This document shows positions 1-64,000 of a DNA stretch of 64,000 bases, one piece after another. Made by a program: the position numbers and the translations under genes. The notes below the pieces were generated by a model. That model worked only from the letters and a program-made list of their open reading frames with translations. It had not been told where the DNA came from and ran no database searches. Source of the stretch: Kineosporia sp. NBRC 101731 (lineage in GTDB: Bacteria > Actinomycetota > Actinomycetes > Actinomycetales > Kineosporiaceae); the NCBI RefSeq assembly GCF_030269305.1, contig NZ_BSTC01000013.1, positions 62,001 to 126,000 on the forward strand, given 5' to 3'. Position 1 is the stretch's first letter. Each line of letters opens with the position of its first letter.

Positions 1-2
1 CC

Positions 3-395
3 GAGCAGGTACCGAGCGATCCGGACGCGGTGGTCGGCTCCACACGCGACCTGACCATCTTCTTCCAGGCCGTACTCGACGGCCGTCTCCTGCCTCGTCC
101 TCAACACGAGGCCATGCAGCGGACGGTTCCGGTCACGCCCGAGATCGACGCCTTCATGCCCGGTGCCCGTTACGGGCTGGGCCTGATCAGCCGCCCCCTG
201 GCCTGCGGAGGTGTGTACTGGGGCCACGACGGGGGCGACGCCGGTTTCATCACGGTGACCGGGGTGACCCCCGACGGCCGGCGCAGCGCCGTGGTCAGTA
301 TGAACACCGCTCTGGGCGGTACGCCCACGGATCCGGTCCGGCAGCAGCGGGCCGCAGACACCCTCATCGCCCATGCCCTGTGCGGCCGGACCTGA
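3..395 (+). CDS. Serine hydrolase, beta-lactamase/DD-peptidase family (C-terminal part)
   Basis: The reading frame is open from the left edge, so only the last 130 or so residues are present. The fragment has features of the C-terminal half of the beta-lactamase/D-Ala-D-Ala carboxypeptidase (class C, AmpC-like) fold: a run YGLGLI followed by WGHDGGDAGF, where HDGG occupies the place of the family's third conserved motif (KTG or HxG). The Ser-x-x-Lys nucleophile motif would lie upstream, outside the window. Such proteins are usually secreted or membrane-anchored hydrolases acting on peptidoglycan peptides or small esters. The substrate cannot be told from this piece. Family call is fairly firm; specificity is unknown. 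Confidence 0.75.
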   Translation, partial: EQVPSDPDAVVGSTRDLTIFFQAVLDGRLLPRPQHEAMQRTVPVTPEIDAFMPGARYGLGLISRPLACGGVYWGHDGGDAGFITVTGVTPDGRRSAVVSMNTALGGTPTDPVRQQRAADTLIAHALCGRT

Positions 396-491
396 TCGCC
401 CGGAAATCGCCCGGAAATCGCCCGGAACCAGATGCCCCGGCCTGCGTCCAAAGGGTGTAGAAGAAGTCCGGGGCTCACCGATGGAGGACGC

Positions 492-887
492 ATGTGGCGC
501 TGGACGGTTGTGGGGATCGGGCTGCTCGTCGCCCTCGGCGGATGCGGTGAGCCGGAGACGGTCGAGGTCGTGACGGCCGCGGCCGAGACCTCCGCGATGA
601 CCGACTGCGGCACGGAGGTGCTGGATCAGAGCGCGCGGATCAGCGACCAGGGCGCCGACTGCTTCCTCGGCGCCGTGACCGCGGGCGATCCGGCCACCCT
701 GGAGGTCACCTATCCCACCGTCGAGGGCGACCCGATCACGCAGGTGTTCCGGAACCTCGGGTCCGGCGAGATCCAGGTGGAGACCGACAGCACGAAAGAC
801 CGTTTCGGTTCAGGAGAGGTCGAGACGCAGGTCTGTACCGGACCGTCCCGCTCGTCCTTCGCCCTGACCTTCGACGAATGCCACTGA
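492..887 (+). CDS. Small secreted lipoprotein, unknown function
   Basis: A 131-aa protein. The ATG at 492 is chosen because GGAGGA lies just upstream (483-488) and because the protein then begins with a textbook lipoprotein signal: MWRWTVVG, a hydrophobic stretch, then the lipobox ALGGC, with Cys about residue 20 as the predicted lipidated residue. The mature part is acidic, has three further cysteines (MTDCG, ADCF, TQVCTG) and ends FDECH, so one or two disulfides are possible. No catalytic motif is recognised. It follows the serine hydrolase by about 100 bp on the same strand. Cell-surface location is well supported by the signal; function is unknown. Confidence 0.7.
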   Translation: MWRWTVVGIGLLVALGGCGEPETVEVVTAAAETSAMTDCGTEVLDQSARISDQGADCFLGAVTAGDPATLEVTYPTVEGDPITQVFRNLGSGEIQVETDSTKDRFGSGEVETQVCTGPSRSSFALTFDECH

Positions 888-1040
888 CACCGTCCCGGTC
901 GCCGAGGCAGGACCTGGTGACCGGAACGGGATCGGCAGGGTGCCAGCCCGTCCGGCTCGCGCTTGCGCCGCGGTGTCACGGTTCGACCGGTTGCTGCTCA
1001 CCCTGCAGGCATGGCGATCGACCGCGGAGGCGCTCGCGTA

Positions 1041-1052
1041 GGGGTATACCCC
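1041..1052. promoter_or_regulatory. 12-bp perfect palindrome upstream of dnaE
   Basis: The sequence GGGGTATACCCC is a perfect 12-bp dyad in the 369-bp space between the lipoprotein gene and dnaE. It could be an operator half-way to the dnaE promoter. GGGGTAT/ATACCCC half-sites also occur in CsoR-type metal-sensor operators, but no such gene is nearby. The rest of the 888-1256 gap shows no convincing gene or consensus promoter. Confidence 0.25.
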
Positions 1053-1256
1053 CGATGACGAACTGATGTGGATCGACGAGCCGGTGAAGGTCGTGGACCC
1101 TCGTTTGATGAATCGTCCGCAGGCGGGTGGCCCGGGCAAATCGGGATGAGTCACCGGATCGGGGCGACTTGCCGGGGATCTGCTTCGAGGGCCGGTACGG
1201 AGCGCCTAAACTTGCCCCCGTTGAACCCCCGATCGAGCGCAGGAGCCTTACTCACC

Positions 1257-4200
1257 GTGAGCGACTTCGTCCATCTGCATGTGCACACCGAGTACTCCAT
1301 GCTGGACGGGGCGGCCAAGAACAAGAAATTGTTCGCCGAGGCCGAGCGGCAGGGTGCGCCCGCGATCGCTATGAGTGACCACGGCAACATGTTCGGCGCC
1401 TACGAGTTCTTCCAGACGGCGAAGAAGGGCCCGGTCAAGCCGATCATCGGCATCGAGGCCTACGTCGCCCCGGAGTCGCGTCACCACAAGCGCAAGGTCT
1501 TCTGGGGCAAGGGCGGCCAGCGCGGAGCGACCGCAGACGGCGGCGAGGGCGGCAAAGACGTCTCGGGTGGCGGTCAGTACACCCACATGACGATGTGGGC
1601 GAAGAACCCCCAGGGCCTGCGCAACCTGTTCCGGCTGTCGTCGATCGCCAGCTACGAGGGCTTCTTCGGTAAGCCCCGCATGGACATGGAGCTGATCGCC
1701 CAGCACGCCGAGGGCATCATCGGCACCACCGGCTGCCCGTCCGGGGCCGTGCAGACCCGCCTGCGGCTGGGGCAGTGGGACGAGGCGGTCAAGGTCGCCG
1801 CGGCCTACCAGGACATGCTCGGCAAGGAGAACTACTTCCTCGAGCTGATGGACCACGGCATCGACATCGAGCACGAGGTCCGCGCCGACCTGCTCAAGCT
1901 GGCCAAGCACCTGGACATCCCGCTGCTGGCCACCAACGACTCGCACTACGTGCTGGAGTCCGAGGCGGACGCGCACGACAGCCTGCTGTGTATCGGTGTG
2001 GGTAAGAACAAGGACGACCCCAACCGGTTCAAGTTCAACGGCGCCGGCTACTACCTGAAGACCTCCGACGAGATGCGCTCGCTCTTCCGGGAGCTGCCGC
2101 AGGCCTGCGACAACACGCTGCTCGTGGCCGAGATGGTCGAGTCGTACGAAGAGGTCTTCACCTACGTCGACCGGATGCCGCAGTTCGACGTGCCGGCGGG
2201 TGAGACCCAGGAGTCGTACCTGCGCCAGCAGGTCGAGATCGGGCTCAAGAAGCGCTACGGCGACCCGATCCCGCAGAACGTCATCGAGCGGTACGAGACC
2301 GAGATGAAGGTCATCGGTCCGATGGGGTTCTCCAGCTACTTCCTCATCGTGTCCGACATCTGCCGGCAGGCCCGCGACACCGGGGTCCCCGTCGGGCCGG
2401 GCCGTGGTTCGGCCACCGGCTCGATCGTGGCCTACGCCACGCGCATCACCGAGCTGGACCCGCTGGAGCACGACCTGCTGTTCGAGCGGTTCCTCAACCC
2501 CGACCGCATCAGCCCTCCCGATGTCGACCTCGACTTCGACGACCGTCAGCGCGACAAGATGGTCAAGTACGTCACCGAGAAGTACGGTGCCGACTACACC
2601 TCCCAGGTCAACACTTTCGGCACCATCAAGGCCAAGGCCGCGGTCAAGGACGCGAACCGCATCCTCGGTTACCCGTTCTCCATGGGTGACCGCATCACCA
2701 AGGCCATGCCGCCGGACGTGATGGGCAAGGGCGTCCCGCTCGCCGACCTGTTCGACAAGAACCACCCCCGGTACGCCGAGGGCGGCGAGATCCGGACGCT
2801 GATCGAGACCGACCCCGAGGTCAAGCGGATCTACAACACCGGCCTGGGCATCGAGGGCCTGATCCGCGGCACCGGCGTCCACGCCGCGGCCGTCATCCTT
2901 TCCTCGGCACCGCTGCTCGACCTGGTGCCGATGCACAAGCGCACCTCTGACGGAACCCTGCTCACAGGCTTCTCCTATCCTCAGTGCGAGGAAATGGGCC
3001 TGATGAAGATGGACTTCCTCGGTCTGCGCAACCTCGGCATCATCGACCACGCCATCAAGATCATCGAGACCAACACCGGGGTGAAGCTCGACACCCTGAC
3101 GATGCCCCTCGACGACGAGAAGACGTACAAGCTCCTGGCCCGGGGCGAGACCCTCGGCGTGTTCCAGCTCGACGGTGGGCCGATGCGCTCGCTGCTGAAA
3201 CTGATGGAGCCGACCCGGTTCGAAGACATCGCGGCCGTGCTCGCCCTGTACCGGCCCGGCCCGATGGCCGCCAACGCGCACACCAACTACGCGCTGCGGA
3301 AAACCGGTAAGCAGGAGGTCGTCCCGATCCACCCCGACCTCGAAGAGGTCCTGGAACCGATCCTGGGTAACACGTTCCACCTGCTGGTCTACCAAGAGCA
3401 GATCATGGCGACCGCCCGGGCCGTGGCCGGTTACACCCTGGGCCAGGCCGACCTGCTGCGCCGGGCCATGGGTAAGAAGAAGAAGGAGATCCTGGAGAAG
3501 GAGTTCGTCACCTTCGAGACCGGGATGAAGGCCAACGGTTACCGCGACGAGGCGATCAAGGCGCTGTGGGACGTCATGCTCCCGTTCGCCGGTTACGCCT
3601 TCAACAAGTCGCACACCGCCGGCTACGGGCTCGTCGCCTACTGGACCGCCTACCTCAAGGCCAACTACCCGGCTGAATACGCCGCGGCCCTGCTGACCTC
3701 GGTCGACGACAGCAAGGACAAGGCCGCCATCTACCTGGCCGACGCCCGGTCGATCGGCATCAAGGTCCTGCAGCCCGACATCAACGAATCGGTCTCCGAC
3801 TTCACCGCCGTCGGCGAGAACGTGCGCTTCGGCCTGCGGGCCATCCGCAACGTCGGCGACAACGTCATCGAGGCCATCGTCGCGGCCCGTACGGAGAAGG
3901 GCGCCTTCACCTCGTTCTCCGACTTCCTCGACAAGATCGACCTGCCCGCCTGTAACAAGCGCGCGATCGACTCCCTCATCCGGGGAGGCGCTTTCGACTC
4001 TCTCGGCCACACCCGCAAGGGTCTGGTCAAGGTCGCGGAAGCAGCGGTGGACGCGGTCATGGGGGTCAAGCGGGCCGCCGGCATCGGTCAGGACGACCTG
4101 TTCGGCACGCTCGACACCGGCCCCGACGAGACCTTCGGCCTGCAGCTCGACATCGACGAGAGCGAGTGGGGCCGCAAGGAACTGCTCGCCATCGAGCGCG

Positions 4201-4811
4201 ACATGCTGGGCCTGTACGTCTCCAGCCACCCGCTCGACGGCACCGAGCGCATCCTGGCCCGTGAGCGCGATCTGTCGATTGCCGAGCTGCTCAACCTGGA
4301 CGGCCCGCCGCAGGGCAACGTCACGCTCTCCGGTCTCGTCACCATGGTCGAGCGCCGGGTCTCGGCCAAGAGCGGAAACCCCTGGGCCAAGCTGATGGTC
4401 GAAGACAAGGACGCCGCCATCGAGGTGTCGTTCTTCGGTCAGTCCTGGATGGCCATCGCCCCCGAGGTCACCGAAGACCTGGTGGTGTCGGTCACCGGCA
4501 TCATCCAGGACCGGGAAGGTGCCTTCTCCATGATGGGGAGGGAGATGAAGATCCTCGACGTCTCCACCGTCTCGGGGGGAACCGCGCCGATCATCCTCTC
4601 GATCCCGACCCACCGGGTCGTCCCCGACCTGACCGAGAAGATGCGCCAGATCCTCACCAACCACCCCGGTGACACCCCCGTCCACCTGTGTCTGCGTTCG
4701 CACAACCGGCGCGAGACCGTGATGGAACTACCCAACTACTCGGTGGCTATTAGCGGGGCCCTGATGGGGGAGCTGAAGGCACTCCTGGGTTCCACCGCGG
4801 TCACCCTGTGA
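1257..4811 (+). CDS. dnaE: DNA polymerase III alpha subunit (DnaE1 type)
   Basis: The replicative polymerase catalytic subunit, 1184 aa, the usual DnaE1 size. The GTG at 1257 is chosen because the protein then starts directly with the PHP domain (LHVHTEYSMLDG near residues 6-17, HGNMFG later). Further in are the polymerase palm motifs GPGRGS (about residue 381) and the acidic triad PDVDLDFDD (about 421), the fingers and beta-clamp region, and a C-terminal OB-fold segment from about residue 1020. The frame is also open further upstream without a better ribosome site. A small gene begins inside its stop codon (GTGA overlap), implying co-translation. Nothing unusual in length or motifs. This gene is chromosomal core and shows the window is chromosome rather than plasmid. 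Confidence 0.97.
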   Translation: MSDFVHLHVHTEYSMLDGAAKNKKLFAEAERQGAPAIAMSDHGNMFGAYEFFQTAKKGPVKPIIGIEAYVAPESRHHKRKVFWGKGGQRGATADGGEGGKDVSGGGQYTHMTMWAKNPQGLRNLFRLSSIASYEGFFGKPRMDMELIAQHAEGIIGTTGCPSGAVQTRLRLGQWDEAVKVAAAYQDMLGKENYFLELMDHGIDIEHEVRADLLKLAKHLDIPLLATNDSHYVLESEADAHDSLLCIGVGKNKDDPNRFKFNGAGYYLKTSDEMRSLFRELPQACDNTLLVAEMVESYEEVFTYVDRMPQFDVPAGETQESYLRQQVEIGLKKRYGDPIPQNVIERYETEMKVIGPMGFSSYFLIVSDICRQARDTGVPVGPGRGSATGSIVAYATRITELDPLEHDLLFERFLNPDRISPPDVDLDFDDRQRDKMVKYVTEKYGADYTSQVNTFGTIKAKAAVKDANRILGYPFSMGDRITKAMPPDVMGKGVPLADLFDKNHPRYAEGGEIRTLIETDPEVKRIYNTGLGIEGLIRGTGVHAAAVILSSAPLLDLVPMHKRTSDGTLLTGFSYPQCEEMGLMKMDFLGLRNLGIIDHAIKIIETNTGVKLDTLTMPLDDEKTYKLLARGETLGVFQLDGGPMRSLLKLMEPTRFEDIAAVLALYRPGPMAANAHTNYALRKTGKQEVVPIHPDLEEVLEPILGNTFHLLVYQEQIMATARAVAGYTLGQADLLRRAMGKKKKEILEKEFVTFETGMKANGYRDEAIKALWDVMLPFAGYAFNKSHTAGYGLVAYWTAYLKANYPAEYAAALLTSVDDSKDKAAIYLADARSIGIKVLQPDINESVSDFTAVGENVRFGLRAIRNVGDNVIEAIVAARTEKGAFTSFSDFLDKIDLPACNKRAIDSLIRGGAFDSLGHTRKGLVKVAEAAVDAVMGVKRAAGIGQDDLFGTLDTGPDETFGLQLDIDESEWGRKELLAIERDMLGLYVSSHPLDGTERILARERDLSIAELLNLDGPPQGNVTLSGLVTMVERRVSAKSGNPWAKLMVEDKDAAIEVSFFGQSWMAIAPEVTEDLVVSVTGIIQDREGAFSMMGREMKILDVSTVSGGTAPIILSIPTHRVVPDLTEKMRQILTNHPGDTPVHLCLRSHNRRETVMELPNYSVAISGALMGELKALLGSTAVTL

Positions 4812-5134
4812 CCCGACCGGGCCCGGGTCCCGGCGGGGTCCCCGTCACGGTCGAGACGACGGCCGAAACCGTCGACTGCCCCGACTGTTCCCGGCCCGGG
4901 ATCATGTCCGCCGTCGTACCGGACACGATCACCGGGTCGGGGGTCGCGGTGCTCTGCGAGACCTGCGACATCGACCATCCCGACGCCGGTCCGCTCATCA
5001 CCTATTTCGCGGTGCACGGCCAGATCAACCTGGAGAACGTCGACCAGGGATCGGCCCTCATCGCCAGATGGCTGGTCACGGCGCAGGCCAAACGGTCGTC
5101 ACCGGGCGGGTCCCACCGTGGGGACGGGTGCTGA
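4808..5134 (+). CDS. Small Cys-rich protein, DUF6300-like
   Basis: A 108-aa protein starting with GTG that overlaps the dnaE stop by four bases. It has two CxxC knuckles, CPDC near residue 24 and CETC near residue 51, spaced as in a zinc ribbon, followed by a segment DAGPLITYFAVHGQI and an amphipathic helix with SALIARWLV. This pattern recalls the actinobacterial DUF6300 family of small proteins. That match is from memory and is tentative. Zinc binding is inferred from the cysteines. Its translational coupling to dnaE suggests expression at a low steady level with the polymerase, not necessarily a role in replication. Confidence 0.6.
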   Translation: MTRPGPGPGGVPVTVETTAETVDCPDCSRPGIMSAVVPDTITGSGVAVLCETCDIDHPDAGPLITYFAVHGQINLENVDQGSALIARWLVTAQAKRSSPGGSHRGDGC

Positions 5135-5227
5135 CGTCGCACCGTCCGAGGAGGCACGACGGCAGCACCCGGGTTGAGGTCCACGCCCGGCCGCTGATGC
5201 CGGTGGCGGGGAGAGGCCTGAGCGTTC

Positions 5228-6115
5228 TCAGGCGCTGAGGGCTTCCCGCACTTTCCCCCTCAGCCACGCATGGGCGGCATCCGTCTCGTAGCGCTGATGC
5301 CAGACAGCAATGATGGACGCGTCGGGCACGGCGAGGGGGAGAGGGGCGGTGACCAGCCCGAACGCCTCGATCAGGGGCCGGCAGGTGAGGGACGGGGCGG
5401 TCATCAGGCTGTCGCTGCGGCTGACCACCAGGGCGGCGGCCGCGGTGGTGGCCACGGCGGCGAGCACCCGTCGGCGCAGACCGTGAGCGGCCAGGAGCTC
5501 GTCGATCGGATCGCTGAGGCGGCCGCGGCGGGAGACCAGCACGTGGGTCTGCTCGGCGTAGCTGTCCAGATCCAGGCTCTCGGCGTGGGGATGCCCTGGC
5601 CGCATCACGGCCACGAGCGGGTCGTGCCGGATCGTCTCGGACCGGAACTCCGGCAGCTGCGGTGCACTCCCGCCGAGCTCCAGATCGACCTTGCCGTGCC
5701 GTAGATCGTCCGTGTCCGTGGCGGTTTCGGCCAGGAAGCGCAGCTGTACGCCCGGAGCCTGATCGCCGACCTGCCGCAGCAGCTCCGGCGCCAGCGAGGT
5801 GACGAGCGCATCGTGGCAGCGCAGGGTGAAAGTCCGCTCCAGGGTGGCCAGGTCGAGCTCGCGCAGGGGTGTCAGCAGGGCTTGGGCCTGCCGCACCAGA
5901 TCACTCACCGGCTCGCGGATGGCCAGGGCGTACGGCGTGGGGGTCATGGTCCGCCCCGTCCGCACCAGGATGTCGTCGCCCGTGAGCCGCCGGATGCGCC
6001 CCAGCGTGCGGCTGACAGCCGGCGTGGACAGGCGCAGCCGATCCGCGGCGCCGGTCACGCTGCCCTCTTCCAGCAGGGCGTCCAGCGCCGTGAGCAGGTT
6101 CAGATCCAGTTGCAT
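5228..6115 (-). CDS. LysR-family transcriptional regulator
   Basis: A 295-aa protein of normal LysR length. The N-terminus (MQLDLNLLTALDALLEEGS, then AADRLRLSTPAVSRTLGRIR) is the family's winged helix-turn-helix. The remainder is the periplasmic-binding-like effector domain (for example VAVMRPGHPHAE and a C-terminal helix ending KVREALSA). It is divergently transcribed from the phosphatase-like gene at 6212, with 96 bp between the starts. This is the standard LysR arrangement for controlling the divergent neighbour and itself. The inducer is unknown. Confidence 0.9.
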   Translation of the reverse strand: MQLDLNLLTALDALLEEGSVTGAADRLRLSTPAVSRTLGRIRRLTGDDILVRTGRTMTPTPYALAIREPVSDLVRQAQALLTPLRELDLATLERTFTLRCHDALVTSLAPELLRQVGDQAPGVQLRFLAETATDTDDLRHGKVDLELGGSAPQLPEFRSETIRHDPLVAVMRPGHPHAESLDLDSYAEQTHVLVSRRGRLSDPIDELLAAHGLRRRVLAAVATTAAAALVVSRSDSLMTAPSLTCRPLIEAFGLVTAPLPLAVPDASIIAVWHQRYETDAAHAWLRGKVREALSA

Positions 6116-6174
6116 GAAAGTAAACTATCGGTTGTCAAGAGTGCACTGGACTTAATCCCAGGTTCCGTAGAGGC

Positions 6175-6188
6175 TGAAGGCACCTTCA
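6175..6188. promoter_or_regulatory. Inverted repeat in LysR/phosphatase divergent promoter
   Basis: TGAAGG-CA-CCTTCA, arms of 6 bp with a 2-bp spacer, lies 24 bp upstream of the ATG at 6212. The surrounding 96-bp divergent region is noticeably AT-richer than its flanks. It is a reasonable binding site for the adjacent LysR protein, though it lacks the strict T-N11-A core. Confidence 0.35.
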
Positions 6189-6211
6189 GTCGTTCAAACG
6201 GAGTTAATAAA

Positions 6212-6997
6212 ATGTCTGCAGAACTTCTCACCACCGTCAGCGAAGCCGTTCGGGCCGCCGGAATCCGCCTGCTGGAGCAGTATTCGCCGCAGTCGCGGCC
6301 CTCGACCGGCGAGGAGCTGATGGCCGCGATCCGCCGCAACGAAGATCTCGTGACCGATCAGTTGCGCCCCGCCCTGCTGGCGGCACTGCCCGGCTCGCAG
6401 TGGGACCAGGACGAGCACGGCACCGGCCCGATGTCCGCCGGTGACTGGTGGGTGGTCGACCCGGTCGGCGGCAACGTCAACACGGTGCACGGCATGATCG
6501 ACTGGAATGTCGGCGTGAGCCTGGTGCGTGACGGCCGTCCCGAACTGGCCGTGCTCTACGCGCCGCTGGCCGACGAGCTGTTCACCGCCGTCGCGGGTGG
6601 GGGAGCCCGGCTCAACGGCCGGCCCCTGGCGGTCTCGGCCAAGACCGATCTGACCATGGCTCTGGCCGGGACCGGCCAGGCCAAGCCCTCCCGCGAGCCG
6701 GCGCACGCCCGGCGGGTCGGTGCCGGGATCACCGCCATGTTGCAGGCGGCGCTCTACGTGCGGATGTCCGTCCCCGTCACCCACCAGCTGCCGCAGGTCG
6801 CGGCCGGGCGCATGGACCTGCACTGGCAGTTCGACAACGTCCGCTCGCACATCGGCCCCGTGCTCATCGTCCAGGAGGCCGGTGGCGTGGTCACCCACCT
6901 CGACGGCAGCCCCTGGCGCATCGACGGTGGCGCGTACCTCGCGGCGGCCCCCGGCCTGCACGCGGCGGCCCTCGACGTGCTCAGTGAGGTGAAGTGA
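6212..6997 (+). CDS. Inositol-monophosphatase-family protein with altered metal site
   Basis: A 261-aa protein of the inositol monophosphatase/FIG fold. The frame is open upstream, but the ATG at 6212 begins the recognisable N-terminal helix. The diagnostic motif normally read as DPxDGTxN appears as DPVGGNVN (Asp83-Pro84-Val85-Gly86). The second metal-binding Asp is Gly and the Thr is Asn. The C-terminal motif is QFDNVRSHIGPVLIVQEAGG, keeping an Asp and the EAGG turn. With one metal ligand missing, magnesium-dependent phosphatase activity may be weak, changed or lost. The NAD(P)-binding gene follows at once, so the two likely form a small operon under the LysR regulator. Confidence 0.75.
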   Translation: MSAELLTTVSEAVRAAGIRLLEQYSPQSRPSTGEELMAAIRRNEDLVTDQLRPALLAALPGSQWDQDEHGTGPMSAGDWWVVDPVGGNVNTVHGMIDWNVGVSLVRDGRPELAVLYAPLADELFTAVAGGGARLNGRPLAVSAKTDLTMALAGTGQAKPSREPAHARRVGAGITAMLQAALYVRMSVPVTHQLPQVAAGRMDLHWQFDNVRSHIGPVLIVQEAGGVVTHLDGSPWRIDGGAYLAAAPGLHAAALDVLSEVK

Positions 6998-6999
6998 TC

Positions 7000-7596
7000 A
7001 TGCGGGTGGCGATTCTGGGTGCGACCGGCAAGGTCGGTTCCCTGCTGATGGACGACGCGCTGGCACGCGGCTTCGAGGTCACGGCACTGGTGCGTGATCC
7101 CGCTGGTGTGGCGGCCCGACCGAACCTCGAACGGGTCGCCGCCGATGTCAACGACGCGGGGTCGGTGGCGAGGGCCGTCAAGGGCAGCGACGTGCTGGTC
7201 TCGGCGCTGGGTGGGCCGCCCGGCACGCTGGTGGCGGGTGCGAAGGCGGTGGTGGCGTCCGGTATCGGCCGGATCGTCTGGCTCGGTGCCTACGGAACCG
7301 GGGAATCAGCCCAGGCCGCGGGCCTTCTCACCCGGTCGATGCTCTCCCTGTTCATGCGCCAGGAGCTTCCCGACAAGACCGCCGCCGATGCCCTGATCCT
7401 GGCGGCGGGGGGCACGGTCTTCCACGTCGGCCCGATGGGCGACGGACCCGCGTCCCACCGCACCCTGCTCCTGGAAGATGCTCCGAAGCGCCTCTTCCCG
7501 GCCGGGATCAGCCGTGCCGCGGTGGCAGCGGCCATGCTCGACGAAGTCCAGGAACCGTATTTCCCCGGCCGGACCGTGGTAGCCGTACCCGGCTGA
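7000..7596 (+). CDS. NAD(P)-binding oxidoreductase, NmrA/atypical SDR type
   Basis: A 198-aa Rossmann protein starting MRVAILGATGKVGS, the GxxGxxG dinucleotide motif of atypical short-chain dehydrogenases (NmrA, flavin-reductase and anti-sigma-like proteins). ATG 7000 is preferred over GTG 6994 because GAGGTGAAG sits 6-14 bp before it. GTG 6994 would overlap the preceding stop. The body contains VSALGGPPGT and VWLGAYGTGES. There is no YxxxK catalytic pair, as expected for this subgroup, so it may be a redox sensor or a reductase. It is co-transcribed with the phosphatase-like gene. Confidence 0.75.
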   Translation: MRVAILGATGKVGSLLMDDALARGFEVTALVRDPAGVAARPNLERVAADVNDAGSVARAVKGSDVLVSALGGPPGTLVAGAKAVVASGIGRIVWLGAYGTGESAQAAGLLTRSMLSLFMRQELPDKTAADALILAAGGTVFHVGPMGDGPASHRTLLLEDAPKRLFPAGISRAAVAAAMLDEVQEPYFPGRTVVAVPG

Positions 7597-7615
7597 CTTC
7601 GTCCCCAGTTTCCTT

Positions 7616-7664
7616 GTTCGTGATCATGCAAAGTGTCCCCGGGGACACTTGCATGATCACGAAC
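7616..7664. terminator. Bidirectional terminator hairpin, dispersed-repeat type
   Basis: A near-perfect inverted repeat with arms of about 24 bp centred on CCCCGGGG. The left arm has one extra A. It lies between two convergent genes and its right arm includes the stop codon of the hydrolase gene at 7657. It begins TTCGTGATCATGCAA, a core shared with the hairpin at 9927. Confidence 0.75.
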
Positions 7665-8472
7665 GGGATCGCTGGGTGATGAAGGTCCAGACCCGGTCGA
7701 TCAGCAGGTCCGGAGTCTCGATCTGGGGCAGATGGCCGGTTTTCGGGAGTACCTCGAACTGCGCCCCGGGAATCGCGTGGGCGAGGGCCTTGCCGTACTC
7801 GGGGCCGGCGATCCGGTCGGCCTCGCCCCAGATAACGGCGGTCGGGGTGCTCACGGCGGCCAGGCGGTCCGCCAGCGTGGGGTCGGTCATCGTGGCTCCG
7901 GCGTAGAGGGCCAGGACCTGGGCGTTGGCCGCCATCTGGGCGCGTCGTCCGGGCGGCAGGGCGGTCGGGTCGATCCCGAACCGGGCCGGGTCGTAGTAGG
8001 CGTGCTGAGCGAGTTCGGCCGGGGAGAGACCGACCGCCACCGGATGCCCGGGCACCTCCAGCCCGACGCCGTCAACGATGACGAATCCGCTGACTCTCGA
8101 ACTGGCAGCCAGGGTTGCCATTTCGGCGGTGATCCAGCCACCGATCGAGTTGCCGACCACGGTGACGCCGGTCAGGTCCAGGTGCTCGAGCAGGGCGATG
8201 TACAGGGAAGCGAGATGGGGGACGCCGGTCAGCGCGTCCGGGCGGGTGGTTCCGTCAAAACCCGGGTGGATCGGCGTGATCACCCGTGCCGGGCGGCTCG
8301 CGGCCAGCCGGTCGGCCCACGGGAGCACCGTGGCCGGGCCGCCTCCGCCGTGCAGCAGCAGAACCGGGCGGCCCGCTCCGGTGTCGGTCAGGGTCACGTC
8401 GACTCCGTTGATGGCGCCGAGGCCCTCGAGATCGTCGAGGGAGAGGTGAACGGTGTCGCTGGTCATCTTCAT
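7657..8472 (-). CDS. Alpha/beta hydrolase
   Basis: A 271-aa alpha/beta hydrolase. The start at 8472 (MKMTSD) is chosen because the long upstream extension overlaps the MarR gene in another frame and is not hydrolase-like. The catalytic triad is visible: nucleophile Ser in GNSIGG, acid Asp in WGEADR and His in TGHLPQIE. The oxyanion region is LLLHGGGGPA. The substrate is unknown. Related enzymes cleave esters, epoxides or C-C bonds. It lies 38 bp downstream of the MarR gene on the same strand and is probably part of its regulon. Confidence 0.85.
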   Translation of the reverse strand: MKMTSDTVHLSLDDLEGLGAINGVDVTLTDTGAGRPVLLLHGGGGPATVLPWADRLAASRPARVITPIHPGFDGTTRPDALTGVPHLASLYIALLEHLDLTGVTVVGNSIGGWITAEMATLAASSRVSGFVIVDGVGLEVPGHPVAVGLSPAELAQHAYYDPARFGIDPTALPPGRRAQMAANAQVLALYAGATMTDPTLADRLAAVSTPTAVIWGEADRIAGPEYGKALAHAIPGAQFEVLPKTGHLPQIETPDLLIDRVWTFITQRSRS

Positions 8473-8480
8473 GTAAGGAA

Positions 8481-8514
8481 CCTTAGATCTGCCTCTTGAA
8501 CTAAGCAACCTTAG
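8481..8514. promoter_or_regulatory. Possible MarR operator between MarR and hydrolase genes
   Basis: The 38-bp gap is AT-rich for this genome and holds CTTAG (8482), CTAAG (8501) and CTTAG (8510), the first two forming an inverted repeat. A similar CCTTA-TC-TAAGG motif lies upstream of the MarR start at 8950. The recurrence on both sides of the regulator gene suggests MarR binding and autoregulation. This is inference from symmetry only. Confidence 0.4.
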
Positions 8515-8927
8515 TAAGCGTCCGGGGTGGCCTTCCGCAGCAGCTTCTCGAGCGTGGCACGCTCCCGGTCGGAGAGCTGCCCCACGGTCTCCTCGAGTAC
8601 GTCGTCCAGAATTCCGCTGCCCTTCTCCCGCAGGTCCGCACCGGCATCCGTGATTTCGTGCCGCACGGCCCGGCCCGGCCCGCTCAGGCGCCGCAGCAGT
8701 CCCCGGTCGATCATCCGGGTCGCGAGTGACCCCATGGACTGGTCGGTCTGAAAGGTGAGCAGGGCCAAGGTGTGGAGCGAGGCCTCCGGCTGGTCGTGGA
8801 GATGCCGGAGCACGTCCCACTGCGCCAGGGAGAGACCCAGGGCGGCCAGCCGGGTGTTGGCCTCGCGGTGGTGCCGCCACTGAAGGCGTTTCACGGCCAG
8901 GCCCACGTCCTGGAGGGAGGAAGTCAT
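8511..8927 (-). CDS. MarR-family transcriptional regulator
   Basis: A 138-aa winged-helix regulator, typical MarR size. The DNA-binding core is recognisable: LSLAQWDVLRHLHDQPEAS, then TDQSMGSLATRMIDRGLLRR, with the wing RAVRHEITDAG. Flanking helices form the dimer interface. It precedes the alpha/beta hydrolase on the same strand. MarR proteins usually repress themselves and a neighbouring detoxification or degradation gene in response to small aromatic ligands. The hydrolase is the obvious target here, and the divergent aldo/keto reductase a second possibility. Confidence 0.9.
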   Translation of the reverse strand: MTSSLQDVGLAVKRLQWRHHREANTRLAALGLSLAQWDVLRHLHDQPEASLHTLALLTFQTDQSMGSLATRMIDRGLLRRLSGPGRAVRHEITDAGADLREKGSGILDDVLEETVGQLSDRERATLEKLLRKATPDAY

Positions 8928-8949
8928 ACGCCCACTCTAATCTCCTGAT

Positions 8950-8961
8950 CCTTATCTAAGG
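8950..8961. promoter_or_regulatory. Inverted repeat upstream of MarR gene
   Basis: CCTTA-TC-TAAGG, 5-bp arms with a 2-bp spacer, 23 bp upstream of the MarR start codon in the divergent space before the aldo/keto reductase. It shares the CTTA/TAAG half-sites with the repeats at 8481-8514, so it is a plausible autoregulatory MarR operator. Confidence 0.4.
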
Positions 8962-9048
8962 GTGCTGATCAAGCAGGGTGGGTACTGGCGGTCCACCGGC
9001 TGGTCCGAGTACTGCCTGGGGTCCCGCAACCGCCGCAGGGTGGAGGGC

Positions 9049-9906
9049 ATGACGCAGAACAGCACTTACCCGATGGGCGACCTCACGGTGACCCGGATGG
9101 GTTACGGCAGCATGCAACTCACCGGCCCGGGCGTGATGGGCCCGCCGCCGGACCGGGACGGGGCGCTGGCCGTACTGCGGGCCCTGCCCGAGCTCGGGGT
9201 CACTCACATCGACACGGCCGATTTCTACGGTCCGCACGTCACCAACGAACTGATCCGCGAGGCCCTGCACCCGTACGGCGACCTGACCGTCGTCACCAAG
9301 GTCGGCTACGACCGCGACGAGGCCGGCGGCTGGGTTCCCGCGAACGCGCCGGCGCAGCTGCGGCAGCAGGTGGAGGAGAACCTGAAGCGCCTCGGGGTGG
9401 AGGCTCTGGACGTGGCGAACCTCCGGCTCGGCGACCCGATGGCGAATCCGTCGCCGGGCTCGATCGCGGAACCGTTCGCGGCCCTGGTCCAGATGCAGGC
9501 CGAGGGCAAGATCCGCCATCTCGGCCTGAGCGTGGTGAACGCGGCGCAGGTGGCGGAGGCCCAGACCCTGGCCCCGGTCGTCACCGTGCAGAACCTTTAC
9601 AACATCGCCCACCGCCGCGCCGACGACGCGCTCATCGATGCGCTGGCGGTGCAGGGTATCTCGTTCGTGCCGTTCTTCCCGCTGGGTGGTTTCAGCCCGT
9701 TGCAGTCGTCTGTGCTCAACGGCGTGGCCGAGCGGCTGGAGACCCGCCCGGCGGCCGTGGCCCTGGCCTGGCTGCTGCAGCGCTCACCCAACATCCTGCT
9801 CATCCCCGGCACGTCGAGCGTGGCGCACCTGCGCGAGAACGTCGCCGCGGCCGACCTGGTGCTGGACGAGACGACGGTGAAGGAACTGGACGAGATCGGC
9901 GCCTGA
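9049..9906 (+). CDS. Aldo/keto reductase
   Basis: A 285-aa (beta/alpha)8 NADPH-dependent reductase. ATG 9049 is preceded by GGAGGG. Family motifs are present: MGYGSMQLTG at the start, the Asp/Tyr pair in HIDTADFYG, the catalytic Lys in VVTKVGYD, and the cofactor segment LLIPGTSSVAHLRENV near the C-terminus. The usual catalytic His strand (LxxLH) reads DVANLRLGD, with Asn-Leu-Arg in place of His. This is also seen in the pyridoxal-reductase-like branch of the superfamily, so it need not mean inactivity. It is divergent from the MarR gene and ends before a nested hairpin. Confidence 0.88.
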   Translation: MTQNSTYPMGDLTVTRMGYGSMQLTGPGVMGPPPDRDGALAVLRALPELGVTHIDTADFYGPHVTNELIREALHPYGDLTVVTKVGYDRDEAGGWVPANAPAQLRQQVEENLKRLGVEALDVANLRLGDPMANPSPGSIAEPFAALVQMQAEGKIRHLGLSVVNAAQVAEAQTLAPVVTVQNLYNIAHRRADDALIDALAVQGISFVPFFPLGGFSPLQSSVLNGVAERLETRPAAVALAWLLQRSPNILLIPGTSSVAHLRENVAAADLVLDETTVKELDEIGA

Positions 9907-9926
9907 CCGGAACCCCCCCAACCTCT

Positions 9927-10009
9927 CGTGATCATGCAAAATCTCCCCGGACTTCTAGAACTCTCGGTCGAAGAGTTCTAGAACGCCGGGGAGATTTTGC
10001 ATGATCACG
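9927..10009. terminator. Nested double hairpin, dispersed-repeat type
   Basis: The outer perfect inverted repeat has 24-bp arms (9927-9950 and 9986-10009). Inside it lies a second perfect inverted repeat of 12-bp arms (9953-9964 and 9972-9983). The outer arm starts CGTGATCATGCAAA, the core also found at 7618. It stands downstream of the aldo/keto reductase and probably ends its transcript. The length and nesting are more than a terminator needs. Confidence 0.7.
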
Positions 10010-10089
10010 AACGAAGTAGGTGGGGGGAAGGGCTGGGGCCCAAGGGGGTGTGACTGGTGCGTATCGCCTACGTCGGGTGAAATGGGACC

Positions 10090-10926
10090 GTGACCAAAGC
10101 TCTTGTGCTCGGCGCCGGTGGCCCTCTCGGTATTGCCTGGCAATCAGGCCTGATCAGCGAGCTCGGCTCCCGGGGCGCTGATCTGTCCACCGCCGATTTC
10201 GTGCTCGGCTCCTCGGCCGGGTCGGTGGTGGGCGCCACGCTCGCCGCCGGGCGCGATCCCCGGGGCCTGGTGGAGCATGTCTCCGTTCCGCTGCCGGTCC
10301 CCGGTGGCGGGGCGGGCGACATCTTCGCCGAGCTCTCCGGCCTGGCCGCCGGTCGGCCCGACAACCCCCTGGCCGCGATCATCGACCACGCGTTCGCGGC
10401 CGACACCGTCGACGAGGCCGCGTGGGTGAAGCAGTCGCTGTTCGCGTCGCTGGCCGGGGTGCCGTGGCCGGCGGCATTCCACTGCGTGGCGGTCGACACC
10501 ACCACCAGCAGCCTGCATGTGTTCCACGCCGGCTCCGGGGCCGACCTGCCGTCCGTGCTCGCCGCCAGCTGTGCTGTCCCGGGCATGTTCCCGCCCGTCA
10601 CCCTGAACGCTGGGCCACACATCGACGGCGGTCTCTTCAGCCCTCTCAACGCGCAACTGGCCGTCGGTCACGACCAGATCGTGGTCATCTCCTGTTTCCC
10701 TCTCACCGACCTGCCCGCAGAGATGGCCCCGGTCGCCCAGGGGCAGCTCTCCGAGGTGGAGCATCTGCGGAACAACGGCAGCCAGGTGCGGCTCATCGAC
10801 CCTGACCAGGAGTTCCGCGAGATCAGCGAATGGGGCGCGGCCGTCATGGACAGCTCCCGCGCCGCCCGCGCCTTCGAGGCCGGGGTGAACCAGGCCGGCC
10901 GCCTCGACCTCGAAGGGCTCTACTAA
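10090..10926 (+). CDS. Patatin-like phospholipase/acyl hydrolase
   Basis: A 278-aa patatin-domain protein starting GTG. It has the glycine-rich oxyanion loop LGAGGPLGIAW near residue 6, the nucleophile elbow GSSAGS (Ser of GxSxG) near residue 40, and the catalytic Asp in HIDGG around residue 180. It therefore has a complete Ser-Asp dyad and should hydrolyse acyl esters of lipids. No signal peptide is seen, so it is probably cytoplasmic or peripheral. Its stop overlaps the stop of the convergent LLM gene by four bases. Confidence 0.88.
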   Translation: MTKALVLGAGGPLGIAWQSGLISELGSRGADLSTADFVLGSSAGSVVGATLAAGRDPRGLVEHVSVPLPVPGGGAGDIFAELSGLAAGRPDNPLAAIIDHAFAADTVDEAAWVKQSLFASLAGVPWPAAFHCVAVDTTTSSLHVFHAGSGADLPSVLAASCAVPGMFPPVTLNAGPHIDGGLFSPLNAQLAVGHDQIVVISCFPLTDLPAEMAPVAQGQLSEVEHLRNNGSQVRLIDPDQEFREISEWGAAVMDSSRAARAFEAGVNQAGRLDLEGLY

Positions 10927-11951
10927 ACCGGTACCGCGTCGAGGCGGCGTAGCTCGTCCATGATGGTGAGCCAGTGCCGGGGGTCGGTCACCACGGGTTC
11001 GTAGAAACTCATGCTGTCCACCACGCCGCCATAACTCTCGTGCAGGCGGCGGGCCACATCCTGTGGCTCGCCGACGAAAGCCAGCGTGTTGAGGGCGCTG
11101 TCGTCGACCGCCGCCGCCATGTCGGCCGTGCGACCCCGCATGGCCAACCGCTGCAACTCGGCCCCCATCTCGCTGAGACCGTGCAGTTCCAGCAGTTTCG
11201 CGTACGACGGGGTCGCCGTGTAGAAGGCCAGCTGCGCCCGGATCCGTTCCTTCGACGCCGCCAGCTGCTCCTCGTCCGAACCCGTTGCCACCATCGGGCT
11301 CACATGCAGCCGGAAACCCTCCATCGTGCGCCCGGCCGACTCCCGCCCCCGCTCCAGCGCGGGCAGGGTGACCTCCTTCAGAAACAGAGGGCTACTGATG
11401 TTGTGGCACAGGAACCCGTCCGCGACCTCCCCGGCGAGCTGGGTCATGCGCTCGCCGACACCGCCGAGCATCACCGGCGGACGGGGCAGGCCACTGGGGC
11501 CCGGGTTGAAGAAGGGCACCATGAGGGTGTGCCGGTAGATCTGGCCCCGGTACCGCAACGAGCCCTCGCCCTCGAACGCGTCCCAGATCGCGTGCAGGGC
11601 CTGCACGAACTCCCGCATGCGCGAGACCGGTTGCGACCATGGCATCGAGAACCGTTTGATGATGTGGGCACTCAGCTGGGTGCCGAGACCCAGCTGAAAA
11701 CGCCCGCCCGACAACGTCTGTAGGTCGTGCGCCAGCATGGCCACGTTCATCGGGTTGCGGGCGAAGGCCACCGCCACGGCCGTTCGCAGGCCGAGGCGGT
11801 GGGTGGCTGTCGCGGCAGCGGTGAGCGACACGAACGGATCATGGTTCGCCTCCGCGACATCCACGCCCGCGAAACCGACTTCCTCCATCACCCGTGCGGT
11901 TTGGGCCAGCTGTGCCGGCGGTGCGGACAGCGCGAGGTACCTGATCTCCAT
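10923..11951 (-). CDS. LLM-class flavin/F420-dependent oxidoreductase
   Basis: A 342-aa TIM-barrel protein of the luciferase-like monooxygenase class. Visible features are the N-terminal strand MEIRYLALSAP, the segment FARNPMNVAMLAHDLQTLS with GGRFQLGLGT, and later PPVMLGGVGERM. These match the actinobacterial F420-dependent subgroup (TIGR03617-like). F420 use is inferred from that resemblance. It is a single gene converging on the patatin gene. Confidence 0.85.
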   Translation of the reverse strand: MEIRYLALSAPPAQLAQTARVMEEVGFAGVDVAEANHDPFVSLTAAATATHRLGLRTAVAVAFARNPMNVAMLAHDLQTLSGGRFQLGLGTQLSAHIIKRFSMPWSQPVSRMREFVQALHAIWDAFEGEGSLRYRGQIYRHTLMVPFFNPGPSGLPRPPVMLGGVGERMTQLAGEVADGFLCHNISSPLFLKEVTLPALERGRESAGRTMEGFRLHVSPMVATGSDEEQLAASKERIRAQLAFYTATPSYAKLLELHGLSEMGAELQRLAMRGRTADMAAAVDDSALNTLAFVGEPQDVARRLHESYGGVVDSMSFYEPVVTDPRHWLTIMDELRRLDAVPV

Positions 11952-12017
11952 GAAGGGCTCCCGATCAGCGACGGTGTGTCGGTCCGCTGAAACGGTGCGA
12001 TCCTCAGGAGCGGTTTG

Positions 12018-12548
12018 TCAAGAAGCTTCCGGCAGCACCGCAGTTGCGGTCAGCTCGAGCTTCAGGTGCCGGCCGGCCATGCCCTTGGAGGCGTCGATGC
12101 CAAAGGCGTACCGGTCGACCGAGGCGGTGCAGACGGCCGTGAACGACCCTGCGGTGATAGTGGATTCGGTGACGGTCCACTCGATCGGGGCGGTCACCGC
12201 GCGCACCGTGAGCTGGCCCCGCAGCAGCCAGCCGGCCGGTGTCTCGACGACCTCGGTGGAGGTGAAGGAGATGGTCGGGTGCTCGGCCGCGTGCAGGAAC
12301 TTCTCGGCCTTGACGTGCTGGTCGCGCAGATCCTGCCCGCTGGCGAAACTCTCGGTGGAGGCGACGGCCTGGGCGCTGGAGGCGGTGAGTGGGTCGGCGA
12401 TCGTGACGGTGCCGGAGACCAGGGCGAAGGTGCCCTCGACCTTCTGCAGCCCGAACATGTGCCGGGTGCTGAAGCGGATGGCCGAACGATCGGTGTCGAG
12501 AACGTAGGTACCGACGGTCGGGAGCTGGACTTGACTGCTGGTGGTCAC
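12018..12548 (-). CDS. YceI-family lipocalin-like protein
   Basis: A 176-aa YceI-fold protein. The GTG at 12548 (then TTSSQVQLP) is chosen because AAAGAG lies about 9 bp upstream and the domain begins at once. It has the family pattern GTYVLDTDRSAIRFSTRHMF, the paired ASTESFASGQDLRDQHVK segment and the long beta-barrel strands ending AGRHLKLELTATAVL. YceI proteins bind amphiphilic or isoprenoid lipids. No export signal is seen here, so it is likely cytoplasmic. It is divergent from the OmpR-type regulator at 12698, which opens the biosynthetic cluster. Confidence 0.9.
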   Translation of the reverse strand: MTTSSQVQLPTVGTYVLDTDRSAIRFSTRHMFGLQKVEGTFALVSGTVTIADPLTASSAQAVASTESFASGQDLRDQHVKAEKFLHAAEHPTISFTSTEVVETPAGWLLRGQLTVRAVTAPIEWTVTESTITAGSFTAVCTASVDRYAFGIDASKGMAGRHLKLELTATAVLPEAS

Positions 12549-12614
12549 AGAAATCTCTTTCTGGAAGGGGATTCCCGGGCGGTCGATCGGGACGATCGTA
12601 TCGCGACGTTCTCC

Positions 12615-12643
12615 CCAAGCGTTTCTCAAGCGCGTCTGGAGAA
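12615..12643 (+). promoter_or_regulatory. Candidate SARP binding site upstream of orphan response regulator
   Basis: Heptamers CCAAGCG (12615-12621), TCAAGCG (12626-12632) and the weaker TGGAGAA (12637-12643) are each separated by 4 bp, giving an 11-bp repeat. SARP activators bind direct heptamers of the TCGAGSS type at exactly this spacing. It lies in the divergent space between the YceI gene and the regulator at 12698. The cluster's SARP gene at 42049 is the candidate protein. Confidence 0.45.
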
Positions 12644-12697
12644 GGGCGTCGCATGCTCTCGGGACAAGCGACGGGCCGAGGGTGGGAGCTGGGGGAC

Positions 12698-13363
12698 ATG
12701 CGGGTTCTGCTGATGGCCGAGGACCGGGACTTCGTCACCGAGCTGACGACCGGCCTGCGAAGACTCGGCTGGCTGGTGGAGGTCGACGTACTGGGCACCG
12801 AGGCGGTGGATCGCTGCCACGAGGTGGACGCCGTGGTGGTCGACCTCATGCACACCGGGATCGACGGGCTGGCCCTGGTGCGGGAACTGCGCACCCGGTG
12901 CCTGGTGCCGATCGTGCTCGTGAGCAGCCACGACGACGAACTCGACCGGATCCTGGGCCTGAAGCTCGGCGCCGACGACTTCCTGGTGCGGCCCTTCGGC
13001 CTGCGTGAGCTGGGTGCCCGGCTGGAGGCCGTGGTGCGCCGCGTGACCGGTGACTGGGAGAGGGCGGTCGTGCCGGCCGGGAACTCCCGGGCCATCCGCA
13101 TCGACGTGCGGGGCCGCAGCGTGCGGGTGCAGGACCGCCACGTGAACCTGACCCGCAAGGAGTTCGACATCCTGGCCCTGCTGGCCTCCGACCCGGGCCG
13201 GGTGTTCGGGCGCGAGGACATCATGACCGAGGTCTGGGGCCACGACGGTGCCGGTGACACCCGCACGCTCGGGGTCCACATGGTCGGCCTGCGCCGCAAG
13301 CTGGGCGAGCCCGACGCCATCGAGACCGTGCGGGGTGTGGGCTTCCGGCTCGCCGCGCACTGA
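12698..13363 (+). CDS. Orphan OmpR-type response regulator, atypical receiver
   Basis: A 221-aa protein with an N-terminal receiver (MRVLLMAEDRDFVTEL) and a C-terminal OmpR/PhoB winged helix (RKEFDILALLASDPGRVF ... EVWG ... VHMVGLRRKLGEP ... VRGVGFRL). ATG 12698 is used; an in-frame start at 12653 would only add a non-domain tail. The phospho-acceptor Asp49 is present (VVVDLM). The conserved Lys that coordinates the phosphate is Arg98 (FLVRPF), and no histidine kinase adjoins. Atypical OmpR regulators such as JadR1 control angucycline clusters, some by binding end products. A pathway-specific role here is likely from position. Confidence 0.85.
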   Translation: MRVLLMAEDRDFVTELTTGLRRLGWLVEVDVLGTEAVDRCHEVDAVVVDLMHTGIDGLALVRELRTRCLVPIVLVSSHDDELDRILGLKLGADDFLVRPFGLRELGARLEAVVRRVTGDWERAVVPAGNSRAIRIDVRGRSVRVQDRHVNLTRKEFDILALLASDPGRVFGREDIMTEVWGHDGAGDTRTLGVHMVGLRRKLGEPDAIETVRGVGFRLAAH

Positions 13364-13405
13364 AACACCCCCACGAAAACCACTGATGAATCGGAGTGTT
13401 CTGCC

Positions 13406-13654
13406 ATGACCGCGATCCCCCTGGACGAGAAGCAGCAGATCAAGGACATCGTCTGCCGGATCCTCGAGGTCGAGGACGACGAGGTGACCGACACCAGCCT
13501 GTTCATCGACGATCACGACGCCGACTCGATGCGGCTGATCGAGATCCTCTCGGCGCTCGAGGTGAACCTCAAGGTCAGCATCCCGCAGAACGAGGTTCCG
13601 CGGCTGGTCAACCTCGCCGGGGTCTACGACGTCGTGGCGGAGTCGGGCCGGTGA
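13406..13654 (+). CDS. Acyl carrier protein (accessory)
   Basis: An 82-aa carrier protein. The 4'-phosphopantetheine site is Ser41 in DADSMRLIEIL, within the usual four-helix pattern (DIVCRILEV, then LEVNLKVSIP as the recognition region). It differs clearly from the core polyketide ACP at 32349 (GYESLALLET). Its stop overlaps the start of the KS-like gene at 13651 (GTGA), so the two are translationally coupled and probably act together. With the KS and FabG at 23690-25677 it may form a second fatty-acid-like assembly set. The acyl cargo is unknown. Confidence 0.88.
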   Translation: MTAIPLDEKQQIKDIVCRILEVEDDEVTDTSLFIDDHDADSMRLIEILSALEVNLKVSIPQNEVPRLVNLAGVYDVVAESGR

Positions 13655-14745
13655 GCACCAGTACCCCGACGGAGCACCCACGGGTGAGTATCGTCGGCTG
13701 GTCGGCCGTCTCGCCGTTCGGTACGGGCCGGGCCAGCTTCGCCGACGGGGTCGGTCAGGCGCGGGCCACCAGCGCGGTGATCGACCGGGACCACTGGCAG
13801 GTGCCGGACGGCCGGGCCTGCCTGGTGCCGGACTTCGACGTGCGGGCGGTGCTGGGCAAGAAGGGCACCCGCACCATGAACCGGATGACCGGCCTGGCCG
13901 TGACCACGTCGGGCAACCTGCTGAAAGAACTGGGCGAGCCCTTGGGGGCGCAGGACACGTTCGGCCTGGTGCTCGGCACCACGCTCGGAAGTGCCCAGAG
14001 CGCCATCGATCTCACCCGCAGCGGGCTCACCGGCGACAAGCCGTTCCACATCGAGTCCGGGGCGATTCCCTATGCCGTGATGAACGGCGCCGCCGGTCAG
14101 TGCGCCATCTGGCACGGGCTCAAGGGGCCGAACGCGACCGTGGCGGCGGGCCGGTCTTCGGGTCTGCTGGCGCTGAACTACGCCCGTCGGCTGTTGCTCA
14201 CCGAACGAGCCGCGTCGGTGCTCTGCGGCGCGGCCGAGGAGTACTCCGCCGCCCGCTCGTGGATCTCCCATCACAGCCGTGACACCGGAACCGATGAGCA
14301 GGTGCTGGGTGAGGGGTGTGCGATGTTCGCCCTCACCACGCAGCCCGCCGTCGAGCCGCTGGCCGAACTGCTGACGATCCGCACCGAGATCCACTCCGGC
14401 CCCGACTGGTCCCGCTCTGTCCGGCGATGTGTCGAGAAGGCCCTGGCAACGGCCCATCTCGATGCCTCACAGGTCTGGGTGGTGAGCCCGTCGGGTGGTG
14501 ACACCCCGGCCGCCGCGGACGAGATCCGGGTGCTGCGGGAACTCTTCGGTGAGGACTCGGTGCTCGACCCGGTCACCGATCTGGTCGGGGAGACGCACGC
14601 GGTCTCGGCCTCGTTCCAGCTGGCCGGCGTGCTGAGTCTGGCCGGGCAGGACCCCGCGGCCGCCGGGCGGATCGCCCTGGTCTCCTCGGTCGACCCGGTC
14701 GGGAGCGTGGCGGTGGCCGTGTTGCGACTGGGAGCGGCGGCCTGA
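13651..14745 (+). CDS. Ketosynthase homologue lacking the active-site Cys (CLF-like)
   Basis: A 364-aa thiolase-fold protein of the KAS I/II type, slightly short of the usual 400-420. The nucleophile position reads VAAGRSSGLL, so Arg168 replaces Cys. The first catalytic His motif (AHGTGT in active enzymes) reads PSGGDT. Only the second, GETHAVSAS, keeps a His. It cannot be a conventional condensing enzyme. By analogy with chain-length factors, which carry Gln at the Cys site, it may be the silent partner of an active KS, most likely the one at 23690. It follows and overlaps an ACP gene. A separate non-condensing role cannot be excluded. Confidence 0.8.
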   Translation: MSTSTPTEHPRVSIVGWSAVSPFGTGRASFADGVGQARATSAVIDRDHWQVPDGRACLVPDFDVRAVLGKKGTRTMNRMTGLAVTTSGNLLKELGEPLGAQDTFGLVLGTTLGSAQSAIDLTRSGLTGDKPFHIESGAIPYAVMNGAAGQCAIWHGLKGPNATVAAGRSSGLLALNYARRLLLTERAASVLCGAAEEYSAARSWISHHSRDTGTDEQVLGEGCAMFALTTQPAVEPLAELLTIRTEIHSGPDWSRSVRRCVEKALATAHLDASQVWVVSPSGGDTPAAADEIRVLRELFGEDSVLDPVTDLVGETHAVSASFQLAGVLSLAGQDPAAAGRIALVSSVDPVGSVAVAVLRLGAAA

Positions 14746-14746
14746 G

Positions 14747-15955
14747 ATGACCCAGCTGACGGCGGCCCGGACGGGGCTGCGTCTTCGGCCCCGCACCCTG
14801 CTGCTGGTACTCGCGGGGAACATGCTCGTGGACGCCCTCGAGGTGTCGGCGATGATCGTCGTGATGCCTTCCCTGGGAAGAGATCTGGACCTCTCGCCGA
14901 GCAGCCTGCAGTGGATGATGTCCGGGTTCGCCCTCGGCTTCGGGGGCCTGCTGCTGGTCGGGCCGCGGGTGGTCGGGCGTTTCGGCCGGCGGCGGGTGTA
15001 TCTGGCCGCGCTGGTGGTCTTCGCCCTGGCCTCGCTGGTGGCGGCCCTCGCCTCGGGCCCGGCCGTGCTGACCCTCACACGCCTGGTCAAGGGCGTGTGC
15101 GCGGCGCTGACCGCTCCCACCGGGCTGGCGATCATCGGTTCGTCCTACCCGCAGGGGCCCGAACGCGACCGGGCGGTCTCCGTCTACACGTTCTGCGGGG
15201 CCTGCGGATTTCTCGTCGGTCTGGTCTCCACCGGCCTGCTCACCGAGGTCAGCTGGCGTCTGGCGCTGGCCTTCCCGGCCCCCGTGGTGCTGGTGCTGGC
15301 GGAGCTCGGCCGCCGGGTGATCCCCCGGGACGGCGACATATGGAGGACGCCCACCTCGCCCCGGCCGGGTCGCCGAAGGTTCCCGGACCCTCGCCTGGTG
15401 CGGGCCGCGCTGGGCGCGGCCGTGCTGAACGGCTCGTACCTGGGGCTGCTCTTCCTCCTGACGTTCCAGCTGCAGAACGGTCTGCGCTGGGGGCCCGGGC
15501 ACACCGCGCTGGCCCTGCTGCCGGCCGGGGCGCCCCTGGCGCTCTCGGCGCTGACCTCCGGGCGGATGGTGCGCCGGTTCGGTCCGCCGCGGCTCATCGC
15601 CCTGGGGGCGGCGGTACTGCCGTTCGCTTCTCTGCTGTACCTGCGACCCGTTCTGCCGCACTCGTACGCGACCGACGTGCTCCCCACCCTGCTCCTGCTG
15701 GCCGTGTCCTTCGTCCTCGCTTTCGCCGCCCTGAACGTCCAGGCCACCCGGGGCCTTCCGGCCGGATCGAGCTCGATCTACCAGGCCACCGTGCAGGCCG
15801 GGGCGGTGGTCTCGGTGATCGTCGCCGGCGTGCTGGTCACCGCGGACGAGACCCGGACCCTGGTCGCGCTGATCGCGGCGGCCGGTGGGGTGGGACTGAT
15901 CGTCGCCCTGATCGGCCTGCGCCCGAACCCGGGCCGCAACCAGATCCCGAGCTGA
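14747..15955 (+). CDS. MFS transporter, probable product exporter
   Basis: A 402-aa, highly hydrophobic major-facilitator protein with roughly a dozen membrane segments. The loop 2-3 signature is GRFGRRRVYLAALV, and helix 5 carries a glycine-rich antiporter-like motif. The short cytoplasmic loop RDGDIWRTPTSPRPGRRRF is arginine-rich. It begins one base after the KS-like stop. Its position among sugar and KS genes suggests export of the cluster's product or an intermediate, and hence self-resistance. Substrate is inferred from context only. Confidence 0.87.
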   Translation: MTQLTAARTGLRLRPRTLLLVLAGNMLVDALEVSAMIVVMPSLGRDLDLSPSSLQWMMSGFALGFGGLLLVGPRVVGRFGRRRVYLAALVVFALASLVAALASGPAVLTLTRLVKGVCAALTAPTGLAIIGSSYPQGPERDRAVSVYTFCGACGFLVGLVSTGLLTEVSWRLALAFPAPVVLVLAELGRRVIPRDGDIWRTPTSPRPGRRRFPDPRLVRAALGAAVLNGSYLGLLFLLTFQLQNGLRWGPGHTALALLPAGAPLALSALTSGRMVRRFGPPRLIALGAAVLPFASLLYLRPVLPHSYATDVLPTLLLLAVSFVLAFAALNVQATRGLPAGSSSIYQATVQAGAVVSVIVAGVLVTADETRTLVALIAAAGGVGLIVALIGLRPNPGRNQIPS

Positions 15956-15971
15956 GGAAGGAAGACCCTCC

Positions 15972-17138
15972 ATGCGCATCCTCTTCGTCGCCGGAGGCGG
16001 TCTCGCCACCGCCTACGCCCTGGCGCCGCTGGCCACCGCGGCCCGCAACGCCGGCCACCAGGTGGTGATGGCCGCCAACGACGACGTCGTGCCGGCGATC
16101 ACCGGTTCCGGGCTGCCCGCGGTCTCCGTGAGCTCGGCCCCGATCACCCGGTTCATCTACGCCGACCGCTTCGGCGACCCGGTCGACATCCCCACCGACC
16201 CGGCCGGTCAGGTGGCCTTCACCGGGGAATGGTTCGCCCGGATGTCGGCCGAATGGCTCGGCCCGCTGGAGCGGATGGCCCGGGTCTGGAAACCGGACGT
16301 GGTGGTCGGCGGCACGATGTCGTACGCGGCCGGTTTGCTGGCCCGGCGTCTGGGGGTGCCCTACGTGCGGCACGCCTGGGACGCCATCGACGCCTCGGGC
16401 GTGGACGAGGGCGCGGTGCGTGAGCTGTTGCCCGAGCTGGCCGAGCTGGGGCTGGACACCCTGCCGGTGCCGGAGGTCTTCATCGACGTCTGCCCACCCG
16501 CCCTGGCCCCCGACCAGACCCTGCCCGCCGGGAGACGGGTACCGATGCGCTGGGTGCCCACGAACGGTCAGCGGGCCCTGGAACCGTGGATGTACACCCG
16601 TGAGGACCGGCCCCGGGTCTGCCTGACCACCGGCAGCCGGGTCCGCGCCGACGCCCCGCAGGGCGACTTCCGGCGCCACGGCTACGAACTGCTGCTGGCC
16701 GTGGCCGAGGTGACCCGCACGCTCGACGTCGACCTGCTGGTGGCGGCGCCGGACGAGTCGGCGCTGGCGATCGGAGCCGCGTTGCCCGGGGTGCAGGCCG
16801 GCTGGATCCCGCTGGACGTCATGGTGGGCAGCTGCGACCTGCTGATCCACCACGGCGGCGGCACCACCGCCCTGACCGGCCTGAGCGCGGGCGTGCCCCA
16901 GGTGATCATCCCGCAGGGCGCGGTGCCGGGCCTGGGCGCCGAGCGCATCGCCCGTCACGGTGCCGCCGTGTGCCTGACCGCATCGGAGGCGGCCGACGAC
17001 CCGGGGGCGGTCGCCGATGCCTGCCAGGAGGTGCTCAAGCAGCCCTCCTACACCGAGCGGGCCCGCGAGGCGGCCGCGCAGATCGCCGCGATGAGCACGC
17101 CGTCCGCGGTGGTCTCCGTGCTCGAGAAGCTGAGCTGA
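15972..17138 (+). CDS. Glycosyltransferase, GT1 family (natural-product type)
   Basis: A 388-aa GT-B enzyme of the macrolide/angucycline glycosyltransferase group. The start MRILFVAGGGLATAYALAPL is the acceptor-domain strand/loop. The nucleotide-sugar signature is IHHGGGTTALTG near residue 292, followed by GVPQVIIPQG. It should move the dTDP-deoxyhexose made by the neighbouring genes to the aglycone. It is the only glycosyltransferase in the cluster, so a single sugar, or one iteratively added, is expected. O- versus C-transfer cannot be read from the sequence. RBS AGGAAGG at 15956-15962. Confidence 0.92.
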   Translation: MRILFVAGGGLATAYALAPLATAARNAGHQVVMAANDDVVPAITGSGLPAVSVSSAPITRFIYADRFGDPVDIPTDPAGQVAFTGEWFARMSAEWLGPLERMARVWKPDVVVGGTMSYAAGLLARRLGVPYVRHAWDAIDASGVDEGAVRELLPELAELGLDTLPVPEVFIDVCPPALAPDQTLPAGRRVPMRWVPTNGQRALEPWMYTREDRPRVCLTTGSRVRADAPQGDFRRHGYELLLAVAEVTRTLDVDLLVAAPDESALAIGAALPGVQAGWIPLDVMVGSCDLLIHHGGGTTALTGLSAGVPQVIIPQGAVPGLGAERIARHGAAVCLTASEAADDPGAVADACQEVLKQPSYTERAREAAAQIAAMSTPSAVVSVLEKLS

Positions 17139-17186
17139 GCGGCGTCCTCCATCTTTTTGTGAACCGAACACTCGGGAAGGTGAACC

Positions 17187-17780
17187 ATGTCGCAGGAGCC
17201 GATCCAGCTCGCCGTCATCATCGGGAGCGTGCGCGCAGGGCGTTTCGGCCCGGCCGTGACGCAGTGGTTCGCCGGGCAGACCCGCGATCACAGCGCCGTC
17301 ACGGTCGATGTGATCGACCTGGAGCAGTACCCGCTGCCGTTGCGGATGCCCGACTTCGGCGAGGAGCCGCCGGTCGAGGTCGCCCCGGTGAAGAACGCGC
17401 TGGGCGAAAGACTGCAACGGGCAGACGCTTACGTGGTGGTCACGCCGGAGTACAACCACGCCCCGCCGGCCGCGCTGAAGAACGCGATCGACTGGTACCG
17501 CTCGGAGTGGGCGGCCAAGCCGGTGGGCCTGATCTCGTACGGCGGGCTGAGCGGTGGTCTGCGGGCCGCGGAGCACCTGCGGCAGATCTTCGCCGAGCTG
17601 CACGCCATGACGGTGCGTGACGCGGTGAGTTTCCATCACGCCTGGAACGACTTCACCCATGAGGGTGAGCCGTCCAGCCCGGAGGGCAGCGAGGCCGCGG
17701 CCAAGGTGCTGCTCGATCAGCTGGTCTGGTGGGGCGTCGCGCTGCGCGACGCCCGCCGCGCCCGGCCGTACAACGTCTGA
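17187..17780 (+). CDS. NADPH-dependent FMN reductase/quinone reductase
   Basis: A 197-aa flavodoxin-fold protein. It has the FMN phosphate loop IIGSVRAGRFGPAV near residue 11, the PEYNHAPPAALKNAIDW segment and the flavin-stacking YGGLSGG. The family reduces FMN, azo dyes or quinones with NAD(P)H. In angucycline pathways such enzymes can supply reduced flavin or reduce the quinone intermediate, for example before an oxygenase step. It lies between the glycosyltransferase and the sugar reductases, 48 bp after the former, with RBS GGAAGGTG. Confidence 0.9.
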   Translation: MSQEPIQLAVIIGSVRAGRFGPAVTQWFAGQTRDHSAVTVDVIDLEQYPLPLRMPDFGEEPPVEVAPVKNALGERLQRADAYVVVTPEYNHAPPAALKNAIDWYRSEWAAKPVGLISYGGLSGGLRAAEHLRQIFAELHAMTVRDAVSFHHAWNDFTHEGEPSSPEGSEAAAKVLLDQLVWWGVALRDARRARPYNV

Positions 17781-17785
17781 GTCCC

Positions 17786-18538
17786 GTGGACGTCATCGGA
17801 ACCGGATTCCTGGCCCGGCATCTCGCAACCCTCGAGAACCGGCACCGGGACGTGATCGCGCTGGCGGCCGGGGTCTCCTGGGCCAGCGGCACGTCTGCCG
17901 CGGACTTCGCCCGGGAAGAGGCACTGGTGCGCCGCACGGCCGAACGCTGCCGCAACACCGGCCGCACCCTGTTGTTCTTCTCGACCGCGTCCGCCGGGGT
18001 CTACGGATCGGAGAAACCCGGTCTGGAGAGCGATCCACCGCACGCGCGAAGCCCTTACGGGGCGCACAAGCTCGGGCTGGAAGAGGTCGTGCGCTGTTCG
18101 GGCGCCGATCATCTGGTACTGCGGCTGGGGCATCTGGTCGGCCCGGGGCAGCCGGAGCACCAGTTGCTGCCCACCCTGACGCGCCGGTTGCGCTCCGGGT
18201 CGGTCACCGTGCAGCGCCACGCCACCCGCGACCTGGTCGACGTGACCGACGTGGTCGGCGTCATCGACGCGCTGCTGTCGGCGGGGGCGCGCCAACAGAT
18301 CGTGAATGTCGCCTCCGGGTATGCGGTTCCGGTCGGACTGGTGATCGATCACCTGGAGCTGCGGCTCGGCACCCAGGCCCGGCGCGAGTTCCAGGACGCG
18401 GGCGCCTCGCACCGGGTGGGTATTGGCAAACTGCGCACGCTCGTGGCGGCGGACCGGTTGCCGGCCTTCGGGCCGGACTACTTCCGCCGGGTGCTCGATG
18501 ATTTCGTGGCGGCCGAGACCACCCGGACGCCGACGTGA
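17786..18538 (+). CDS. NDP-hexose 4-ketoreductase
   Basis: A 250-aa extended SDR (epimerase/dehydratase fold). The GTG at 17786 gives the shortened Rossmann start VDVIGTGFLARHL. Catalysis is represented by FFSTASAGVYG and YGAHK (Tyr-x-x-x-Lys), and later RDLVDVTDVV. Related proteins reduce the 4-keto group as the last step of dTDP-deoxysugar formation. It overlaps the 3-ketoreductase gene by four bases. With the 2,3-dehydratase and 3-ketoreductase it should give a 2,6-dideoxyhexose. The C-4 stereochemistry (olivose versus oliose) depends on this enzyme and is not predictable here. Confidence 0.8.
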   Translation: MDVIGTGFLARHLATLENRHRDVIALAAGVSWASGTSAADFAREEALVRRTAERCRNTGRTLLFFSTASAGVYGSEKPGLESDPPHARSPYGAHKLGLEEVVRCSGADHLVLRLGHLVGPGQPEHQLLPTLTRRLRSGSVTVQRHATRDLVDVTDVVGVIDALLSAGARQQIVNVASGYAVPVGLVIDHLELRLGTQARREFQDAGASHRVGIGKLRTLVAADRLPAFGPDYFRRVLDDFVAAETTRTPT

Positions 18539-19506
18539 CGCCCCTGCGGATCGGGGTGCTGGGGGCGGCGGGGATCGCCCGCCGCCGCATGCTGCCCGCG
18601 ATGGAGGCCGATCCGGGGATCCGGGTGGTCGCGATCGCCAGCCGGAGAGCCTCGAGGGCCGAGGGCCTCGCGTCCCGCTACGGGGCCCGGGCCTTCGGGG
18701 ACTACGAGATGCTGCTGGCCGACGCGGAGGTGGAGGCGGTCTACGTGCCGCTCCCGCTGGCCCTGCACGCCCCGTGGGTGGAGGCGGCACTGCGGGCCGG
18801 AAAGCATGTGCTGGCCGAGAAACCGATCGCCATGGACGCCGCGACCAGCCGCCGGCTGATCGCCCTGGCGGCCGGTCGCGGGCTGGTGCTGATGGAGAAC
18901 GTCTTGTTCGTTCATCACTCCCAGCACGGGGCGGTGCGCCGCCTGGCCGCCGAGATCGGCGAGCTGCGCTCATTTCAGGCTTCTTTCGCCATTCCCCGGC
19001 TGCCGGCCGACGACATTCGCTACGACCCCGACCTGGGTGGGGGCGCGTTGTGGGACGTCGGGGTCTATCCGGTGCGCGCGGCGATCCACTTCCTCGGTCC
19101 GGAGCTGAGGGTGGTGGGTGCCGCCCGCCGGAGCGATCACCGGGTCGATCTGGGTGGGGCAGCTCTGCTGCGTCGCCCCGACGGGGTGAGCGCGCAGCTG
19201 GTCTTCGGCCTGGACGACGCCTATCAGAACAGCTATGAGCTGCGGGGGAGTACGGGCCGGATCACGGTCGACCGGGCGTTCACACCCCCGGCCGGCCATC
19301 TGCCGGAGGTGACCCTGGAGCGGCACGGCACCCGCGAGCGCGTCACCCTGCCCGCCGATGACCAGACGGGCCGATTGCTGAAGACGTTCGTCACGGCGGT
19401 GCGCTCGGGTGCGGCGGAGAGCGCCGACAGCCTGCGGCAGATCGAACTGCTCGACGAGATCCGGAATTTCTCGCACCACTCGCACCCGGAGGTGCCGGTC
19501 GGATGA
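18535..19506 (+). CDS. NDP-hexose 3-ketoreductase (Gfo/Idh/MocA family)
   Basis: A 323-aa oxidoreductase with the N-terminal Rossmann motif RIGVLGAAGIARRRM and the conserved AEKPIAMDAATS (Glu-Lys-Pro, catalytic Lys). The C-terminal sheet contains LWDVGVYPVRAAI. This is the UrdT/LanT-like family that reduces the 3-keto group left by the 2,3-dehydratase. It overlaps its neighbours on both sides by four bases, so 17786-20450 is tightly coupled. Assignment rests on family plus the presence of the partner dehydratase at 26635. Confidence 0.87.
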   Translation: MTPLRIGVLGAAGIARRRMLPAMEADPGIRVVAIASRRASRAEGLASRYGARAFGDYEMLLADAEVEAVYVPLPLALHAPWVEAALRAGKHVLAEKPIAMDAATSRRLIALAAGRGLVLMENVLFVHHSQHGAVRRLAAEIGELRSFQASFAIPRLPADDIRYDPDLGGGALWDVGVYPVRAAIHFLGPELRVVGAARRSDHRVDLGGAALLRRPDGVSAQLVFGLDDAYQNSYELRGSTGRITVDRAFTPPAGHLPEVTLERHGTRERVTLPADDQTGRLLKTFVTAVRSGAAESADSLRQIELLDEIRNFSHHSHPEVPVG

Positions 19507-20450
19507 TCACACTTGAATCCGTCGAGTTCCACGTGCCGGAGCGCGTGGTCACGGTGGCGGACCGCGCGCAGGAGCTCGGGCTGAGCGCCGAGCAGATCCA
19601 CATGTTCGGGCGGGTGCACGGCCTGGACCGGATGCACTACGACCCGGACGTGTCTCTGCTCGACCTGATGGTGCCCGCCGCGAGAGCCGCGCTGGGCGAC
19701 ACCGATCCGCGGTCGATCCGCTATGTGATCTACGGGCACGCGATGCACGGCACCGCGGACGCCCGGGCCGGTATCGCCGGTCAGGTCCGGCAGGTACTGG
19801 GACTGAACGGCGCGCAGGTGATCTCGCTGACCCAGCAGAACTGTGCGATCTCGCTGAGCGCGATCGACGTGGCGGGCACGCTGTTGCGGGCCGGTGGTGA
19901 CCCTCTCGCCCGGGCGCTGGTGGTGACCGGTGACAAGCCGGTCTCGCCCGACGCGAAACTGGTGATGAACTCGTGCATCGTCGCCGACGGGGCCGCCGCC
20001 TGCCTGGTCGCCTGGAACGGGACCGGTGTGCCGGTGACCTCGTTCGCGACCCGGACGACCGGCGAGCACTACCGCGGGATGCTCACCAATGCGGCGGGTT
20101 TCCGGGCCGCCGCGGCCGCGAGGCCGGGAGCGATGGCCGCCGCGATCGAGGGCGCCCTGGCCGGGGCGGGCTGCACCATGGACGACATCCAGGTGATCAT
20201 CCCGCCGAACCCGAACGTCGTGTACTGGAACGACACGATCACCAGTGATGCGGTGCGGGAGAAGTTCTTCTTCGACAACATCCCCCGCTACAGCCACGCC
20301 CTGGCCGCGGACGTGTTCATCAACTACGTGACCCTGCGCGACGACAAGCGCCTGGAGCCCGGTCGGCCGCTGATGTTCGTCGCCATCGGGGTCGGGATGA
20401 CCTTCTCCGCCATGGTTCTCGTGCCCGGAGCAGAACAGGGGAAGATCTGA
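19503..20450 (+). CDS. KASIII-like protein with Cys but no HxxN His
   Basis: A 315-aa FabH/KASIII-fold protein. The nucleophile Cys114 is in QQNCAISLSA. The position of the PHQAN loop reads IPPNPNVVYWND, so the catalytic His is replaced. KASIII-like proteins in aromatic polyketide clusters either choose the starter unit (DpsC type) or act as acyltransferases (CerJ type). The missing His argues against decarboxylative condensation and for acyl transfer or a specialised reaction. It overlaps the 3-ketoreductase gene and is fused end-to-end (ATGA-style overlap) with the half-size protein at 20450, suggesting a functional pair. Confidence 0.82.
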   Translation: MITLESVEFHVPERVVTVADRAQELGLSAEQIHMFGRVHGLDRMHYDPDVSLLDLMVPAARAALGDTDPRSIRYVIYGHAMHGTADARAGIAGQVRQVLGLNGAQVISLTQQNCAISLSAIDVAGTLLRAGGDPLARALVVTGDKPVSPDAKLVMNSCIVADGAAACLVAWNGTGVPVTSFATRTTGEHYRGMLTNAAGFRAAAAARPGAMAAAIEGALAGAGCTMDDIQVIIPPNPNVVYWNDTITSDAVREKFFFDNIPRYSHALAADVFINYVTLRDDKRLEPGRPLMFVAIGVGMTFSAMVLVPGAEQGKI

Positions 20451-21106
20451 TGCGGCTGCACGCCACGGCGAGCATCGAGAGTTCGGGGGAGGCCGGGCAC
20501 GTCGAGCTGATCGACCGGCTGCTCCAGGAGAGGAGCGAGGGCCCGGGTGATCCGCTGAGCCCGGACCTGGTGATGCTGGCCTACCCCGATCACGACCCGA
20601 GCGGATACCTCACCGCTGCCTCGTACCTGAACATGCGCACGGGTGGACGCGCGCACAGTTTCGCGGTCTCCGGTGAGGGGGCGGCGGGGGCCACCACGGC
20701 CGTGGGCATCGCCCAGGCGTACGGCGAGGCCGGGCGCAGCACGTCGTCGCTGCTGGTGCTGGCCCAGGTCCCGGGGCCCGGGCAGCCGGTGGGCAGCGCG
20801 GTGATGCTGCACTTCGACGGCGGCCCGGGATCGGGAACCGTCGAGATCGACGAGCAGGGCGGCGAACTGACGACGCGCCTGGCGGCGCTGTCTCCCGGGG
20901 GCCCGGTGCTGGTGGTCACCGGGGAAGAGCCGTCCGGCCGGCCGGACGGCGTCACGGTGCACCGCCCGGCCGGGTCACCGGGCTACGGCGGGGAGTGGCT
21001 CGACCTGGCCCGGCACTGGTCGCGGTGGCAGCACGAGTACGCGGTGGTCGTGGTGCACCCGGCCGCCGACACCGGGCGGATCGTCGTCCTGCGCAATCGA
21101 CCGTGA
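20450..21106 (+). CDS. Half-size thiolase-fold-like protein, partner of KASIII-like gene
   Basis: A 218-aa protein not matching a well-known enzyme. The pattern DLVMLAYPDHDPSGYLTAAS, then HSFAVSGEGAAGATTAV, resembles the N-terminal half of a ketosynthase, where a Cys-containing turn (xxCAGG) would fall. Here Ser/Gly replace it. Later VGSAVMLHFDGG recalls the strand following the active site. It would lack the His/Asn-bearing C-terminal half. It starts within the stop region of the KASIII-like gene, so a heteromeric complex is a fair inference. Alternatively it is an unrelated binding protein. Function unknown. Confidence 0.6.
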   Translation: MRLHATASIESSGEAGHVELIDRLLQERSEGPGDPLSPDLVMLAYPDHDPSGYLTAASYLNMRTGGRAHSFAVSGEGAAGATTAVGIAQAYGEAGRSTSSLLVLAQVPGPGQPVGSAVMLHFDGGPGSGTVEIDEQGGELTTRLAALSPGGPVLVVTGEEPSGRPDGVTVHRPAGSPGYGGEWLDLARHWSRWQHEYAVVVVHPAADTGRIVVLRNRP

Positions 21107-21116
21107 GGTGAATCGT

Positions 21117-21920
21117 TCAGGACGGGGCGCTCTCGGGCAGCCAGGCCTGGATGGCGTCCATGACCCGTTCCAGGCCCTCGTGGAACCGGGCGTCGGGTTC
21201 CAGGTGGGCCGTGACGGTCTCGTGCAGCATGCGGGAGAACCGCGGGTACCGGCCCGAGGCGACGAGCTCCCGGGCGTAGGGGGCGGAGCGGCGCATCCAC
21301 TCACGCATGTCGACGTGCGTGTGCAGGGCCTCCTGATCCCAGCCCACCTCGTCCCGGGCGAACCCCTCGACGTAGCTGCTGAGCAGGGTGTACAGGCCGG
21401 TCAGCTCGTCGACGGGCAGGTCGTGGCCGTCGAACACCGAGAGCGTGAACTCCAGCTGCCGCAACGTGTTCGGACCCCAGATCGGATGCCCGGGCATGCG
21501 CGTGGCCAGCCAGGGGTGCTTCAGCCACAGGGCGCGCCGCTGCACCGCGATCTCGGTCAGGGCCTCGCGCCAGCCGCCGAAGCTCTTCCCGTCGAAGTCC
21601 ATCTCGCCGGCCACCTCGTCGATCATCAGCTCGACGAGGTCTTCGCGGTGGGGCACGTACCGGTACAGCGTCATCGCTCCCGCGCCGATGTCCGCGGCGA
21701 TCCGTCGCATCGATGCCGCCTCCAGCCCCTCGGCGTCGGCGATCCGAATGGCGGCGGCCGTGATCTGCGACCGGCTGAACGACCGGTTCGGCCCCGGCGA
21801 GCTCCGTCGCGACGCCCGCACCGGCCGCTCGGGCCGGGCCCAGATACTCACCGGCTCGACAACCTCGACGGCCTCGCCCGTCTGGCCCACGTCTACGGGC
21901 TCGCCGACCTCGTCCTTCAT
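21117..21920 (-). CDS. TetR-family regulator with C-terminal TetR_C-like domain
   Basis: A 267-aa regulator. The start at 21920 is preferred to GTG 21947 because GGAAAGGG lies 7 bp upstream. An acidic, low-complexity leader of about 60 residues precedes the helix-turn-helix (SRSQITAAAIRIADAEG, then IGAGAMTLYRYVPHREDL). The ligand domain is of the TetR/tetracycline-repressor C-terminal type. It is divergent from the DHA2 pump at 22043 with repeats in between, the classic arrangement for drug-responsive control of an exporter. The likely ligand is the cluster's own product. Confidence 0.88.
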   Translation of the reverse strand: MKDEVGEPVDVGQTGEAVEVVEPVSIWARPERPVRASRRSSPGPNRSFSRSQITAAAIRIADAEGLEAASMRRIAADIGAGAMTLYRYVPHREDLVELMIDEVAGEMDFDGKSFGGWREALTEIAVQRRALWLKHPWLATRMPGHPIWGPNTLRQLEFTLSVFDGHDLPVDELTGLYTLLSSYVEGFARDEVGWDQEALHTHVDMREWMRRSAPYARELVASGRYPRFSRMLHETVTAHLEPDARFHEGLERVMDAIQAWLPESAPS

Positions 21921-21922
21921 GA

Positions 21923-23476
<1,554 letters not shown>

Positions 23477-23491
23477 CCCGTACGACCACCC

Positions 23492-23525
23492 GAAGGCGCC
23501 GTTCCCGTTGCGGGACGGCGCCTTC
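23492..23525. terminator. Rho-independent-like terminator after the DHA2 pump
   Basis: Stem GAAGGCGCCGT/ACGGCGCCTTC, 11 perfect base pairs with a 12-base loop, starting 15 bp after the pump stop codon and followed by TTTG. It separates the pump transcript from the large biosynthetic operon. Confidence 0.8.
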
Positions 23526-23546
23526 GTCGTTTGCTCTAAGCCGGCG

Positions 23547-23575
23547 TGAGTGAAGACCTAGCGAAAACCTAGAGG
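23547..23575 (+). promoter_or_regulatory. Candidate SARP site at head of main biosynthetic operon
   Basis: GACCTAG (23555-23561) and AACCTAG (23566-23572) are heptamers separated by CGAA. A weaker third unit precedes at 23544, separated by TGAA. The 11-bp period is the signature of SARP operators. It lies 118 bp upstream of the first gene (23690) of a same-strand run continuing to 39837, so it could control the polyketide core. No clear -10 element was identified. Confidence 0.5.
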
Positions 23576-23689
23576 GTGCAACCCTTGAGGCGCCGCCTGG
23601 CGGTACGGAAGATGGTGATGTCCAGGGCGCCGGACTCGTCGGCCCCGCAAGGGCTCCCGGCCATCAGCCTCCGACAGGGGAACATGCCA

Positions 23690-24949
23690 ATGAACAGCGC
23701 CACGGAATCCGGAATCTCGCGAGCAGACCGTCGCCATCCGTCCCGCCGCGTCGTCATCACCGGCATGGGCGTCTTCTCGAGCATCGGGATCGGCACCGAG
23801 GAGTTCGCGCAGGGCCTGCGCACCGGCCGCAACGGCGTCTCGCCGATCAGTGCCTTCGACCCGGCCGGCTTCGAATGGTCGAACGGCTGCGAGGTGCGCA
23901 ATTTCGAGCCGGAGAAGTGGATCGAGCGGCTCGACCCGGACGAGCTGGGCCGGGCCGAGCAGTTCTCCGTCGCCGCCTCCCGGATGGCGGTGCAGGACGC
24001 GATGCTCACCGAGGACGACCTGCGCGAGAAGACGGTGCACATCTCGATCGGCACCACCGACGGGGAGTCCCGCGACCTGGACGAGCTGGCCGCCGACTGG
24101 GTCACCGGCGGCCCGGAATCGATGAACCCGGCCCTCACCCGCCGGGTCGCGGCCGGCCTGCTCTCCCACGCCGTCGCCCGCGAGCTGGATCTCGTCGACG
24201 TCGAGGCGATCACCCTGGCCACCGCCTGCTCGGCCGGGAACTACGCCATCGGCAACGGTTTCGACGCGATCCGGATCGGCGACGCGGACATCGCCCTGTG
24301 CGGCGGCGCCGACGCCATGTGCCGCAAGTCGTTCACGTCCTTCTACCGGCTGGGCACCATCGCCCCCGACTTCTGCCGCCCGTTCGACCGTGACCGGCAG
24401 GGCATCCTCACCGGCGAGGGCGCCGGCGTGCTGGTGCTGGAGAGCCTGGAGTCGGCCTGGGCCCGCGGCGCCCGCATCCACGCCGAGGTGCTCGGCTACG
24501 GCCTCAGCTGCGACGCCCACCACCCCGTGCAGCCGGAGCAGTCGAGCATCGCCCGCTGCATGCGCACCGCCCTCGACGACGCCGGCGTGCGACCCGACGA
24601 GGTCGACCTGATCTCCGCCCACGGCACCGGCACCAAGACCAACGACGTCACCGAGGTCCGCGCCATCCGCGACGTCTACGACGGCGACCCGCCCCGCACC
24701 ATCTCGCTGAAGTCGATGCTCGGCCACACCATGGGCGCCGCGAGCGCCCTCGGCGCGATCGCTTGCTCCCTGGCCATCACACACGGCTTCATCCCGCCGA
24801 CCATCAATCACCGGGTCACCGACCCCGAGTGCGAGATCGACTGCGTCCCCAACGAATCCGTGGAGGCTGAGCTGAACGTGGTGCAGAACAACGGCCTGGC
24901 GTTCGCCGGGAACAACGCCGTCGTGGTGCTGGGCAAGGTGGCGGCATGA
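23690..24949 (+). CDS. Active ketosynthase, KAS II-like (accessory set)
   Basis: A 419-aa condensing enzyme with a full catalytic triad: Cys180 (TACSAGNYA), His311 (SAHGTGTKTND) and His346 (LGHTMGAAS). ATG 23690 is favoured over 23684 because AGGGG lies 9 bp from it rather than 3. An extra N-terminal tail (MNSATESGISRADRR) precedes RRVVITGMG. It differs plainly from the cluster's KSalpha at 29856. It overlaps a FabG-like gene directly downstream and has no adjacent CLF. The Cys-less KS at 13651 is the only candidate partner. Together with the spare ACP these could build a short beta-hydroxyacyl or starter chain. Confidence 0.9.
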   Translation: MNSATESGISRADRRHPSRRVVITGMGVFSSIGIGTEEFAQGLRTGRNGVSPISAFDPAGFEWSNGCEVRNFEPEKWIERLDPDELGRAEQFSVAASRMAVQDAMLTEDDLREKTVHISIGTTDGESRDLDELAADWVTGGPESMNPALTRRVAAGLLSHAVARELDLVDVEAITLATACSAGNYAIGNGFDAIRIGDADIALCGGADAMCRKSFTSFYRLGTIAPDFCRPFDRDRQGILTGEGAGVLVLESLESAWARGARIHAEVLGYGLSCDAHHPVQPEQSSIARCMRTALDDAGVRPDEVDLISAHGTGTKTNDVTEVRAIRDVYDGDPPRTISLKSMLGHTMGAASALGAIACSLAITHGFIPPTINHRVTDPECEIDCVPNESVEAELNVVQNNGLAFAGNNAVVVLGKVAA

Positions 24950-25677
24950 CCCGCCCGATCGCCCTGGTCAGCGGCGGAAACCGCGGCATCGGGCGGGCCA
25001 CCGTGCTGCGCCTGGTCAGCGACGGCTACGACGTGGCCTTCTGCTACCGGCGCGACGCCGACTCGGCGCGCTCGCTGGAGAAGGAGGTGGCCGAGGCCGG
25101 GGCACAGGCGATCGGCCGGCAGGTCGACGTCACCGACCCGGCCGCGGTGAACGAGTGGGTCGCGGCCGTGGAGAAGGAGATCGGGCCGATCCAGGTGGCC
25201 GTCACCAGCGCCGGGATCATCAAAGACGCCCCAACGATCCTGATGAAGGACGAGGACTGGCACTCGGTCATCGACATCAACCTCAGTGGCACCTTCAATG
25301 TCTGCCGGGCGGCGGCGTTCCCGATGGTGCGGCGCCGTTCGGGCAGCATCGTCAACATCTCCTCGGTCGTCGGCATCCACGGCAACGTGGCGCAGAGCAA
25401 CTACGCCGCCTCGAAGGCCGGCATCTTCGGCTTCACCAAGGCCCTCTCCAAGGAGGTCGGCCGGTTCGGTGTGCGGGTCAATGCGATCGCGCCGGGCTTC
25501 ATCCAGACCGACATGGTGTCGGGCCTGACCGAGGCCCGGAAGAACTCCGCGCTGGAACGTCTTTCGCTGCAGCGCTTCGGTGTCGCCGAAGACGTGGCCC
25601 ACGCGGTCGGCTATCTCGTCGAGGCGGGGTACGTGACCGGCTCGGTGCTGGTCGTGGACGGTGGCCTGTCGCTATGA
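24946..25677 (+). CDS. FabG-type 3-oxoacyl-ACP reductase (accessory set)
   Basis: A 243-aa classical SDR. It shows SGGNRGIGRATVLRL (NADP-binding TGxxxGxG variant), the NNAG-equivalent TSAGIIKD, Ser in NISSVVG, Tyr-Lys in YAASKAG, and the fatty-acid-type ending ITGSVLVVDGG variant (VTGSVLVVDGGLSL). This is closer to FabG than to the C-9 ketoreductase at 32617. It overlaps the KS stop by four bases and rmlB begins inside its own stop, so it is translationally coupled to both. Likely role: reducing the beta-keto group made by the neighbouring KS on the accessory ACP. Confidence 0.9.
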   Translation: MTRPIALVSGGNRGIGRATVLRLVSDGYDVAFCYRRDADSARSLEKEVAEAGAQAIGRQVDVTDPAAVNEWVAAVEKEIGPIQVAVTSAGIIKDAPTILMKDEDWHSVIDINLSGTFNVCRAAAFPMVRRRSGSIVNISSVVGIHGNVAQSNYAASKAGIFGFTKALSKEVGRFGVRVNAIAPGFIQTDMVSGLTEARKNSALERLSLQRFGVAEDVAHAVGYLVEAGYVTGSVLVVDGGLSL

Positions 25678-26651
25678 GGATCCTGGTCACCGGCGGCGCC
25701 GGGTTCATCGGGTCGCGGTACGTGCGCGGGCTGCTCGCCGACGAGTACGCCGGGTACGAGGGTGCGCACGTGACCGTACTGGACAAGCTCACCTACGCGG
25801 GCAATCGTTCCAGTCTGCCGCCGGACGGCCCGCGGCTGACCTTCGCCGAGGGTGACATCCGCGACCGGGAGCTGCTGGACCGGCTGCTGCCCGGGCAGGA
25901 CGCCGTGGTGCACTTCGCGGCCGAGTCGCACGTGGACCGGTCGCTGCGCAACCCCTCGGAGTTCGCCCTCACCAACGTGGTCGGCACCCAGAGCCTGCTG
26001 GACGCCTGCCTGGCCCACGACGTCCACCCGGTGGTCCACGTCTCGACCGACGAGGTCTACGGCTCGATCGACTCCGGCACCTGGGACGAGAACGAGCCGC
26101 TGCTGCCGAACTCACCCTACGCGGCGTCGAAGGCCGGCAGTGACCTGATGGCCCGGGCCTACTGGCGCACCCACGGCCTGGACGTGCGGATCACCCGCTG
26201 CTCCAACAACTACGGCCCGTATCAGCATCCGGAGAAGCTGATCCCGCACTTCATCACGCAGCTGCTGTCGGACGGCACGGTGCCGCTGTACGGCGACGGA
26301 GGCAACCGCCGCGAGTGGATCCATGTCGACGACCACTGCCGGGCGGTGCATCTGGTACTCACCGGCGGGGTGGCGGGCGGTGTCTACAACGTGGGCGGCG
26401 GCACCGAGCTGTCGAACCGGGAGATGACCGAACGGCTGCTGGCCCTGTGCGACGCGGACTGGGACCGGGTGCGGAACGTGCCGGACCGCAAGGGGCACGA
26501 CCTGCGCTACGCGCTCGACGATTCGAAGATCCGCGATGAGCTGGGGTTCGAGCCGGCGGTGCCGTTCGGGCCGGGCCTGGCCGCGGTGGTGCAGTGGTAC
26601 CGCGACAACCCCCTCTGGTGGAAGGGGCACGACGATGATCGGGAACCCTGA
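25674..26651 (+). CDS. rmlB: dTDP-glucose 4,6-dehydratase
   Basis: A 325-aa extended SDR. It begins MRILVTGGAGFIGSRYVRG (GxxGxxG) and has the dehydratase signature STDEVYGSID, the catalytic YAASKAGSD (Tyr-x-x-x-Lys) and NNYGPYQHPEKLIP. It forms dTDP-4-keto-6-deoxyglucose, the common precursor of the cluster's deoxysugar. Its start overlaps the FabG stop and its end overlaps the 2,3-dehydratase start by 17 bp. Typical length; nothing missing. Confidence 0.96.
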   Translation: MRILVTGGAGFIGSRYVRGLLADEYAGYEGAHVTVLDKLTYAGNRSSLPPDGPRLTFAEGDIRDRELLDRLLPGQDAVVHFAAESHVDRSLRNPSEFALTNVVGTQSLLDACLAHDVHPVVHVSTDEVYGSIDSGTWDENEPLLPNSPYAASKAGSDLMARAYWRTHGLDVRITRCSNNYGPYQHPEKLIPHFITQLLSDGTVPLYGDGGNRREWIHVDDHCRAVHLVLTGGVAGGVYNVGGGTELSNREMTERLLALCDADWDRVRNVPDRKGHDLRYALDDSKIRDELGFEPAVPFGPGLAAVVQWYRDNPLWWKGHDDDREP

Positions 26652-28005
26652 TCAAATGGGTCGTTTCACCACCTCCGCGGAAATGGTGGACGACGGGGTC
26701 ACCAGCGGTGACGAGTTCGTCCTCTGGCTCAAACAGCAGCGCGAGGAGCACCCGCACGAGGTGACCCGGATTCCGTTCGCCGACCTGGACGGCTGGGATT
26801 TCGACGGGCGCACCGGGAACCTGGCCCACCGCAGCGGCCGGTTCTTCACGATCGAGGGCGTGCGGGTGCAGACCGATCACGCGACCTGGGAGCAGCCGAT
26901 CATCGATCAGCCCGAGATCGGGATCCTCGGCATCCTGGTCAAGGAGTTCGGCGGGGTGCTGCACTGCCTGATCCAGGCCAAGGCCGAGCCGGGCAACCCG
27001 GACGGGTTGCAGCTGTGCCCGACGGTGCAGGCCACGCGCAGCAACTACACCGGGGCGCACGGCGGCCGGGCGGTGCCCTACCTGGAGTACTTCCGCGGCG
27101 AGGGCGGCGCCCGGACGCTCGTCGACTCGCTCCAGTCGGAGCAGACCTCGTGGTTCCTGGGTAAACGCAACCGCAACGTGGTCGTCGAGGTGAGCACCGA
27201 CGTCCCCTTGCTGGAGGGCTTCTGCTGGCTGACCATCGGTCAGCTGCACCAGCTGCTGCTCACCGACAACCGGGTGAACATGGACACGCGAACGGTGCTG
27301 TCCTGCATCCCCTTCGGGGTGCCCGGCGGCCCGGCCCGGGGCGACGCGCCACCGGAGTACCGCGAGGGCCTGCTGCGGTCGATGGCACCGGCCGCCCCGT
27401 CGCTGCACACCGACGGGGAGGTGCTCGGCTGGCTGACGGAGATCCGCGCCCGGCGCGAGTTCCGGCGCCGGGTGGTGCCTCTGGCCGACATCGGGCACTG
27501 GCACCGGTCGGACGACGAGATCGCCCACGACGAGGGCACGTTCTTCCGGGTGATCGCCGTCGACGTGCGGGCCGGCAACCGGGAGGTGACGCGGTGGACC
27601 CAGCCGTTGCTGGCGCCGGTGGGTCCCGGGCGGGTGACCCTGCTGGTGCGCCGCATCGGCGGGGTGCTGCACCTGCTGCTGCAGGCCCGCTCCAGTGCCG
27701 GGGTGTTCGATCTCGCCGAACTCGCGCCGACCGTTCAGTACCGGCCCGGGAACTACGCCGAGGATCCACCGTTCGCCGGTTTCTGCGGTGGGCAGACGCG
27801 GTACGACACCGTGCAGTCCGAGGAGGGCGGCCGGTTCCATCACGCGCTGAACCGTTACCAGATCATCGAGATCGACGACGAGGTCGAGGCTCCTGAGGGA
27901 TTTCGCTGGCTGACCGTGCACCAGGTCACGCGTCTGCTCGAGCACGGCAACTACGTCAACGTCGAGATGCGCAGCCTGCTGGCCGGTCTGCACGTCACGT
28001 GGTGA
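26635..28005 (+). CDS. NDP-hexose 2,3-dehydratase
   Basis: A 456-aa protein made of two related halves of about 200 residues. The repeated pattern includes FFTIEGVRVQTDHATWEQPI in the first and FFRVIAVDV with REVTRWTQPLL in the second, then GGVLHCLIQAK versus GGVLHLLLQAR. The duplicated EVS/UrdS-like fold is specific to 2,3-dehydratases, which remove the C-2 hydroxyl of the 4-keto sugar. ATG 26635 is preceded by AAGGGG and overlaps rmlB. Its product needs the 3-ketoreductase at 18535. Presence of this gene defines the sugar as 2-deoxy. Confidence 0.95.
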   Translation: MIGNPDQMGRFTTSAEMVDDGVTSGDEFVLWLKQQREEHPHEVTRIPFADLDGWDFDGRTGNLAHRSGRFFTIEGVRVQTDHATWEQPIIDQPEIGILGILVKEFGGVLHCLIQAKAEPGNPDGLQLCPTVQATRSNYTGAHGGRAVPYLEYFRGEGGARTLVDSLQSEQTSWFLGKRNRNVVVEVSTDVPLLEGFCWLTIGQLHQLLLTDNRVNMDTRTVLSCIPFGVPGGPARGDAPPEYREGLLRSMAPAAPSLHTDGEVLGWLTEIRARREFRRRVVPLADIGHWHRSDDEIAHDEGTFFRVIAVDVRAGNREVTRWTQPLLAPVGPGRVTLLVRRIGGVLHLLLQARSSAGVFDLAELAPTVQYRPGNYAEDPPFAGFCGGQTRYDTVQSEEGGRFHHALNRYQIIEIDDEVEAPEGFRWLTVHQVTRLLEHGNYVNVEMRSLLAGLHVTW

Positions 28006-28027
28006 ACACGGTGGAGGGGAGAGGCAG

Positions 28028-29512
28028 ATGAACAGCGAAGAAGTCGTCGCAACCGAAGTGCTGATCGCGGGAGCCGGGCCGGTCGGCCTGATGCTCGCCG
28101 GGGAGCTGCGCCTGGCGGGCGTCGAGGTGATCGTGCTGGAACGGCTGGACGAGCCGACCGGGGAGTCGCGAGGGCTCGGCTTCACCGCCCGCACCCTGGA
28201 GGTGTTCGACCAGCGCGGCCTGCTGTCGCGCTTCGGTGACATCCAGGTCACCGACCTGGGCCATTTCGGCGGTCTGCCGGTTGATTTCAGCGTGCTCGGC
28301 ACGCCCCACGCCGGTGGGGCCAAGGCCGTGCCGCAGTCCGACACCGAGGCCATGCTCGAGGCATGGGCCGGTGAACTGGGCGCCGGCATCCGCCGCGGTC
28401 ACAGCGTGGTGGGGCTCGAGGAAGACGCCGACGGCGTCACGGTCGAGGCCGAGAACGCCTCCGGCAGGATGCGATTCCGGGCGAAGTACCTCGTCGGCGC
28501 CGACGGTGGGCGCAGTTTCGTGCGCAAGGCAGCCGGTTTCGACTTCCCGGGCACCGCGTCCACGCAGGAGATGTTCCTGGGCGACGTGAAGGGCGCCGAC
28601 ATCCAGACCCGGATGATCGGGGAGACCCTGCCCGGCGGCATGGTGATGGCCGGCCCGCTGGGCGACGGCGTCTTCCGCATCATCGTCTGCGAGCGCGGCA
28701 CCGAGCCGAAGAAGCGGGACGCGCCGCCGAGCTGGGACGAGGTGTCCAGCGCCTGGGAGCGGCTCACCGGGCAGGACATCAGTGGTGGGACACCGCTGTG
28801 GCTGAGCGCTTTCGGTAATGCCGCGCGGCTGGCCACGGAGTACCGCCGGGGCCGTGTGCTGCTGGCCGGCGACGCCGCGCACATTCATCTGCCCGCCGGT
28901 GGGCAGGGCATGAACACGGGTGTGCAGGACGCGGTGAACCTGGGCTGGAAGCTGGCCGCGGTGACGAAGGGCACGGCCCCGGACACCCTGCTGGACACGT
29001 ACCACGACGAGCGCCACGCCGTCGGGGTGCGGTTGCTGATGAACACCCAGGCCCAGGGCCTGCTGTTCCTCAGTGGCGACGAGGTGCAGCCGCTGCGTGA
29101 CGTGATGAAGGAGCTGATCACCTTCGACGTGGTCAGCAAGCATCTCGCGGGCATGGTCAGCGGCCTGGCCATCGACTACGGCTCCGGTCCGGGCGAGCAT
29201 CCGCTGGTCGGGCTGCGGATGCCCGACGTGGAACTGGTCGGGGCCGAGGGCAAGACCCGCACCTCCACGCTGCTGCGCAGCGGGCGCGGGGTGCTGCTGG
29301 ACCTGGGGGAGGGCCTGGCCGCGCAGGGCTGGGCCGACCGCGTCGACGTCGTCGTGGCCTTCCCGCACGAGCTCGGGCCGGACAACGCGCTGGAGGGCAT
29401 CGGCGCCCTGCTGATCCGGCCCGACGGTCACGTGGCCTGGGCGGCGCCCGGCCCGGTGGCGCTCCCGCAGGCCCTGGAGCGCTGGTTCGGCCCGGCCATC
29501 CCCGAGAACTGA
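28028..29512 (+). CDS. FAD-dependent aromatic hydroxylase (UrdE/PgaE type)
   Basis: A 494-aa group A flavoprotein monooxygenase. The FAD motifs are VLIAGAGPVGLMLAGELR (GxGxxG) at the start, the DG segment LVGADGGRSFVRKAAG, and GDAAHIHLPAGGQGMNTG near residue 285. The thioredoxin-like C-terminal domain ends GHVAWAAPG. In angucycline clusters the enzyme just upstream of the cyclase and KSalpha is the C-12/C-12b oxygenase (UrdE, LanE, JadH, PgaE). Gene order here is the same. It makes the quinone of the benz[a]anthracene. RBS GGAGGGGAGAGG precedes the ATG. Confidence 0.93.
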   Translation: MNSEEVVATEVLIAGAGPVGLMLAGELRLAGVEVIVLERLDEPTGESRGLGFTARTLEVFDQRGLLSRFGDIQVTDLGHFGGLPVDFSVLGTPHAGGAKAVPQSDTEAMLEAWAGELGAGIRRGHSVVGLEEDADGVTVEAENASGRMRFRAKYLVGADGGRSFVRKAAGFDFPGTASTQEMFLGDVKGADIQTRMIGETLPGGMVMAGPLGDGVFRIIVCERGTEPKKRDAPPSWDEVSSAWERLTGQDISGGTPLWLSAFGNAARLATEYRRGRVLLAGDAAHIHLPAGGQGMNTGVQDAVNLGWKLAAVTKGTAPDTLLDTYHDERHAVGVRLLMNTQAQGLLFLSGDEVQPLRDVMKELITFDVVSKHLAGMVSGLAIDYGSGPGEHPLVGLRMPDVELVGAEGKTRTSTLLRSGRGVLLDLGEGLAAQGWADRVDVVVAFPHELGPDNALEGIGALLIRPDGHVAWAAPGPVALPQALERWFGPAIPEN

Positions 29513-29532
29513 TCATCACCGAGGAGATTCCC

Positions 29533-29859
29533 ATGCACAGCACCCTGATCGTGGCCCGGATGCTCCCGCAGTCCGGTGACGACGTGGCCCAGCTCTTCGC
29601 CGACTTCGACGGCACCGACCTGCCGCACCGGATGGGCACCGTCCGCCGGCAGCTGTTCTCCTACCGCGGCCTGTACTTCCACCTCCAGGACTTCGCCACG
29701 CCGACCGGTGGCGAGGCGATCGAGGAGGCCAAGACCGACCCGGCGTTCGTGCGGATCAGCGACGACCTCAAGCCGTTCATCGAGGCCTACGACCCCAGCA
29801 CCTGGCGGTCGCCGAAAGACGCCATGGCAAGCCGCTTCTACCACTGGAGCCAGTCGTGA
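29533..29859 (+). CDS. Polyketide cyclase, TcmI/UrdF type
   Basis: A 108-aa ferredoxin-fold (dimeric alpha/beta barrel) cyclase. The sequence starts [12 protein letters not shown] and includes [20 protein letters not shown] and the C-terminal AMASRFYHW, all typical of TcmI-family fourth-ring cyclases. In angucycline pathways this protein (JadI, UrdF, LanL) directs the bent ring closure, so it is the main sign that the product is an angucycline and not an anthracycline. Its TGA overlaps the GTG of KSalpha. RBS GAGGAG upstream. Confidence 0.92.
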
Positions 29860-31124
29860 GCCGCAGAGTCGTCATCACCGGGGTCGGGGTGCTGGCCCCC
29901 GGCGGGGTGGGGGTGAAGAACTTCTGGAGCCTGCTCAGCGAGGGCCGCACGGCCACCCGGGGCATCACGTTCTTCGACCCCAGCCCCTACCGGTCGCAGG
30001 TGGCCGCCGAGATCGACTTCGACCCCGAGTTCCACGGCCTGGGGCCGCAGCAGATCCGCCGGATGGACCGGGCCGCGCAGTTCGCCGTGGTCGCCGCCCG
30101 GGAGGCCGTGGCCTCCAGCGGCCTGGACCTCTCCAGCACCGACCCGGCCCGGGTCGGCGTCACGATCGGCAGCGCGGTCGGCGCCACCATGAGCCTCGAC
30201 CAGGAGTACCGGGTAGTCAGTGACGACGGCCGCCTCGACCTGGTCGACCACCAGTACGCCACCCCGCACCTGTACGACTACTTCGTGCCGAGTTCGTTCG
30301 CGGCCGAGGTGGCCTGGGAGGTCGGCGCCGGGGGCTCCACCACGGTGGTCTCCACGGGCTGCACCTCGGGTCTGGACTCGGTCGGGCACGCCGTCGAGCT
30401 GATCCGGGAGGGTTCGGCCGACACGATGATCGCCGGCGCCACCGACGCGCCGATCTCCCCGATCACCATGGCCTGCTTCGACGCGATCAAGGCGACCACC
30501 CCGCGCAAGGACGACCCGGAACATGCGTCCCGGCCGTTCGACGCGACCCGCAACGGTTTCGTGCTCGGCGAGGGCGCCGCGGTGTTCGTGCTGGAGGAAC
30601 TGGGGGCGGCCCGCCGCCGGGGCGCGCACATCTACGCCGAGATCGCCGGTTTCGCCAGCCGCTGCAACGCCTTCCACATGACCGGCCTGCGCGCCGACGG
30701 CCGGGAACTGTCCGAGGCCATCAGCACCGCGATGGCCGAGGCCCGGATGGCCCCCGGGCAGCTCGACTACATCAACGCCCACGGCTCGGGCACGAAGCAG
30801 AACGACCGGCACGAGACCGCCGCGTTCAAGACCAGCCTGGGGCAGGACGCGTACCGGCTGCCGATCAGCTCGATCAAATCGATGGTGGGGCACTCGCTGG
30901 GGGCGATCGGCTCGATCGAGATCGCCGCCTCGGTGCTGGCGATGGAGAACAACGTGGTGCCGCCGACAGCCAACCTGCACACCCCCGACCCGGACTGCGA
31001 CCTCGACTACGTGCCGCTGACCGCGCGCGACTGGAAGACCGACGCCGTGCTCAGCGTGGGCAGCGGTTTCGGTGGCTTCCAGAGCGCCATGGTGCTGGCC
31101 CGTCCCGACCGGAGCGAAGGATGA
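29856..31124 (+). CDS. Type II polyketide ketosynthase alpha (KSalpha)
   Basis: A 422-aa condensing enzyme starting GTG. Catalytic residues are Cys169 ([13 protein letters not shown]), His309 ([11 protein letters not shown]) and His346 ([10 protein letters not shown]). The first motif is the hallmark of aromatic polyketide KSalpha. With the CLF next to it, it builds the poly-beta-keto chain from malonyl units; a decaketide is expected for an angucycline. Translationally coupled to the cyclase before and the CLF after. Confidence 0.97.
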
Positions 31125-32323
31125 ACGCCGTCGCGGTCACCGGCCTGAGCGTCGCCGCCCCCAACGGCCTGGGCACCGACAACTTCTGGGAGGCGACGAA
31201 GAACGGCGTCTCCGGCATCGGCCCGGTCACCCGGTTCGACGCCACCCCCTACCCGGCCCGTCTGGCCGGGGAGGTGCCCGGGTTCGTCGCCGCCGACCAC
31301 CTGGCCAGCCGCCTGCTCCCACAGACCGACCACATGACCCGCATCGCGCTGGTCACGGCCGACTGGGCCCTCGACGACGCCGGCGTGAAACCCGGCGACA
31401 TCGACGAGTTCGACATGGGCGTGGTCACCGCCAGTTCGGCCGGCGGCTACGAGTTCGGGCAGAACGAGCTCCAGGCCCTGTGGAGCAAGGGCAGCCAGTA
31501 CGTCAGCGCCTACCAGTCGTTCGCCTGGTTCTACGCCGTCAACAGCGGCCAGATCTCCATCCGGCACGGCATGCGCGGTCCGAGCGGTGTGGTGGTCAGC
31601 GACCAGGCCGGTGGTCTCGACGCGATCGCCCACGCCCGCCGCCAGATCCGCAAGGGAAGCAAGCTCATCCTCTCCGGCGGTGTCGACGCCTCGATCTGCC
31701 CGTGGGGCTGGGCCGCCCAGCTCGCCGGTGGTCGCCTCAGCACGGTGAACGACGCCACCACGGCGTTCCTGCCCTTCGACGCCGCCGCCGGCGGTCACGT
31801 CTCCGGCGAGGGCGGTGCCCTGCTCGTGCTGGAAGACGCGCAGGAGGCCGGTCGTCGCGGCAGCCACGTCTACGGGGAGATCGCCGGGTACGGATCCACG
31901 TTCGACCTGCGCACCGAGTCCGGAGGCTCGTCCGGGCTGGAACGGGCCGTGCGCGTCGCGCTCGCCGATGCCCGGGTGGGCGCCGACGCGGTGGACGTGG
32001 TGTTCGCCGACGCGGCCGCCGTGCCGGAACTCGACCGGGCCGAGGCCCAGGCGATCGGGGCGGTCTTCGGTGCCCGGGGCGTTCCGGTGACGGCGCCCAA
32101 GACCATGACGGGCCGCCTGAACTCCGGTGGTGCGCCGCTGGACGTGGTGGCGGCGCTGCTGAGCATCCGGGACGGCGTCATCCCGCCGACCGTGAACGTC
32201 ACGGCCGCGCCGGAACTCGAGCTGGACCTGGTGACGCAGGCCCGGGCCGTCCCGGTACGTACGGCCCTCGTGCTGGCGCGGGGCCAGGGCGGGTTCAACT
32301 CCGCGCTCGTCGTTCGTGGCTGA
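31121..32323 (+). CDS. Type II polyketide chain-length factor (KSbeta)
   Basis: A 400-aa KS homologue with Gln162 in place of Cys ([11 protein letters not shown]), the defining CLF change. The His motifs are also lost ([10 protein letters not shown], and [11 protein letters not shown]). It forms the heterodimer with KSalpha and sets chain length and malonyl decarboxylation. The start ATG overlaps the KSalpha stop. The intact Gln here contrasts with the Arg in the KS-like protein at 13651, which shows that the latter is not simply a second copy of this CLF. Confidence 0.96.
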
Positions 32324-32348
32324 CCTCTTCTCCGTGAAAGGGAAAAAC

Positions 32349-32615
32349 ATGTCTGACAAGGCTTTCCATCTGAACGACCTGCGCCGCATCCTGCGCGCCG
32401 GGGCCGGTACGCCCGAGGGCGTGGACCTCGACTCCGACATCCTCGACACCGAGTTCGAGGTGCTGGGTTACGAGTCGCTGGCCCTGCTGGAGACCTGCGG
32501 CCGGATCGAGCGGGAGTACGGCATCAGTCTCGACGACGACCTGGTCGTCGACGCGACCACCCCCCGGGCCGTGATCGACCTGGTGAACGAGCAGCTGTCC
32601 GTGGGGAGCGTCTGA
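32349..32615 (+). CDS. Polyketide acyl carrier protein
   Basis: An 88-aa ACP. ATG 32349 is chosen for the AAAGGG upstream at 32338-32343. The upstream GTG would add an unlikely leader. The phosphopantetheine attachment site is Ser43 in GYESLALLE. It carries the growing polyketide for the adjacent KSalpha/CLF. Gene order KS-CLF-ACP is canonical. No phosphopantetheinyl transferase gene is present in the window, so one from elsewhere must activate it. Confidence 0.96.
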   Translation: MSDKAFHLNDLRRILRAGAGTPEGVDLDSDILDTEFEVLGYESLALLETCGRIEREYGISLDDDLVVDATTPRAVIDLVNEQLSVGSV

Positions 32616-32616
32616 C

Positions 32617-33399
32617 ATGGCTCAGCCACAGCGTGTGGCCCTGGTGACCGGGGCGACCAGCGGGATCGGGCTCGCCGTGGTGCGGGCCCTGGGTGAGCAG
32701 GGCCACCAGGTGTTCTTCTGCGCCCGCAACGCCGACGACGTCGCCACCACGGTGAAGGAACTGCGCGAGGAGGGCCTGGACGTCGACGGCACCACCTGTG
32801 ACGTGCGCTCGCCCGACGACATCCGCACCCTGGTCGCCGCGGCCGTGACCCGGTTCGGCACCATCGACGTGCTCGTCAACAACGCCGGCCGCAGCGGTGG
32901 CGGGGTGACCGCCGACATCACCGACGACCTCTGGCTCGACGTGGTCGCCACCAACCTCAACAGCGTGTTCATGGTGACCCGCGAGGTGATGAACGCCGGT
33001 GGCATGCGCCACAAGTCGTTCGGGCGCATCGTCAATATCGCCTCCACCGCGGGGAAGCAGGGCGTGGTGCTGGGAGCGCCGTACTCGGCGTCCAAGCACG
33101 GCGTGGTCGGCTTCACCAAGGCCCTGGGCAACGAGCTGGCCCCGACCGGCATCACCGTGAACGCGGTCTGCCCGGGCTACGTCGAGACCCCGATGGCCGA
33201 GCGGGTGCGCCAGGGCTACGCGGCGGCCTACCACACCTCGGAGACGGCGATCCTGGAGAAGTTCCAGGCCAAGATCCCGCTCGGTCGGTACTCCACCCCG
33301 CAGGAGGTCGCCGGGCTGGTGGGCTACCTGGCCTCCGACACGGCCGGGTCCATCACCGCACAGGCGCTGAACGTCTGCGGCGGACTCGGCAACTTCTAG
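32617..33399 (+). CDS. Polyketide C-9 ketoreductase (ActIII/UrdD type)
   Basis: A 260-aa SDR beginning RVALVTGATSGIGLAVVRAL (TGxxxGIG). The catalytic residues are Ser in NIASTAGKQG and Tyr-Lys in YSASKHG. The segment PGYVETPMAERVRQGY is specific for aromatic-polyketide ketoreductases, as is the ending GLGNF. It reduces the C-9 carbonyl and helps set the first cyclisation. It starts one base after the ACP stop. Confidence 0.95.
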   Translation: MAQPQRVALVTGATSGIGLAVVRALGEQGHQVFFCARNADDVATTVKELREEGLDVDGTTCDVRSPDDIRTLVAAAVTRFGTIDVLVNNAGRSGGGVTADITDDLWLDVVATNLNSVFMVTREVMNAGGMRHKSFGRIVNIASTAGKQGVVLGAPYSASKHGVVGFTKALGNELAPTGITVNAVCPGYVETPMAERVRQGYAAAYHTSETAILEKFQAKIPLGRYSTPQEVAGLVGYLASDTAGSITAQALNVCGGLGNF

Positions 33400-33428
33400 G
33401 GGCTCGCTCACTTCCGATGGGAGAGAAC

Positions 33429-34391
33429 ATGTCAGACGAAGGTTTCCGGCAGGTCGAGCACGCCGTCGAGATCGCCGCGCCGGCCCCGGCCGTGTACCGG
33501 CTGATTGCCGAGGTGGAGAACTGGCCCCGGCTGTTCCCGCCGACCATCCACGTGGAGCACCTGGAGCGGGGCGAGGGCTCCGAGCGCATCCGGATCTGGG
33601 CCACGGCCAACGGATCGGCCAAGACCTGGACCTCCCGGCGGGTTCTCGACCCGAAGGCGATGAGGATCGAGTTCCGCCAGGAGGTCTCGGCGCCGCCGGT
33701 GGCCACGATGGGGGGCACCTGGATCGTCGAGGCGATCTCCCCGGCCACGTCCCGGGTGCGGCTCCTGCACGACTACCGCGCGGTCGACGACGACCCGGCC
33801 GGCCTGGAGTGGATCGAGCAGGCCGTCGACCGCAACAGCCGCTCGGAGCTGGCGGCGCTGAAGAAGAGCGTCGAGCTGGTCACGGACGGCTCACTGGTGC
33901 TGTCGTTCGAGGACACCGTGCACATCGACGGTTCCGCGCAGGACGTCTACGACTTCCTCAACGAGGCCCAGCGGTGGACCGAACGGCTGCCGCACGTGGC
34001 CGCGGTCAAGCTCTCCGAAGATGTGCCCGGGCTGCAACTGCTCTCGATGGACACCCGCACCAAGGACGGTTCCACCCACACCACCACCTCGGTGCGGGTC
34101 TGCTTCCCGGGTGAGCGCATCGTCTACAAGCAGATCGTGGTGCCGGCCCTGATGACGCTGCACACCGGTTACTGGCGGCTGGAGGAGGACAGCACCGGCA
34201 CGTCCGCCACCTCGCAGCACACGGTGATCATCAACACCGAAAACATCACGAAGATCCTCGGGCCGGACGCCGGCGTCGAGGAGGCCCGGACGTTCGTCCG
34301 TACTGCCCTGAGCGGCAACAGCACCGCAACCCTGATGAAGGCGAAAGCGTTCGCCGAGGGTGCCCGCAAGCTCGCCGGGAACCGAGTCTGA
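33429..34391 (+). CDS. Didomain aromatase/cyclase
   Basis: A 320-aa protein of two tandem START-like (Bet v1) domains: VEHAVEIAAPAPAVYRLI at the first, then FEDTVHIDGSAQDVYDFL at about residue 160. This didomain form (UrdL, JadD, LanF) closes and aromatises the first ring after ketoreduction. ATG 33429 lies 6 bp after GGGAGAG; an earlier ATG at 33417 has no site. Same strand and close spacing with the ketoreductase and the following oxygenase. Confidence 0.93.
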   Translation: MSDEGFRQVEHAVEIAAPAPAVYRLIAEVENWPRLFPPTIHVEHLERGEGSERIRIWATANGSAKTWTSRRVLDPKAMRIEFRQEVSAPPVATMGGTWIVEAISPATSRVRLLHDYRAVDDDPAGLEWIEQAVDRNSRSELAALKKSVELVTDGSLVLSFEDTVHIDGSAQDVYDFLNEAQRWTERLPHVAAVKLSEDVPGLQLLSMDTRTKDGSTHTTTSVRVCFPGERIVYKQIVVPALMTLHTGYWRLEEDSTGTSATSQHTVIINTENITKILGPDAGVEEARTFVRTALSGNSTATLMKAKAFAEGARKLAGNRV

Positions 34392-34402
34392 GAGGGTCAC
34401 AG

Positions 34403-35923
34403 ATGCCGGATCACCCCTGCGTCCTCATCGTCGGCGCCGGCCCGACCGGGCTCATGCTGGCCGGTGAGCTACGGCTTCAGGGCGTGGCGGTGACGGTGAT
34501 CGAGCAGCTGGCGAGCCCGAGCGCCGCCAGCCGGGCGATGACGGTGCACGCCCGCACGATGGAGGTGTTCGACCAGCGCGGTCTGCTGCCGCGGCTGGGC
34601 ACGCCGGGTCAGGAGCCGGTCGGGCACTTCGGCGGGATCCGGTTGCGGCTCGACCGGGCGGCGAGCCCGTTCCCGGGCCAGTGGCTGATCCCGCAGACCC
34701 GTACCGAGCAGGTCCTGGAGGCATGGGCGGCCGGGCTCGGGGCCGATGTGCGCCGGGGTGTGCGGCTGGTCGGTCTGGGCCCCGGTGGCCCCGGGGCCGG
34801 ACCGGCGTGGGCGACCGGGGTTGGCGGGGCCGGCTTGGTTGCCGAGGTTGCCGAGGTTGCCGAGGCGGTCGAGGCGGACATGGTGGACGCGTCCGGCGCC
34901 TCGGTGCGGATGGTCGCCGATTGGGTGGTCGGCTGCGACGGGGAGAACAGCACGGTGCGCCGGCTGGCCGGGTTCGAGCTGGACGGGCCGGAGGCCGACC
35001 GGGTGCTGCTGCGGGCCGACATCACCGGGATCGACCTGCCCGAGCGCCGTTTCGTGCGGCTGTCGGGAGGGCTGGTGACCTCGGCGAAGCGGCCGGGGGG
35101 CGTCACCCGGATCATCGTGCACGAGTTCGGCGCGAAGGCCTCGCTGGAGCCGGACTTCACCGAGGTGACCGAGGCCTGGTTCCGGGTCACGGGCGAGGAC
35201 ATCTCCTCGGGTGAACCGGTCTGGGTGAATGCCTTCGGCAATGCTCAACGCCAGGCCACGAGCTACCGCCGGGGCCGGGTGCTGCTGGCGGGCGACGCCG
35301 CCCACCAGCAGATGCCGATCGGCGGCCAGGCCATCAACATCGGCCTGCAGGACGCCGTGAACCTGGGCTGGAAACTCGCGGCCCAGGTGCAGGGCTGGGC
35401 CCCGCCCGGCCTGCTGGACAGCTATCACGACGAACGCCACCCGGTCGGGGCCGCGGCCCTCACCGAGATCGGCGCCCAGGCCATGATTCTGCTCGGCAGC
35501 CGGGACCTGGACGAGGTGCGCTCGGTGCTGGGCGACCTGCTCGACCTGCCGGCGGTGCAGGAGTACCTGTCGGGCCGGATCACCGCGCTGGACGTGAGAT
35601 ACCCCGTGTCCGATCTCCCGCACCGGCTCCTGGGGGCCAGGCTGCCGCCCACTGATCTGGTCACCCCCGACGGCCCTACCCATACCGCCGAACTGTTGCG
35701 ATCGGGCCGGGGTCTGCTCCTGGAACTCGGCCCCGACCAGGCCCGGCAGAAGGCCGGGAAGTGGCGCGACCGCGTGGATCAGGTCGTCGCCCGCGCGGTA
35801 CCCGATCTGCCGGCCGCCGTGCTGATCCGTCCCGACGGCCATGTGGTCTGGACCGATGAGAGCCCGGAGCCCGTGGAAGTGGCGCTGGCGCGCTGGTTCG
35901 GTCAACCTCGCGAAACCCACTGA
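34403..35923 (+). CDS. FAD-dependent oxygenase (UrdM/PgaM-oxygenase-like)
   Basis: A 506-aa group A flavin monooxygenase paralogous to the one at 28028. FAD motifs are LIVGAGPTGLMLAGELR, VVGCDGENSTVRRLAG and GDAAHQQMPIGGQAINIG. Its place after the aromatase/cyclase matches urdM/lanM2/jadF, whose oxygenase part dehydrates and oxygenates the tetracycle. In urdM the oxygenase is fused to an SDR. Here the SDR is a separate gene 376 bp later. A 27-bp tandem 9-mer repeat inside the gene adds VAEVAEVAE in a surface loop. Confidence 0.9.
   Translation: MPDHPCVLIVGAGPTGLMLAGELRLQGVAVTVIEQLASPSAASRAMTVHARTMEVFDQRGLLPRLGTPGQEPVGHFGGIRLRLDRAASPFPGQWLIPQTRTEQVLEAWAAGLGADVRRGVRLVGLGPGGPGAGPAWATGVGGAGLVAEVAEVAEAVEADMVDASGASVRMVADWVVGCDGENSTVRRLAGFELDGPEADRVLLRADITGIDLPERRFVRLSGGLVTSAKRPGGVTRIIVHEFGAKASLEPDFTEVTEAWFRVTGEDISSGEPVWVNAFGNAQRQATSYRRGRVLLAGDAAHQQMPIGGQAINIGLQDAVNLGWKLAAQVQGWAPPGLLDSYHDERHPVGAAALTEIGAQAMILLGSRDLDEVRSVLGDLLDLPAVQEYLSGRITALDVRYPVSDLPHRLLGARLPPTDLVTPDGPTHTAELLRSGRGLLLELGPDQARQKAGKWRDRVDQVVARAVPDLPAAVLIRPDGHVVWTDESPEPVEVALARWFGQPRETH
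34837..34863 (+). repeat. Three tandem 9-bp units inside oxygenase gene
   Basis: GGTTGCCGA occurs three times in a row, followed by two diverged units. It stays in frame and encodes a VAE repeat in a glycine-rich loop of the oxygenase between the FAD strand and the DG motif. Probably slipped-strand expansion with little functional effect. Confidence 0.8.
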
Positions 35924-36049
35924 AATACCTGGTGCGACGGACATGAAGGGACGTCGGATCAAGAGGACTCGGAACCATGGGGTTCGAAACTATGGGGCTC
36001 GGAACAAGGGGCACAGTCCTGGGGCCGCTACGGCCCAGAGACCACCGAC

Positions 36050-36103
36050 GCGTTGTGTACACCTGGTACATCCGGTACCGGATGTACCAGGTGTACACAA
36101 CGC
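36050..36103. repeat. 54-bp perfect palindrome, GTAC-ladder element copy 1
   Basis: A perfect palindrome of 54 bp with no loop, centred on GGTACC. GTAC occurs five times at exact 9-bp steps. It lies in the 375-bp space between the oxygenase and SDR genes inside the polyketide operon; the rest of that space shows no gene. Copies occur at 50719 and 56767. Copies 1 and 2 also share flanks (GACCACYGAC before, AGACCGTCCGG after). It could act as a dimer-array operator, cruciform site or transcript hairpin. Confidence 0.9.
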
Positions 36104-36298
36104 AGACCGTCCGGCTCCGGGTCTGTCAGAGCGTGTTGTGAACCATGCCTACTGCGGGCACCGGGCACTTCCTCGGCACGGCAGCGACTTCCACAACACG
36201 CACTGGCCGGCCCGGTCCCGAGCCCGTGAACCTTCGCGTCCACCCACTGGACGCACCAGGAACCGTCAGTCAGAACGTCCACAACAATGGAGGATTCG

Positions 36299-37063
36299 AT
36301 GGGCACTCTGGAGAACAAGACCGCACTGGTGACCGGTTCCAGCCGGGGGATCGGGCGGGCCACGGCCCTGCGCCTGGCCGCCGAGGGCGCCGTGGTCGCG
36401 GTGCACTACGCGAGCAACGGCACAGCGGCCAAGGAGACCCTGGTCGCGATCGAGTCGGCCGGTGGCAAGGGCTTTCTCGTGCAGGCCGAGCTGGGGGTGC
36501 CCGGTGACGTCGACACCTTGGTCACGGCGCTGACGGCGGGACTGGTCGAGCACACGGGTGAGGCGCGGCTGGACATCCTGGTGAACAACGCCGGGATCAT
36601 GGGCGGGGTCAAGCCCGAAGACCTGACCGGGGAGATCTTCGACCGGCTGATGGCGGTCAACGCGAAGGCACCGCTGTTCCTCACGCTGAAGGTGCTGGAG
36701 TTCATGCCCGACGGCGGCCGGATCGTCAACATCGGTACCGGGTTGCTGCGGTACGCCAACCCGGAGGAGATCGCCTACTCGATGAGCAAGGGGGCGCTCG
36801 ACCAGACCAGTCTGCACCTGGCCCGTCTGCTGGGGCCGCGCAACATCACGGTCAACACGGTGTCGCCGGGCGTCACCAACAACGGCACGCCGATCTTCGA
36901 GGTGCCCGAGGCCCGCGAGTTCATGGCGAACATGACGGCTTTCAAGCGCATCGGGGAGCCGGAGGACATCGCCGACGTGGTGGCGTTCCTGGCCTCGAAC
37001 GACGCCCGGTGGATCACCGGCACGTTCGTCGACGCCAGCGGCGGCACGCTGCTGGGCGGCTGA
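36299..37063 (+). CDS. SDR reductase, LanV/UrdM-reductase type
   Basis: A 254-aa classical SDR. ATG 36299 is chosen for GGAGGA at 36289-36294; an ATG at 36287 would overlap that site. Motifs are VTGSSRGIGRATALRL, NNAGIMGG and YSMSKGALD. The Ser position reads NIGTGLLRY. The resemblance is to LanV and the reductase half of UrdM/PgaM, which reduce C-6 and release the angucyclinone. It is separated from the oxygenase by the palindrome-bearing gap but followed closely by the acyltransferase gene. Confidence 0.9.
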   Translation: MGTLENKTALVTGSSRGIGRATALRLAAEGAVVAVHYASNGTAAKETLVAIESAGGKGFLVQAELGVPGDVDTLVTALTAGLVEHTGEARLDILVNNAGIMGGVKPEDLTGEIFDRLMAVNAKAPLFLTLKVLEFMPDGGRIVNIGTGLLRYANPEEIAYSMSKGALDQTSLHLARLLGPRNITVNTVSPGVTNNGTPIFEVPEAREFMANMTAFKRIGEPEDIADVVAFLASNDARWITGTFVDASGGTLLGG

Positions 37064-37067
37064 GGGC

Positions 37068-38009
37068 ATGGACGACACGGCCTTCGTCTTTCCCGGGCAG
37101 GGCTCGCAGCAGGTCGGGATGGGTCTCGACCTGCTGCGGCAGTACCCGGACCGGGTGCGGCCCTACTACGAGAGCGCCGACGAGATCCTCGGGATGAAGC
37201 TGTCGCGGCTGTGCTGGGAAGGGCCGCAGGAGGCCCTGCAGTCGACGTCGGTGACGCAGCCGGCCGTGTTCCTCACCAGCGTCGTCACTCTCGCGGTGCT
37301 GACCGAGCACGGCCTGCGGCCCGGCGTCGTGGCCGGGCACAGTCTGGGGGAGTACGCGGCCCTGGTCTGTGCCGGGGTGCTGGAGTGGACCGACGCGCTG
37401 CGGCTGGTGCGGCTTCGGGGGCAGCTGATGGAGGCCGTCAACGAGCGCACACCGGGGCGGATGGCGGCCGTGCTGGGGCTGGACCTGGCCGAGGTCGAGG
37501 ACCTGTGCCTGCTCACCGAGAGGGTCGTGGAGGTGGCCAACGACAACGCTCCCGGACAGGTCGTGGTCTCCGGCACGGTCGACGGGGTCGAGGCGCTGAG
37601 CGAGGTGGCCCGGGCGGCCGGTGCGACCCGGGTGGTCGCCCTGCCGGTCGGGGCGCCGTTCCACTGCAGCTTGATGGCCGAGGTCGAGGACGAGTTCGCC
37701 CTGGCCCTGGACGGCACGACGTTTCGGGATCCGGTGCTGCCGGTGATCTCGAGCGTCACGGCCGCGCCGCTGACCACCGCGGCCCAGACCCGGTCGGTGC
37801 TGCGGCGTCAGCTCACCGGCCGGGTGCGCTGGACCGAGGCGGTCCGGGCGATGGCGCGCGAGGGCGCCGGCCGGTTCGTCGAGGTGGGCCCGGGAAAGGT
37901 GCTCGGCGGTCTGTGCCGCCGGGCGGTCCCGGGTTCGGCCGCCCACGCGACCGGGACGCTGGAGTCCCTGAGCCGCACCGTGGAAACGTCAAGGCCGGCC
38001 CTACGTTGA
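37068..38009 (+). CDS. Malonyl-CoA:ACP acyltransferase
   Basis: A 313-aa FabD-like transferase. It has AFVFPGQGSQQVGMG at the start, the nucleophile Ser in AGHSLGEYAAL near residue 90, and the His in APFHCSLMAEVE. This is a full-length, apparently active enzyme. It could load malonyl onto the polyketide ACP, the accessory ACP or both, or serve as a starter acyltransferase of DpsD type together with the KASIII-like protein at 19503. It starts 4 bp after the SDR stop. Confidence 0.93.
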   Translation: MDDTAFVFPGQGSQQVGMGLDLLRQYPDRVRPYYESADEILGMKLSRLCWEGPQEALQSTSVTQPAVFLTSVVTLAVLTEHGLRPGVVAGHSLGEYAALVCAGVLEWTDALRLVRLRGQLMEAVNERTPGRMAAVLGLDLAEVEDLCLLTERVVEVANDNAPGQVVVSGTVDGVEALSEVARAAGATRVVALPVGAPFHCSLMAEVEDEFALALDGTTFRDPVLPVISSVTAAPLTTAAQTRSVLRRQLTGRVRWTEAVRAMAREGAGRFVEVGPGKVLGGLCRRAVPGSAAHATGTLESLSRTVETSRPALR

Positions 38010-38059
38010 GACCGGCACTGCGACTTGGGATCGGCACTGCGATGAGAGGTGCTCCAGAC

Positions 38060-39631
38060 ATGCTCGATATGCATCCCACCCGCCGGGTGGTCCATCACCT
38101 GGTCGAGGAGCTCGACGAGATCAAGCGGTCGGCCCGGGCCGTGAACCCGAAGGCGACCGAACGTCAGCGGTCCAAGGGCAAGCTGACCCCGTACGAGCGC
38201 ATCGAGCTGCTGCTGGACGAGGAGTCGTTCACCGAGATCGAGCCGCTGCGACGGCACCGGGCCACCGGGTTCGGCCTGGAAGACCGCCGCCCGCACACCG
38301 ACGGTGTCGTGACCGGCTGGGGAACGATCGAGGGGCGAACGGTTTTCGTCTACGCCCACGACTTCCGGATCTTCGGCGGGGCGCTCGGTGAGGCCCACGC
38401 TCAGAAGATCCACAAGGTGATGGATCTGGCCCTGAGCGCTGGGGCGCCGCTGGTCTCGCTGAACGACGGGGCCGGTGCGCGCATCCAGGAGGGCGTGACG
38501 GCCCTGGCCGGCTACGGCGGGATCTTCGTGCGCAACACCCGGGCCTCGGGGGTGATCCCGCAGATCTCGGTGATGCTGGGCCCGTGCGCGGGCGGGGCGG
38601 CCTACTCGCCGGCCCTGACCGACTTCGTCTTCATGGTGCGGGACACCTCGCAGATGTTCATCACCGGGCCGGACGTGGTGCAGGCCGTGACCGGTGAGCA
38701 GGAGACCCTGGACGGGCTGGGCGGTGCCGACGTGCACGCCGGCACCTCGGGGGTGGCGCACTTCGTCTACGAGGACGAGGAGTCGTGCCTGGCCGACGTG
38801 CGCTACCTGGTCTCGATGCTGCCGCAGAACAACCGCGAGCTGCCGCCGGTGACGCCCACCGACGACCCGGCCGACCGCTCGGGCGACGGCCTGATGGACC
38901 TGGTGCCGACCGACCCGAACCGGGCCTACGACATGACCGAGGTGATCGGGCAGGTCGTCGACGACGGTGAGTTCTTCGAGGTGCACGAGGCCTGGGCCCA
39001 GAACGTGATCTGCGCGCTGGCCCGGCTCGACGGTCACGTCGTGGGCATCGTGGCCAATCAGCCCAGCCGTCTGGCCGGGGCCCTCGACATCCAGGCCAGT
39101 GAGAAGGCCGCGCGGTTCGTGCAGTTCTGCGACGCGTTCAACATTCCCCTGGTGACGCTGGTCGACGTGCCCGGGTTCCTGCCGGGTGTGCAGCAGGAGC
39201 ACTCGGGCATCATCCGGCACGGGGCGAAGCTGCTGTACGCGTACTGCAACGCCACGGTGCCGCGGATCTCGCTGGTGTTGCGCAAGGCCTACGGCGGCGC
39301 GTACATCGTGATGGACTCCCGGTCGATCGGGGCCGACCTGGCCCTGGCCTGGCCCACCAACGAGATCGCGGTGATGGGCGCGGAGGGCGCGGCCAACGTC
39401 ATCTTCCGGCACGAGATCAAGGCCGCGGGCGACCCGGTGGCCACGGCCGCGCGGATGGCCAAGGAGTACCGCACCGCTCTCATGCATCCCTACTACGCGG
39501 CCGAACGCGGCCTGGTCGACGACGTGATCGATCCGGCCGACACCCGCCGTACCCTGATCCGCTCGCTGGACATGCTCCGCCAGAAGCACGCGGAGCTGCC
39601 CTCGCGCAAGCACGGGAACCCGCCCCAGTGA
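38060..39631 (+). CDS. Acyl-CoA carboxylase, carboxyltransferase beta subunit
   Basis: A 523-aa carboxyltransferase of the AccD5/PccB type. ATG 38060 is preferred because GAGAGGTG lies 8 bp upstream. The two crotonase-like halves are visible: NDGAGARIQEGVTALAGYGG and SGVIPQISVMLGPCAGGAAY (acyl-CoA oxyanion), then DVPGFLPGVQQEHSG and RKAYGGAYIVM (biotin side). It carboxylates acetyl-CoA or propionyl-CoA. With the epsilon subunit immediately after and the biotin subunit at 43733 it gives a complete enzyme for making extender units inside the cluster, comparable to JadJ-type genes. Confidence 0.95.
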   Translation: MLDMHPTRRVVHHLVEELDEIKRSARAVNPKATERQRSKGKLTPYERIELLLDEESFTEIEPLRRHRATGFGLEDRRPHTDGVVTGWGTIEGRTVFVYAHDFRIFGGALGEAHAQKIHKVMDLALSAGAPLVSLNDGAGARIQEGVTALAGYGGIFVRNTRASGVIPQISVMLGPCAGGAAYSPALTDFVFMVRDTSQMFITGPDVVQAVTGEQETLDGLGGADVHAGTSGVAHFVYEDEESCLADVRYLVSMLPQNNRELPPVTPTDDPADRSGDGLMDLVPTDPNRAYDMTEVIGQVVDDGEFFEVHEAWAQNVICALARLDGHVVGIVANQPSRLAGALDIQASEKAARFVQFCDAFNIPLVTLVDVPGFLPGVQQEHSGIIRHGAKLLYAYCNATVPRISLVLRKAYGGAYIVMDSRSIGADLALAWPTNEIAVMGAEGAANVIFRHEIKAAGDPVATAARMAKEYRTALMHPYYAAERGLVDDVIDPADTRRTLIRSLDMLRQKHAELPSRKHGNPPQ

Positions 39632-39837
39632 GCGAGTTACGGGTCACCGCGGGAAATCCGGACGCGGACGAGCTGGCGGCGCTGGTCGGGGCGCTGCTGA
39701 TGCTGGCCGTGGCGCCCGGCGGTGACGCCCGCCGGGCCTCGGCCGGGTGGCACCGGCCTGAACGCCCCGCCCGGTTCGTCGCGGCCTCGTCCTGGACCGG
39801 TCGGTCGGGTCGTGCAGGTCGTGCAGGCCGGTCATGA
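39628..39837 (+). CDS. Acyl-CoA carboxylase epsilon subunit
   Basis: A 69-aa protein starting GTG inside the stop of the carboxyltransferase gene. The N-terminal VSELRVTAGNPDADELAAL followed by a hydrophobic helix and an Arg-rich, Trp-containing tail (SAGWHRPERPAR) is the usual look of actinobacterial AccE proteins, which hold the beta hexamer and biotin subunit together. Its end overlaps the end of the convergent response-regulator gene by 6 bp. This marks the end of the 23690-39837 run. Confidence 0.85.
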   Translation: MSELRVTAGNPDADELAALVGALLMLAVAPGGDARRASAGWHRPERPARFVAASSWTGRSGRAGRAGRS

Positions 39838-40566
39838 GACGGCGCGTGGTGAACCGGTCTCGTGGATGATGCGGTGCGGGCCGGTCGCGGGGGCGGGGGA
39901 CCCGATGAGTCCGGCCGCCACCGCCCGGTTCACCGCGTCGATGCGCGAGACCGCGTCGAGCTTGACGAAGATGTTGCGCAGATGACGTTTGATCGCCGGC
40001 TGCGGAACGCCCAGCCGGGTGGCGATCTGGGCGTTGCTCAGGGCCTCGGCGGTGAGCCGGAGCACCTCCAGTTCGCGTTCGGTCAGGGCGGAACGATCAG
40101 TGGACGCGTCGGGCACCAGGGAGGAAGCGCTCAGTTTCTCCAGGGTGGGCCGGGAGACCGACAGCACGCAGCGGTTGCTGTCGGGCCGGGCGGCCCGGAC
40201 CACGCCGATCAGCTCGTACTTGCTGGTGGTCTTCAGCAGGTAGGCGTGGATCTGCAGGTCGATGAGCTCCCGGATGAGCTGCGGGGAGTCGAACATCGAC
40301 AGCACGACGACCATGGTCAGCGGGGAGACCTCGCGCATCTGCTGCACCGTGACCGTGACGTGGTTGCCGGGGATCTCGACGTCGAGCAGCACCACGTCGG
40401 GCTGGGTGCGCTCGACCAGGCTGACGGCCTCGGGACTGCTCTCGGCCTCGCCCACGACCTCGAAATCGTGCTGTGTCTCGAGGATCTGCCGCAGTCCCTC
40501 GCGCAGCAGGGAATGGTCGTCGACCAGGGCGATCCGGGTGTTCTCGGAATCTGCGAAGACGGTCAC
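39832..40566 (-). CDS. NarL/LuxR-type response regulator
   Basis: A 244-aa two-domain regulator. The receiver has the acidic pair ALVDDHSLLREGL, acceptor Asp62 (VVLLDVEIPG) and Lys in YLLKTTSKYEL. The C-terminal LuxR helix-turn-helix is LTERELEVLRLTAEALSN then IATRLGVPQPAIKRHLRNIF. All phosphorylation residues are intact, unlike the OmpR-type protein at 12698. It lies 3 bp after its cognate kinase gene. Position inside the cluster implies control of the pathway, perhaps of the SARP gene divergent from the kinase. Confidence 0.94.
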   Translation of the reverse strand: MTVFADSENTRIALVDDHSLLREGLRQILETQHDFEVVGEAESSPEAVSLVERTQPDVVLLDVEIPGNHVTVTVQQMREVSPLTMVVVLSMFDSPQLIRELIDLQIHAYLLKTTSKYELIGVVRAARPDSNRCVLSVSRPTLEKLSASSLVPDASTDRSALTERELEVLRLTAEALSNAQIATRLGVPQPAIKRHLRNIFVKLDAVSRIDAVNRAVAAGLIGSPAPATGPHRIIHETGSPRAVS

Positions 40567-40569
40567 GGA

Positions 40570-41673
40570 TCAGCTCCTGACCAGATCGGCGGGCGGCAAC
40601 GGCACGATCAGGTCCAGGCGGGTGCCGTAGCGGCGCTGGCTGTGGATCCGCAGCCGCGCGCCGACCAGCTGGGCCCGTTCCTGCATGGACCGCAGCCCGG
40701 TGCCGGCGAAGACGTTCCCGTCACCCGGAGGTGGGCCGGTGTCGAAACCCGAGCCGTCGTCCTCGATCGTGGCCCGCAACTCGCGGGGCAGGATCTCGAT
40801 GGAGACGAACAGGTGGTCGGGGTCGGAGTGGGTCAGGGCGTTGCGCACCGCCTCGTTGACGATGAGGAACACCTCGCCGCGCAGGTCGTCCGACAGCCAG
40901 CTCTCGTCGCCGTTCACCGTGACCTCGGTGCGCACCTCGTGCTGTGCGAGCTGGCCGATCTGACTGTCCAGAGCGGCCTTCAGTGATTCCTTGGGAGACT
41001 GCAGACGTAGCCCGGCCAGCACGTGGCGGGTCGTCTCCATCGCTTCGCTGACCTGCTGCTGCGCCTGTCTCAGCACCTGTCTCGCCCCGCCGCCGGGGGG
41101 CGTGATCTCCTGCGCGGTCTCGATCTGGCGCAGGGCCAGACTCAGGGTGTTGCCGACCCGGTCGTGCAGCTCCCGGGAGATCCGCAGGCGCTCCTCCTCG
41201 TTGGCCAGCCGGATCTCCTCCAGGCGCTGGTTGGCGTAGGCCTGCGAGGTGGCCAGGATGTGCGCGAAGGTTGTCTCGTTCAGCAGGACGGTGAAGTCAG
41301 CCGTCACCCGGGCGGAATCGGGTAGCTGCGCGAGGCAGGCGGCCATCGTCTCGGTGACGGAGCGGATCAGCTTGCCTGCGGCAACCAGCGAGTCGGTGGG
41401 ATGGATGACCTCCGAGCCCGGGAGGGTCGTGATCCGGCGCTCGACCAGCACCCCGTGTCGGTTGGTACGTGAGAAATGGCCGGACATCGATTCTTTCATC
41501 TCGTCCAGCACCACCCGGGCCTCGGTCATGATGAGATGGCGGATCGGGGCATCGGCGAGCTGGAAGCTGTCGATCTGGTCGAGATATCTGCCGTACCGGC
41601 TGAGAATCAGCTCTTGATTATCGTGAAGCAGTTGCGCCACAACATGTCTCGCGCTTTCAGGGCTGCCGTTCAC
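40570..41673 (-). CDS. Sensor histidine kinase, HisKA_3 (NarX/DegS) class
   Basis: A 367-aa kinase. GTG 41673 is chosen because GGGGAGG lies 4-10 bp before it. The N-terminal 150 residues are helical, without membrane segments, suggesting a cytoplasmic sensor (RsbR/RsbT-co-antagonist-like helices). The phospho-acceptor is His170 in ISRELHDRVGNTLSLAL. The ATPase domain has NEAVRNALTHSDPDH (N box) and IEDDGSGFDTG (G1), then GLRSMQERA (G2). Partner of the regulator at 39832. The signal is probably internal, since no extracellular domain exists. Confidence 0.93.
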   Translation of the reverse strand: MNGSPESARHVVAQLLHDNQELILSRYGRYLDQIDSFQLADAPIRHLIMTEARVVLDEMKESMSGHFSRTNRHGVLVERRITTLPGSEVIHPTDSLVAAGKLIRSVTETMAACLAQLPDSARVTADFTVLLNETTFAHILATSQAYANQRLEEIRLANEEERLRISRELHDRVGNTLSLALRQIETAQEITPPGGGARQVLRQAQQQVSEAMETTRHVLAGLRLQSPKESLKAALDSQIGQLAQHEVRTEVTVNGDESWLSDDLRGEVFLIVNEAVRNALTHSDPDHLFVSIEILPRELRATIEDDGSGFDTGPPPGDGNVFAGTGLRSMQERAQLVGARLRIHSQRRYGTRLDLIVPLPPADLVRS

Positions 41674-42048
41674 GATCCTCCCCAGTCGTCGTACAGGCGG
41701 CAAACGGACACGCCCTTGTGTCGGCATCGCGCGCGAAGCTGCGTACCTCCCTTATTACCGCAGCGTCGCTTGCGGAGCATAGGTCAAAAATGTAAAAGCT
41801 CAACGAACCATCTGTAAGTGCTACAAAAACGGCACCAAGGTGCACCGGTGAGCGTTCAACTTACTGTTCCGTGGAGGGTCGCCCGAACGGGCACTTCGGA
41901 ACCCGGTTCGGTCCGATTGATCGCGACGGTCGTTCCAAAGGATCGTCACGCGCCCCAAAGATCGCCTTCCCTTCTCGGTTTCACCACGCCCTTCCGACTT
42001 AGCATCGACCCGAGTCAACGTCACGGCAACGGGGCCGGGGGGCGAACC
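41674..42048. promoter_or_regulatory. Divergent promoter region, kinase/SARP
   Basis: A 375-bp intergenic region between the oppositely directed kinase and SARP genes. Its middle (about 41740-41840) is markedly AT-rich for this genome. No gene is credible in it. No exact consensus -10/-35 pair or heptamer repeat was identified. It is the natural target of the NarL-type regulator at 39832. Confidence 0.5.
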
Positions 42049-42831
42049 GTGACCGAGCTCGTGGGAGGGATCGTGACCTTGTTCCGTCTTCTCGGCTGCC
42101 TGGAGATCACCGCGGACGAGGGGGAGGACGCGCCGGCCCGGCCGTCCGCCCCGCCAAAGGTGAGGCAACTGCTCGTCTATCTGCTGCTGCGGGCCAACCA
42201 GGTGGTGCTCACCGACGACCTGATCGAGGAACTGTGGGGCGAACGACCCCCACGCAGTGCCATGGCCACCCTGCAGACCTACATGTGTCACCTCCGCAAG
42301 GATCTGGGCCGCACCTGGGGTGACGGCGTCCGCATCGAGACCCAGCCCGCCGGATACCGGCTCCATCTGGCTCCCGACGCCATCGACGTCCACCGGTTCC
42401 GCTCCCTGGTCGAACAGGCCGAACGGGTCTCCCGGGCCGGCCGCCACGAGTCCGCCCTCGCCCTGCTCGACCAGGCCCTGACGCTCTGGCGCGGCCCCGC
42501 GCTCGCCGACGTCACCCGAGGCCCCCTTCTCGACGCCTACGCCGTGCACCTGGAAGAAGAACGGCTGCGCGCCCAGGAACTGCGCTTCGACGCCGCCTTC
42601 GCCCTCGGCCTGCACCGCGACCAGATCGCCCCGCTGCGTGCCCTCGTCCGCATGCACCCCCTCAACGAGTGGCTGCACGGCCGGCTCATCGAGGCGCTCG
42701 TACACACCCATCGCCGGGGCGAGGCGCTCGCCGCCTACCACAGCCTCGAGGAGATCCTGGATCGCGAGATGGGGGTGCCGCCGTCCGAAGACGTCCGGCA
42801 GCTCCAGCGACAGATGCTGAAAGTGGGCTGA
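42049..42831 (+). CDS. SARP-family pathway activator
   Basis: A 260-aa Streptomyces antibiotic regulatory protein. It has the OmpR-like DNA-binding domain ([49 protein letters not shown]) followed by the bacterial transcriptional activation domain ([16 protein letters not shown] to [20 protein letters not shown]). The start is uncertain: GTG 42049 or GTG 42073 (GGAGGG only 3 bp before). Such proteins (ActII-ORF4, LndI, LanI) switch on aromatic polyketide operons by binding heptamer direct repeats. Candidates lie at 12615 and 23547. It is followed within 3 bp by rmlA. Confidence 0.93.
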
Positions 42832-42833
42832 GC

Positions 42834-43736
42834 ATGCGAGGAATCATTCTGGCCGGGGGCACCGGCAGCAGGCTCTTCCCGATCACCAAGGCCATCAGCA
42901 AGCAGCTGATGCCGATCTACGACAAGCCGATGATCTACTACCCGCTCTCCACCCTGATGATGGCCGGTATCCGCGAGATCCTCGTCATCACCACCCCCTG
43001 GGAGCGCTCGCAGTTCGAGCGGCTGCTCGGTGACGGCTCCGAGCTGGGCATCCACATCGAGTTCGCCGACCAGCCGCAGCCCGACGGCCTGGCCCAGGCC
43101 TTCATCATCGGCGCCGACTTCATCGGCGACGAGCCGGTCGCGCTGATCCTGGGTGACAACATCTTCTACGGCCGGGGTCTGGGCGCTGCTCTGCGGGACT
43201 GCGTCGATCCAGTAGGGGCAAGGGTTTTCGCCTACCACGTGTCGGATCCGGGGGCCTACGCGGTGGTCGACTTCGACGACGCCGGGCAGGTGCTCTCGAT
43301 CGAGGAGAAGCCCGCGGCGCCGAAGAGCAACTACGCCGTGCCCGGCCTCTACTTCTACGACAACGACGTGGTCGACATCGCCCGGTCGGTGCGCCCCAGC
43401 CACCGCGGCGAGCTGGAGATCACCACCGTCAACGAGCACTACCTGGAGCGGGGACTGCTGCGGGTGAACGTGCTGGAGCGCGGCACGGCCTGGCTCGACA
43501 CCGGAACCTTCGGGTCGATGATGGACGCCGGCGAGTTCGTGCAGGTCATCGAGACCCGGCAGGGTCATCTGGTGGGTTGCCCGGAAGAGGTGGCCTGGCG
43601 CAACGGCTGGATCGACGACTCCGGGCTGATCACCCTGGCCGCGGCCATGGAGAAGTCCGGGTACGGCACCTACCTGATGAATCTTCTGGCGGCCCGCACC
43701 TGGAGCGCCGGATCCCAGCCGGAAGGAGCGAGATGA
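42834..43736 (+). CDS. rmlA: Glucose-1-phosphate thymidylyltransferase
   Basis: A 300-aa nucleotidyltransferase. It has the signature [20 protein letters not shown], then [28 protein letters not shown] and [20 protein letters not shown]. It makes dTDP-glucose, the first step toward the cluster's deoxysugar, and feeds RmlB at 25674. It is far from the other sugar genes but sits in an operon with the SARP (3 bp before) and the biotin carboxylase (overlap after), so its supply is tied to activator expression. Confidence 0.96.
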
Positions 43737-45481
43737 GCATCAGCAAGGTCCTGATCGCCAACCGGGGTGAGATCGCGGTGCGGATCGCGCGCGCCTGCCG
43801 GGACGCCGGTATCGCCTCGGTGGCCGTGTACGCCGAGCCCGACCGGGACGCCCTGCACGTCACGGTGGCCGACGAGGCGTACTCGCTGGAGGGTGTGACG
43901 GCGGCGGAGTCGTACCTGATGGTCGACAAGCTGCTGGACGTGGCCTCGCGTTCGGGGGCGGATGCGGTGCATCCGGGGTACGGGTTCCTGGCCGAGAACG
44001 CCGATTTCGCGACGGCGGTGCTGGCTGCGGGGCTGACCTGGATCGGCCCGCCCCCGGAGGCGATCGATGTGCTGGGTGACAAGGTCAAGGCCCGCCACAT
44101 CGCTCAGCGCGCGGGAGCACCCCTGGTGCCGGGCACGAGGGATCCGGTGCAGACGGCGGACGAGGTGGCCACCTTCGCCCGTGAGCACGGGCTCCCGGTG
44201 GCGATCAAGGCCGCCTTCGGTGGTGGTGGGCGGGGCTTGAAGGTCGCCCGCACGCTGGAGGAGATCCCGGAGCTGTTCGAGTCCGCGACCCGTGAGGCGG
44301 TGGCCGCGTTCGGGCGGGGTGAGTGTTTCGTGGAGCGGTTCCTCGATCACCCGCGGCACGTGGAGACCCAGTGCCTGGCCGATGCCCACGGGCACGTGGT
44401 GGTCGTCTCCACCCGGGACTGCTCGCTGCAGCGCCGCAACCAGAAACTGGTCGAGGAGGCACCCGCCCCGTTCCTGACCCACGACCAGACCGCCGAGCTG
44501 TACCGCGCGTCGAAGGCAATCCTGACCGAGGCCGGATACGTCGGCGCCGGCACCTGTGAATTCCTGATCGGCCCCGACGGCACGATCTCGTTCCTGGAGG
44601 TCAACACCCGCCTGCAGGTCGAGCACCCGGTCTCCGAGGAGGTCACCGGCCTGGACCTGGTGCGTGAGCAGCTGCGGGTCGCGGCCGGGGAGCCGCTGGG
44701 TTACGACGATCCGCCGGTGCGGGGGCACTCGATCGAGTTCCGGATCAACGGTGAGGACGCGGGGCGCAACTTCCTGCCCCAGCCGGGCACCGTGGTGGTG
44801 TTCGAGCCTCCGTCCGGGCCGGGTGTGCGTCTGGACTCGGGTGTGGTGGCGGGTTCGGTGATCGGGGGCGGGTTCGACTCGATGCTGGCCAAGCTGATCG
44901 TCACCGGTGCCACCCGCCGTCAGGCGCTGGAACGGGCCCGGCGGGCGCTGGGCGAGTTCGTGGTGGAGGGTCTGCCGACGGTGCTGCCGTTCCATCGGGC
45001 GGTCGTGGCGGACCCGGCCTTCACCAGTGAGCCGTTCACGGTGCACACCCGCTGGATCGAGACCGAGTTCGACAACACCATCCCGCCCTGGACCGGGGTC
45101 GCCTCCGACGGGGAGTCACTCGGTGACCCGCGCGAGAAGATGGTGGTGGAGGTCGGCGGTAAACGGCTGGAGGTCGTTCTGCCGGCCGGTCTGGGGTCGT
45201 CCGGCACCCCGGCCGTCCGTAAGGCGCCGCGCCGGGCGAAGGGAAAGGTTTCGGCCGGGGCCGGTGGCGACGCCCTGACCTCACCGATGCAGGGCACGAT
45301 CGTCAAGGTCGCCGTCGAGGAGGGGCAGCGCCTGGAGGTGGGCGACCTGGTCGTGGTGCTCGAGGCGATGAAGATGGAACAGCCCCTCACCGCCCACAAG
45401 GCCGGGATCGCGACCGGCCTGACCGCCCAGATCGGTCAGACGGTCACGTCGGGTGCGCTGATCTGCGAGCTCAAGGACTGA
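43733..45481 (+). CDS. Acyl-CoA carboxylase alpha subunit (biotin carboxylase + BCCP)
   Basis: A 582-aa biotinylated alpha subunit. The biotin carboxylase part starts [18 protein letters not shown], has the ATP-grasp loop [13 protein letters not shown], and [17 protein letters not shown]. The C-terminal carrier domain has the biotin site Lys in [14 protein letters not shown]. It pairs with the beta and epsilon subunits at 38060-39837. The set is complete but split by the two-component and SARP genes. It starts inside the rmlA stop and ends at a strong terminator, which probably marks the right end of the biosynthetic cluster. Confidence 0.96.
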
Positions 45482-45510
45482 ATCACGAGGGCGATCGGGT
45501 GCGAGGTGAA

Positions 45511-45541
45511 CGACGTCGGGCTCCCCGGGAGCCCGACGTCG
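45511..45541. terminator. Strong terminator hairpin after biotin carboxylase gene
   Basis: A perfect inverted repeat of 15-bp arms around a single base (CGACGTCGGGCTCCC/GGGAGCCCGACGTCG), 29 bp after the stop codon and followed by CCTTCA. It ends the SARP-rmlA-carboxylase transcript and marks the likely cluster boundary. Confidence 0.85.
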
Positions 45542-45646
45542 CCTTCACATTCGGGCGGATACCGGGAAACCGGTTCTGGCGGGCATCCTCCAGCGGGACA
45601 ATGCGGTGCGCGACGGTCGGGGGATCGGCGCCGTACGGGAGGCGCC

Positions 45647-48600
45647 ATGAGCCAGGAGACCGATCCGATCGACGGGTTGAGCCTGATCCGCGACAGCCTG
45701 GCGAAGGGCATCGTCGACGACGACAAGAGCAAGGCGCGCGACGGCATCCGGCGCTGGGTCCAGCGTGCCGGTGGCATCAGCCGCACCGCTGCCCCCTGGG
45801 GACTGGTCGCGTCCCTCGCCGCCTCCGCTCTCGCACCCCTGGCGGTCGCCGCGGCCGGCGGAAACCTCGGGGCGGTCTTCGGCGAGGTCGCCGGGCTGAG
45901 CGGCAACTTCCTCCCCGACGCCCTGACCCTGGCCGCCGGCCGGGTGGAAGACGAGACGTCAGAACCCGAATGGCGTGCGGCGATCGCCGAGGCGATCGCC
46001 GAGAACCTGGAGCACTCGCAGGCCCTGCAGGCCGACGTGGCGCTGCTGCTGGAATCGGTCGGAGCGGTGGACGCGACGGTCGCGGCGGCCTCGGGGGCGT
46101 CGGCCGACGTGGTGGCCTCGGCCCGCGAGGTGCTGGAGGCCATCAACCGGATCGGCGGCTTCTTCGAAGGGTTCCAGGACGAAACCGTCGACACCCTCCA
46201 GCGATTTCAGGACGAGCTCGCCGTGCGCAGCGCCGAGCACCGGCAGCAGAACGACCGGGCGCACGAGCAGCTGGTGACCATGACGGGGCTGCTGGCCGAC
46301 GTGGTCTCGGGGCTGCGGACCGGCAGCCCCGAGACCACGGTGCCGCCCGGCGCCGAGGTCTGCCCGTACCCCGGGCTGAACAGTTTCGAGGTGCAGGACG
46401 CCGACTTCTTCGTCGGTCGGGCGGAGGCCGTGCACGAGCTCGTCGGCCGTATCACCCAGGCCGCGCACACCCGGCGCGGACCCCTGGTGCTGGTCGGGGT
46501 CTCCGGGGTCGGCAAGTCGTCACTCGTACGGGCGGGCGTGGTGCCGGCCCTACGGCGCGACGAGGCCCGGCGCACCGGGACCGGGCAGTGGCAGGTCGTC
46601 GTGATGACCCCCACCGGTCGGCGGTCGGACGTCGGCGCAGCTGCTCCTGCGGATCGTCGGATGGTCCGTCCCCTGGTCGAACTGGCCGGGCGCACCGGCG
46701 CTCTGGCGGGTGTCCCGGTCACCGGTGTCCTCACCGACCCCTGCGCGTTCGGTGCGCTGGCGGCGCAGGCAGCAGGACCGACGGGGCATCTGCTGATCGT
46801 GGTCGATCAGTTCGAGCAGATCTTCGACGCCGGGACGGTGGGAGAACAGCACCGCCAGGAGTTCGTCACCGCGCTGGTGAACGCGGCGCCCGCGGTGGTG
46901 CTGATCTCGGTCCGGGCGGACTTCTACGACCGCTGCATCCGGATGGACGAGCTGGCCGGGTATTTGCCCCACGACCAGGTGGTGCTGGGGCCGATGTCCC
47001 CGGAAGGCCTGCGGCAGGCCGTGCTCCATCCGGCTGGGCGGGCCGGCCTGGTGGTGGAACCGGCGCTGGTCGAGCTGCTCCTGGCCGATCTCGGTGTCGG
47101 GGGTGGTGGCACCTACGACCCCGGGTCGCTGCCCTTGCTGGCCCACGCCCTGAAGGTCACCTGGAACCGGCGGGAGGGCCGCGAACTGACGGTTGACGCC
47201 TACCGCGCCGGCGGGGGCATCAGCGGGGCGGTGGCCCAGGAGGCCGATGAGCTCTACGGCCGGTTGAACCCTTCGGAGCAGAACGATTTACGCCGGCTTC
47301 TCCTGCGTGGGGTGGCGGTGACGGGCCACGAGGTGACGAGGCGCCCGGTGCCCCGTCCGGAGGTGATGGGCCGGGGCCTGACCTGGATGATCGAGCGGCG
47401 CCTCATGACCGCCGACCACGAGAGCGTCCAGATCTCGCACGAGGCCCTGTTGTGGGCGTGGCCGAGACTGGCCGGATGGGTGGCGCAGGAGCGCGAAAGC
47501 CTGCAACTGCACCAGCAACTCGCTGCATCGGCCGACTACTGGGCCGCGAACACCGAAGACCCGGGCGCCTTGCTGAGGGGTGCCCGGCTGACGGCGGTGC
47601 AGGACTGGGCCGCAGAACGCGACGACCTCACTCCCGGCGAGCGCGCCTTCCTCGACGCGTCCCTGGCGGCAGCGCAGGAAGAACTGGCCACCGAACGCCG
47701 CCGCAGCCGTCGACTGCGCCGGCTGGCGGGGGCGCTGGTGGTTTTGCTGATGGTGGCGGTGGGGGCCGGGGGAGTGGCCTATCGCTCGGCCCGGACAGCG
47801 CGGGAGCAGACGGCGGTGGCGCAGTCACAGCGGTACGCGGTCCAGTCCGCGCAGATGGGGGTCGAGGATCCCCGGCAGGCCATGCTGCTGGCAGTTCGGG
47901 CCTGGCACGAGGCGCAGTCGCCGGAAGCGCTCGGTGCACTGCTGAGCGGTCAGGGATTCGCGCATGCCGGGCTTCTGGATACTCCGGCTGAGCAGTCCAC
48001 GGTCACTCTCAGCGCCGACGGACGGTGGGCGGCCGTCGGCGGGATCAGCGGAAAGGTGCAGATCTGGGATACGCAGAAGCACACAATGGTCCACGAGATG
48101 TCAGAATTCAGCAGTCAGATCGGACAGATGGGGTTCTCGCCCAACGGCCGGATGCTGGCCGCGGCGAACAAGGAAGGAACCCGCGTCTGGGAGGTGGCGA
48201 GTGGCAAACCGGTGCGACACCTGACCGGGATATTCGTCGTGGCCTGGGCCTCTGACACATCGGTCGTCACGACCGACATGGAGCAGCCCGGTGCCACGCT
48301 CGGCGTCGCGACCTGGGATGTGACGAATGGCCGACGTATTCGCCAGTACCTGACGTCGAGCCCATGGGCGCCGTCCCGGATCGCCATCAGCCCGGACCGT
48401 TCCCGTCTGGGTGTTACTCGTCTCGACGGATCGTCGGTGCTGCTCGATCTGCGCACCGGTCGCAGTATCCCGTTGGAACCGGCGTCGAAAGAACCGCCGA
48501 AGTTCCCTACCCAGATCGTCTTCTCCACGCGGAATGAATTGGCGGTCGCCCATGATGAGATCGGGGAAATTTCTTTCTGGGACGGTGTGACCGGGAAGTC

Positions 48601-49888
48601 GCACGGTCGTACCGGCAGGTCTGAGCGGAGTCGCAACATGGTGTCGGCGATGACATTCAGTCCGGAAGGCAATGACCTCATCGTCTCGTCCGCCGGCACC
48701 CTCATGATCTGGAGCTTGCGGGAACGTCATTGGATCGAGTATTACGTCGGTGCTTTCGATTCCTCCGGAGAGGGTGCGATTCTGTCTCTGTCGGCTCCGG
48801 CGAATGGGCATCTCCTGGCCGTGGCGGGTATTCGCGCCACGGCACTGTTGCCCTGGCACAATTCTGTGCTGAGTCCCTCCGGGGACGGCATCATCGCGTT
48901 GGCTGTGGATCAGTCTTCACCCGGGGTCACCTTCGGCGATAATCAAGGTGTGCTCTGGCGCCAGGACCGTCGGGGCGTGGAACCTCACCAGTTGTTCCAG
49001 ACCAAGGAGAGCATCACGTCCGCGGCCGGGAGCCCGGACGGCTCCATCGCGGCGGGCAGCGTCGGGGGTGAGGTCGTGGTGCTGGACCCGGACGGGAAGA
49101 AACGTCGAACACTATCTTTCGGCGTTGACGAGGATGCGACCGATATGACGTTCTCCGGAGACGGAGCCCGCTTGGCCATCGCGGTCCAGCCCGCGGACGG
49201 GATGTCGAAGGGCTCCCGGATCGAGATCTGGGACACCCGGACGTTTCAGCGTCTGGCGCGGGTGGATTATCCGGGGCAGCCTTTCGTCAGCATGACCGCA
49301 GATGCCGGTGGCGGCCGTCTGGCCGTGGTGACGCGCGACAACGACGAGCAGACTCCTGCTCAGCTCTTCCTGTATCAAGAGGCGGACCTCCTCACGTCGG
49401 CCCCGAAGCCGTTTCGTCATATCGAGATGGATCCTCAAGGCTTCCGGTCGGCATTCAGCCCGGATGGTGTCACTGTTGCGGTGGGTAGTGCGGACGGCAG
49501 CATCAGAGTCTTCGACATCCGTATCGGGCAGCTGATCAGGACATTCGGGCGGCATCCGGGAGAGGTGCGCGACCTGGTGTTCTCGCCCGACGGACAGACC
49601 TTGGCCACTGCCGCCAGCAAGGACGACGTCGTCCACCTCTGGGACGTCTCGAAGGGCACGCTCAAGGCCGATCTGGTCGGCCACATCGGTGAGGTCAACC
49701 GGGTCGGGTTCTCGCCGGACGGGCAGACTCTCTTCAGTACCGGTACGGACGGCACTGTCGGCGTGTGGAACCTCGACCCGCAGAAGGCCGTCGACTCGAT
49801 CTGCACGGCTCTGTCCGGCAGCTTTGCCGAGGCGGACTGGCGGGCCTACGGTCTCGATCTCGCAGAGTCGCCCTGTGCGGTTCAGTGA
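45647..49888 (+). CDS. STAND-type NTPase with membrane segment and WD40 propeller
   Basis: A 1413-aa multidomain protein. Residues 1-235 are helical and of unknown role. From about 239 (CPYPGLNSFEVQDADFFVGR) comes an nSTAND1 NTPase, with the P-loop GVSGVGKSSL near 284 and Walker B LLIVVDQFEQIF near 380, then a winged-helix region. A single membrane segment (LVVLLMVAVGAGGVAY) lies near 700. WD40-like repeats fill 780-1400, clearest at the end (FSPDGQTLATAASKDDVVHL; FSPDGQTLFSTGTDGTVGVW). STAND proteins act as signal-triggered oligomeric switches, sometimes in phage defence or development. No effector nuclease or protease domain is recognised. It has its own promoter and lies after the cluster's terminator, so it is probably unrelated to the polyketide. 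Confidence 0.88.
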   Translation: MSQETDPIDGLSLIRDSLAKGIVDDDKSKARDGIRRWVQRAGGISRTAAPWGLVASLAASALAPLAVAAAGGNLGAVFGEVAGLSGNFLPDALTLAAGRVEDETSEPEWRAAIAEAIAENLEHSQALQADVALLLESVGAVDATVAAASGASADVVASAREVLEAINRIGGFFEGFQDETVDTLQRFQDELAVRSAEHRQQNDRAHEQLVTMTGLLADVVSGLRTGSPETTVPPGAEVCPYPGLNSFEVQDADFFVGRAEAVHELVGRITQAAHTRRGPLVLVGVSGVGKSSLVRAGVVPALRRDEARRTGTGQWQVVVMTPTGRRSDVGAAAPADRRMVRPLVELAGRTGALAGVPVTGVLTDPCAFGALAAQAAGPTGHLLIVVDQFEQIFDAGTVGEQHRQEFVTALVNAAPAVVLISVRADFYDRCIRMDELAGYLPHDQVVLGPMSPEGLRQAVLHPAGRAGLVVEPALVELLLADLGVGGGGTYDPGSLPLLAHALKVTWNRREGRELTVDAYRAGGGISGAVAQEADELYGRLNPSEQNDLRRLLLRGVAVTGHEVTRRPVPRPEVMGRGLTWMIERRLMTADHESVQISHEALLWAWPRLAGWVAQERESLQLHQQLAASADYWAANTEDPGALLRGARLTAVQDWAAERDDLTPGERAFLDASLAAAQEELATERRRSRRLRRLAGALVVLLMVAVGAGGVAYRSARTAREQTAVAQSQRYAVQSAQMGVEDPRQAMLLAVRAWHEAQSPEALGALLSGQGFAHAGLLDTPAEQSTVTLSADGRWAAVGGISGKVQIWDTQKHTMVHEMSEFSSQIGQMGFSPNGRMLAAANKEGTRVWEVASGKPVRHLTGIFVVAWASDTSVVTTDMEQPGATLGVATWDVTNGRRIRQYLTSSPWAPSRIAISPDRSRLGVTRLDGSSVLLDLRTGRSIPLEPASKEPPKFPTQIVFSTRNELAVAHDEIGEISFWDGVTGKSHGRTGRSERSRNMVSAMTFSPEGNDLIVSSAGTLMIWSLRERHWIEYYVGAFDSSGEGAILSLSAPANGHLLAVAGIRATALLPWHNSVLSPSGDGIIALAVDQSSPGVTFGDNQGVLWRQDRRGVEPHQLFQTKESITSAAGSPDGSIAAGSVGGEVVVLDPDGKKRRTLSFGVDEDATDMTFSGDGARLAIAVQPADGMSKGSRIEIWDTRTFQRLARVDYPGQPFVSMTADAGGGRLAVVTRDNDEQTPAQLFLYQEADLLTSAPKPFRHIEMDPQGFRSAFSPDGVTVAVGSADGSIRVFDIRIGQLIRTFGRHPGEVRDLVFSPDGQTLATAASKDDVVHLWDVSKGTLKADLVGHIGEVNRVGFSPDGQTLFSTGTDGTVGVWNLDPQKAVDSICTALSGSFAEADWRAYGLDLAESPCAVQ

Positions 49889-49899
49889 TGAATCGATGA

Positions 49900-49934
49900 G
49901 TGGGGCCGGTCCCGTTTCCCCCGGCCGGCCCCAC
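49900..49934. terminator. Terminator between convergent genes
   Basis: Stem GTGGGGCCGG/CCGGCCCCAC, 10 perfect pairs with a 15-base loop, just after the STAND gene stop and before the convergent DHFR-like gene end at 50000. Confidence 0.7.
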
Positions 49935-49999
49935 CTGACCACGTAGACGCCGGATCAGGTCATGAGGTTGTCACCAGGGCCCAACATTTTTTCCCGGCC

Positions 50000-50602
50000 T
50001 CACTCGCCCATGGTGCCGTGACCCGGGGCGGTGCCCAGCGCGTCGTAGGTGAGCTGGACAGCGCCGCTGGGGTAGCTGACGGCTTCGGTCAGCCGGAGCG
50101 CGGCGGGAACGGTGCCCTCGCCGAACACCCGGGTGCCGGTACCGAGCAGAACCGGGTACTGCCAGAGGTTGAGTCGGTCGACGAGGCCCCCGCGCAGCAG
50201 GGACTGCAGCAGACCCAGACTCCCGATGACGTGGACGGCCTCGTACCGCTGCTTGACCTGCTCGACGGCCGCCTCGAGACCGGGGTCCAGCAGGTGGGAG
50301 TTCTGCCAGGTCAGCGGTTCTTCCAGGGTCTGACTGGCCACGTACTTGGGGACGCGGTCAAGTAGTTCCTTGAACGGGCTGTCCACCGGGGTGGTGGGCC
50401 AGTAGGCGGCGAAGATGTCGTACGTGCGCCGGCCCAGGAGCAGAGCGTCCATGGTGCGGGCCTGTTCGAAGATGGCTTCACCGGATGCCTTTTCGGCGAA
50501 TGGAGCCTGCCAGCCACCGTGCGTGAAGCCACCCGCGGTGTCTTCGTCCGGCTGTCCGGGCGCCTGTGCCACCCCGTCCAGCGTCACGAAGAGCCGGCCC
50601 AT
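50000..50602 (-). CDS. Dihydrofolate reductase/RibD C-terminal family protein
   Basis: A 200-aa protein of the RibD_C fold. The start at 50602 (MGRLFVTLDGVAQAPGQPDE) is the family's normal beginning. The frame continues upstream only through the palindrome region, which is not coding. Other typical segments are MDALLLGRRTYDIFAAYWPT and VHVIGSLGLLQSLLRGGLVDRLNL, with the ending strand of the NADPH fold. These stand-alone proteins are reductases of unknown substrate, common in actinomycetes. It diverges from the histidine phosphatase gene, with palindrome copy 2 between. Confidence 0.9.
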   Translation of the reverse strand: MGRLFVTLDGVAQAPGQPDEDTAGGFTHGGWQAPFAEKASGEAIFEQARTMDALLLGRRTYDIFAAYWPTTPVDSPFKELLDRVPKYVASQTLEEPLTWQNSHLLDPGLEAAVEQVKQRYEAVHVIGSLGLLQSLLRGGLVDRLNLWQYPVLLGTGTRVFGEGTVPAALRLTEAVSYPSGAVQLTYDALGTAPGHGTMGE

Positions 50603-50718
50603 GGATCTCTCCTCGACGTCGGTGATGCGGTCGCAGAGTAGACCGCGACACCCCGCGGAATTCATCGCCCCGGGGACCCCACCAGGATTCGCCCAGCGAT
50701 CCCGGGATGACCACTGAC

Positions 50719-50772
50719 GCGTTGTGTACACCTGGTACACCCGGTACCGGGTGTACCAGGTGTACACAACGC
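50719..50772. repeat. 54-bp perfect palindrome, GTAC-ladder element copy 2
   Basis: A perfect loopless 54-bp palindrome like that at 36050, with GTAC at 9-bp steps. Relative to copy 1 a T-to-C change in the left arm is matched by A-to-G in the right arm, so symmetry is kept. It lies in the 302-bp divergent space between the DHFR-like and histidine phosphatase genes. The rest of that space shows no gene. Confidence 0.9.
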
Positions 50773-50904
50773 AGACCGTCCGGTTTCCTCAATAGCCCGG
50801 TGATGATCATCGGCGTTCCCCACCCGGAGTCGCCGCGGCCGACCCGGCGAAGATCATCTTCAAAACACGTCCTGAGGCGTGCCGGTGGTGCTTGACTGAT
50901 CGGC

Positions 50905-51660
50905 ATGCAGCTCGTTCTGGTCCGTCATGGTCAGTCGACCAACAACGCCCATTTCGCAGCCGAGATCGCCCGGCAGCAGGCGCGCGAGAAAGCGGCGTCC
51001 GAGGGTGCGCAGATCGTCGAGGAAGTGGTGGGCTATCCGGCGCGGGTTCCGGATCCCGCCTTGACCGACCTGGGGGTCAGGCAGGCCCAGGCGCTGGGTA
51101 AGGCGTTGGAGGCCGGGCGTCTTCCCTTCGTCCCGACCCATCTGTACGCCAGCCCGACGCTCCGCGCGGTCGCGACGGCACGCCCGGTGTCCGAGGCGAG
51201 TGGCCTACCGGTGGTTTTGCAGCCTGACGCCTACGAGGTCGGCGGTATCCAGAGCATTGACGAGGACACCGGCGACCGGGTAGCTCATCCCGGGGCGACC
51301 CTGGAGGAACTCCAGCGACACGGCGGCGAGCTGCGGGCGCCGGCCGGCCTGTTCCCCGGGACCGGTCAGCCGTGGCACGGCGGCTTCGAGCCGGACTTGG
51401 AAGGGGCCCTGCCGCGTGCCCGGCGAGTGCTGTCCAGCCTGCTCGCCGCCCACCGCATGGACGACGTGGTGGTTCTGGTCAGCCACCAGTTCTTCGCCCA
51501 GTTCCTGCTCGCCGCCGCCCTGGGCTGGGATTCCCCTCCTTGGATGCGTTTTCGCGTGCACAACACCGGGCACCTGTCGCTCCGGCTGGAGCACGGGCGG
51601 GTCGTGACGGAGTGGGTGAACCGGGCCGATCACCTCGAGACGGCAGATGTGACCAACTGA
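50905..51660 (+). CDS. Histidine phosphatase family protein
   Basis: A 251-aa phosphoglycerate-mutase-like phosphatase. It begins MQLVLVRHGQSTNNAHF, holding the phosphorylated His of the RHG motif. The second His appears in VVLVSHQFFAQFLL. An insert (QQAREKAASEGAQ) precedes LTDLGVRQAQALG. All catalytic elements appear present. Targets in this family range from sugar phosphates to nucleotides and are not predictable. Palindrome copy 2 lies upstream in its promoter region. Confidence 0.9.
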   Translation: MQLVLVRHGQSTNNAHFAAEIARQQAREKAASEGAQIVEEVVGYPARVPDPALTDLGVRQAQALGKALEAGRLPFVPTHLYASPTLRAVATARPVSEASGLPVVLQPDAYEVGGIQSIDEDTGDRVAHPGATLEELQRHGGELRAPAGLFPGTGQPWHGGFEPDLEGALPRARRVLSSLLAAHRMDDVVVLVSHQFFAQFLLAAALGWDSPPWMRFRVHNTGHLSLRLEHGRVVTEWVNRADHLETADVTN

Positions 51661-51775
51661 GGGGGTGGCCGGGCTCCGGGAGACGCGCACAAGGGCGGAG
51701 GGGTTCACGGGCATTTCACCGGCCCACTGCTCGACGTTCGCAGAAACCCGACCGGACCTGTGCACAATCGGTGCA

Positions 51776-53632
51776 ATGCCTGCGTCCCCTGCTCTGAACC
51801 GCCGCACCCTCCTGCGCGCCGCTCTCGCCGGCTCGGCCGGTCTGGCCGCCGGGCCCACCCTGCTCTGTGGCCCGGCCTCCGCCGCCCCGCTCACGGCGAC
51901 CGCCAACGCCCCGGCGTTCGTCGACTCCTACACGACCAACATCACCGCGAACGTCACCGCCGAAACCAACGCCGCCGTGCGCATTCTGGCCGGTATGAGC
52001 CAGCTCTGGCAGACCGGCAGCGCCTGGAACACCGGCACCGTGCTCTCCACCTCGGTGCTGCGCGCGAACATGCAGCACATGGCGCAGGTGACGCGCACCC
52101 GTACTCAGGCCCAGGCGGGACGGGCCTTCCTCGCCGACCGCCAGCACCAGAGTTACGCGTCCATCGCCGGACTGGGCCCGCTCGCATCCTTGTACCGGGA
52201 GGGCGCGCTCGCCGTCACCGGTATCGTCGAGATCCCCTCCGGCACACCGGCGACCAAACTGGAGGACGCCGTCCCGGCCGGTGCCCCGGTCGGTTCGGCT
52301 CTGGGCGCGGGGTCGGCCGACTCCGCACTCGGACAGGTCGTGACCCTGGTCAACCGGCTGCGCGGAACCTACTCCTCGGGAAACCCGGGCAAGGCCGCCT
52401 ACCAGTATCCGCGGCCCTGGCGCATGACCGTGGACAACCGGGTGGTCGACACCGGCCGGATCGACGAGTTCGGTTACCCCGTCTACGATTCCCCGGTCAC
52501 GGTGATTCCGCAGCTGCTGCGTCAGCGCAGCACCACCCCGGCTGAGGACGGCGGCTACCCCAGCGGCCACACCAACGCCTTCTACCTGGCCTCGCTCGCC
52601 TACGCCTATGCGGTGCCGGAGCGGTTCCAGGAACTCTTCACCTCGGCCGTCGACCTCGCCGACACCCGCGTCCTCTCCGGCATGCACTCGCCGCTCGACG
52701 TGATGGGCGGCCGGATCCTGGCCACCGCTCTGGCTGCGGCGATCCTCAACGACCCGGCCAACGCCGCGCTGAAGGCCGCTGCCCACGAGCAGGCCAACTC
52801 CTACTTCACCGGCCGGGTCGGGGCCGACCTGATCGGGTACGCCCACAGCGGTGGAACGACGGACGCGTACGCGGACCGTGCGGCGAACCGTCGCCTGGTC
52901 GAGGAGAAGCTCACGTACGGCCTGCCGGCCAAGAGGTCGTCCGCACCCATGGTCGTGCCGAAGGGCGCCGAGGTGCTGCTGGAGACCAGGCAGCCCTACC
53001 TGACCGCCGCGCAGCGGCGCGAGGTCCTGCGCACGACCGCGCTGACGTCCGGGCACCCTCTGCTCGACGGCCCGGAGAACTGGGGCCGGCTGAACCTCTT
53101 CGCCGCTGCCGACGGCTACGCCGCGTTCTCCCGCGATGTCGAGGTGACGATGGACGCGTCCACCCTTGGCTTCTCGGCTCACGACACCTGGCGCAACGAC
53201 ATCAGCGGACGAGGTGGTCTGACCAAATCCGGCACCGGTGCGCTGACTTTGACGGGCGACAACTCCTACCGGGGTGGCACCCGGCTGGTCGGGGGCACGC
53301 TCACGGTGGCGGGGAAGAGCGCTGTGGGACGCGGGGACGTGCGGGTGGACGGCGGAACTCTCGAGTTCACCAGCTCAGCCCGGTTGTCGGGGGAGTACCG
53401 GCAGCTCGGTGGGGTGCTCAAACTGGCCGGGGCGGTGCGGGTCACGGTGGACGACCACCTGGTGCTGCGCGGCAACCCGGTTCTGCAGGTCGAGGGCAAG
53501 GCCGGTGACGTCGCGGTGATCACGGCGGGCCGGGTGCAGGGCACCTTCAAGGACGTACGGGTTCCGCAGGGGCTTCGGGCCGAGGTGGACCACTCCCGCA
53601 CGGCGATCACAGTGCGTCTGCGTCGTCGCTGA
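51776..53632 (+). CDS. Secreted PAP2-type phosphatase with autotransporter-like repeat
   Basis: A 618-aa exported protein. ATG 51776 gives a twin-arginine-like signal (LNRRTLLRAALAGSAGLAAG) ending PASAAPL. The acid phosphatase core has YPSGHTNAFY near residue 262 and SGMHSPLDVMGG near 302, the P-loop and His motifs of the vanadium-haloperoxidase/PAP2 group. From about residue 480 the chain becomes beta-rich with SGTGALTLTGDNSYRGGT, the autotransporter-associated strand repeat, and further GG-rich strands. That repeat is usually in Gram-negative passenger domains but does occur on secreted actinobacterial enzymes. Here it may be an extracellular anchoring domain. Confidence 0.88.
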   Translation: MPASPALNRRTLLRAALAGSAGLAAGPTLLCGPASAAPLTATANAPAFVDSYTTNITANVTAETNAAVRILAGMSQLWQTGSAWNTGTVLSTSVLRANMQHMAQVTRTRTQAQAGRAFLADRQHQSYASIAGLGPLASLYREGALAVTGIVEIPSGTPATKLEDAVPAGAPVGSALGAGSADSALGQVVTLVNRLRGTYSSGNPGKAAYQYPRPWRMTVDNRVVDTGRIDEFGYPVYDSPVTVIPQLLRQRSTTPAEDGGYPSGHTNAFYLASLAYAYAVPERFQELFTSAVDLADTRVLSGMHSPLDVMGGRILATALAAAILNDPANAALKAAAHEQANSYFTGRVGADLIGYAHSGGTTDAYADRAANRRLVEEKLTYGLPAKRSSAPMVVPKGAEVLLETRQPYLTAAQRREVLRTTALTSGHPLLDGPENWGRLNLFAAADGYAAFSRDVEVTMDASTLGFSAHDTWRNDISGRGGLTKSGTGALTLTGDNSYRGGTRLVGGTLTVAGKSAVGRGDVRVDGGTLEFTSSARLSGEYRQLGGVLKLAGAVRVTVDDHLVLRGNPVLQVEGKAGDVAVITAGRVQGTFKDVRVPQGLRAEVDHSRTAITVRLRRR

Positions 53633-53702
53633 CGGGATCGGCGGCGCCCGGGGAGTTTCGTCGGCCGAGGGCGGCGACCCGGTCGAATGGTTTCCCAGGT
53701 CG

Positions 53703-56598
53703 TCAGTCGAGCAGCCCGCGAATGTCGTCGGCGGTGAGTGCGGCCGAGCCCATCGCCTCGCCGTCGAGAACGCTGTTGGTCAGGGCGCTCTTGCGGGCCT
53801 TGAGTGCCACTACCTTCTCCTCGATCGTGTTCCGGGCCACCAGCCGGTAGACCATGACGTTACGGGTCTGGCCGATGCAGTGGGCCCGGTCGACGGCCTG
53901 GGCCTCGACGGCGGGGTTCCACCAGGGGTCGAGCAGGAAGACGTAATCGGCCTCGGTCAGGTTCAGGCCGGTGCCACCGGCCTTGAGGCTGATCAGGAAG
54001 ACCGGGGCGGTGCCTTCGCGGAACTGCGAGACCACCCGGGCCCGGTCCTTGGTCTTTCCGTCGAGGTAGCAGTATTCGATGCCCGCCTGGTTCAGGCGAT
54101 CGGCCGCCCGGCCGAGGAAGCGGGTGAACTGGCTGAACACCAGGATCCGGTGACCTTCGGCCGCGATCTCGGTCAGTTGTTCCATCAGGGCGTCGAGTTT
54201 GGTGCTGGGAACACTGTCGTGGGCGGGATCGACCAGCCCGACGTCGAGCGTGGCCTGCCGCAGCAGGGTGAGGGACCGGAAGATCTCGAAGCGGTTGCGG
54301 TTCAGGTCACCCAGCAGGCCCAGGACCTTCTGTCGTTCCCGCTGCAGGTACTTCTGGTAGATCTTCCGGTGGCGGGGCGTCAACTCGAGTTCGAGGACCT
54401 GCTCCTGCCGGTCCGGCAGATCGGCGGCGACCAGTTCCTTGGTACGGCGCAGCATCAGGGGTGTGATCCGCCGGCGCAGCTGGTCGAGCCGGTCGGGGTC
54501 CTGCTCACGCTCGATCGGCGTGCGGTAGTACTCGGTGAAACGCTCGGGGCGGGGGAACAACCCGGGTGAGGTGATCGACAGGAGCGCCCACAACTCCATC
54601 AGGTTGTTCTCCATCGGCGTGCCCGTGATAGCGAGCTTGAACGCCGCCGGCAGTTCCCGGGCACACCGGTAACCCGCGCCCTGGTGGTTCTTCACGGCCT
54701 GAGCCTCGTCCAGCACCAGGCCCGCCCACTCCAGCTCGCGGTACTGCTCGAACTCCAGGCGGAACAACGTGTATGAAGTGATGACGAGGTCGGCACCGTC
54801 GGCGGCGTCAGCCACCTCGTGGCCTCGCCGGGCGGAGGTCGCCGTGATGGTGGAGACCGTGAAACCGGGAGCGAAGCGAGCCGCCTCCTGGGCCTAGTTC
54901 GCTGCCACACTGGTGGGCGCCACCACCAGGAAAGGCTTATCGCTCAGACCGTTCTCGCGAGCGTGCAGGAAGAGCGCCAGGGTCTGCACGGTCTTGCCCA
55001 GGCCCATGTCGTCGGCCAGCACACCGCCGAGGCGATGATCGAACAGCGTGGCCAGCCAGCGGAAACCGTCTTCCTGATAAGGCCGTAGCGTCGCCTCCAG
55101 GCCCGGCCAGACGCACGTCGACGTCAGGCCGCTCGCGCAACAGCGGGATCGTCTGGCTCATCAGACGGGCCGTGGTGACCCCGTGAACCATGCTCTGCGC
55201 CAACGGAATCACGCCACTGATCGGGTTCTGCGTCAGGTCGGGGAACTCGGAGAGCAGCGGTCTGATCGCATCGAGGGTGCGGGTCTCGGCCGTGACGTCG
55301 CGGCCCGGCGGAATCTGTCCGGGCCGGGTCTGCAAGGGTGAATGGCGACTGGCCGCGCCGAGCCGGTAGGCCCAGGCCCAGTCGAGCTGCATGCGGTGAT
55401 CGCCCAGGGGCGTCACCGTGAGTTCCAGCACCGGAGGCTGCGCCGCCGGCAGAACCAGCGAGTTGTCGGGGCTGACCACCTCGAGATGACGGCTCAACTG
55501 CGGATAGAACTCGGACAGGAAACGTTCCTCGTCGGCCGCCGGGATCGGCGGGATGTCACCTTGGGACAACTGCCAGAACAGCTGAGGAGGGGCCGCCGAC
55601 AGCCGGGCCAGCCGCAGCCCTTCACCGGGCGAGGGCTGCCAAGCCACCCCGTGCGGAGGATCGGAGATGGGCAGGTATCCCCGCGTGACCTGCTGCCCCG
55701 CACCTTCCAGCACCGGTTCGAGCACCAGCCCCGCTTCCCGCCGCTGAAGAAGCACCCGCGCGACCACCGGCTCGTGCAGCACGTGCACCGGCACGGCGCC
55801 CCGCCCGGCCATCACCAACGGGAGGCCGGTCTCCTGGATCTCCCGCAGCAGGTCCCACACCCGGCGGCTGATGATCGAGTCGAGCATCAGCACCTTGTCG
55901 CGATAACTGTGGTCGTGCGCCGACGGAAGAGCGTGAAGCTCGCGCAGCAGCCGCACCTGTGAGCGAGGCACGAGCGGCATGTGGTACTCGGGATACCCCA
56001 GGGAGTACCAGGAAATGTTCGAGCGCACCCAGCCGCCGTTGCGGCCCGGAACGACCGGCCGGACACCGATGCGAAACCCCGGGTCGCTCATGAGCTCGAA
56101 CTGCAGGGCGACCGGTGGCGCAGCGGCGCTCGCCGGCTCGTGCGGTCGGGGAATGGAGGACGCATGTCGGCGCCCGTGGTCGACCGCGGCGGGTGGGGGT
56201 GCGAGCGCGGTGGTCAGCGCGGTCTCCCACGGTGCGGGCTGCGGTGCGGGGGCAGGTTTCGCGCGGGTGCGGCGGGTTTCCTTCGTGCTCTCCGGCGCCG
56301 TCGGCTTGTCGAAGTGGGCGAGGATCAGGGCCGCGACGTGCTGACACGGAGCCGCTCCGCAGGCGCACAGGCCTTCGCCGGCCTCGAAGACCCCGTCGGC
56401 CCGGTAGCGCGAAGTCACCTCGACCGCGCGAGCCACCTTGCCGTCACGAACAACGCCCCGAACAGCTCCTGACGACGGATCGACCGTGACCTTCTGAACC
56501 CGCCCGGACTGTGCCAGAGCCCGGCCGGTGAGCAGAGCGGCCGTGCCGACCAGGCCGTGAACAGCCACCTGGACGTCGGTCAGGTTCAGGACAGCCAC
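53703..56598 (-). pseudogene. SNF2-family helicase with SWIM zinc finger, disrupted twice
   Basis: Read from GTG 56598 (GAGGAG upstream), the gene would encode a SWIM zinc finger (CACGAAPCQH near residue 90), a bacterial SNF2 N-terminal region and the helicase core. Near 55102 one extra G in a GGG run shifts the frame. Removing it restores [12 protein letters not shown] and the Walker A DDMGLGKT. Further on, at 54894, the codon expected to be Trp in the motif PTSVxxNW is TAG. After it the frame runs intact to 53703 through DEAQAVKN and the C-terminal helicase motifs. Two independent lesions make sequencing error unlikely to explain everything. The gene is probably non-functional; the fragment from 54815 might still be translated. 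Confidence 0.88.
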
Positions 56599-56766
56599 GC
56601 ACGCTCCTCGATCGATCTCACCGCCTGCGAGACCAACCGCAGCCACCGGACACGCTACTCAGGCCGGACGTCAGAACGTCAATCGGAACCGGTGGCCAGG
56701 GCCCAGGGGCGACGTCACAGCCTGGCCGGCGACCAGGGTGCCGTACCGGCAGCGCCGCCTATGCGT

Positions 56767-56812
56767 TGTGTACATCTGGTACATCCGGTACCGGATGTAC
56801 CAGATGTACACA
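56767..56812. repeat. 46-bp perfect palindrome, GTAC-ladder element copy 3
   Basis: A perfect loopless 46-bp palindrome. Similarity to copies 1 and 2 continues on the left to GCGTTG (56763) but the right end diverges. Relative to copy 1, a C-to-T change in the left arm (GTACATCTG) is matched by G-to-A on the right. It lies upstream of the disrupted SNF2 gene, in a gene-free stretch. The adjoining bases 56813-57235 also show no convincing gene or RNA. Confidence 0.9.
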
Positions 56813-57235
56813 CGGCGTATCTTCCGGTGTCCGCTCCCGGATGGCCGCCTCGTCGCACCGGCTCGGCATCCTCACCGGCAAGGACGTTGCCGACCCCCAG
56901 GAGCATCATTCATCGGGGAGCTTTCCGCGGGGAGAGCCACGTCGGCGCGGCGGACCGCGGTCGACCATGACGTCGACCCGCAGCGGTACGGACTGGATCT
57001 GGTCGATCTGAAAACCACGATGGTCCAACGGATCGCCGACGGGACGGCGGGGTGGCGTACCTCGTCCACCATCCCACCGACCCCGAAAACCCTGACGCTC
57101 CGCGCACTGGTGCGGCGATCGTCCATCATTCGACCGCCCAGCACCGGGATCTGCCGTACGACGCCTCGGGTGTGGCTGCGACGGTTTCCTCGCGGCCGGT
57201 TCGGGGACCCGGGACGATCGAGGTCATTCACCGAT

Positions 57236-57278
57236 GAGAAAAGGGCTGGCGACCGGGTCTCCCCAGCTACCAGCCCTT
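57236..57278 (-). terminator. Rho-independent terminator of the tRNA-Glu/tRNA-Asp transcript
   Basis: On the minus strand the stem AAGGGCTGG/CCAGCCCTT (9 pairs) closes a loop of about 20 bases and is followed by TTTTC. It starts 15 bp after the 3' end of tRNA-Asp, as expected for a terminator of the two-tRNA unit. Confidence 0.75.
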
Positions 57279-57293
57279 CATTTCTTGCGAAGG

Positions 57294-57367
57294 CGACCCT
57301 GACGGGACTTGAACCCGCGACCTCCGCCTTGACAGGGCGGCGCGCTAACCAACTGCGCTACAGGGCC
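57294..57367 (-). tRNA. tRNA-Asp (anticodon GTC)
   Basis: 74 nt on the minus strand. The acceptor stem GGCCCTG pairs with CAGGGTC and the discriminator is G. The D arm has AGCGCAGTTGGTTAGCGC, the anticodon stem-loop CCGCC-CTGTCAA-GGCGG gives anticodon GTC, and the T arm contains GGGTTCAAGTCCC. No CCA is encoded. It is the second of two tandem tRNAs, 21 bp after tRNA-Glu. Confidence 0.96.
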
Positions 57368-57388
57368 TTACACGTAGTGCGAACAGCG

Positions 57389-57461
57389 TACCCCCAACGG
57401 GATTTGAACCCGTGCTACCGCCTTGAGAGGGCGGCGTCCTAGGCCACTAGACGATGGGGGC
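57389..57461 (-). tRNA. tRNA-Glu (anticodon CTC)
   Basis: 73 nt on the minus strand. The acceptor GCCCCCA pairs with TGGGGGT (G1-U72 wobble, as usual for tRNA-Glu), with discriminator A. The anticodon stem-loop CCGCC-CTCTCAA-GGCGG gives CTC, reading GAG. The T arm contains GGGTTCAAATCCC. First of the pair Glu-Asp. CCA is not encoded. Confidence 0.96.
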
Positions 57462-57551
57462 CTATAGAAACGCTCCGGAACATCATGCCTCCGTCGCGAA
57501 CCTTCAGAAGCTTACGGGATGGAGGATTGGTTCTCCAAAGCGGGGCCGCTC

Positions 57552-57585
57552 AACGGTCGCAGGGCACCGATGCCCTGCGACCGTT
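57552..57585. terminator. Terminator hairpin after the HELAH-motif gene
   Basis: A perfect 15-bp stem (AACGGTCGCAGGGCA/TGCCCTGCGACCGTT) with a 4-base loop, 10 bp beyond the stop of the minus-strand gene at 57595. Confidence 0.8.
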
Positions 57586-57594
57586 TCGTCGGTT

Positions 57595-59346
57595 CTAGAG
57601 GGCGAGCTCGGAGCTGCTGAAGGCGGTGAACGACGGGTTGATGTCGCTCTCACCGGCCTTGCCGTCGCAGCCGCGCTCCAGGTCGAAGGCCAGATACGTG
57701 CCCGAACTGCAGGTGATGGCCATCTCCGCGTCGCCGCCGACCACGATGTCACCGTACAGGTTGGCCCCGGCCTGGATGAGCGCGTTGTCCTTCACGACGG
57801 CGTTGCCACTCACCGTGCCGCCGTTGACCCATCCGAGGCCCTCGATGCGGGCGTTGCCCGAGATGGTGCCCGAGAAGACCGCGGCCTTCGGGCCCACGTA
57901 AGCCGTCGCGGCGACCTTCGCCCCGGCCGCGACCCAGCCGCCACCGTTGGTGTGCCAGTGACCGCCGTCGGTCGCGGCCGGCTTGGTGTACCCGGCCTCG
58001 AAACCGGACGGGGTGGCCCCGGCCACCCGGAACTCGTACGGGAAGCGCTGGGCCTTGGTGTAGCCGTCCTGGAAGCCGTAGTGCGGCACGGCGTCGGGCG
58101 TGGCCGTGGTGACCAGCCACACCTCGGTCTCGCCGGGCGCCAGCTGGAGGTCGATGCGGTTGTCGGTGCCGGTCTTGAGCTCCGAATAACGGGGCGTGCC
58201 GTTCTTCACCGCCACGAGCCCGAAGGTCCAGCCGGTGGCCCCCGTCTCCGCGTGCCCCTTGAGCCGCAGCGACACCTTGCCGCCGTCCGCGTCGGGCACC
58301 AGCTTGATCTTGTTGAAGCCGTAGTCGGACGGAGCCACCCGGGAGTTGATCCGGTAGTGCCCGAGCGAGGCGTCGACCGCCTCGACGTTGCCGCCGTTGT
58401 ACGCGTCGTTCAGGAAGCCCGCGCCGTACACGTCCTTGATGAACGGGGCCAGCGTCGCCTGATTGCCGAAGTCGTACGTCACCGTGCGCGTGGCGTACTC
58501 ACCCACCCGCCGGTTCAGCTCGGCCTGCGTGATGCCCGTGATCCGGCGGTAGGTCTCGAGCGGGTGTTCGTCGTCCTTCGCCTCGTTCCAGATCTTGTTG
58601 AACATGGCCAGGCCGTCGCGGTCCTTGATGTACTGCATCAGCATCCAGTTGCCGTAGTGATGACGGCTGGAGCTGTAGTAAAGGTTCTCCGAGCGCAGCC
58701 AGCGGCTCAGGTCGCCGGCGGCCGTCGTGGGCAGCGCCTGCATCGCCATGAACTCGGCGCTGGTCTCCCAGAACGTGCCCGAGCTGGCGTCGGTGAAGCC
58801 CTTCCCCGACTCCCCAAGGAACGTGTAGTTCTGGAAGACGTGGGCCAGCTCGTGCGCCAGACCCCACGACCCCGGAAGCGCGGCACCGGGGGCGATGTTG
58901 ATGACGCCCACCTTGCCGTCCGCCGACCCACCGGTCGCCCAGTCGCTCAGCTCGGTGCGGTTCCAGGTGTTGGTGACGATCACGTCGATCTTGTACTCGG
59001 CCAGCAACCCGTCTTCCGGCGTGAACTCCATGTCGTCCAGGTAGAACGAGTACAGGTTCTCGAGCTGGGTGAGGATGCTGTCCGGGTCGAAATTGTATGG
59101 TTCAGCTGCAGACTCAGGATCGGTGCCCGACTTCTCACCCCACAGCAGCTTGAAGTTCGTCGACTCCTTCGACCGGTCCTCACTCCACGGCACCTCGCCG
59201 GTCTGCTTCCAGCTGGCGGGGATGTACACGGCCTTGTTCGCAGCCGCGGCGGGCCGGGTCTGGACGATGAACACCCCACCGATCACGACAGACGCGATCA
59301 GCAGGGCGATCCATGTGCGCAGGAGCCGCACATCACGGTGAATCAC
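57595..59346 (-). CDS. Secreted HELAH-motif protein with beta-helix tail (DUF6055-like)
   Basis: A 583-aa protein. GTG 59346 is preceded by GAAGGGAAC. A signal peptide or anchor (TWIALLIASVVIGGVFIV, then TRPAAAA) marks export. Residues 35-330 form a domain with LAHELAHVFQNY near residue 163, the HExxH zinc-binding pattern, and downstream ETSAEFMAMQ and HHYGNWMLMQYI. It resembles the DUF6055/Svx-type secreted proteins. The C-terminal 130 residues have short repeats typical of a left-handed beta-helix (AYVGPKAAVFSGTISGNARI, NGGTVSGNAVVKDNALI). A zinc peptidase acting outside the cell is a fair inference. Confidence 0.78.
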   Translation of the reverse strand: MIHRDVRLLRTWIALLIASVVIGGVFIVQTRPAAAANKAVYIPASWKQTGEVPWSEDRSKESTNFKLLWGEKSGTDPESAAEPYNFDPDSILTQLENLYSFYLDDMEFTPEDGLLAEYKIDVIVTNTWNRTELSDWATGGSADGKVGVINIAPGAALPGSWGLAHELAHVFQNYTFLGESGKGFTDASSGTFWETSAEFMAMQALPTTAAGDLSRWLRSENLYYSSSRHHYGNWMLMQYIKDRDGLAMFNKIWNEAKDDEHPLETYRRITGITQAELNRRVGEYATRTVTYDFGNQATLAPFIKDVYGAGFLNDAYNGGNVEAVDASLGHYRINSRVAPSDYGFNKIKLVPDADGGKVSLRLKGHAETGATGWTFGLVAVKNGTPRYSELKTGTDNRIDLQLAPGETEVWLVTTATPDAVPHYGFQDGYTKAQRFPYEFRVAGATPSGFEAGYTKPAATDGGHWHTNGGGWVAAGAKVAATAYVGPKAAVFSGTISGNARIEGLGWVNGGTVSGNAVVKDNALIQAGANLYGDIVVGGDAEMAITCSSGTYLAFDLERGCDGKAGESDINPSFTAFSSSELAL

Positions 59347-59500
59347 GATGGTTCCCTTCAGGACGGGATGGCCGAGCACTTTCCGTTCGCGGGTCACGTC
59401 GGATGGGGGTGCTCGAAGGTTGCCGTCCTGGCGGAATCACTGCGTTTTGCTGGTGATAAGTCTTTCCCGGCGGTTAAAACGCCAGGTCAGCGGAAGCTGC

Positions 59501-59640
59501 TCACGATGAAGCTCCGGACTCACCGGCCAGTCCTCTGACCACGGCTTCCACCTTCTGGGGATCGCGGTTCAGGTAGTCACGGAGGGGACCTGCCACCTTG
59601 CTCCTGAAACCGCGTCCTCTGTCGTAGCAGACGCTACCCG
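59501..59640 (-). pseudogene. Remnant of a paralogue of the gene at 62584
   Basis: The first 60 or so bases from 59521 match 62757 onward almost exactly, and similarity fades over about 95 bp. On the minus strand it reads LNRDPQKVEAVVRGLAG, compared with PNRNPQKVEAVVRGLAG in the intact gene, then stops at 59501. No start codon or N-terminal domain remains. It sits just after the lipoprotein gene of the neighbouring operon. Together with promoter sequence for the gene at 59346, this fills the 59347-59672 gap. Confidence 0.8.
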
Positions 59641-59672
59641 CCGTGGTCGCGAAAATTTCGATCCGAACCAGA

Positions 59673-60497
59673 TTAGTTGATGGGTTTTCCGGCGCCAGGG
59701 GCCTCGCTACGCCGGTTCACGTCGCAGAAAACCGTGACGTCTGACTTTGAGAAGTCAACGGACTCCGGAGTGCTGTTCTCCTTGGTGTCGGCTCGAAATG
59801 CCTTATCGGAGCTGTCGATGTTACAAGGGAACGAAGAACGTGCAGTGTCGGTGTCTCCACCCACGAGTGTTCCGTCGGCATCACGCCAAACCACAGATAC
59901 GCCGCGATATATCAAGTTATCGCAGTTTGTATTCGCAACGGTATATTGCAGATGGGCAGATCCATCGGTGTCATGGTCGGTATTCTCGGGAACCAGTGTC
60001 GCAACGACCGGGGCGAGCCCATTGCTTGAATCTCCTGACGGCAGCCATGTCGACAGGTCTGGAGTGACGGAGATCGTGGTTGCTGTCGAACGTTCGTCAG
60101 CGATGAGAGAGACACCCACCGCGACCTTTTCTCCAGGTTGGATGACAGGAACCTCGATCATGGAGTACCTGCTCTGAGTGTCCAGGATGACGGAGCTTCC
60201 CCTGACATCCTGAGCATCGAACGTGACCCGAGTGCGGTAGGCGACCTGGTCGCTGGGGTTCTCGAGTACTGCGCCCATGCTGATGACCGGGAATGCAGCG
60301 TTGGTCTTGCCCGCCACCGTGGTAAATCCACTCTCGACGACCTTGACGTCGTGTCCCTCGGGCGCCGACGTGGGATGGGCAGTGGGCGAGGCAGGTTGAC
60401 AGCTCTGCGTCTCGGTACTGCCTTGTCCGTTACAGGCGATCAACGCGAAGCTCAGGCAGAGGGCGCCGGCTGCCGCCCCTGCAGACCGGAAGGCCAT
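59673..60497 (-). CDS. Lipoprotein, last gene of secretion-like operon
   Basis: A 274-aa protein with a lipoprotein signal (MAFRSAGAAAGALCLSFALIAC, lipobox LIAC). A Pro/Ser/Thr linker follows, then two beta-rich domains resembling FxLD-like or immunoglobulin-type folds (VLENPSDQVAYRTRVTFDA; HLQYTVANTNCDNLIYRGV). Two later cysteines (FPCN, VFCDV) may pair. No enzyme motif. It lies 2 bp after the 178-aa gene, so it belongs to the four-gene unit 62354-59673. Function unknown; probably surface-exposed. Confidence 0.75.
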   Translation of the reverse strand: MAFRSAGAAAGALCLSFALIACNGQGSTETQSCQPASPTAHPTSAPEGHDVKVVESGFTTVAGKTNAAFPVISMGAVLENPSDQVAYRTRVTFDAQDVRGSSVILDTQSRYSMIEVPVIQPGEKVAVGVSLIADERSTATTISVTPDLSTWLPSGDSSNGLAPVVATLVPENTDHDTDGSAHLQYTVANTNCDNLIYRGVSVVWRDADGTLVGGDTDTARSSFPCNIDSSDKAFRADTKENSTPESVDFSKSDVTVFCDVNRRSEAPGAGKPIN

Positions 60498-60499
60498 GG

Positions 60500-61036
60500 T
60501 CAGGCTCCTTCCACGCGGAAGGTGTTCGAGTACGACGGACGATCCTGGTACGAAAGTTTGGCGAGTTTGACGGCATGTGCCCGGAGCAGCCTTTGGGCGG
60601 CCTCGCCCAAGGAAGCGGTGAAGTCTCGTTCAGACAGGTCGCGCAGGGTCCCACCACGGATGGAAACATGCCATTGCCGTAGTCCCGTACTCCTGAGCTT
60701 GATCGCTCCGTTCGCGGACACGCCGATCGCCTCCACCGAGTCTCGGGCCTGCTGTCTTTCACCAACTGAGGAGTTCTGCGAATGATCTGAGCCAGCCAAG
60801 TAGTTGCCGGTCACATCCCGGAAGATCCGCCAGTACTCGCGTGTGTGCGCCAGCCACAGCAGATTCGCCAGGGTGGCAATCTTCCGCTCCAGGCCAGCTT
60901 CGTCGGAGCGCCGGTAGAGACCCTCCTGAAAAGTCACGGACAGCTGATCGCGTCCCTGCAGCTCGGCCGTCATGCCGTTGTCCGGCGTGCTGACAAAAAC
61001 TTTCAACTGATTGACCCGTTCGGCCAATTCACCCAT
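60500..61036 (-). CDS. YbaB/ESX-accessory-like protein, unknown
   Basis: A 178-aa soluble protein. The N-terminal helix and strands (MGELAERVNQLKVFVSTP, then MTAELQGRDQLSVTFQEG) have the look of the YbaB/EbfC-like small proteins found in actinobacterial WXG100 loci. The C-terminal half contains HVSIRGGTLRDLSERDFTAS. Codon use is less GC-biased than in the polyketide cluster. It is third in the operon, 5 bp after the 315-aa gene. The assignment is a resemblance only. Confidence 0.6.
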   Translation of the reverse strand: MGELAERVNQLKVFVSTPDNGMTAELQGRDQLSVTFQEGLYRRSDEAGLERKIATLANLLWLAHTREYWRIFRDVTGNYLAGSDHSQNSSVGERQQARDSVEAIGVSANGAIKLRSTGLRQWHVSIRGGTLRDLSERDFTASLGEAAQRLLRAHAVKLAKLSYQDRPSYSNTFRVEGA

Positions 61037-61041
61037 GGCTT

Positions 61042-61989
61042 TTATCCAATCGGGCGGCCGAAGCCGTCATTATCATCTTTGATATTCGCTCGTGTACCGT
61101 CGGCCAGAGCAGGGCGTGGTGAAGTGAACTTATCCTGATGAGTGGCCAGAATCCCGAGCGCATAGTCTGCGGATTCCCGAACCTTGTCTTCGCTGGCGTT
61201 TATTCTCCTGGTCAGTTCGTCCAGTGAGGCTCTGATCTCATCAATGATCTCTTCGGGGGACTGTCCCGTGAATTTCCCCTCTTTTTTGTCTCCGACTGGC
61301 GTCGCACCCGCTACCGCCGCGACCTCACCCACCAAGGTCAATGCCATTTCGGCTTGAGGTACCACAAGAGTGCTCAGGGAAAAAATTGAGCTGAAGACAT
61401 TCAACGTGAATTGAACATCTTCTGCTCTGCAGTCGCCGACAGCGTCCATCGCGGTCTGTGCGGCATGCGCTATGTCGCAGACATCCAACCTAGCCTGCTC
61501 CCAGAGGGCAGCCTCGGCCTCGACCATGCCCACAAGAGCCAACGCGATAGAGAACTGATTCGCGGTCACGTGGGGCCAATGGCCCAAAAAGTTCTCGTGG
61601 AACTCCATGGCAGCGAAACCGTCCCAATCGGAAATCAATGAGGCAATCGCGTCCATCTTTCCGAGTTGAGGGTTTGAGCCGACGAATCCGGAGTCTACCG
61701 AGATCTCGGCGCCGTCATGATTGAGCTTTGCGGCAGCGCTCGCCACCCAACCTCTCAGCACACGCAGTTCTGCAGGATCGGGCATCCTGTAGAACGGCTC
61801 GAAGAGTTCGGCAACTACCTCGAACTGGCCGGTCGTTTCTCGTGTTGGAGGATCAACTTGAATGTCGCTGATGTAATCATGGTAAGTCTTGGTCTTCTCG
61901 TCGTACGTAACCTCCTGCGACCGCAACGCGAAAACCAAAGCTGACTGTTGAATGTCCGCCACATGCTGACTTAGCTGTTCGTAGGTCAC
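61042..61989 (-). CDS. Helical protein of type VII-secretion-like operon
   Basis: A 315-aa mostly alpha-helical protein. The N-terminal segment MTYEQLSQHVADIQQSALVF and the helical hairpin around LISDWDGFAAMEFHENFLG recall WXG/LXG-type substrates and EspA-like proteins, with WD-G in place of a strict WxG. A hydrophobic stretch SIFSLSTLVVPQAEMALTLV follows, and a long C-terminal helix with coiled-coil character. It overlaps the 122-aa gene upstream. No toxin domain is seen at the C-terminus. Secretion by an ESX system is inference. Confidence 0.55.
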   Translation of the reverse strand: MTYEQLSQHVADIQQSALVFALRSQEVTYDEKTKTYHDYISDIQVDPPTRETTGQFEVVAELFEPFYRMPDPAELRVLRGWVASAAAKLNHDGAEISVDSGFVGSNPQLGKMDAIASLISDWDGFAAMEFHENFLGHWPHVTANQFSIALALVGMVEAEAALWEQARLDVCDIAHAAQTAMDAVGDCRAEDVQFTLNVFSSIFSLSTLVVPQAEMALTLVGEVAAVAGATPVGDKKEGKFTGQSPEEIIDEIRASLDELTRRINASEDKVRESADYALGILATHQDKFTSPRPALADGTRANIKDDNDGFGRPIG

Positions 61990-62354
61990 GGTTCCAGCGC
62001 CTCGATTTTGTCGTACCTCTCCTTGAGGCGGTCGTACTCACGGGCGGCGACGTTGTCGGTCTTTGCGTACTCTTCTGCGGCTATGAGCATCGCGTTTCCG
62101 GTGTCCTCCATATTCGTCGCCGTGGTGAGCAGCATCTCGACGAGCTGATCACGCAAGTCCTCCCAGGGGGCTTGTGCTGGACCGCGCACGCCACCCAGAT
62201 GCTCATGGCGCGTCAACAGGACGGCCGTGTTGGGAGCTTTCAGCAGTTTGCTTGCCGCTTCACGGAACTCATCGGCCAACGGAATCACCTTGTGCTGGCC
62301 GGCCTGATATAGACGCGCGATATCGACGCCCAAACGCTCGCCCTGGTGCGGCAT
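61986..62354 (-). CDS. Small helical protein, WXG100/ESX-associated-like
   Basis: A 122-aa helical protein, the first gene of the operon. It starts MPHQGERLGVDIARLYQAGQ, contains HLGGVRGPAQAPWEDLRDQL (a Trp near the helix turn) and ends in a long helix (GNAMLIAAEEYAKTDNVAAR). The size, the two-helix layout and a C-terminal YxxxD/E-like pattern (EYAKTD) fit proteins that travel with ESX/type VII machinery. No EccC ATPase is in the window. Overlaps the next gene by four bases. Confidence 0.6.
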   Translation of the reverse strand: MPHQGERLGVDIARLYQAGQHKVIPLADEFREAASKLLKAPNTAVLLTRHEHLGGVRGPAQAPWEDLRDQLVEMLLTTATNMEDTGNAMLIAAEEYAKTDNVAAREYDRLKERYDKIEALEP

Positions 62355-62583
62355 GGCATCCTCTCTTGGTTACGAGTCAGAAAGGGTATCCCGAGAAGCA
62401 TTTTCATTTGACCCTTACGGGCTGTGACAGGTCTCACCTCGGAAATATGTGTACTTGGGTATCACGGAAGCGCGACAGGGCTCGGCCGGCCGGGACGCTG
62501 TAGGCCCTGGATGGTTAGAGTCGGCGCCAAAGCTCGATTTAGTGCTGGGTTTTACCGGTTGTTGTCGGAACTAGGTTCAGCGA

Positions 62584-63042
62584 TCAACTGGGACGACCAG
62601 TTTGAAAGACGTTTCCCATAGCGATTGCTCTCGTCGCGGCACGTTGCACGAGCTGCGTGAGGTCGTCGGCGGGAACGAGGGCCGTGGCTGATTCGAGCAC
62701 GGCGAGAGAGATCTCCAGGCGGTCGTCTTCCGAGATGCCGTCGAAGGCGCGGGTGTCACCGGCCAGCCCTCGGACCACGGCTTCCACCTTCTGGGGATTG
62801 CGGTTCGGGGAGCCACGCAGGCGGCCCACCACCTGCTCCTGGAACTTCGTCCAGTCGAGCGGCTCTTCGGTGTCGACGAACAGGTGGAAGACGACCGTGC
62901 CACCCGCGGCCGCGACAGCGACCCGGAGGTCGTCCTCGGCTTCGTCTTCGGACAGGCCGGCGAGGAGCACGCCGAGCTCCTGGCGGCGCATCGGGAGGAA
63001 GGCCGAAATCAGCGCCCTGACGTTGTTTCCGTTCACAGCCAT
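62584..63042 (-). CDS. Conserved small protein with truncated paralogue, unknown
   Basis: A 152-aa protein starting at ATG 63042 (MAVNGNNVRALISAFLPM); the longer upstream frame overlaps the HNH gene and is not plausible. A beta-strand segment GGTVVFHLFVDT separates two helical parts, the second containing NPQKVEAVVRGLAG. No known motif recognised. A fragment of a second copy lies at 59501. It is preceded on the same strand by an HNH nuclease, 43 bp apart, suggesting joint transcription. The 229-bp gap before the next operon shows no gene. Confidence 0.65.
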   Translation of the reverse strand: MAVNGNNVRALISAFLPMRRQELGVLLAGLSEDEAEDDLRVAVAAAGGTVVFHLFVDTEEPLDWTKFQEQVVGRLRGSPNRNPQKVEAVVRGLAGDTRAFDGISEDDRLEISLAVLESATALVPADDLTQLVQRAATRAIAMGNVFQTGRPS

Positions 63043-63085
63043 GACGGTTGCCTTTCGGGTCGTGCGGTGCTGAGGATCAGCCGGT

Positions 63086-64000
63086 CTAGGCGTGCTGGGC
63101 GTGGTGCCAGGCGAAGTACTCGGCGCGAGTGGCGTTGTTGATCGTGAGCTTGCGGCCGATGAGCTGATCCTGCGCGAGGAGATGAGGCTCTGCGGTCCGG
63201 CCCCGGCGGACCGTTCCCTCTCCGTCAACCGTGATGTAGCCGCGCTCGTACAAGGCGTCGCAGCCGAGAAGGCAGGCCGGCATGGCGATGTTCGGGATGT
63301 CCAGGCGTTCGGATTCGGTGCACCGGGCGCGGGGTTTGATGTGCGCCGCCACGAGAAGGTCTTCGGGTAGCAGGCGCCCGCACAGAGCGCACTGCGCCTG
63401 TGCGCCGGGGCGGCCGGTTCCGATGCCCAGGGCTCCTCGGAGGAAACTCTGCTCCCGGCGGATGCTTTGCAGGCTCAGGCTGTCGGTGGGGCCCAGGAAT
63501 TCGTGGGCTCGGGTCACGTAGGCCGACGGTTGCGGGCCCAGAGGGCCCTCGAGTTCCGAGGCGATGTTGACCACTGCGAAGCCGAGCTTCCGGAGCGGAG
63601 CGGCCACGTTGACGAGATCGCCGCGCCAATGGCCGTCCGCCGGGAGACCGGTGCGGTGACGGGCGCCCAGCAGGATCGCCATGGCGTCCGCCTCGGAGTC
63701 GCGGTCGATGATGGCGTACCGGGCTGCCTCGTTGGCCTCGTACTTCTGCAGGAAAGCCGCTTTACCGAGGTCACGCCACTCGTCGAGGGCATCCTGCACC
63801 GCGGCCCGGTCCAGTCCGACGGCAATCCCCGCCCGCCGACGTCGCCCCGGTTGCTCTGCCTGCCTCGGGGCCTGAACGTTGCCCAGGTCGATGCCCGCGC
63901 CGACGATGACCCGGGAGGCCTGCTCAGGCGTCAGCAGCTGAGTGCCCTGGAAGGAGTACTGCGGGCTGAAGTGCAGGAGCGCGGCCAACTGTGGGTAGCT
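63086..64000 (-). CDS. HNH endonuclease-like protein (5' end may lie outside window)
   Basis: The frame is open from the right edge, so the true start may lie beyond 64000. At least 300 residues are visible. The C-terminal HNH nuclease is QCALCGRLLPEDLLVAAHIK, with Cys pair and His, then NIAMPACLLGCDALYERGYI, where the last His of many family members is replaced by GCD, as in one actinobacterial subgroup. The N-terminal half includes DGHWRGDLVNVAAPLRKLGF. Restriction-like or DNA-processing activity is possible. Neighbour of the unknown gene at 62584. Confidence 0.78.
   Translation of the reverse strand, partial: SYPQLAALLHFSPQYSFQGTQLLTPEQASRVIVGAGIDLGNVQAPRQAEQPGRRRRAGIAVGLDRAAVQDALDEWRDLGKAAFLQKYEANEAARYAIIDRDSEADAMAILLGARHRTGLPADGHWRGDLVNVAAPLRKLGFAVVNIASELEGPLGPQPSAYVTRAHEFLGPTDSLSLQSIRREQSFLRGALGIGTGRPGAQAQCALCGRLLPEDLLVAAHIKPRARCTESERLDIPNIAMPACLLGCDALYERGYITVDGEGTVRRGRTAEPHLLAQDQLIGRKLTINNATRAEYFAWHHAQHA

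Follow-up and report, generated by a model that had tools for sequence, protein, structure and literature searches.

A likely simocyclinone-like angucycline cluster in Kineosporia sp. NBRC 101731 with a polyene-type ketosynthase pair and a candidate two-subunit acyltransferase

The 64,000-nucleotide stretch of Kineosporia sp. NBRC 101731 DNA that we analysed (the window) likely holds a simocyclinone-like angucycline cluster, in which a polyene would be made on a second ACP (ACP1) and transferred to a sugar by a KSIII-like protein together with its small partner. The extra chain-building set is most likely of a known polyene-machine type, as for simocyclinone, and the cluster looks like a trimmed simocyclinone relative rather than an unknown system; both the product and the acyl transfer are predicted. 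ORFs are present for all six genes on which the original prediction of an undescribed system was built. Coordinates below refer to the window, and genes lie on the forward (+) strand unless stated otherwise.

The set opens with the spare ACP, ACP1 (13406..13654), the putative carrier of the extra acyl chain. It matches Pfam PP-binding (E 9.8e-9), has Ser41 in a DADS motif and was found, at 48-74% identity, in every locus of our scan sample, which comprised 10 loci bearing the Cys-less KS (KSx). KSx itself (13651..14745) is chain-length-factor-like and indeed lacks the Cys, which is replaced by Arg168; Arg is found at this place in the window and in 10/10 related loci (11/11 aligned), and the N-terminal ketoacyl-synthase is the sole domain that Pfam recognises. 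In the second KS (KS3, 23690..24949), which had been taken for fully active, Cys180, His311 and His346 are all in place. An alternative GTG start of KS3 is possible at 23576. The nearest chains for KS3 and KSx are the KS and the CLF of the ishigamide highly reducing type II PKS (PDB 6kxd_A, E 2.6e-169, and 6kxd_B, E 2.1e-79, respectively). Judging from these residues and matches, KS3 and KSx belong to the highly reducing (polyene) subfamily of type II PKSs, as its active KS and Cys-less CLF subunit, and are matched in kind by a carrier, ACP1, and a ketoreductase, FabG (24946..25677). The FabG assignment is borne out by Pfam and NCBIfam (PRK12826.1-2 at 240.6 bits, cut-off 222; 3oxo_ACP_reduc at 282.7 bits, cut-off 297.75). 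FabG of this set is 59-63% identical in L029-L033. It is not universal, since it has no match in L026, L027 and L028 in the locus scan, and the sole FabG match listed for the wider stretches of Kitasatospora DSM 101779 is at 31%. The ishigamide PKS (PDB 6kxd-6kxf) likewise combines a KS and a Cys-less CLF having Arg with its own ACP and ketoreductase, whereas the window set lies inside an aromatic cluster, is accompanied by the KSIII pair and has no dehydratase gene found on its contig.

According to Pfam and to matches with Streptomyces sp. NRRL B-24484, an angucycline-type core, deoxysugar genes and a glycosyltransferase are all present in the window, and the gene order of the NRRL B-24484 contig is largely co-linear with it. 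This strain is a simocyclinone producer, and the passages cited from PMC5812520 attribute its tetraene to an iterative type II PKS, without a type I PKS; its stand-alone KSs have been assigned to the tetraene (PMC5321127). The aromatic (angucycline-type) minimal PKS, recognised by Pfam, consists of KS alpha (29856..31124), CLF (31121..32323) and ACP (32316..32615), with 79, 73 and 68% identity to NRRL B-24484; KS alpha is 86, 82, 82, 82, 80 and 79% identical to the KS of the L028, L030, L031, L032, L027 and L026 genomes, respectively. The glycosyltransferase (15972..17138; Pfam EryCIII-like, 63% to its NRRL B-24484 counterpart) precedes a deoxysugar 4-ketoreductase (17786..18538, with a putative start within an ORF opening at 17729; Pfam Epimerase, 60% in NRRL B-24484) and a Gfo/Idh-type deoxysugar 3-ketoreductase (18535..19506; Pfam GFO_IDH_MocA, 60% in NRRL B-24484), the substrates of both being presumed. 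Further downstream are a dTDP-glucose 4,6-dehydratase (25674..26651, start putative; Pfam GDP_Man_Dehyd/Epimerase, 67% in the S. griseoluteus locus), an NDP-hexose 2,3-dehydratase (26635..28005, start putative, ORF opening at 26536; Pfam Hexose_dehydrat, E 1.7e-144) and a glucose-1-phosphate nucleotidyltransferase with putative start and sugar-pathway role (42669..43736; Pfam NTP_transferase). The NRRL B-24484 contig shows the two sugar ketoreductases and the glycosyltransferase and not the 4,6- and 2,3-dehydratases. The sugar might be D-olivose. An SDR (36287..37063), 81% identical to its positional counterpart in NRRL B-24484, is a candidate SimC7-type ketoreductase, while a malonyl-CoA:ACP-type acyltransferase of presumed substrate (37068..38009; Pfam Acyl_transf_1) and an acyl-CoA carboxylase biotin subunit (43577..45481; Pfam, 64-75% in the S. 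griseoluteus and S. exfoliatus loci), possibly for malonyl supply, complete the picture. A SimR-like TetR repressor is encoded on the minus strand (21117..21947; Pfam TetR; PDB 2y2z, E 5.3e-86), divergently to a SimX-like MFS pump (22043..23476; Pfam MFS_1, 51% to the NRRL B-24484 pump gene). The forward ORF 21108-22046, at the place of the TetR gene, has no family match.

The simocyclinone clusters of NRRL B-24484 and Kitasatospora thus share with the window the angucycline PKS and tailoring genes, the glycosyltransferase, the deoxysugar ketoreductases and the SimR/SimX-like pair, and also ACP1-KSx-KS3, KSIII and the small partner. The Kitasatospora DSM 101779 cluster is, across the called ORFs compared, 77-97% identical to the cluster of a published tetraene maker; simocyclinone of S. 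antibioticus Tu 6040 was compared via the literature only. In contrast to the simocyclinone clusters, FabG of the window adjoins KS3, and a family scan of its genome gave 0 matches to PF03055 (RPE65 oxygenase) and 0 to PF04820 (halogenase). RPE65 oxygenase is found in the DSM 101779 cluster, where it might carry out the oxidative step to the tetraene diacid, and on Ru72 contig C66; there is one PF04820 match in L026, presumably serving the aminocoumarin. When nine extra genes of NRRL B-24484/DSM 101779, including an oxygenase, an aldehyde dehydrogenase, an AMP-binding ligase and a PF02458 transferase, were used as queries and the best match per place was taken, none was listed for the window. 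Since its genome is without RPE65 oxygenase and PF04820 halogenase, we regard the window as a simocyclinone-like variant. The clusters of S. griseoluteus NRRL ISP-5360 (L030) and S. exfoliatus NRRL B-2924 (L031) differ from the window in gene order. They contain the six genes along with an aromatic PKS, sugar genes and a glycosyltransferase, and their genomes, like that of the window, are without RPE65. The window and these two Streptomyces clusters look like naturally occurring core forms, with an acyl chain on a sugar on an angucycline and without the diacid and chlorinated-aminocoumarin steps. As such, they would offer simple settings for the polyene synthase, the KSIII pair and new angucycline polyene esters.

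The combination is not confined to this genome. All six genes are found in 4/10 KSx loci, and the set recurs near angucycline-type KS/CLF in several genera, which contradicts the earlier statement that this exact set was known from no angucycline cluster. Nor is the system undescribed, because publications already tie the KS pair to the tetraene (PMC5812520, PMC5321127, in the passages cited). Assembly and dehydration of the simocyclinone tetraene were still called unclear in 2015 in the section cited from PMC4451461. With the present reading, an apparently new system becomes a testable one.

The KSIII-like protein (19503..20450), whose start overlaps the stop of the 3-ketoreductase, matches ACP_syn_III_C (41.5 bits), the ACP_syn_III score being 22.1 bits and thus below the cut-off of 24. 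As had been predicted, the FabH His is missing: in the alignment to FabH, Pro235 stands opposite it, and His265 stands opposite the FabH Asn. Among nine aligned KSIIIs, the FabH His is kept in 0/9, Cys in 8/9, and both His and an Asp five residues on in 9/9; the exception for Cys is the Amycolatopsis MAG locus L029, where Tyr replaces it. CerJ aligns with this His and Asp and likewise lacks the FabH His. In ChlB3, the triad is Cys113-His296-Asp301, and its His-Asp pair is also described for CerJ, which acylates a sugar hydroxyl (PMC9573744, passages cited). From these aligned positions, KSIII has a CerJ/ChlB3-type Cys-His-Asp acyltransferase triad (Cys114-His265-Asp270), without the His at the FabH place. 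The likeness to CerJ is nonetheless remote (profile E 9.9e-15), with plain FabH entries scoring higher. In a Foldseek search with the KSIII model (pLDDT 83.9), rows 1-5 were NatS, a daunorubicin DpsC entry and ChlB3, plain FabH followed from row 6 with similar E-values, and PqsBC and CerJ were at rows 18 and 43. Unlike CerJ and ChlB3, the KSIII gene is followed by one for a site-less partner, ChlB3 being described in the cited part of PMC9573744 as a dimer without a small partner that shuttles acyl groups between ACPs.

This small partner (20450..21106, 218 aa) has 0 Pfam or NCBIfam matches, and its alignment (A3) shows no invariant Cys, His or Asn. It lies 3' of KSIII in 8/8 KSIII-bearing scan loci, that is, in 8/10 KSx loci, although in L029 its gene is split into two overlapping pieces. 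The structure models of the two proteins were built from just 9 and 11 sequences; the AlphaFold model of the small partner (from 9 sequences) has pLDDT 80 and pTM 0.80. Since the structures that this model hits are of KAS III (best E 3.6e-8 and TM 0.63 over the query, albeit with rmsd of 5-12 A and 10-17% identity among the 50 matches listed), the protein, earlier described as half-size and thiolase-like, is predicted to be a whole, shrunken and site-less KSIII fold rather than half a thiolase. A precedent is PqsBC, which also combines a catalytic FabH-like subunit with a site-less FabH-like partner: PqsB, reported in the part of PMC4807248 cited here to be without any catalytic residues, pairs with PqsC. 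By analogy, KSIII and the small partner are a probable two-subunit enzyme. However, PqsC, as the same part presents it, keeps Cys and the FabH His without a third residue, whereas window KSIII keeps the other His, so the reaction would differ; with the FabH His in 0/9 sequences, the pair is possibly PqsBC-like in pairing but was not assigned to that family.

In the proposed mechanism, KS3/KSx would lengthen the chain on ACP1, FabG would reduce every beta-ketone, and the double bonds would be made by a dehydratase borrowed from fatty-acid synthesis. KSIII and the small partner would pair as a heterodimer, Cys114 taking the finished chain from ACP1 and passing it to a hydroxyl of the angucycline's D-olivose-type sugar, much as CerJ does with malonyl. 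Since RPE65-type oxygenase and PF04820 halogenase are missing from the genome, the chain would be expected to stay a mono-acid ester without a chlorinated aminocoumarin; the SimR/SimX-like pair might serve export of the product. The simocyclinone-type KS pair, the CerJ triad and the position of the KSIII pair directly after the deoxysugar ketoreductases in the window, L026 and L027 all favour the acyl decoration of the sugar that the original prediction had offered as one option. In L028, L030, L031 and L032, the KSIII pair lies instead between KSx and KS3, and ChlB3 and DpsC, both near in fold, serve carrier-to-carrier acyl transfer or chain priming (PMC9573744, in part). These observations would suit a pair acting at the chain start, with the starter loaded onto ACP1/KS3 and another enzyme attaching the chain to the sugar. 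We consider this rather unlikely. The fetched stretches of L033 and L034 carry KS3, KSx, ACP1 and FabG and lack the KSIII pair, which suggests that the PKS core does not depend on it. Moreover, apart from the FabD-like protein at 37068, the scan of window proteins revealed no further O-acyltransferase candidate, and the PF02458 transferase of NRRL B-24484 had a match in DSM 101779 only among the 13 stretches compared.

As for dehydration, KS-CLF, KR and DH make up the highly reducing type II PKS subfamily (PMC10698177), yet the scan of window proteins showed no dehydratase, in agreement with the original prediction. PF07977 and PF22818 have 0 matches in the genome, and PF01575 has six, none of them on the window's contig C13; two adjacent MaoC matches, one below the Pfam cut-off, are at G000:C1:1148684-1149444. 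As for an enoyl reductase, three SDRs (24946, 32617, 36287) match PF13561, named enoyl-ACP reductase in Pfam, although for 24946 the top-scoring assignment is 3-oxoacyl-ACP reductase, and no further candidate was seen in the window. With no PF01575, PF07977 or PF22818 match, the contig could be read as making a short beta-hydroxyacyl group, with KS3/KSx and FabG running a single round without dehydration and the hydroxyacyl going to the sugar, and the type II PKS-like pair AmcF-AmcG, which performs a single C2 elongation, shows that one-round use exists (PMC10698177). This is decidedly improbable, since the DSM 101779 cluster, very near that of a published tetraene maker, likewise has no PF01575 or PF22818 gene nearby, and KS3 is 81-82% identical to its L026 and L027 counterparts. 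Our guess for the polyene is that the dehydratase activity comes from outside the cluster. In some aromatic clusters (frenolicin, R1128), starter units do come with a second KSIII and ACP, but it is hardly credible here that the set supplies the angucycline chain with a starter other than acetate, as KSIII has Pro where, to our knowledge, priming KSIIIs retain the condensing His, and the aromatic KS and CLF (79 and 73%) resemble those of NRRL B-24484, with its tetraene-assigned stand-alone KSs.

A bolder reading of the polyene transfer, which we find conceivable yet somewhat doubtful, is that KSIII and the small partner represent a new two-subunit family of FabH-like O-acyltransferases, having a CerJ-type triad and an obligatory degenerate KSIII chain, which acts here from polyene ACP to sugar and is reused in unrelated clusters. 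KSIII family members with partner-like genes are found also in loci without this PKS, so a polyene or sugar substrate does not seem to be required. Such genes occur in L098 and L020, in L013 with an NRPS, and in L014 and L015, where AMP-binding enzymes and acyl-CoA dehydrogenases accompany them.

The cluster, taken here to extend from about 12653 to 45481, lies in the window, a stretch of contig C13; the genome measures 8.26 Mb and is split over 88 contigs. All six genes of its second ketosynthase set are present with the features named for them: a second acyl carrier protein (ACP1, 13406), a ketosynthase without its Cys (KSx, 13651), a KSIII-like protein (KSIII, 19503), a 218-aa 'half-size' protein (the small partner, 20450), an active ketosynthase (KS3, 23690) and FabG (24946). 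Pfam assigns the aromatic core (KS, CLF, ACP, ketoreductase and aromatase) to 29856-34391 and its cyclase to 29533, and finds two FAD oxygenases in the cluster. Pfam also identifies the deoxyhexose nucleotidyltransferase (42669), 4,6-dehydratase (25674), 2,3-dehydratase (26635), 3-ketoreductase (18535) and 4-ketoreductase (17786), which are accompanied by a sole glycosyltransferase (15972), and the sugar would probably be D-olivose. A gene call at 21108-22046 (+) was dropped, and a minus-strand TetR was put there. Outside the cluster, a 1460-aa nSTAND1 NTPase with WD40 repeats adjoins it at 45506-49888, and at 58001-62000 the G+C content falls to 0.58-0.63, possibly reflecting an insertion.

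KS3 retains Cys180, His311 and His346. Among solved structures, its nearest relative is the A chain of 6kxd, an ishigamide highly reducing type II PKS structure (E 2.6e-169), and that of KSx is the B chain of the same entry (E 2.1e-79), with an Arg at the Cys place of KSx aligned to an Arg of chain B. According to the available text of PMC7949117, 6KXF shows the ACP of ishigamide docked on the KS-CLF of the highly reducing type II PKS; by our own reading, Iga11 forms chain A of 6kxd and its CLF partner chain B. Since KS3 and KSx best match these two chains, the second ketosynthase set includes a polyene-subfamily KS-CLF pair, whose genes are separated by sugar and export genes. A cispentacin-type (AmcF) identity for KS3 was rejected, the AmcF model giving 205.9 bits vs a cut-off of 325. 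It is worth pointing out that a pair resembling KS3 and KSx (49% and 34%), accompanied by a FabG-like gene, also occurs in a different cluster of a genome of the same genus (G121, L022:7970-17845).

The set had been proposed as an undescribed system. This is not supported. The set, without a FabG match, is also found in the cluster of Streptomyces sp. NRRL B-24484 (L026), a published simocyclinone producer. According to the available parts of PMC5812520, the simocyclinone cluster of this strain has no type I PKS genes and the tetraene was shown to be the product of an iterative type II PKS; the corresponding part of PMC5321127 attributes tetraene formation to stand-alone KSs. The gene run on the NRRL B-24484 contig is nearly the same as in the window: TetR, pump, ACP1, KSx, KS3, glycosyltransferase, 4-ketoreductase and 3-ketoreductase, followed by KSIII, partner, FAD oxygenase, cyclase, KS, CLF and ACP, and ending with ketoreductase, aromatase, FAD oxygenase, SDR and FMN reductase. 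Identities to the window genes range from 44 to 82%, the first oxygenase having a second short piece at 52%; neither sugar dehydratase appears among the genes matched on that contig. The order differs in that, in the window, the partner is separated from the aromatic core by KS3, FabG, the sugar dehydratases and the TetR/pump pair. The best solved relative of the TetR (21117-21947) is SimR (2y2z, 'SimReg2'; E 5.3e-86), and its gene is divergent from the pump gene, as simR and simX are in the simocyclinone cluster. In Kitasatospora DSM 101779 the cluster ORFs, as called, are 77-97% identical to their NRRL B-24484 counterparts. Balmoralmycin was considered as another lead. The available text of the review PMC11766693 contains 0 occurrences of that name.

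A contig scan with KSx as the query, over a set that the tool describes as 84,980 species genomes, returned 10 loci (L025-L034), in which the set members were scored by tblastn of the window proteins. ACP1 and KSx occur in all 10. Nine have KS3 (the L025 stretch, 18.8 kb long, is the exception), eight have both KSIII and the small partner (they are absent from the L033 and L034 stretches) and six have FabG (L029-L034). The six-gene combination that the original prediction had asked to be sought elsewhere is thus complete in 4/10 KSx-bearing loci (L029, L030, L031 and L032), counting a partner gene of two overlapping pieces in L029. The hosts of the 10 loci belong to Nocardia, Streptomyces, Kitasatospora, Amycolatopsis, Streptacidiphilus, Actinomadura and Janthinobacterium. 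Of the nine actinobacterial genomes searched for the aromatic KS, seven have one 78-86% identical to that of the window, the Amycolatopsis genome gives a match of 56% plus a partial one of 81%, and the Nocardia genome gives none at the limit used. The aromatic KS is in or beside the cassette locus in NRRL B-24484, DSM 101779, Ru72, S. griseoluteus, S. exfoliatus and Streptacidiphilus. In S. griseoluteus and S. exfoliatus the six genes, the aromatic core, the sugar genes and a glycosyltransferase all fall within ~33 kb.

In an alignment of the window's KSIII with eight orthologues, the place of the FabH His is taken by Pro (6/9), Ser (2/9) or Thr (1/9), the FabH Asn place is His in 9/9, and an Asp follows five residues on, again in 9/9. 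The Cys is present in 8/9, the exception being Tyr in the Amycolatopsis MAG locus L029 (12128-13759); there the Tyr and the split partner gene reflect either decay or an assembly error. The same His and Asp coincide with those of the acyltransferase CerJ, which lacks a His at the FabH place, although by overall scores plain FabH entries rank above CerJ. The accessible text of PMC9573744 gives the ChlB3 triad as Cys113-His296-Asp301, places the His-Asp pair also in CerJ, and reports that CerJ moves malonyl onto a sugar hydroxyl. For a structure model of KSIII from 11 sequences (pLDDT 83.9, pTM 0.88), rows 1-5 of the fold matches comprise NatS, ChlB3 and a DpsC entry of the daunorubicin pathway, and plain FabH begins at row 6. 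The small partner was assigned to no family, and its alignment contains no invariant Cys, His or Asn. Its predicted fold is KSIII-like: KAS III heads the 254 PDB matches that the model gives at E <=0.001, with a poor overlay. As described in the available text of PMC4807248, PqsB lacks all three catalytic residues and pairs with PqsC in a supporting role; PqsBC is the precedent for the predicted KSIII/partner pairing. A defence link for the small partner was discarded (PADLOC, 0 families).

Taken together with the KS pair, the proposed acylation of the sugar is supported as an inference. FabG would reduce the chain, dehydration might be carried out by a MaoC enzyme encoded outside the cluster, a candidate being the strain's MaoC pair on contig C1 (1148684-1149444), and KSIII and the small partner, probably as a heterodimer, would transfer the chain, presumably a mono-acid polyene, to the sugar. 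The alternative of a beta-hydroxyacyl product had been drawn from the lack of a dehydratase, and the gap alone does not favour it. The DSM 101779 cluster (~5.80-5.84 Mb) also has no MaoC or PF22818 gene nearby; MaoC matches lie far from it, at 1.92, 2.55, 4.81 and 6.84 Mb, and PF22818 has no match in that genome. That cluster further contains a carboxyltransferase, thioesterase, RPE65-type oxygenase, aldehyde dehydrogenase, SDR and AMP-binding ligase. The available text of PMC11727611 cites a proposal by which SimC4/SmcC4 and an aldehyde dehydrogenase lead to the dicarboxylic tetraene, and the RPE65 gene of DSM 101779 probably encodes a SimC4-type enzyme. Both RPE65 and PF04820 have 0 matches in the window's genome. 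Because they are lacking, the window appears to hold a simocyclinone-like variant whose product should end as a mono-acid ester, unless another type of oxygenase does the job of RPE65. Among the 10 comparator genomes, RPE65 is found in seven and in none of S. griseoluteus, S. exfoliatus and Janthinobacterium; it adjoins the cassette in DSM 101779 and Ru72, and in the remaining ones may serve other pathways. In the L026, L027 and L028 genomes RPE65 is present and FabG beside KS3 is lacking; the window, L030 and L031 have FabG and lack RPE65, few cases as these are, and L029 and L032 have FabG plus RPE65 on other contigs of the genome.

A contig scan that used KSIII as its sole query gave no relative in tblastn; since the later KSx scan gave eight loci with KSIII at 51-62%, the empty result was a false negative. 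Within the order, KSIII matches 4/396 genomes at E 1e-10, own genome counted. A profile (A1) matches 49/396 genomes in the phylum at E 1e-20, its scores being 302-430 bits in the own genome and two others and <=96 bits for all other matches. The A1 alignment (n=7) has invariant Cys, His 265 and Asp 270 and retains the FabH His in 5/7, so that its loss sets apart the simocyclinone-type branch and L021; the loss would fit a shift from condensation to plain transfer. For the small partner, single-sequence phmmer gave no link to distant partners, and hhalign, also with single sequences, had L013 (3.9e-4) as its one match below E 0.01. When 298 ORFs (150-420 aa) were ranked with a partner profile, six ORFs from nine KSIII loci came first, and the one in L016 may be simply FabH-like; in three of these loci (L019, L021 and L036) no partner rises above noise. 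A KSIII with a partner-like gene adjoining it or in the same locus is found outside the cassette in L013, L014, L015 and L020 and also in L037, whose position coincides with that of L098. Plasmids of Rahnella aceris (L014), Tritonibacter mobilis (L015) and Streptomyces decoyicus (L013) carry clusters in which two or three genes are KSIII-like and stand with partner-like genes, ACPs and acyl-CoA dehydrogenases; L014 and L015 add AMP-binding enzymes, and L013 an NRPS. In L019 (9144-12414), L098 (8300-13684) and L021 (9358-11246), KSIII relatives lie near a ~290-aa protein, alike by eye, which may be diiron-oxygenase-like. Two of these loci, L019 and L098, also have a gene near the KSIII relative that by eye is methyltransferase-like; this is perhaps another recurrent module with a KSIII enzyme.
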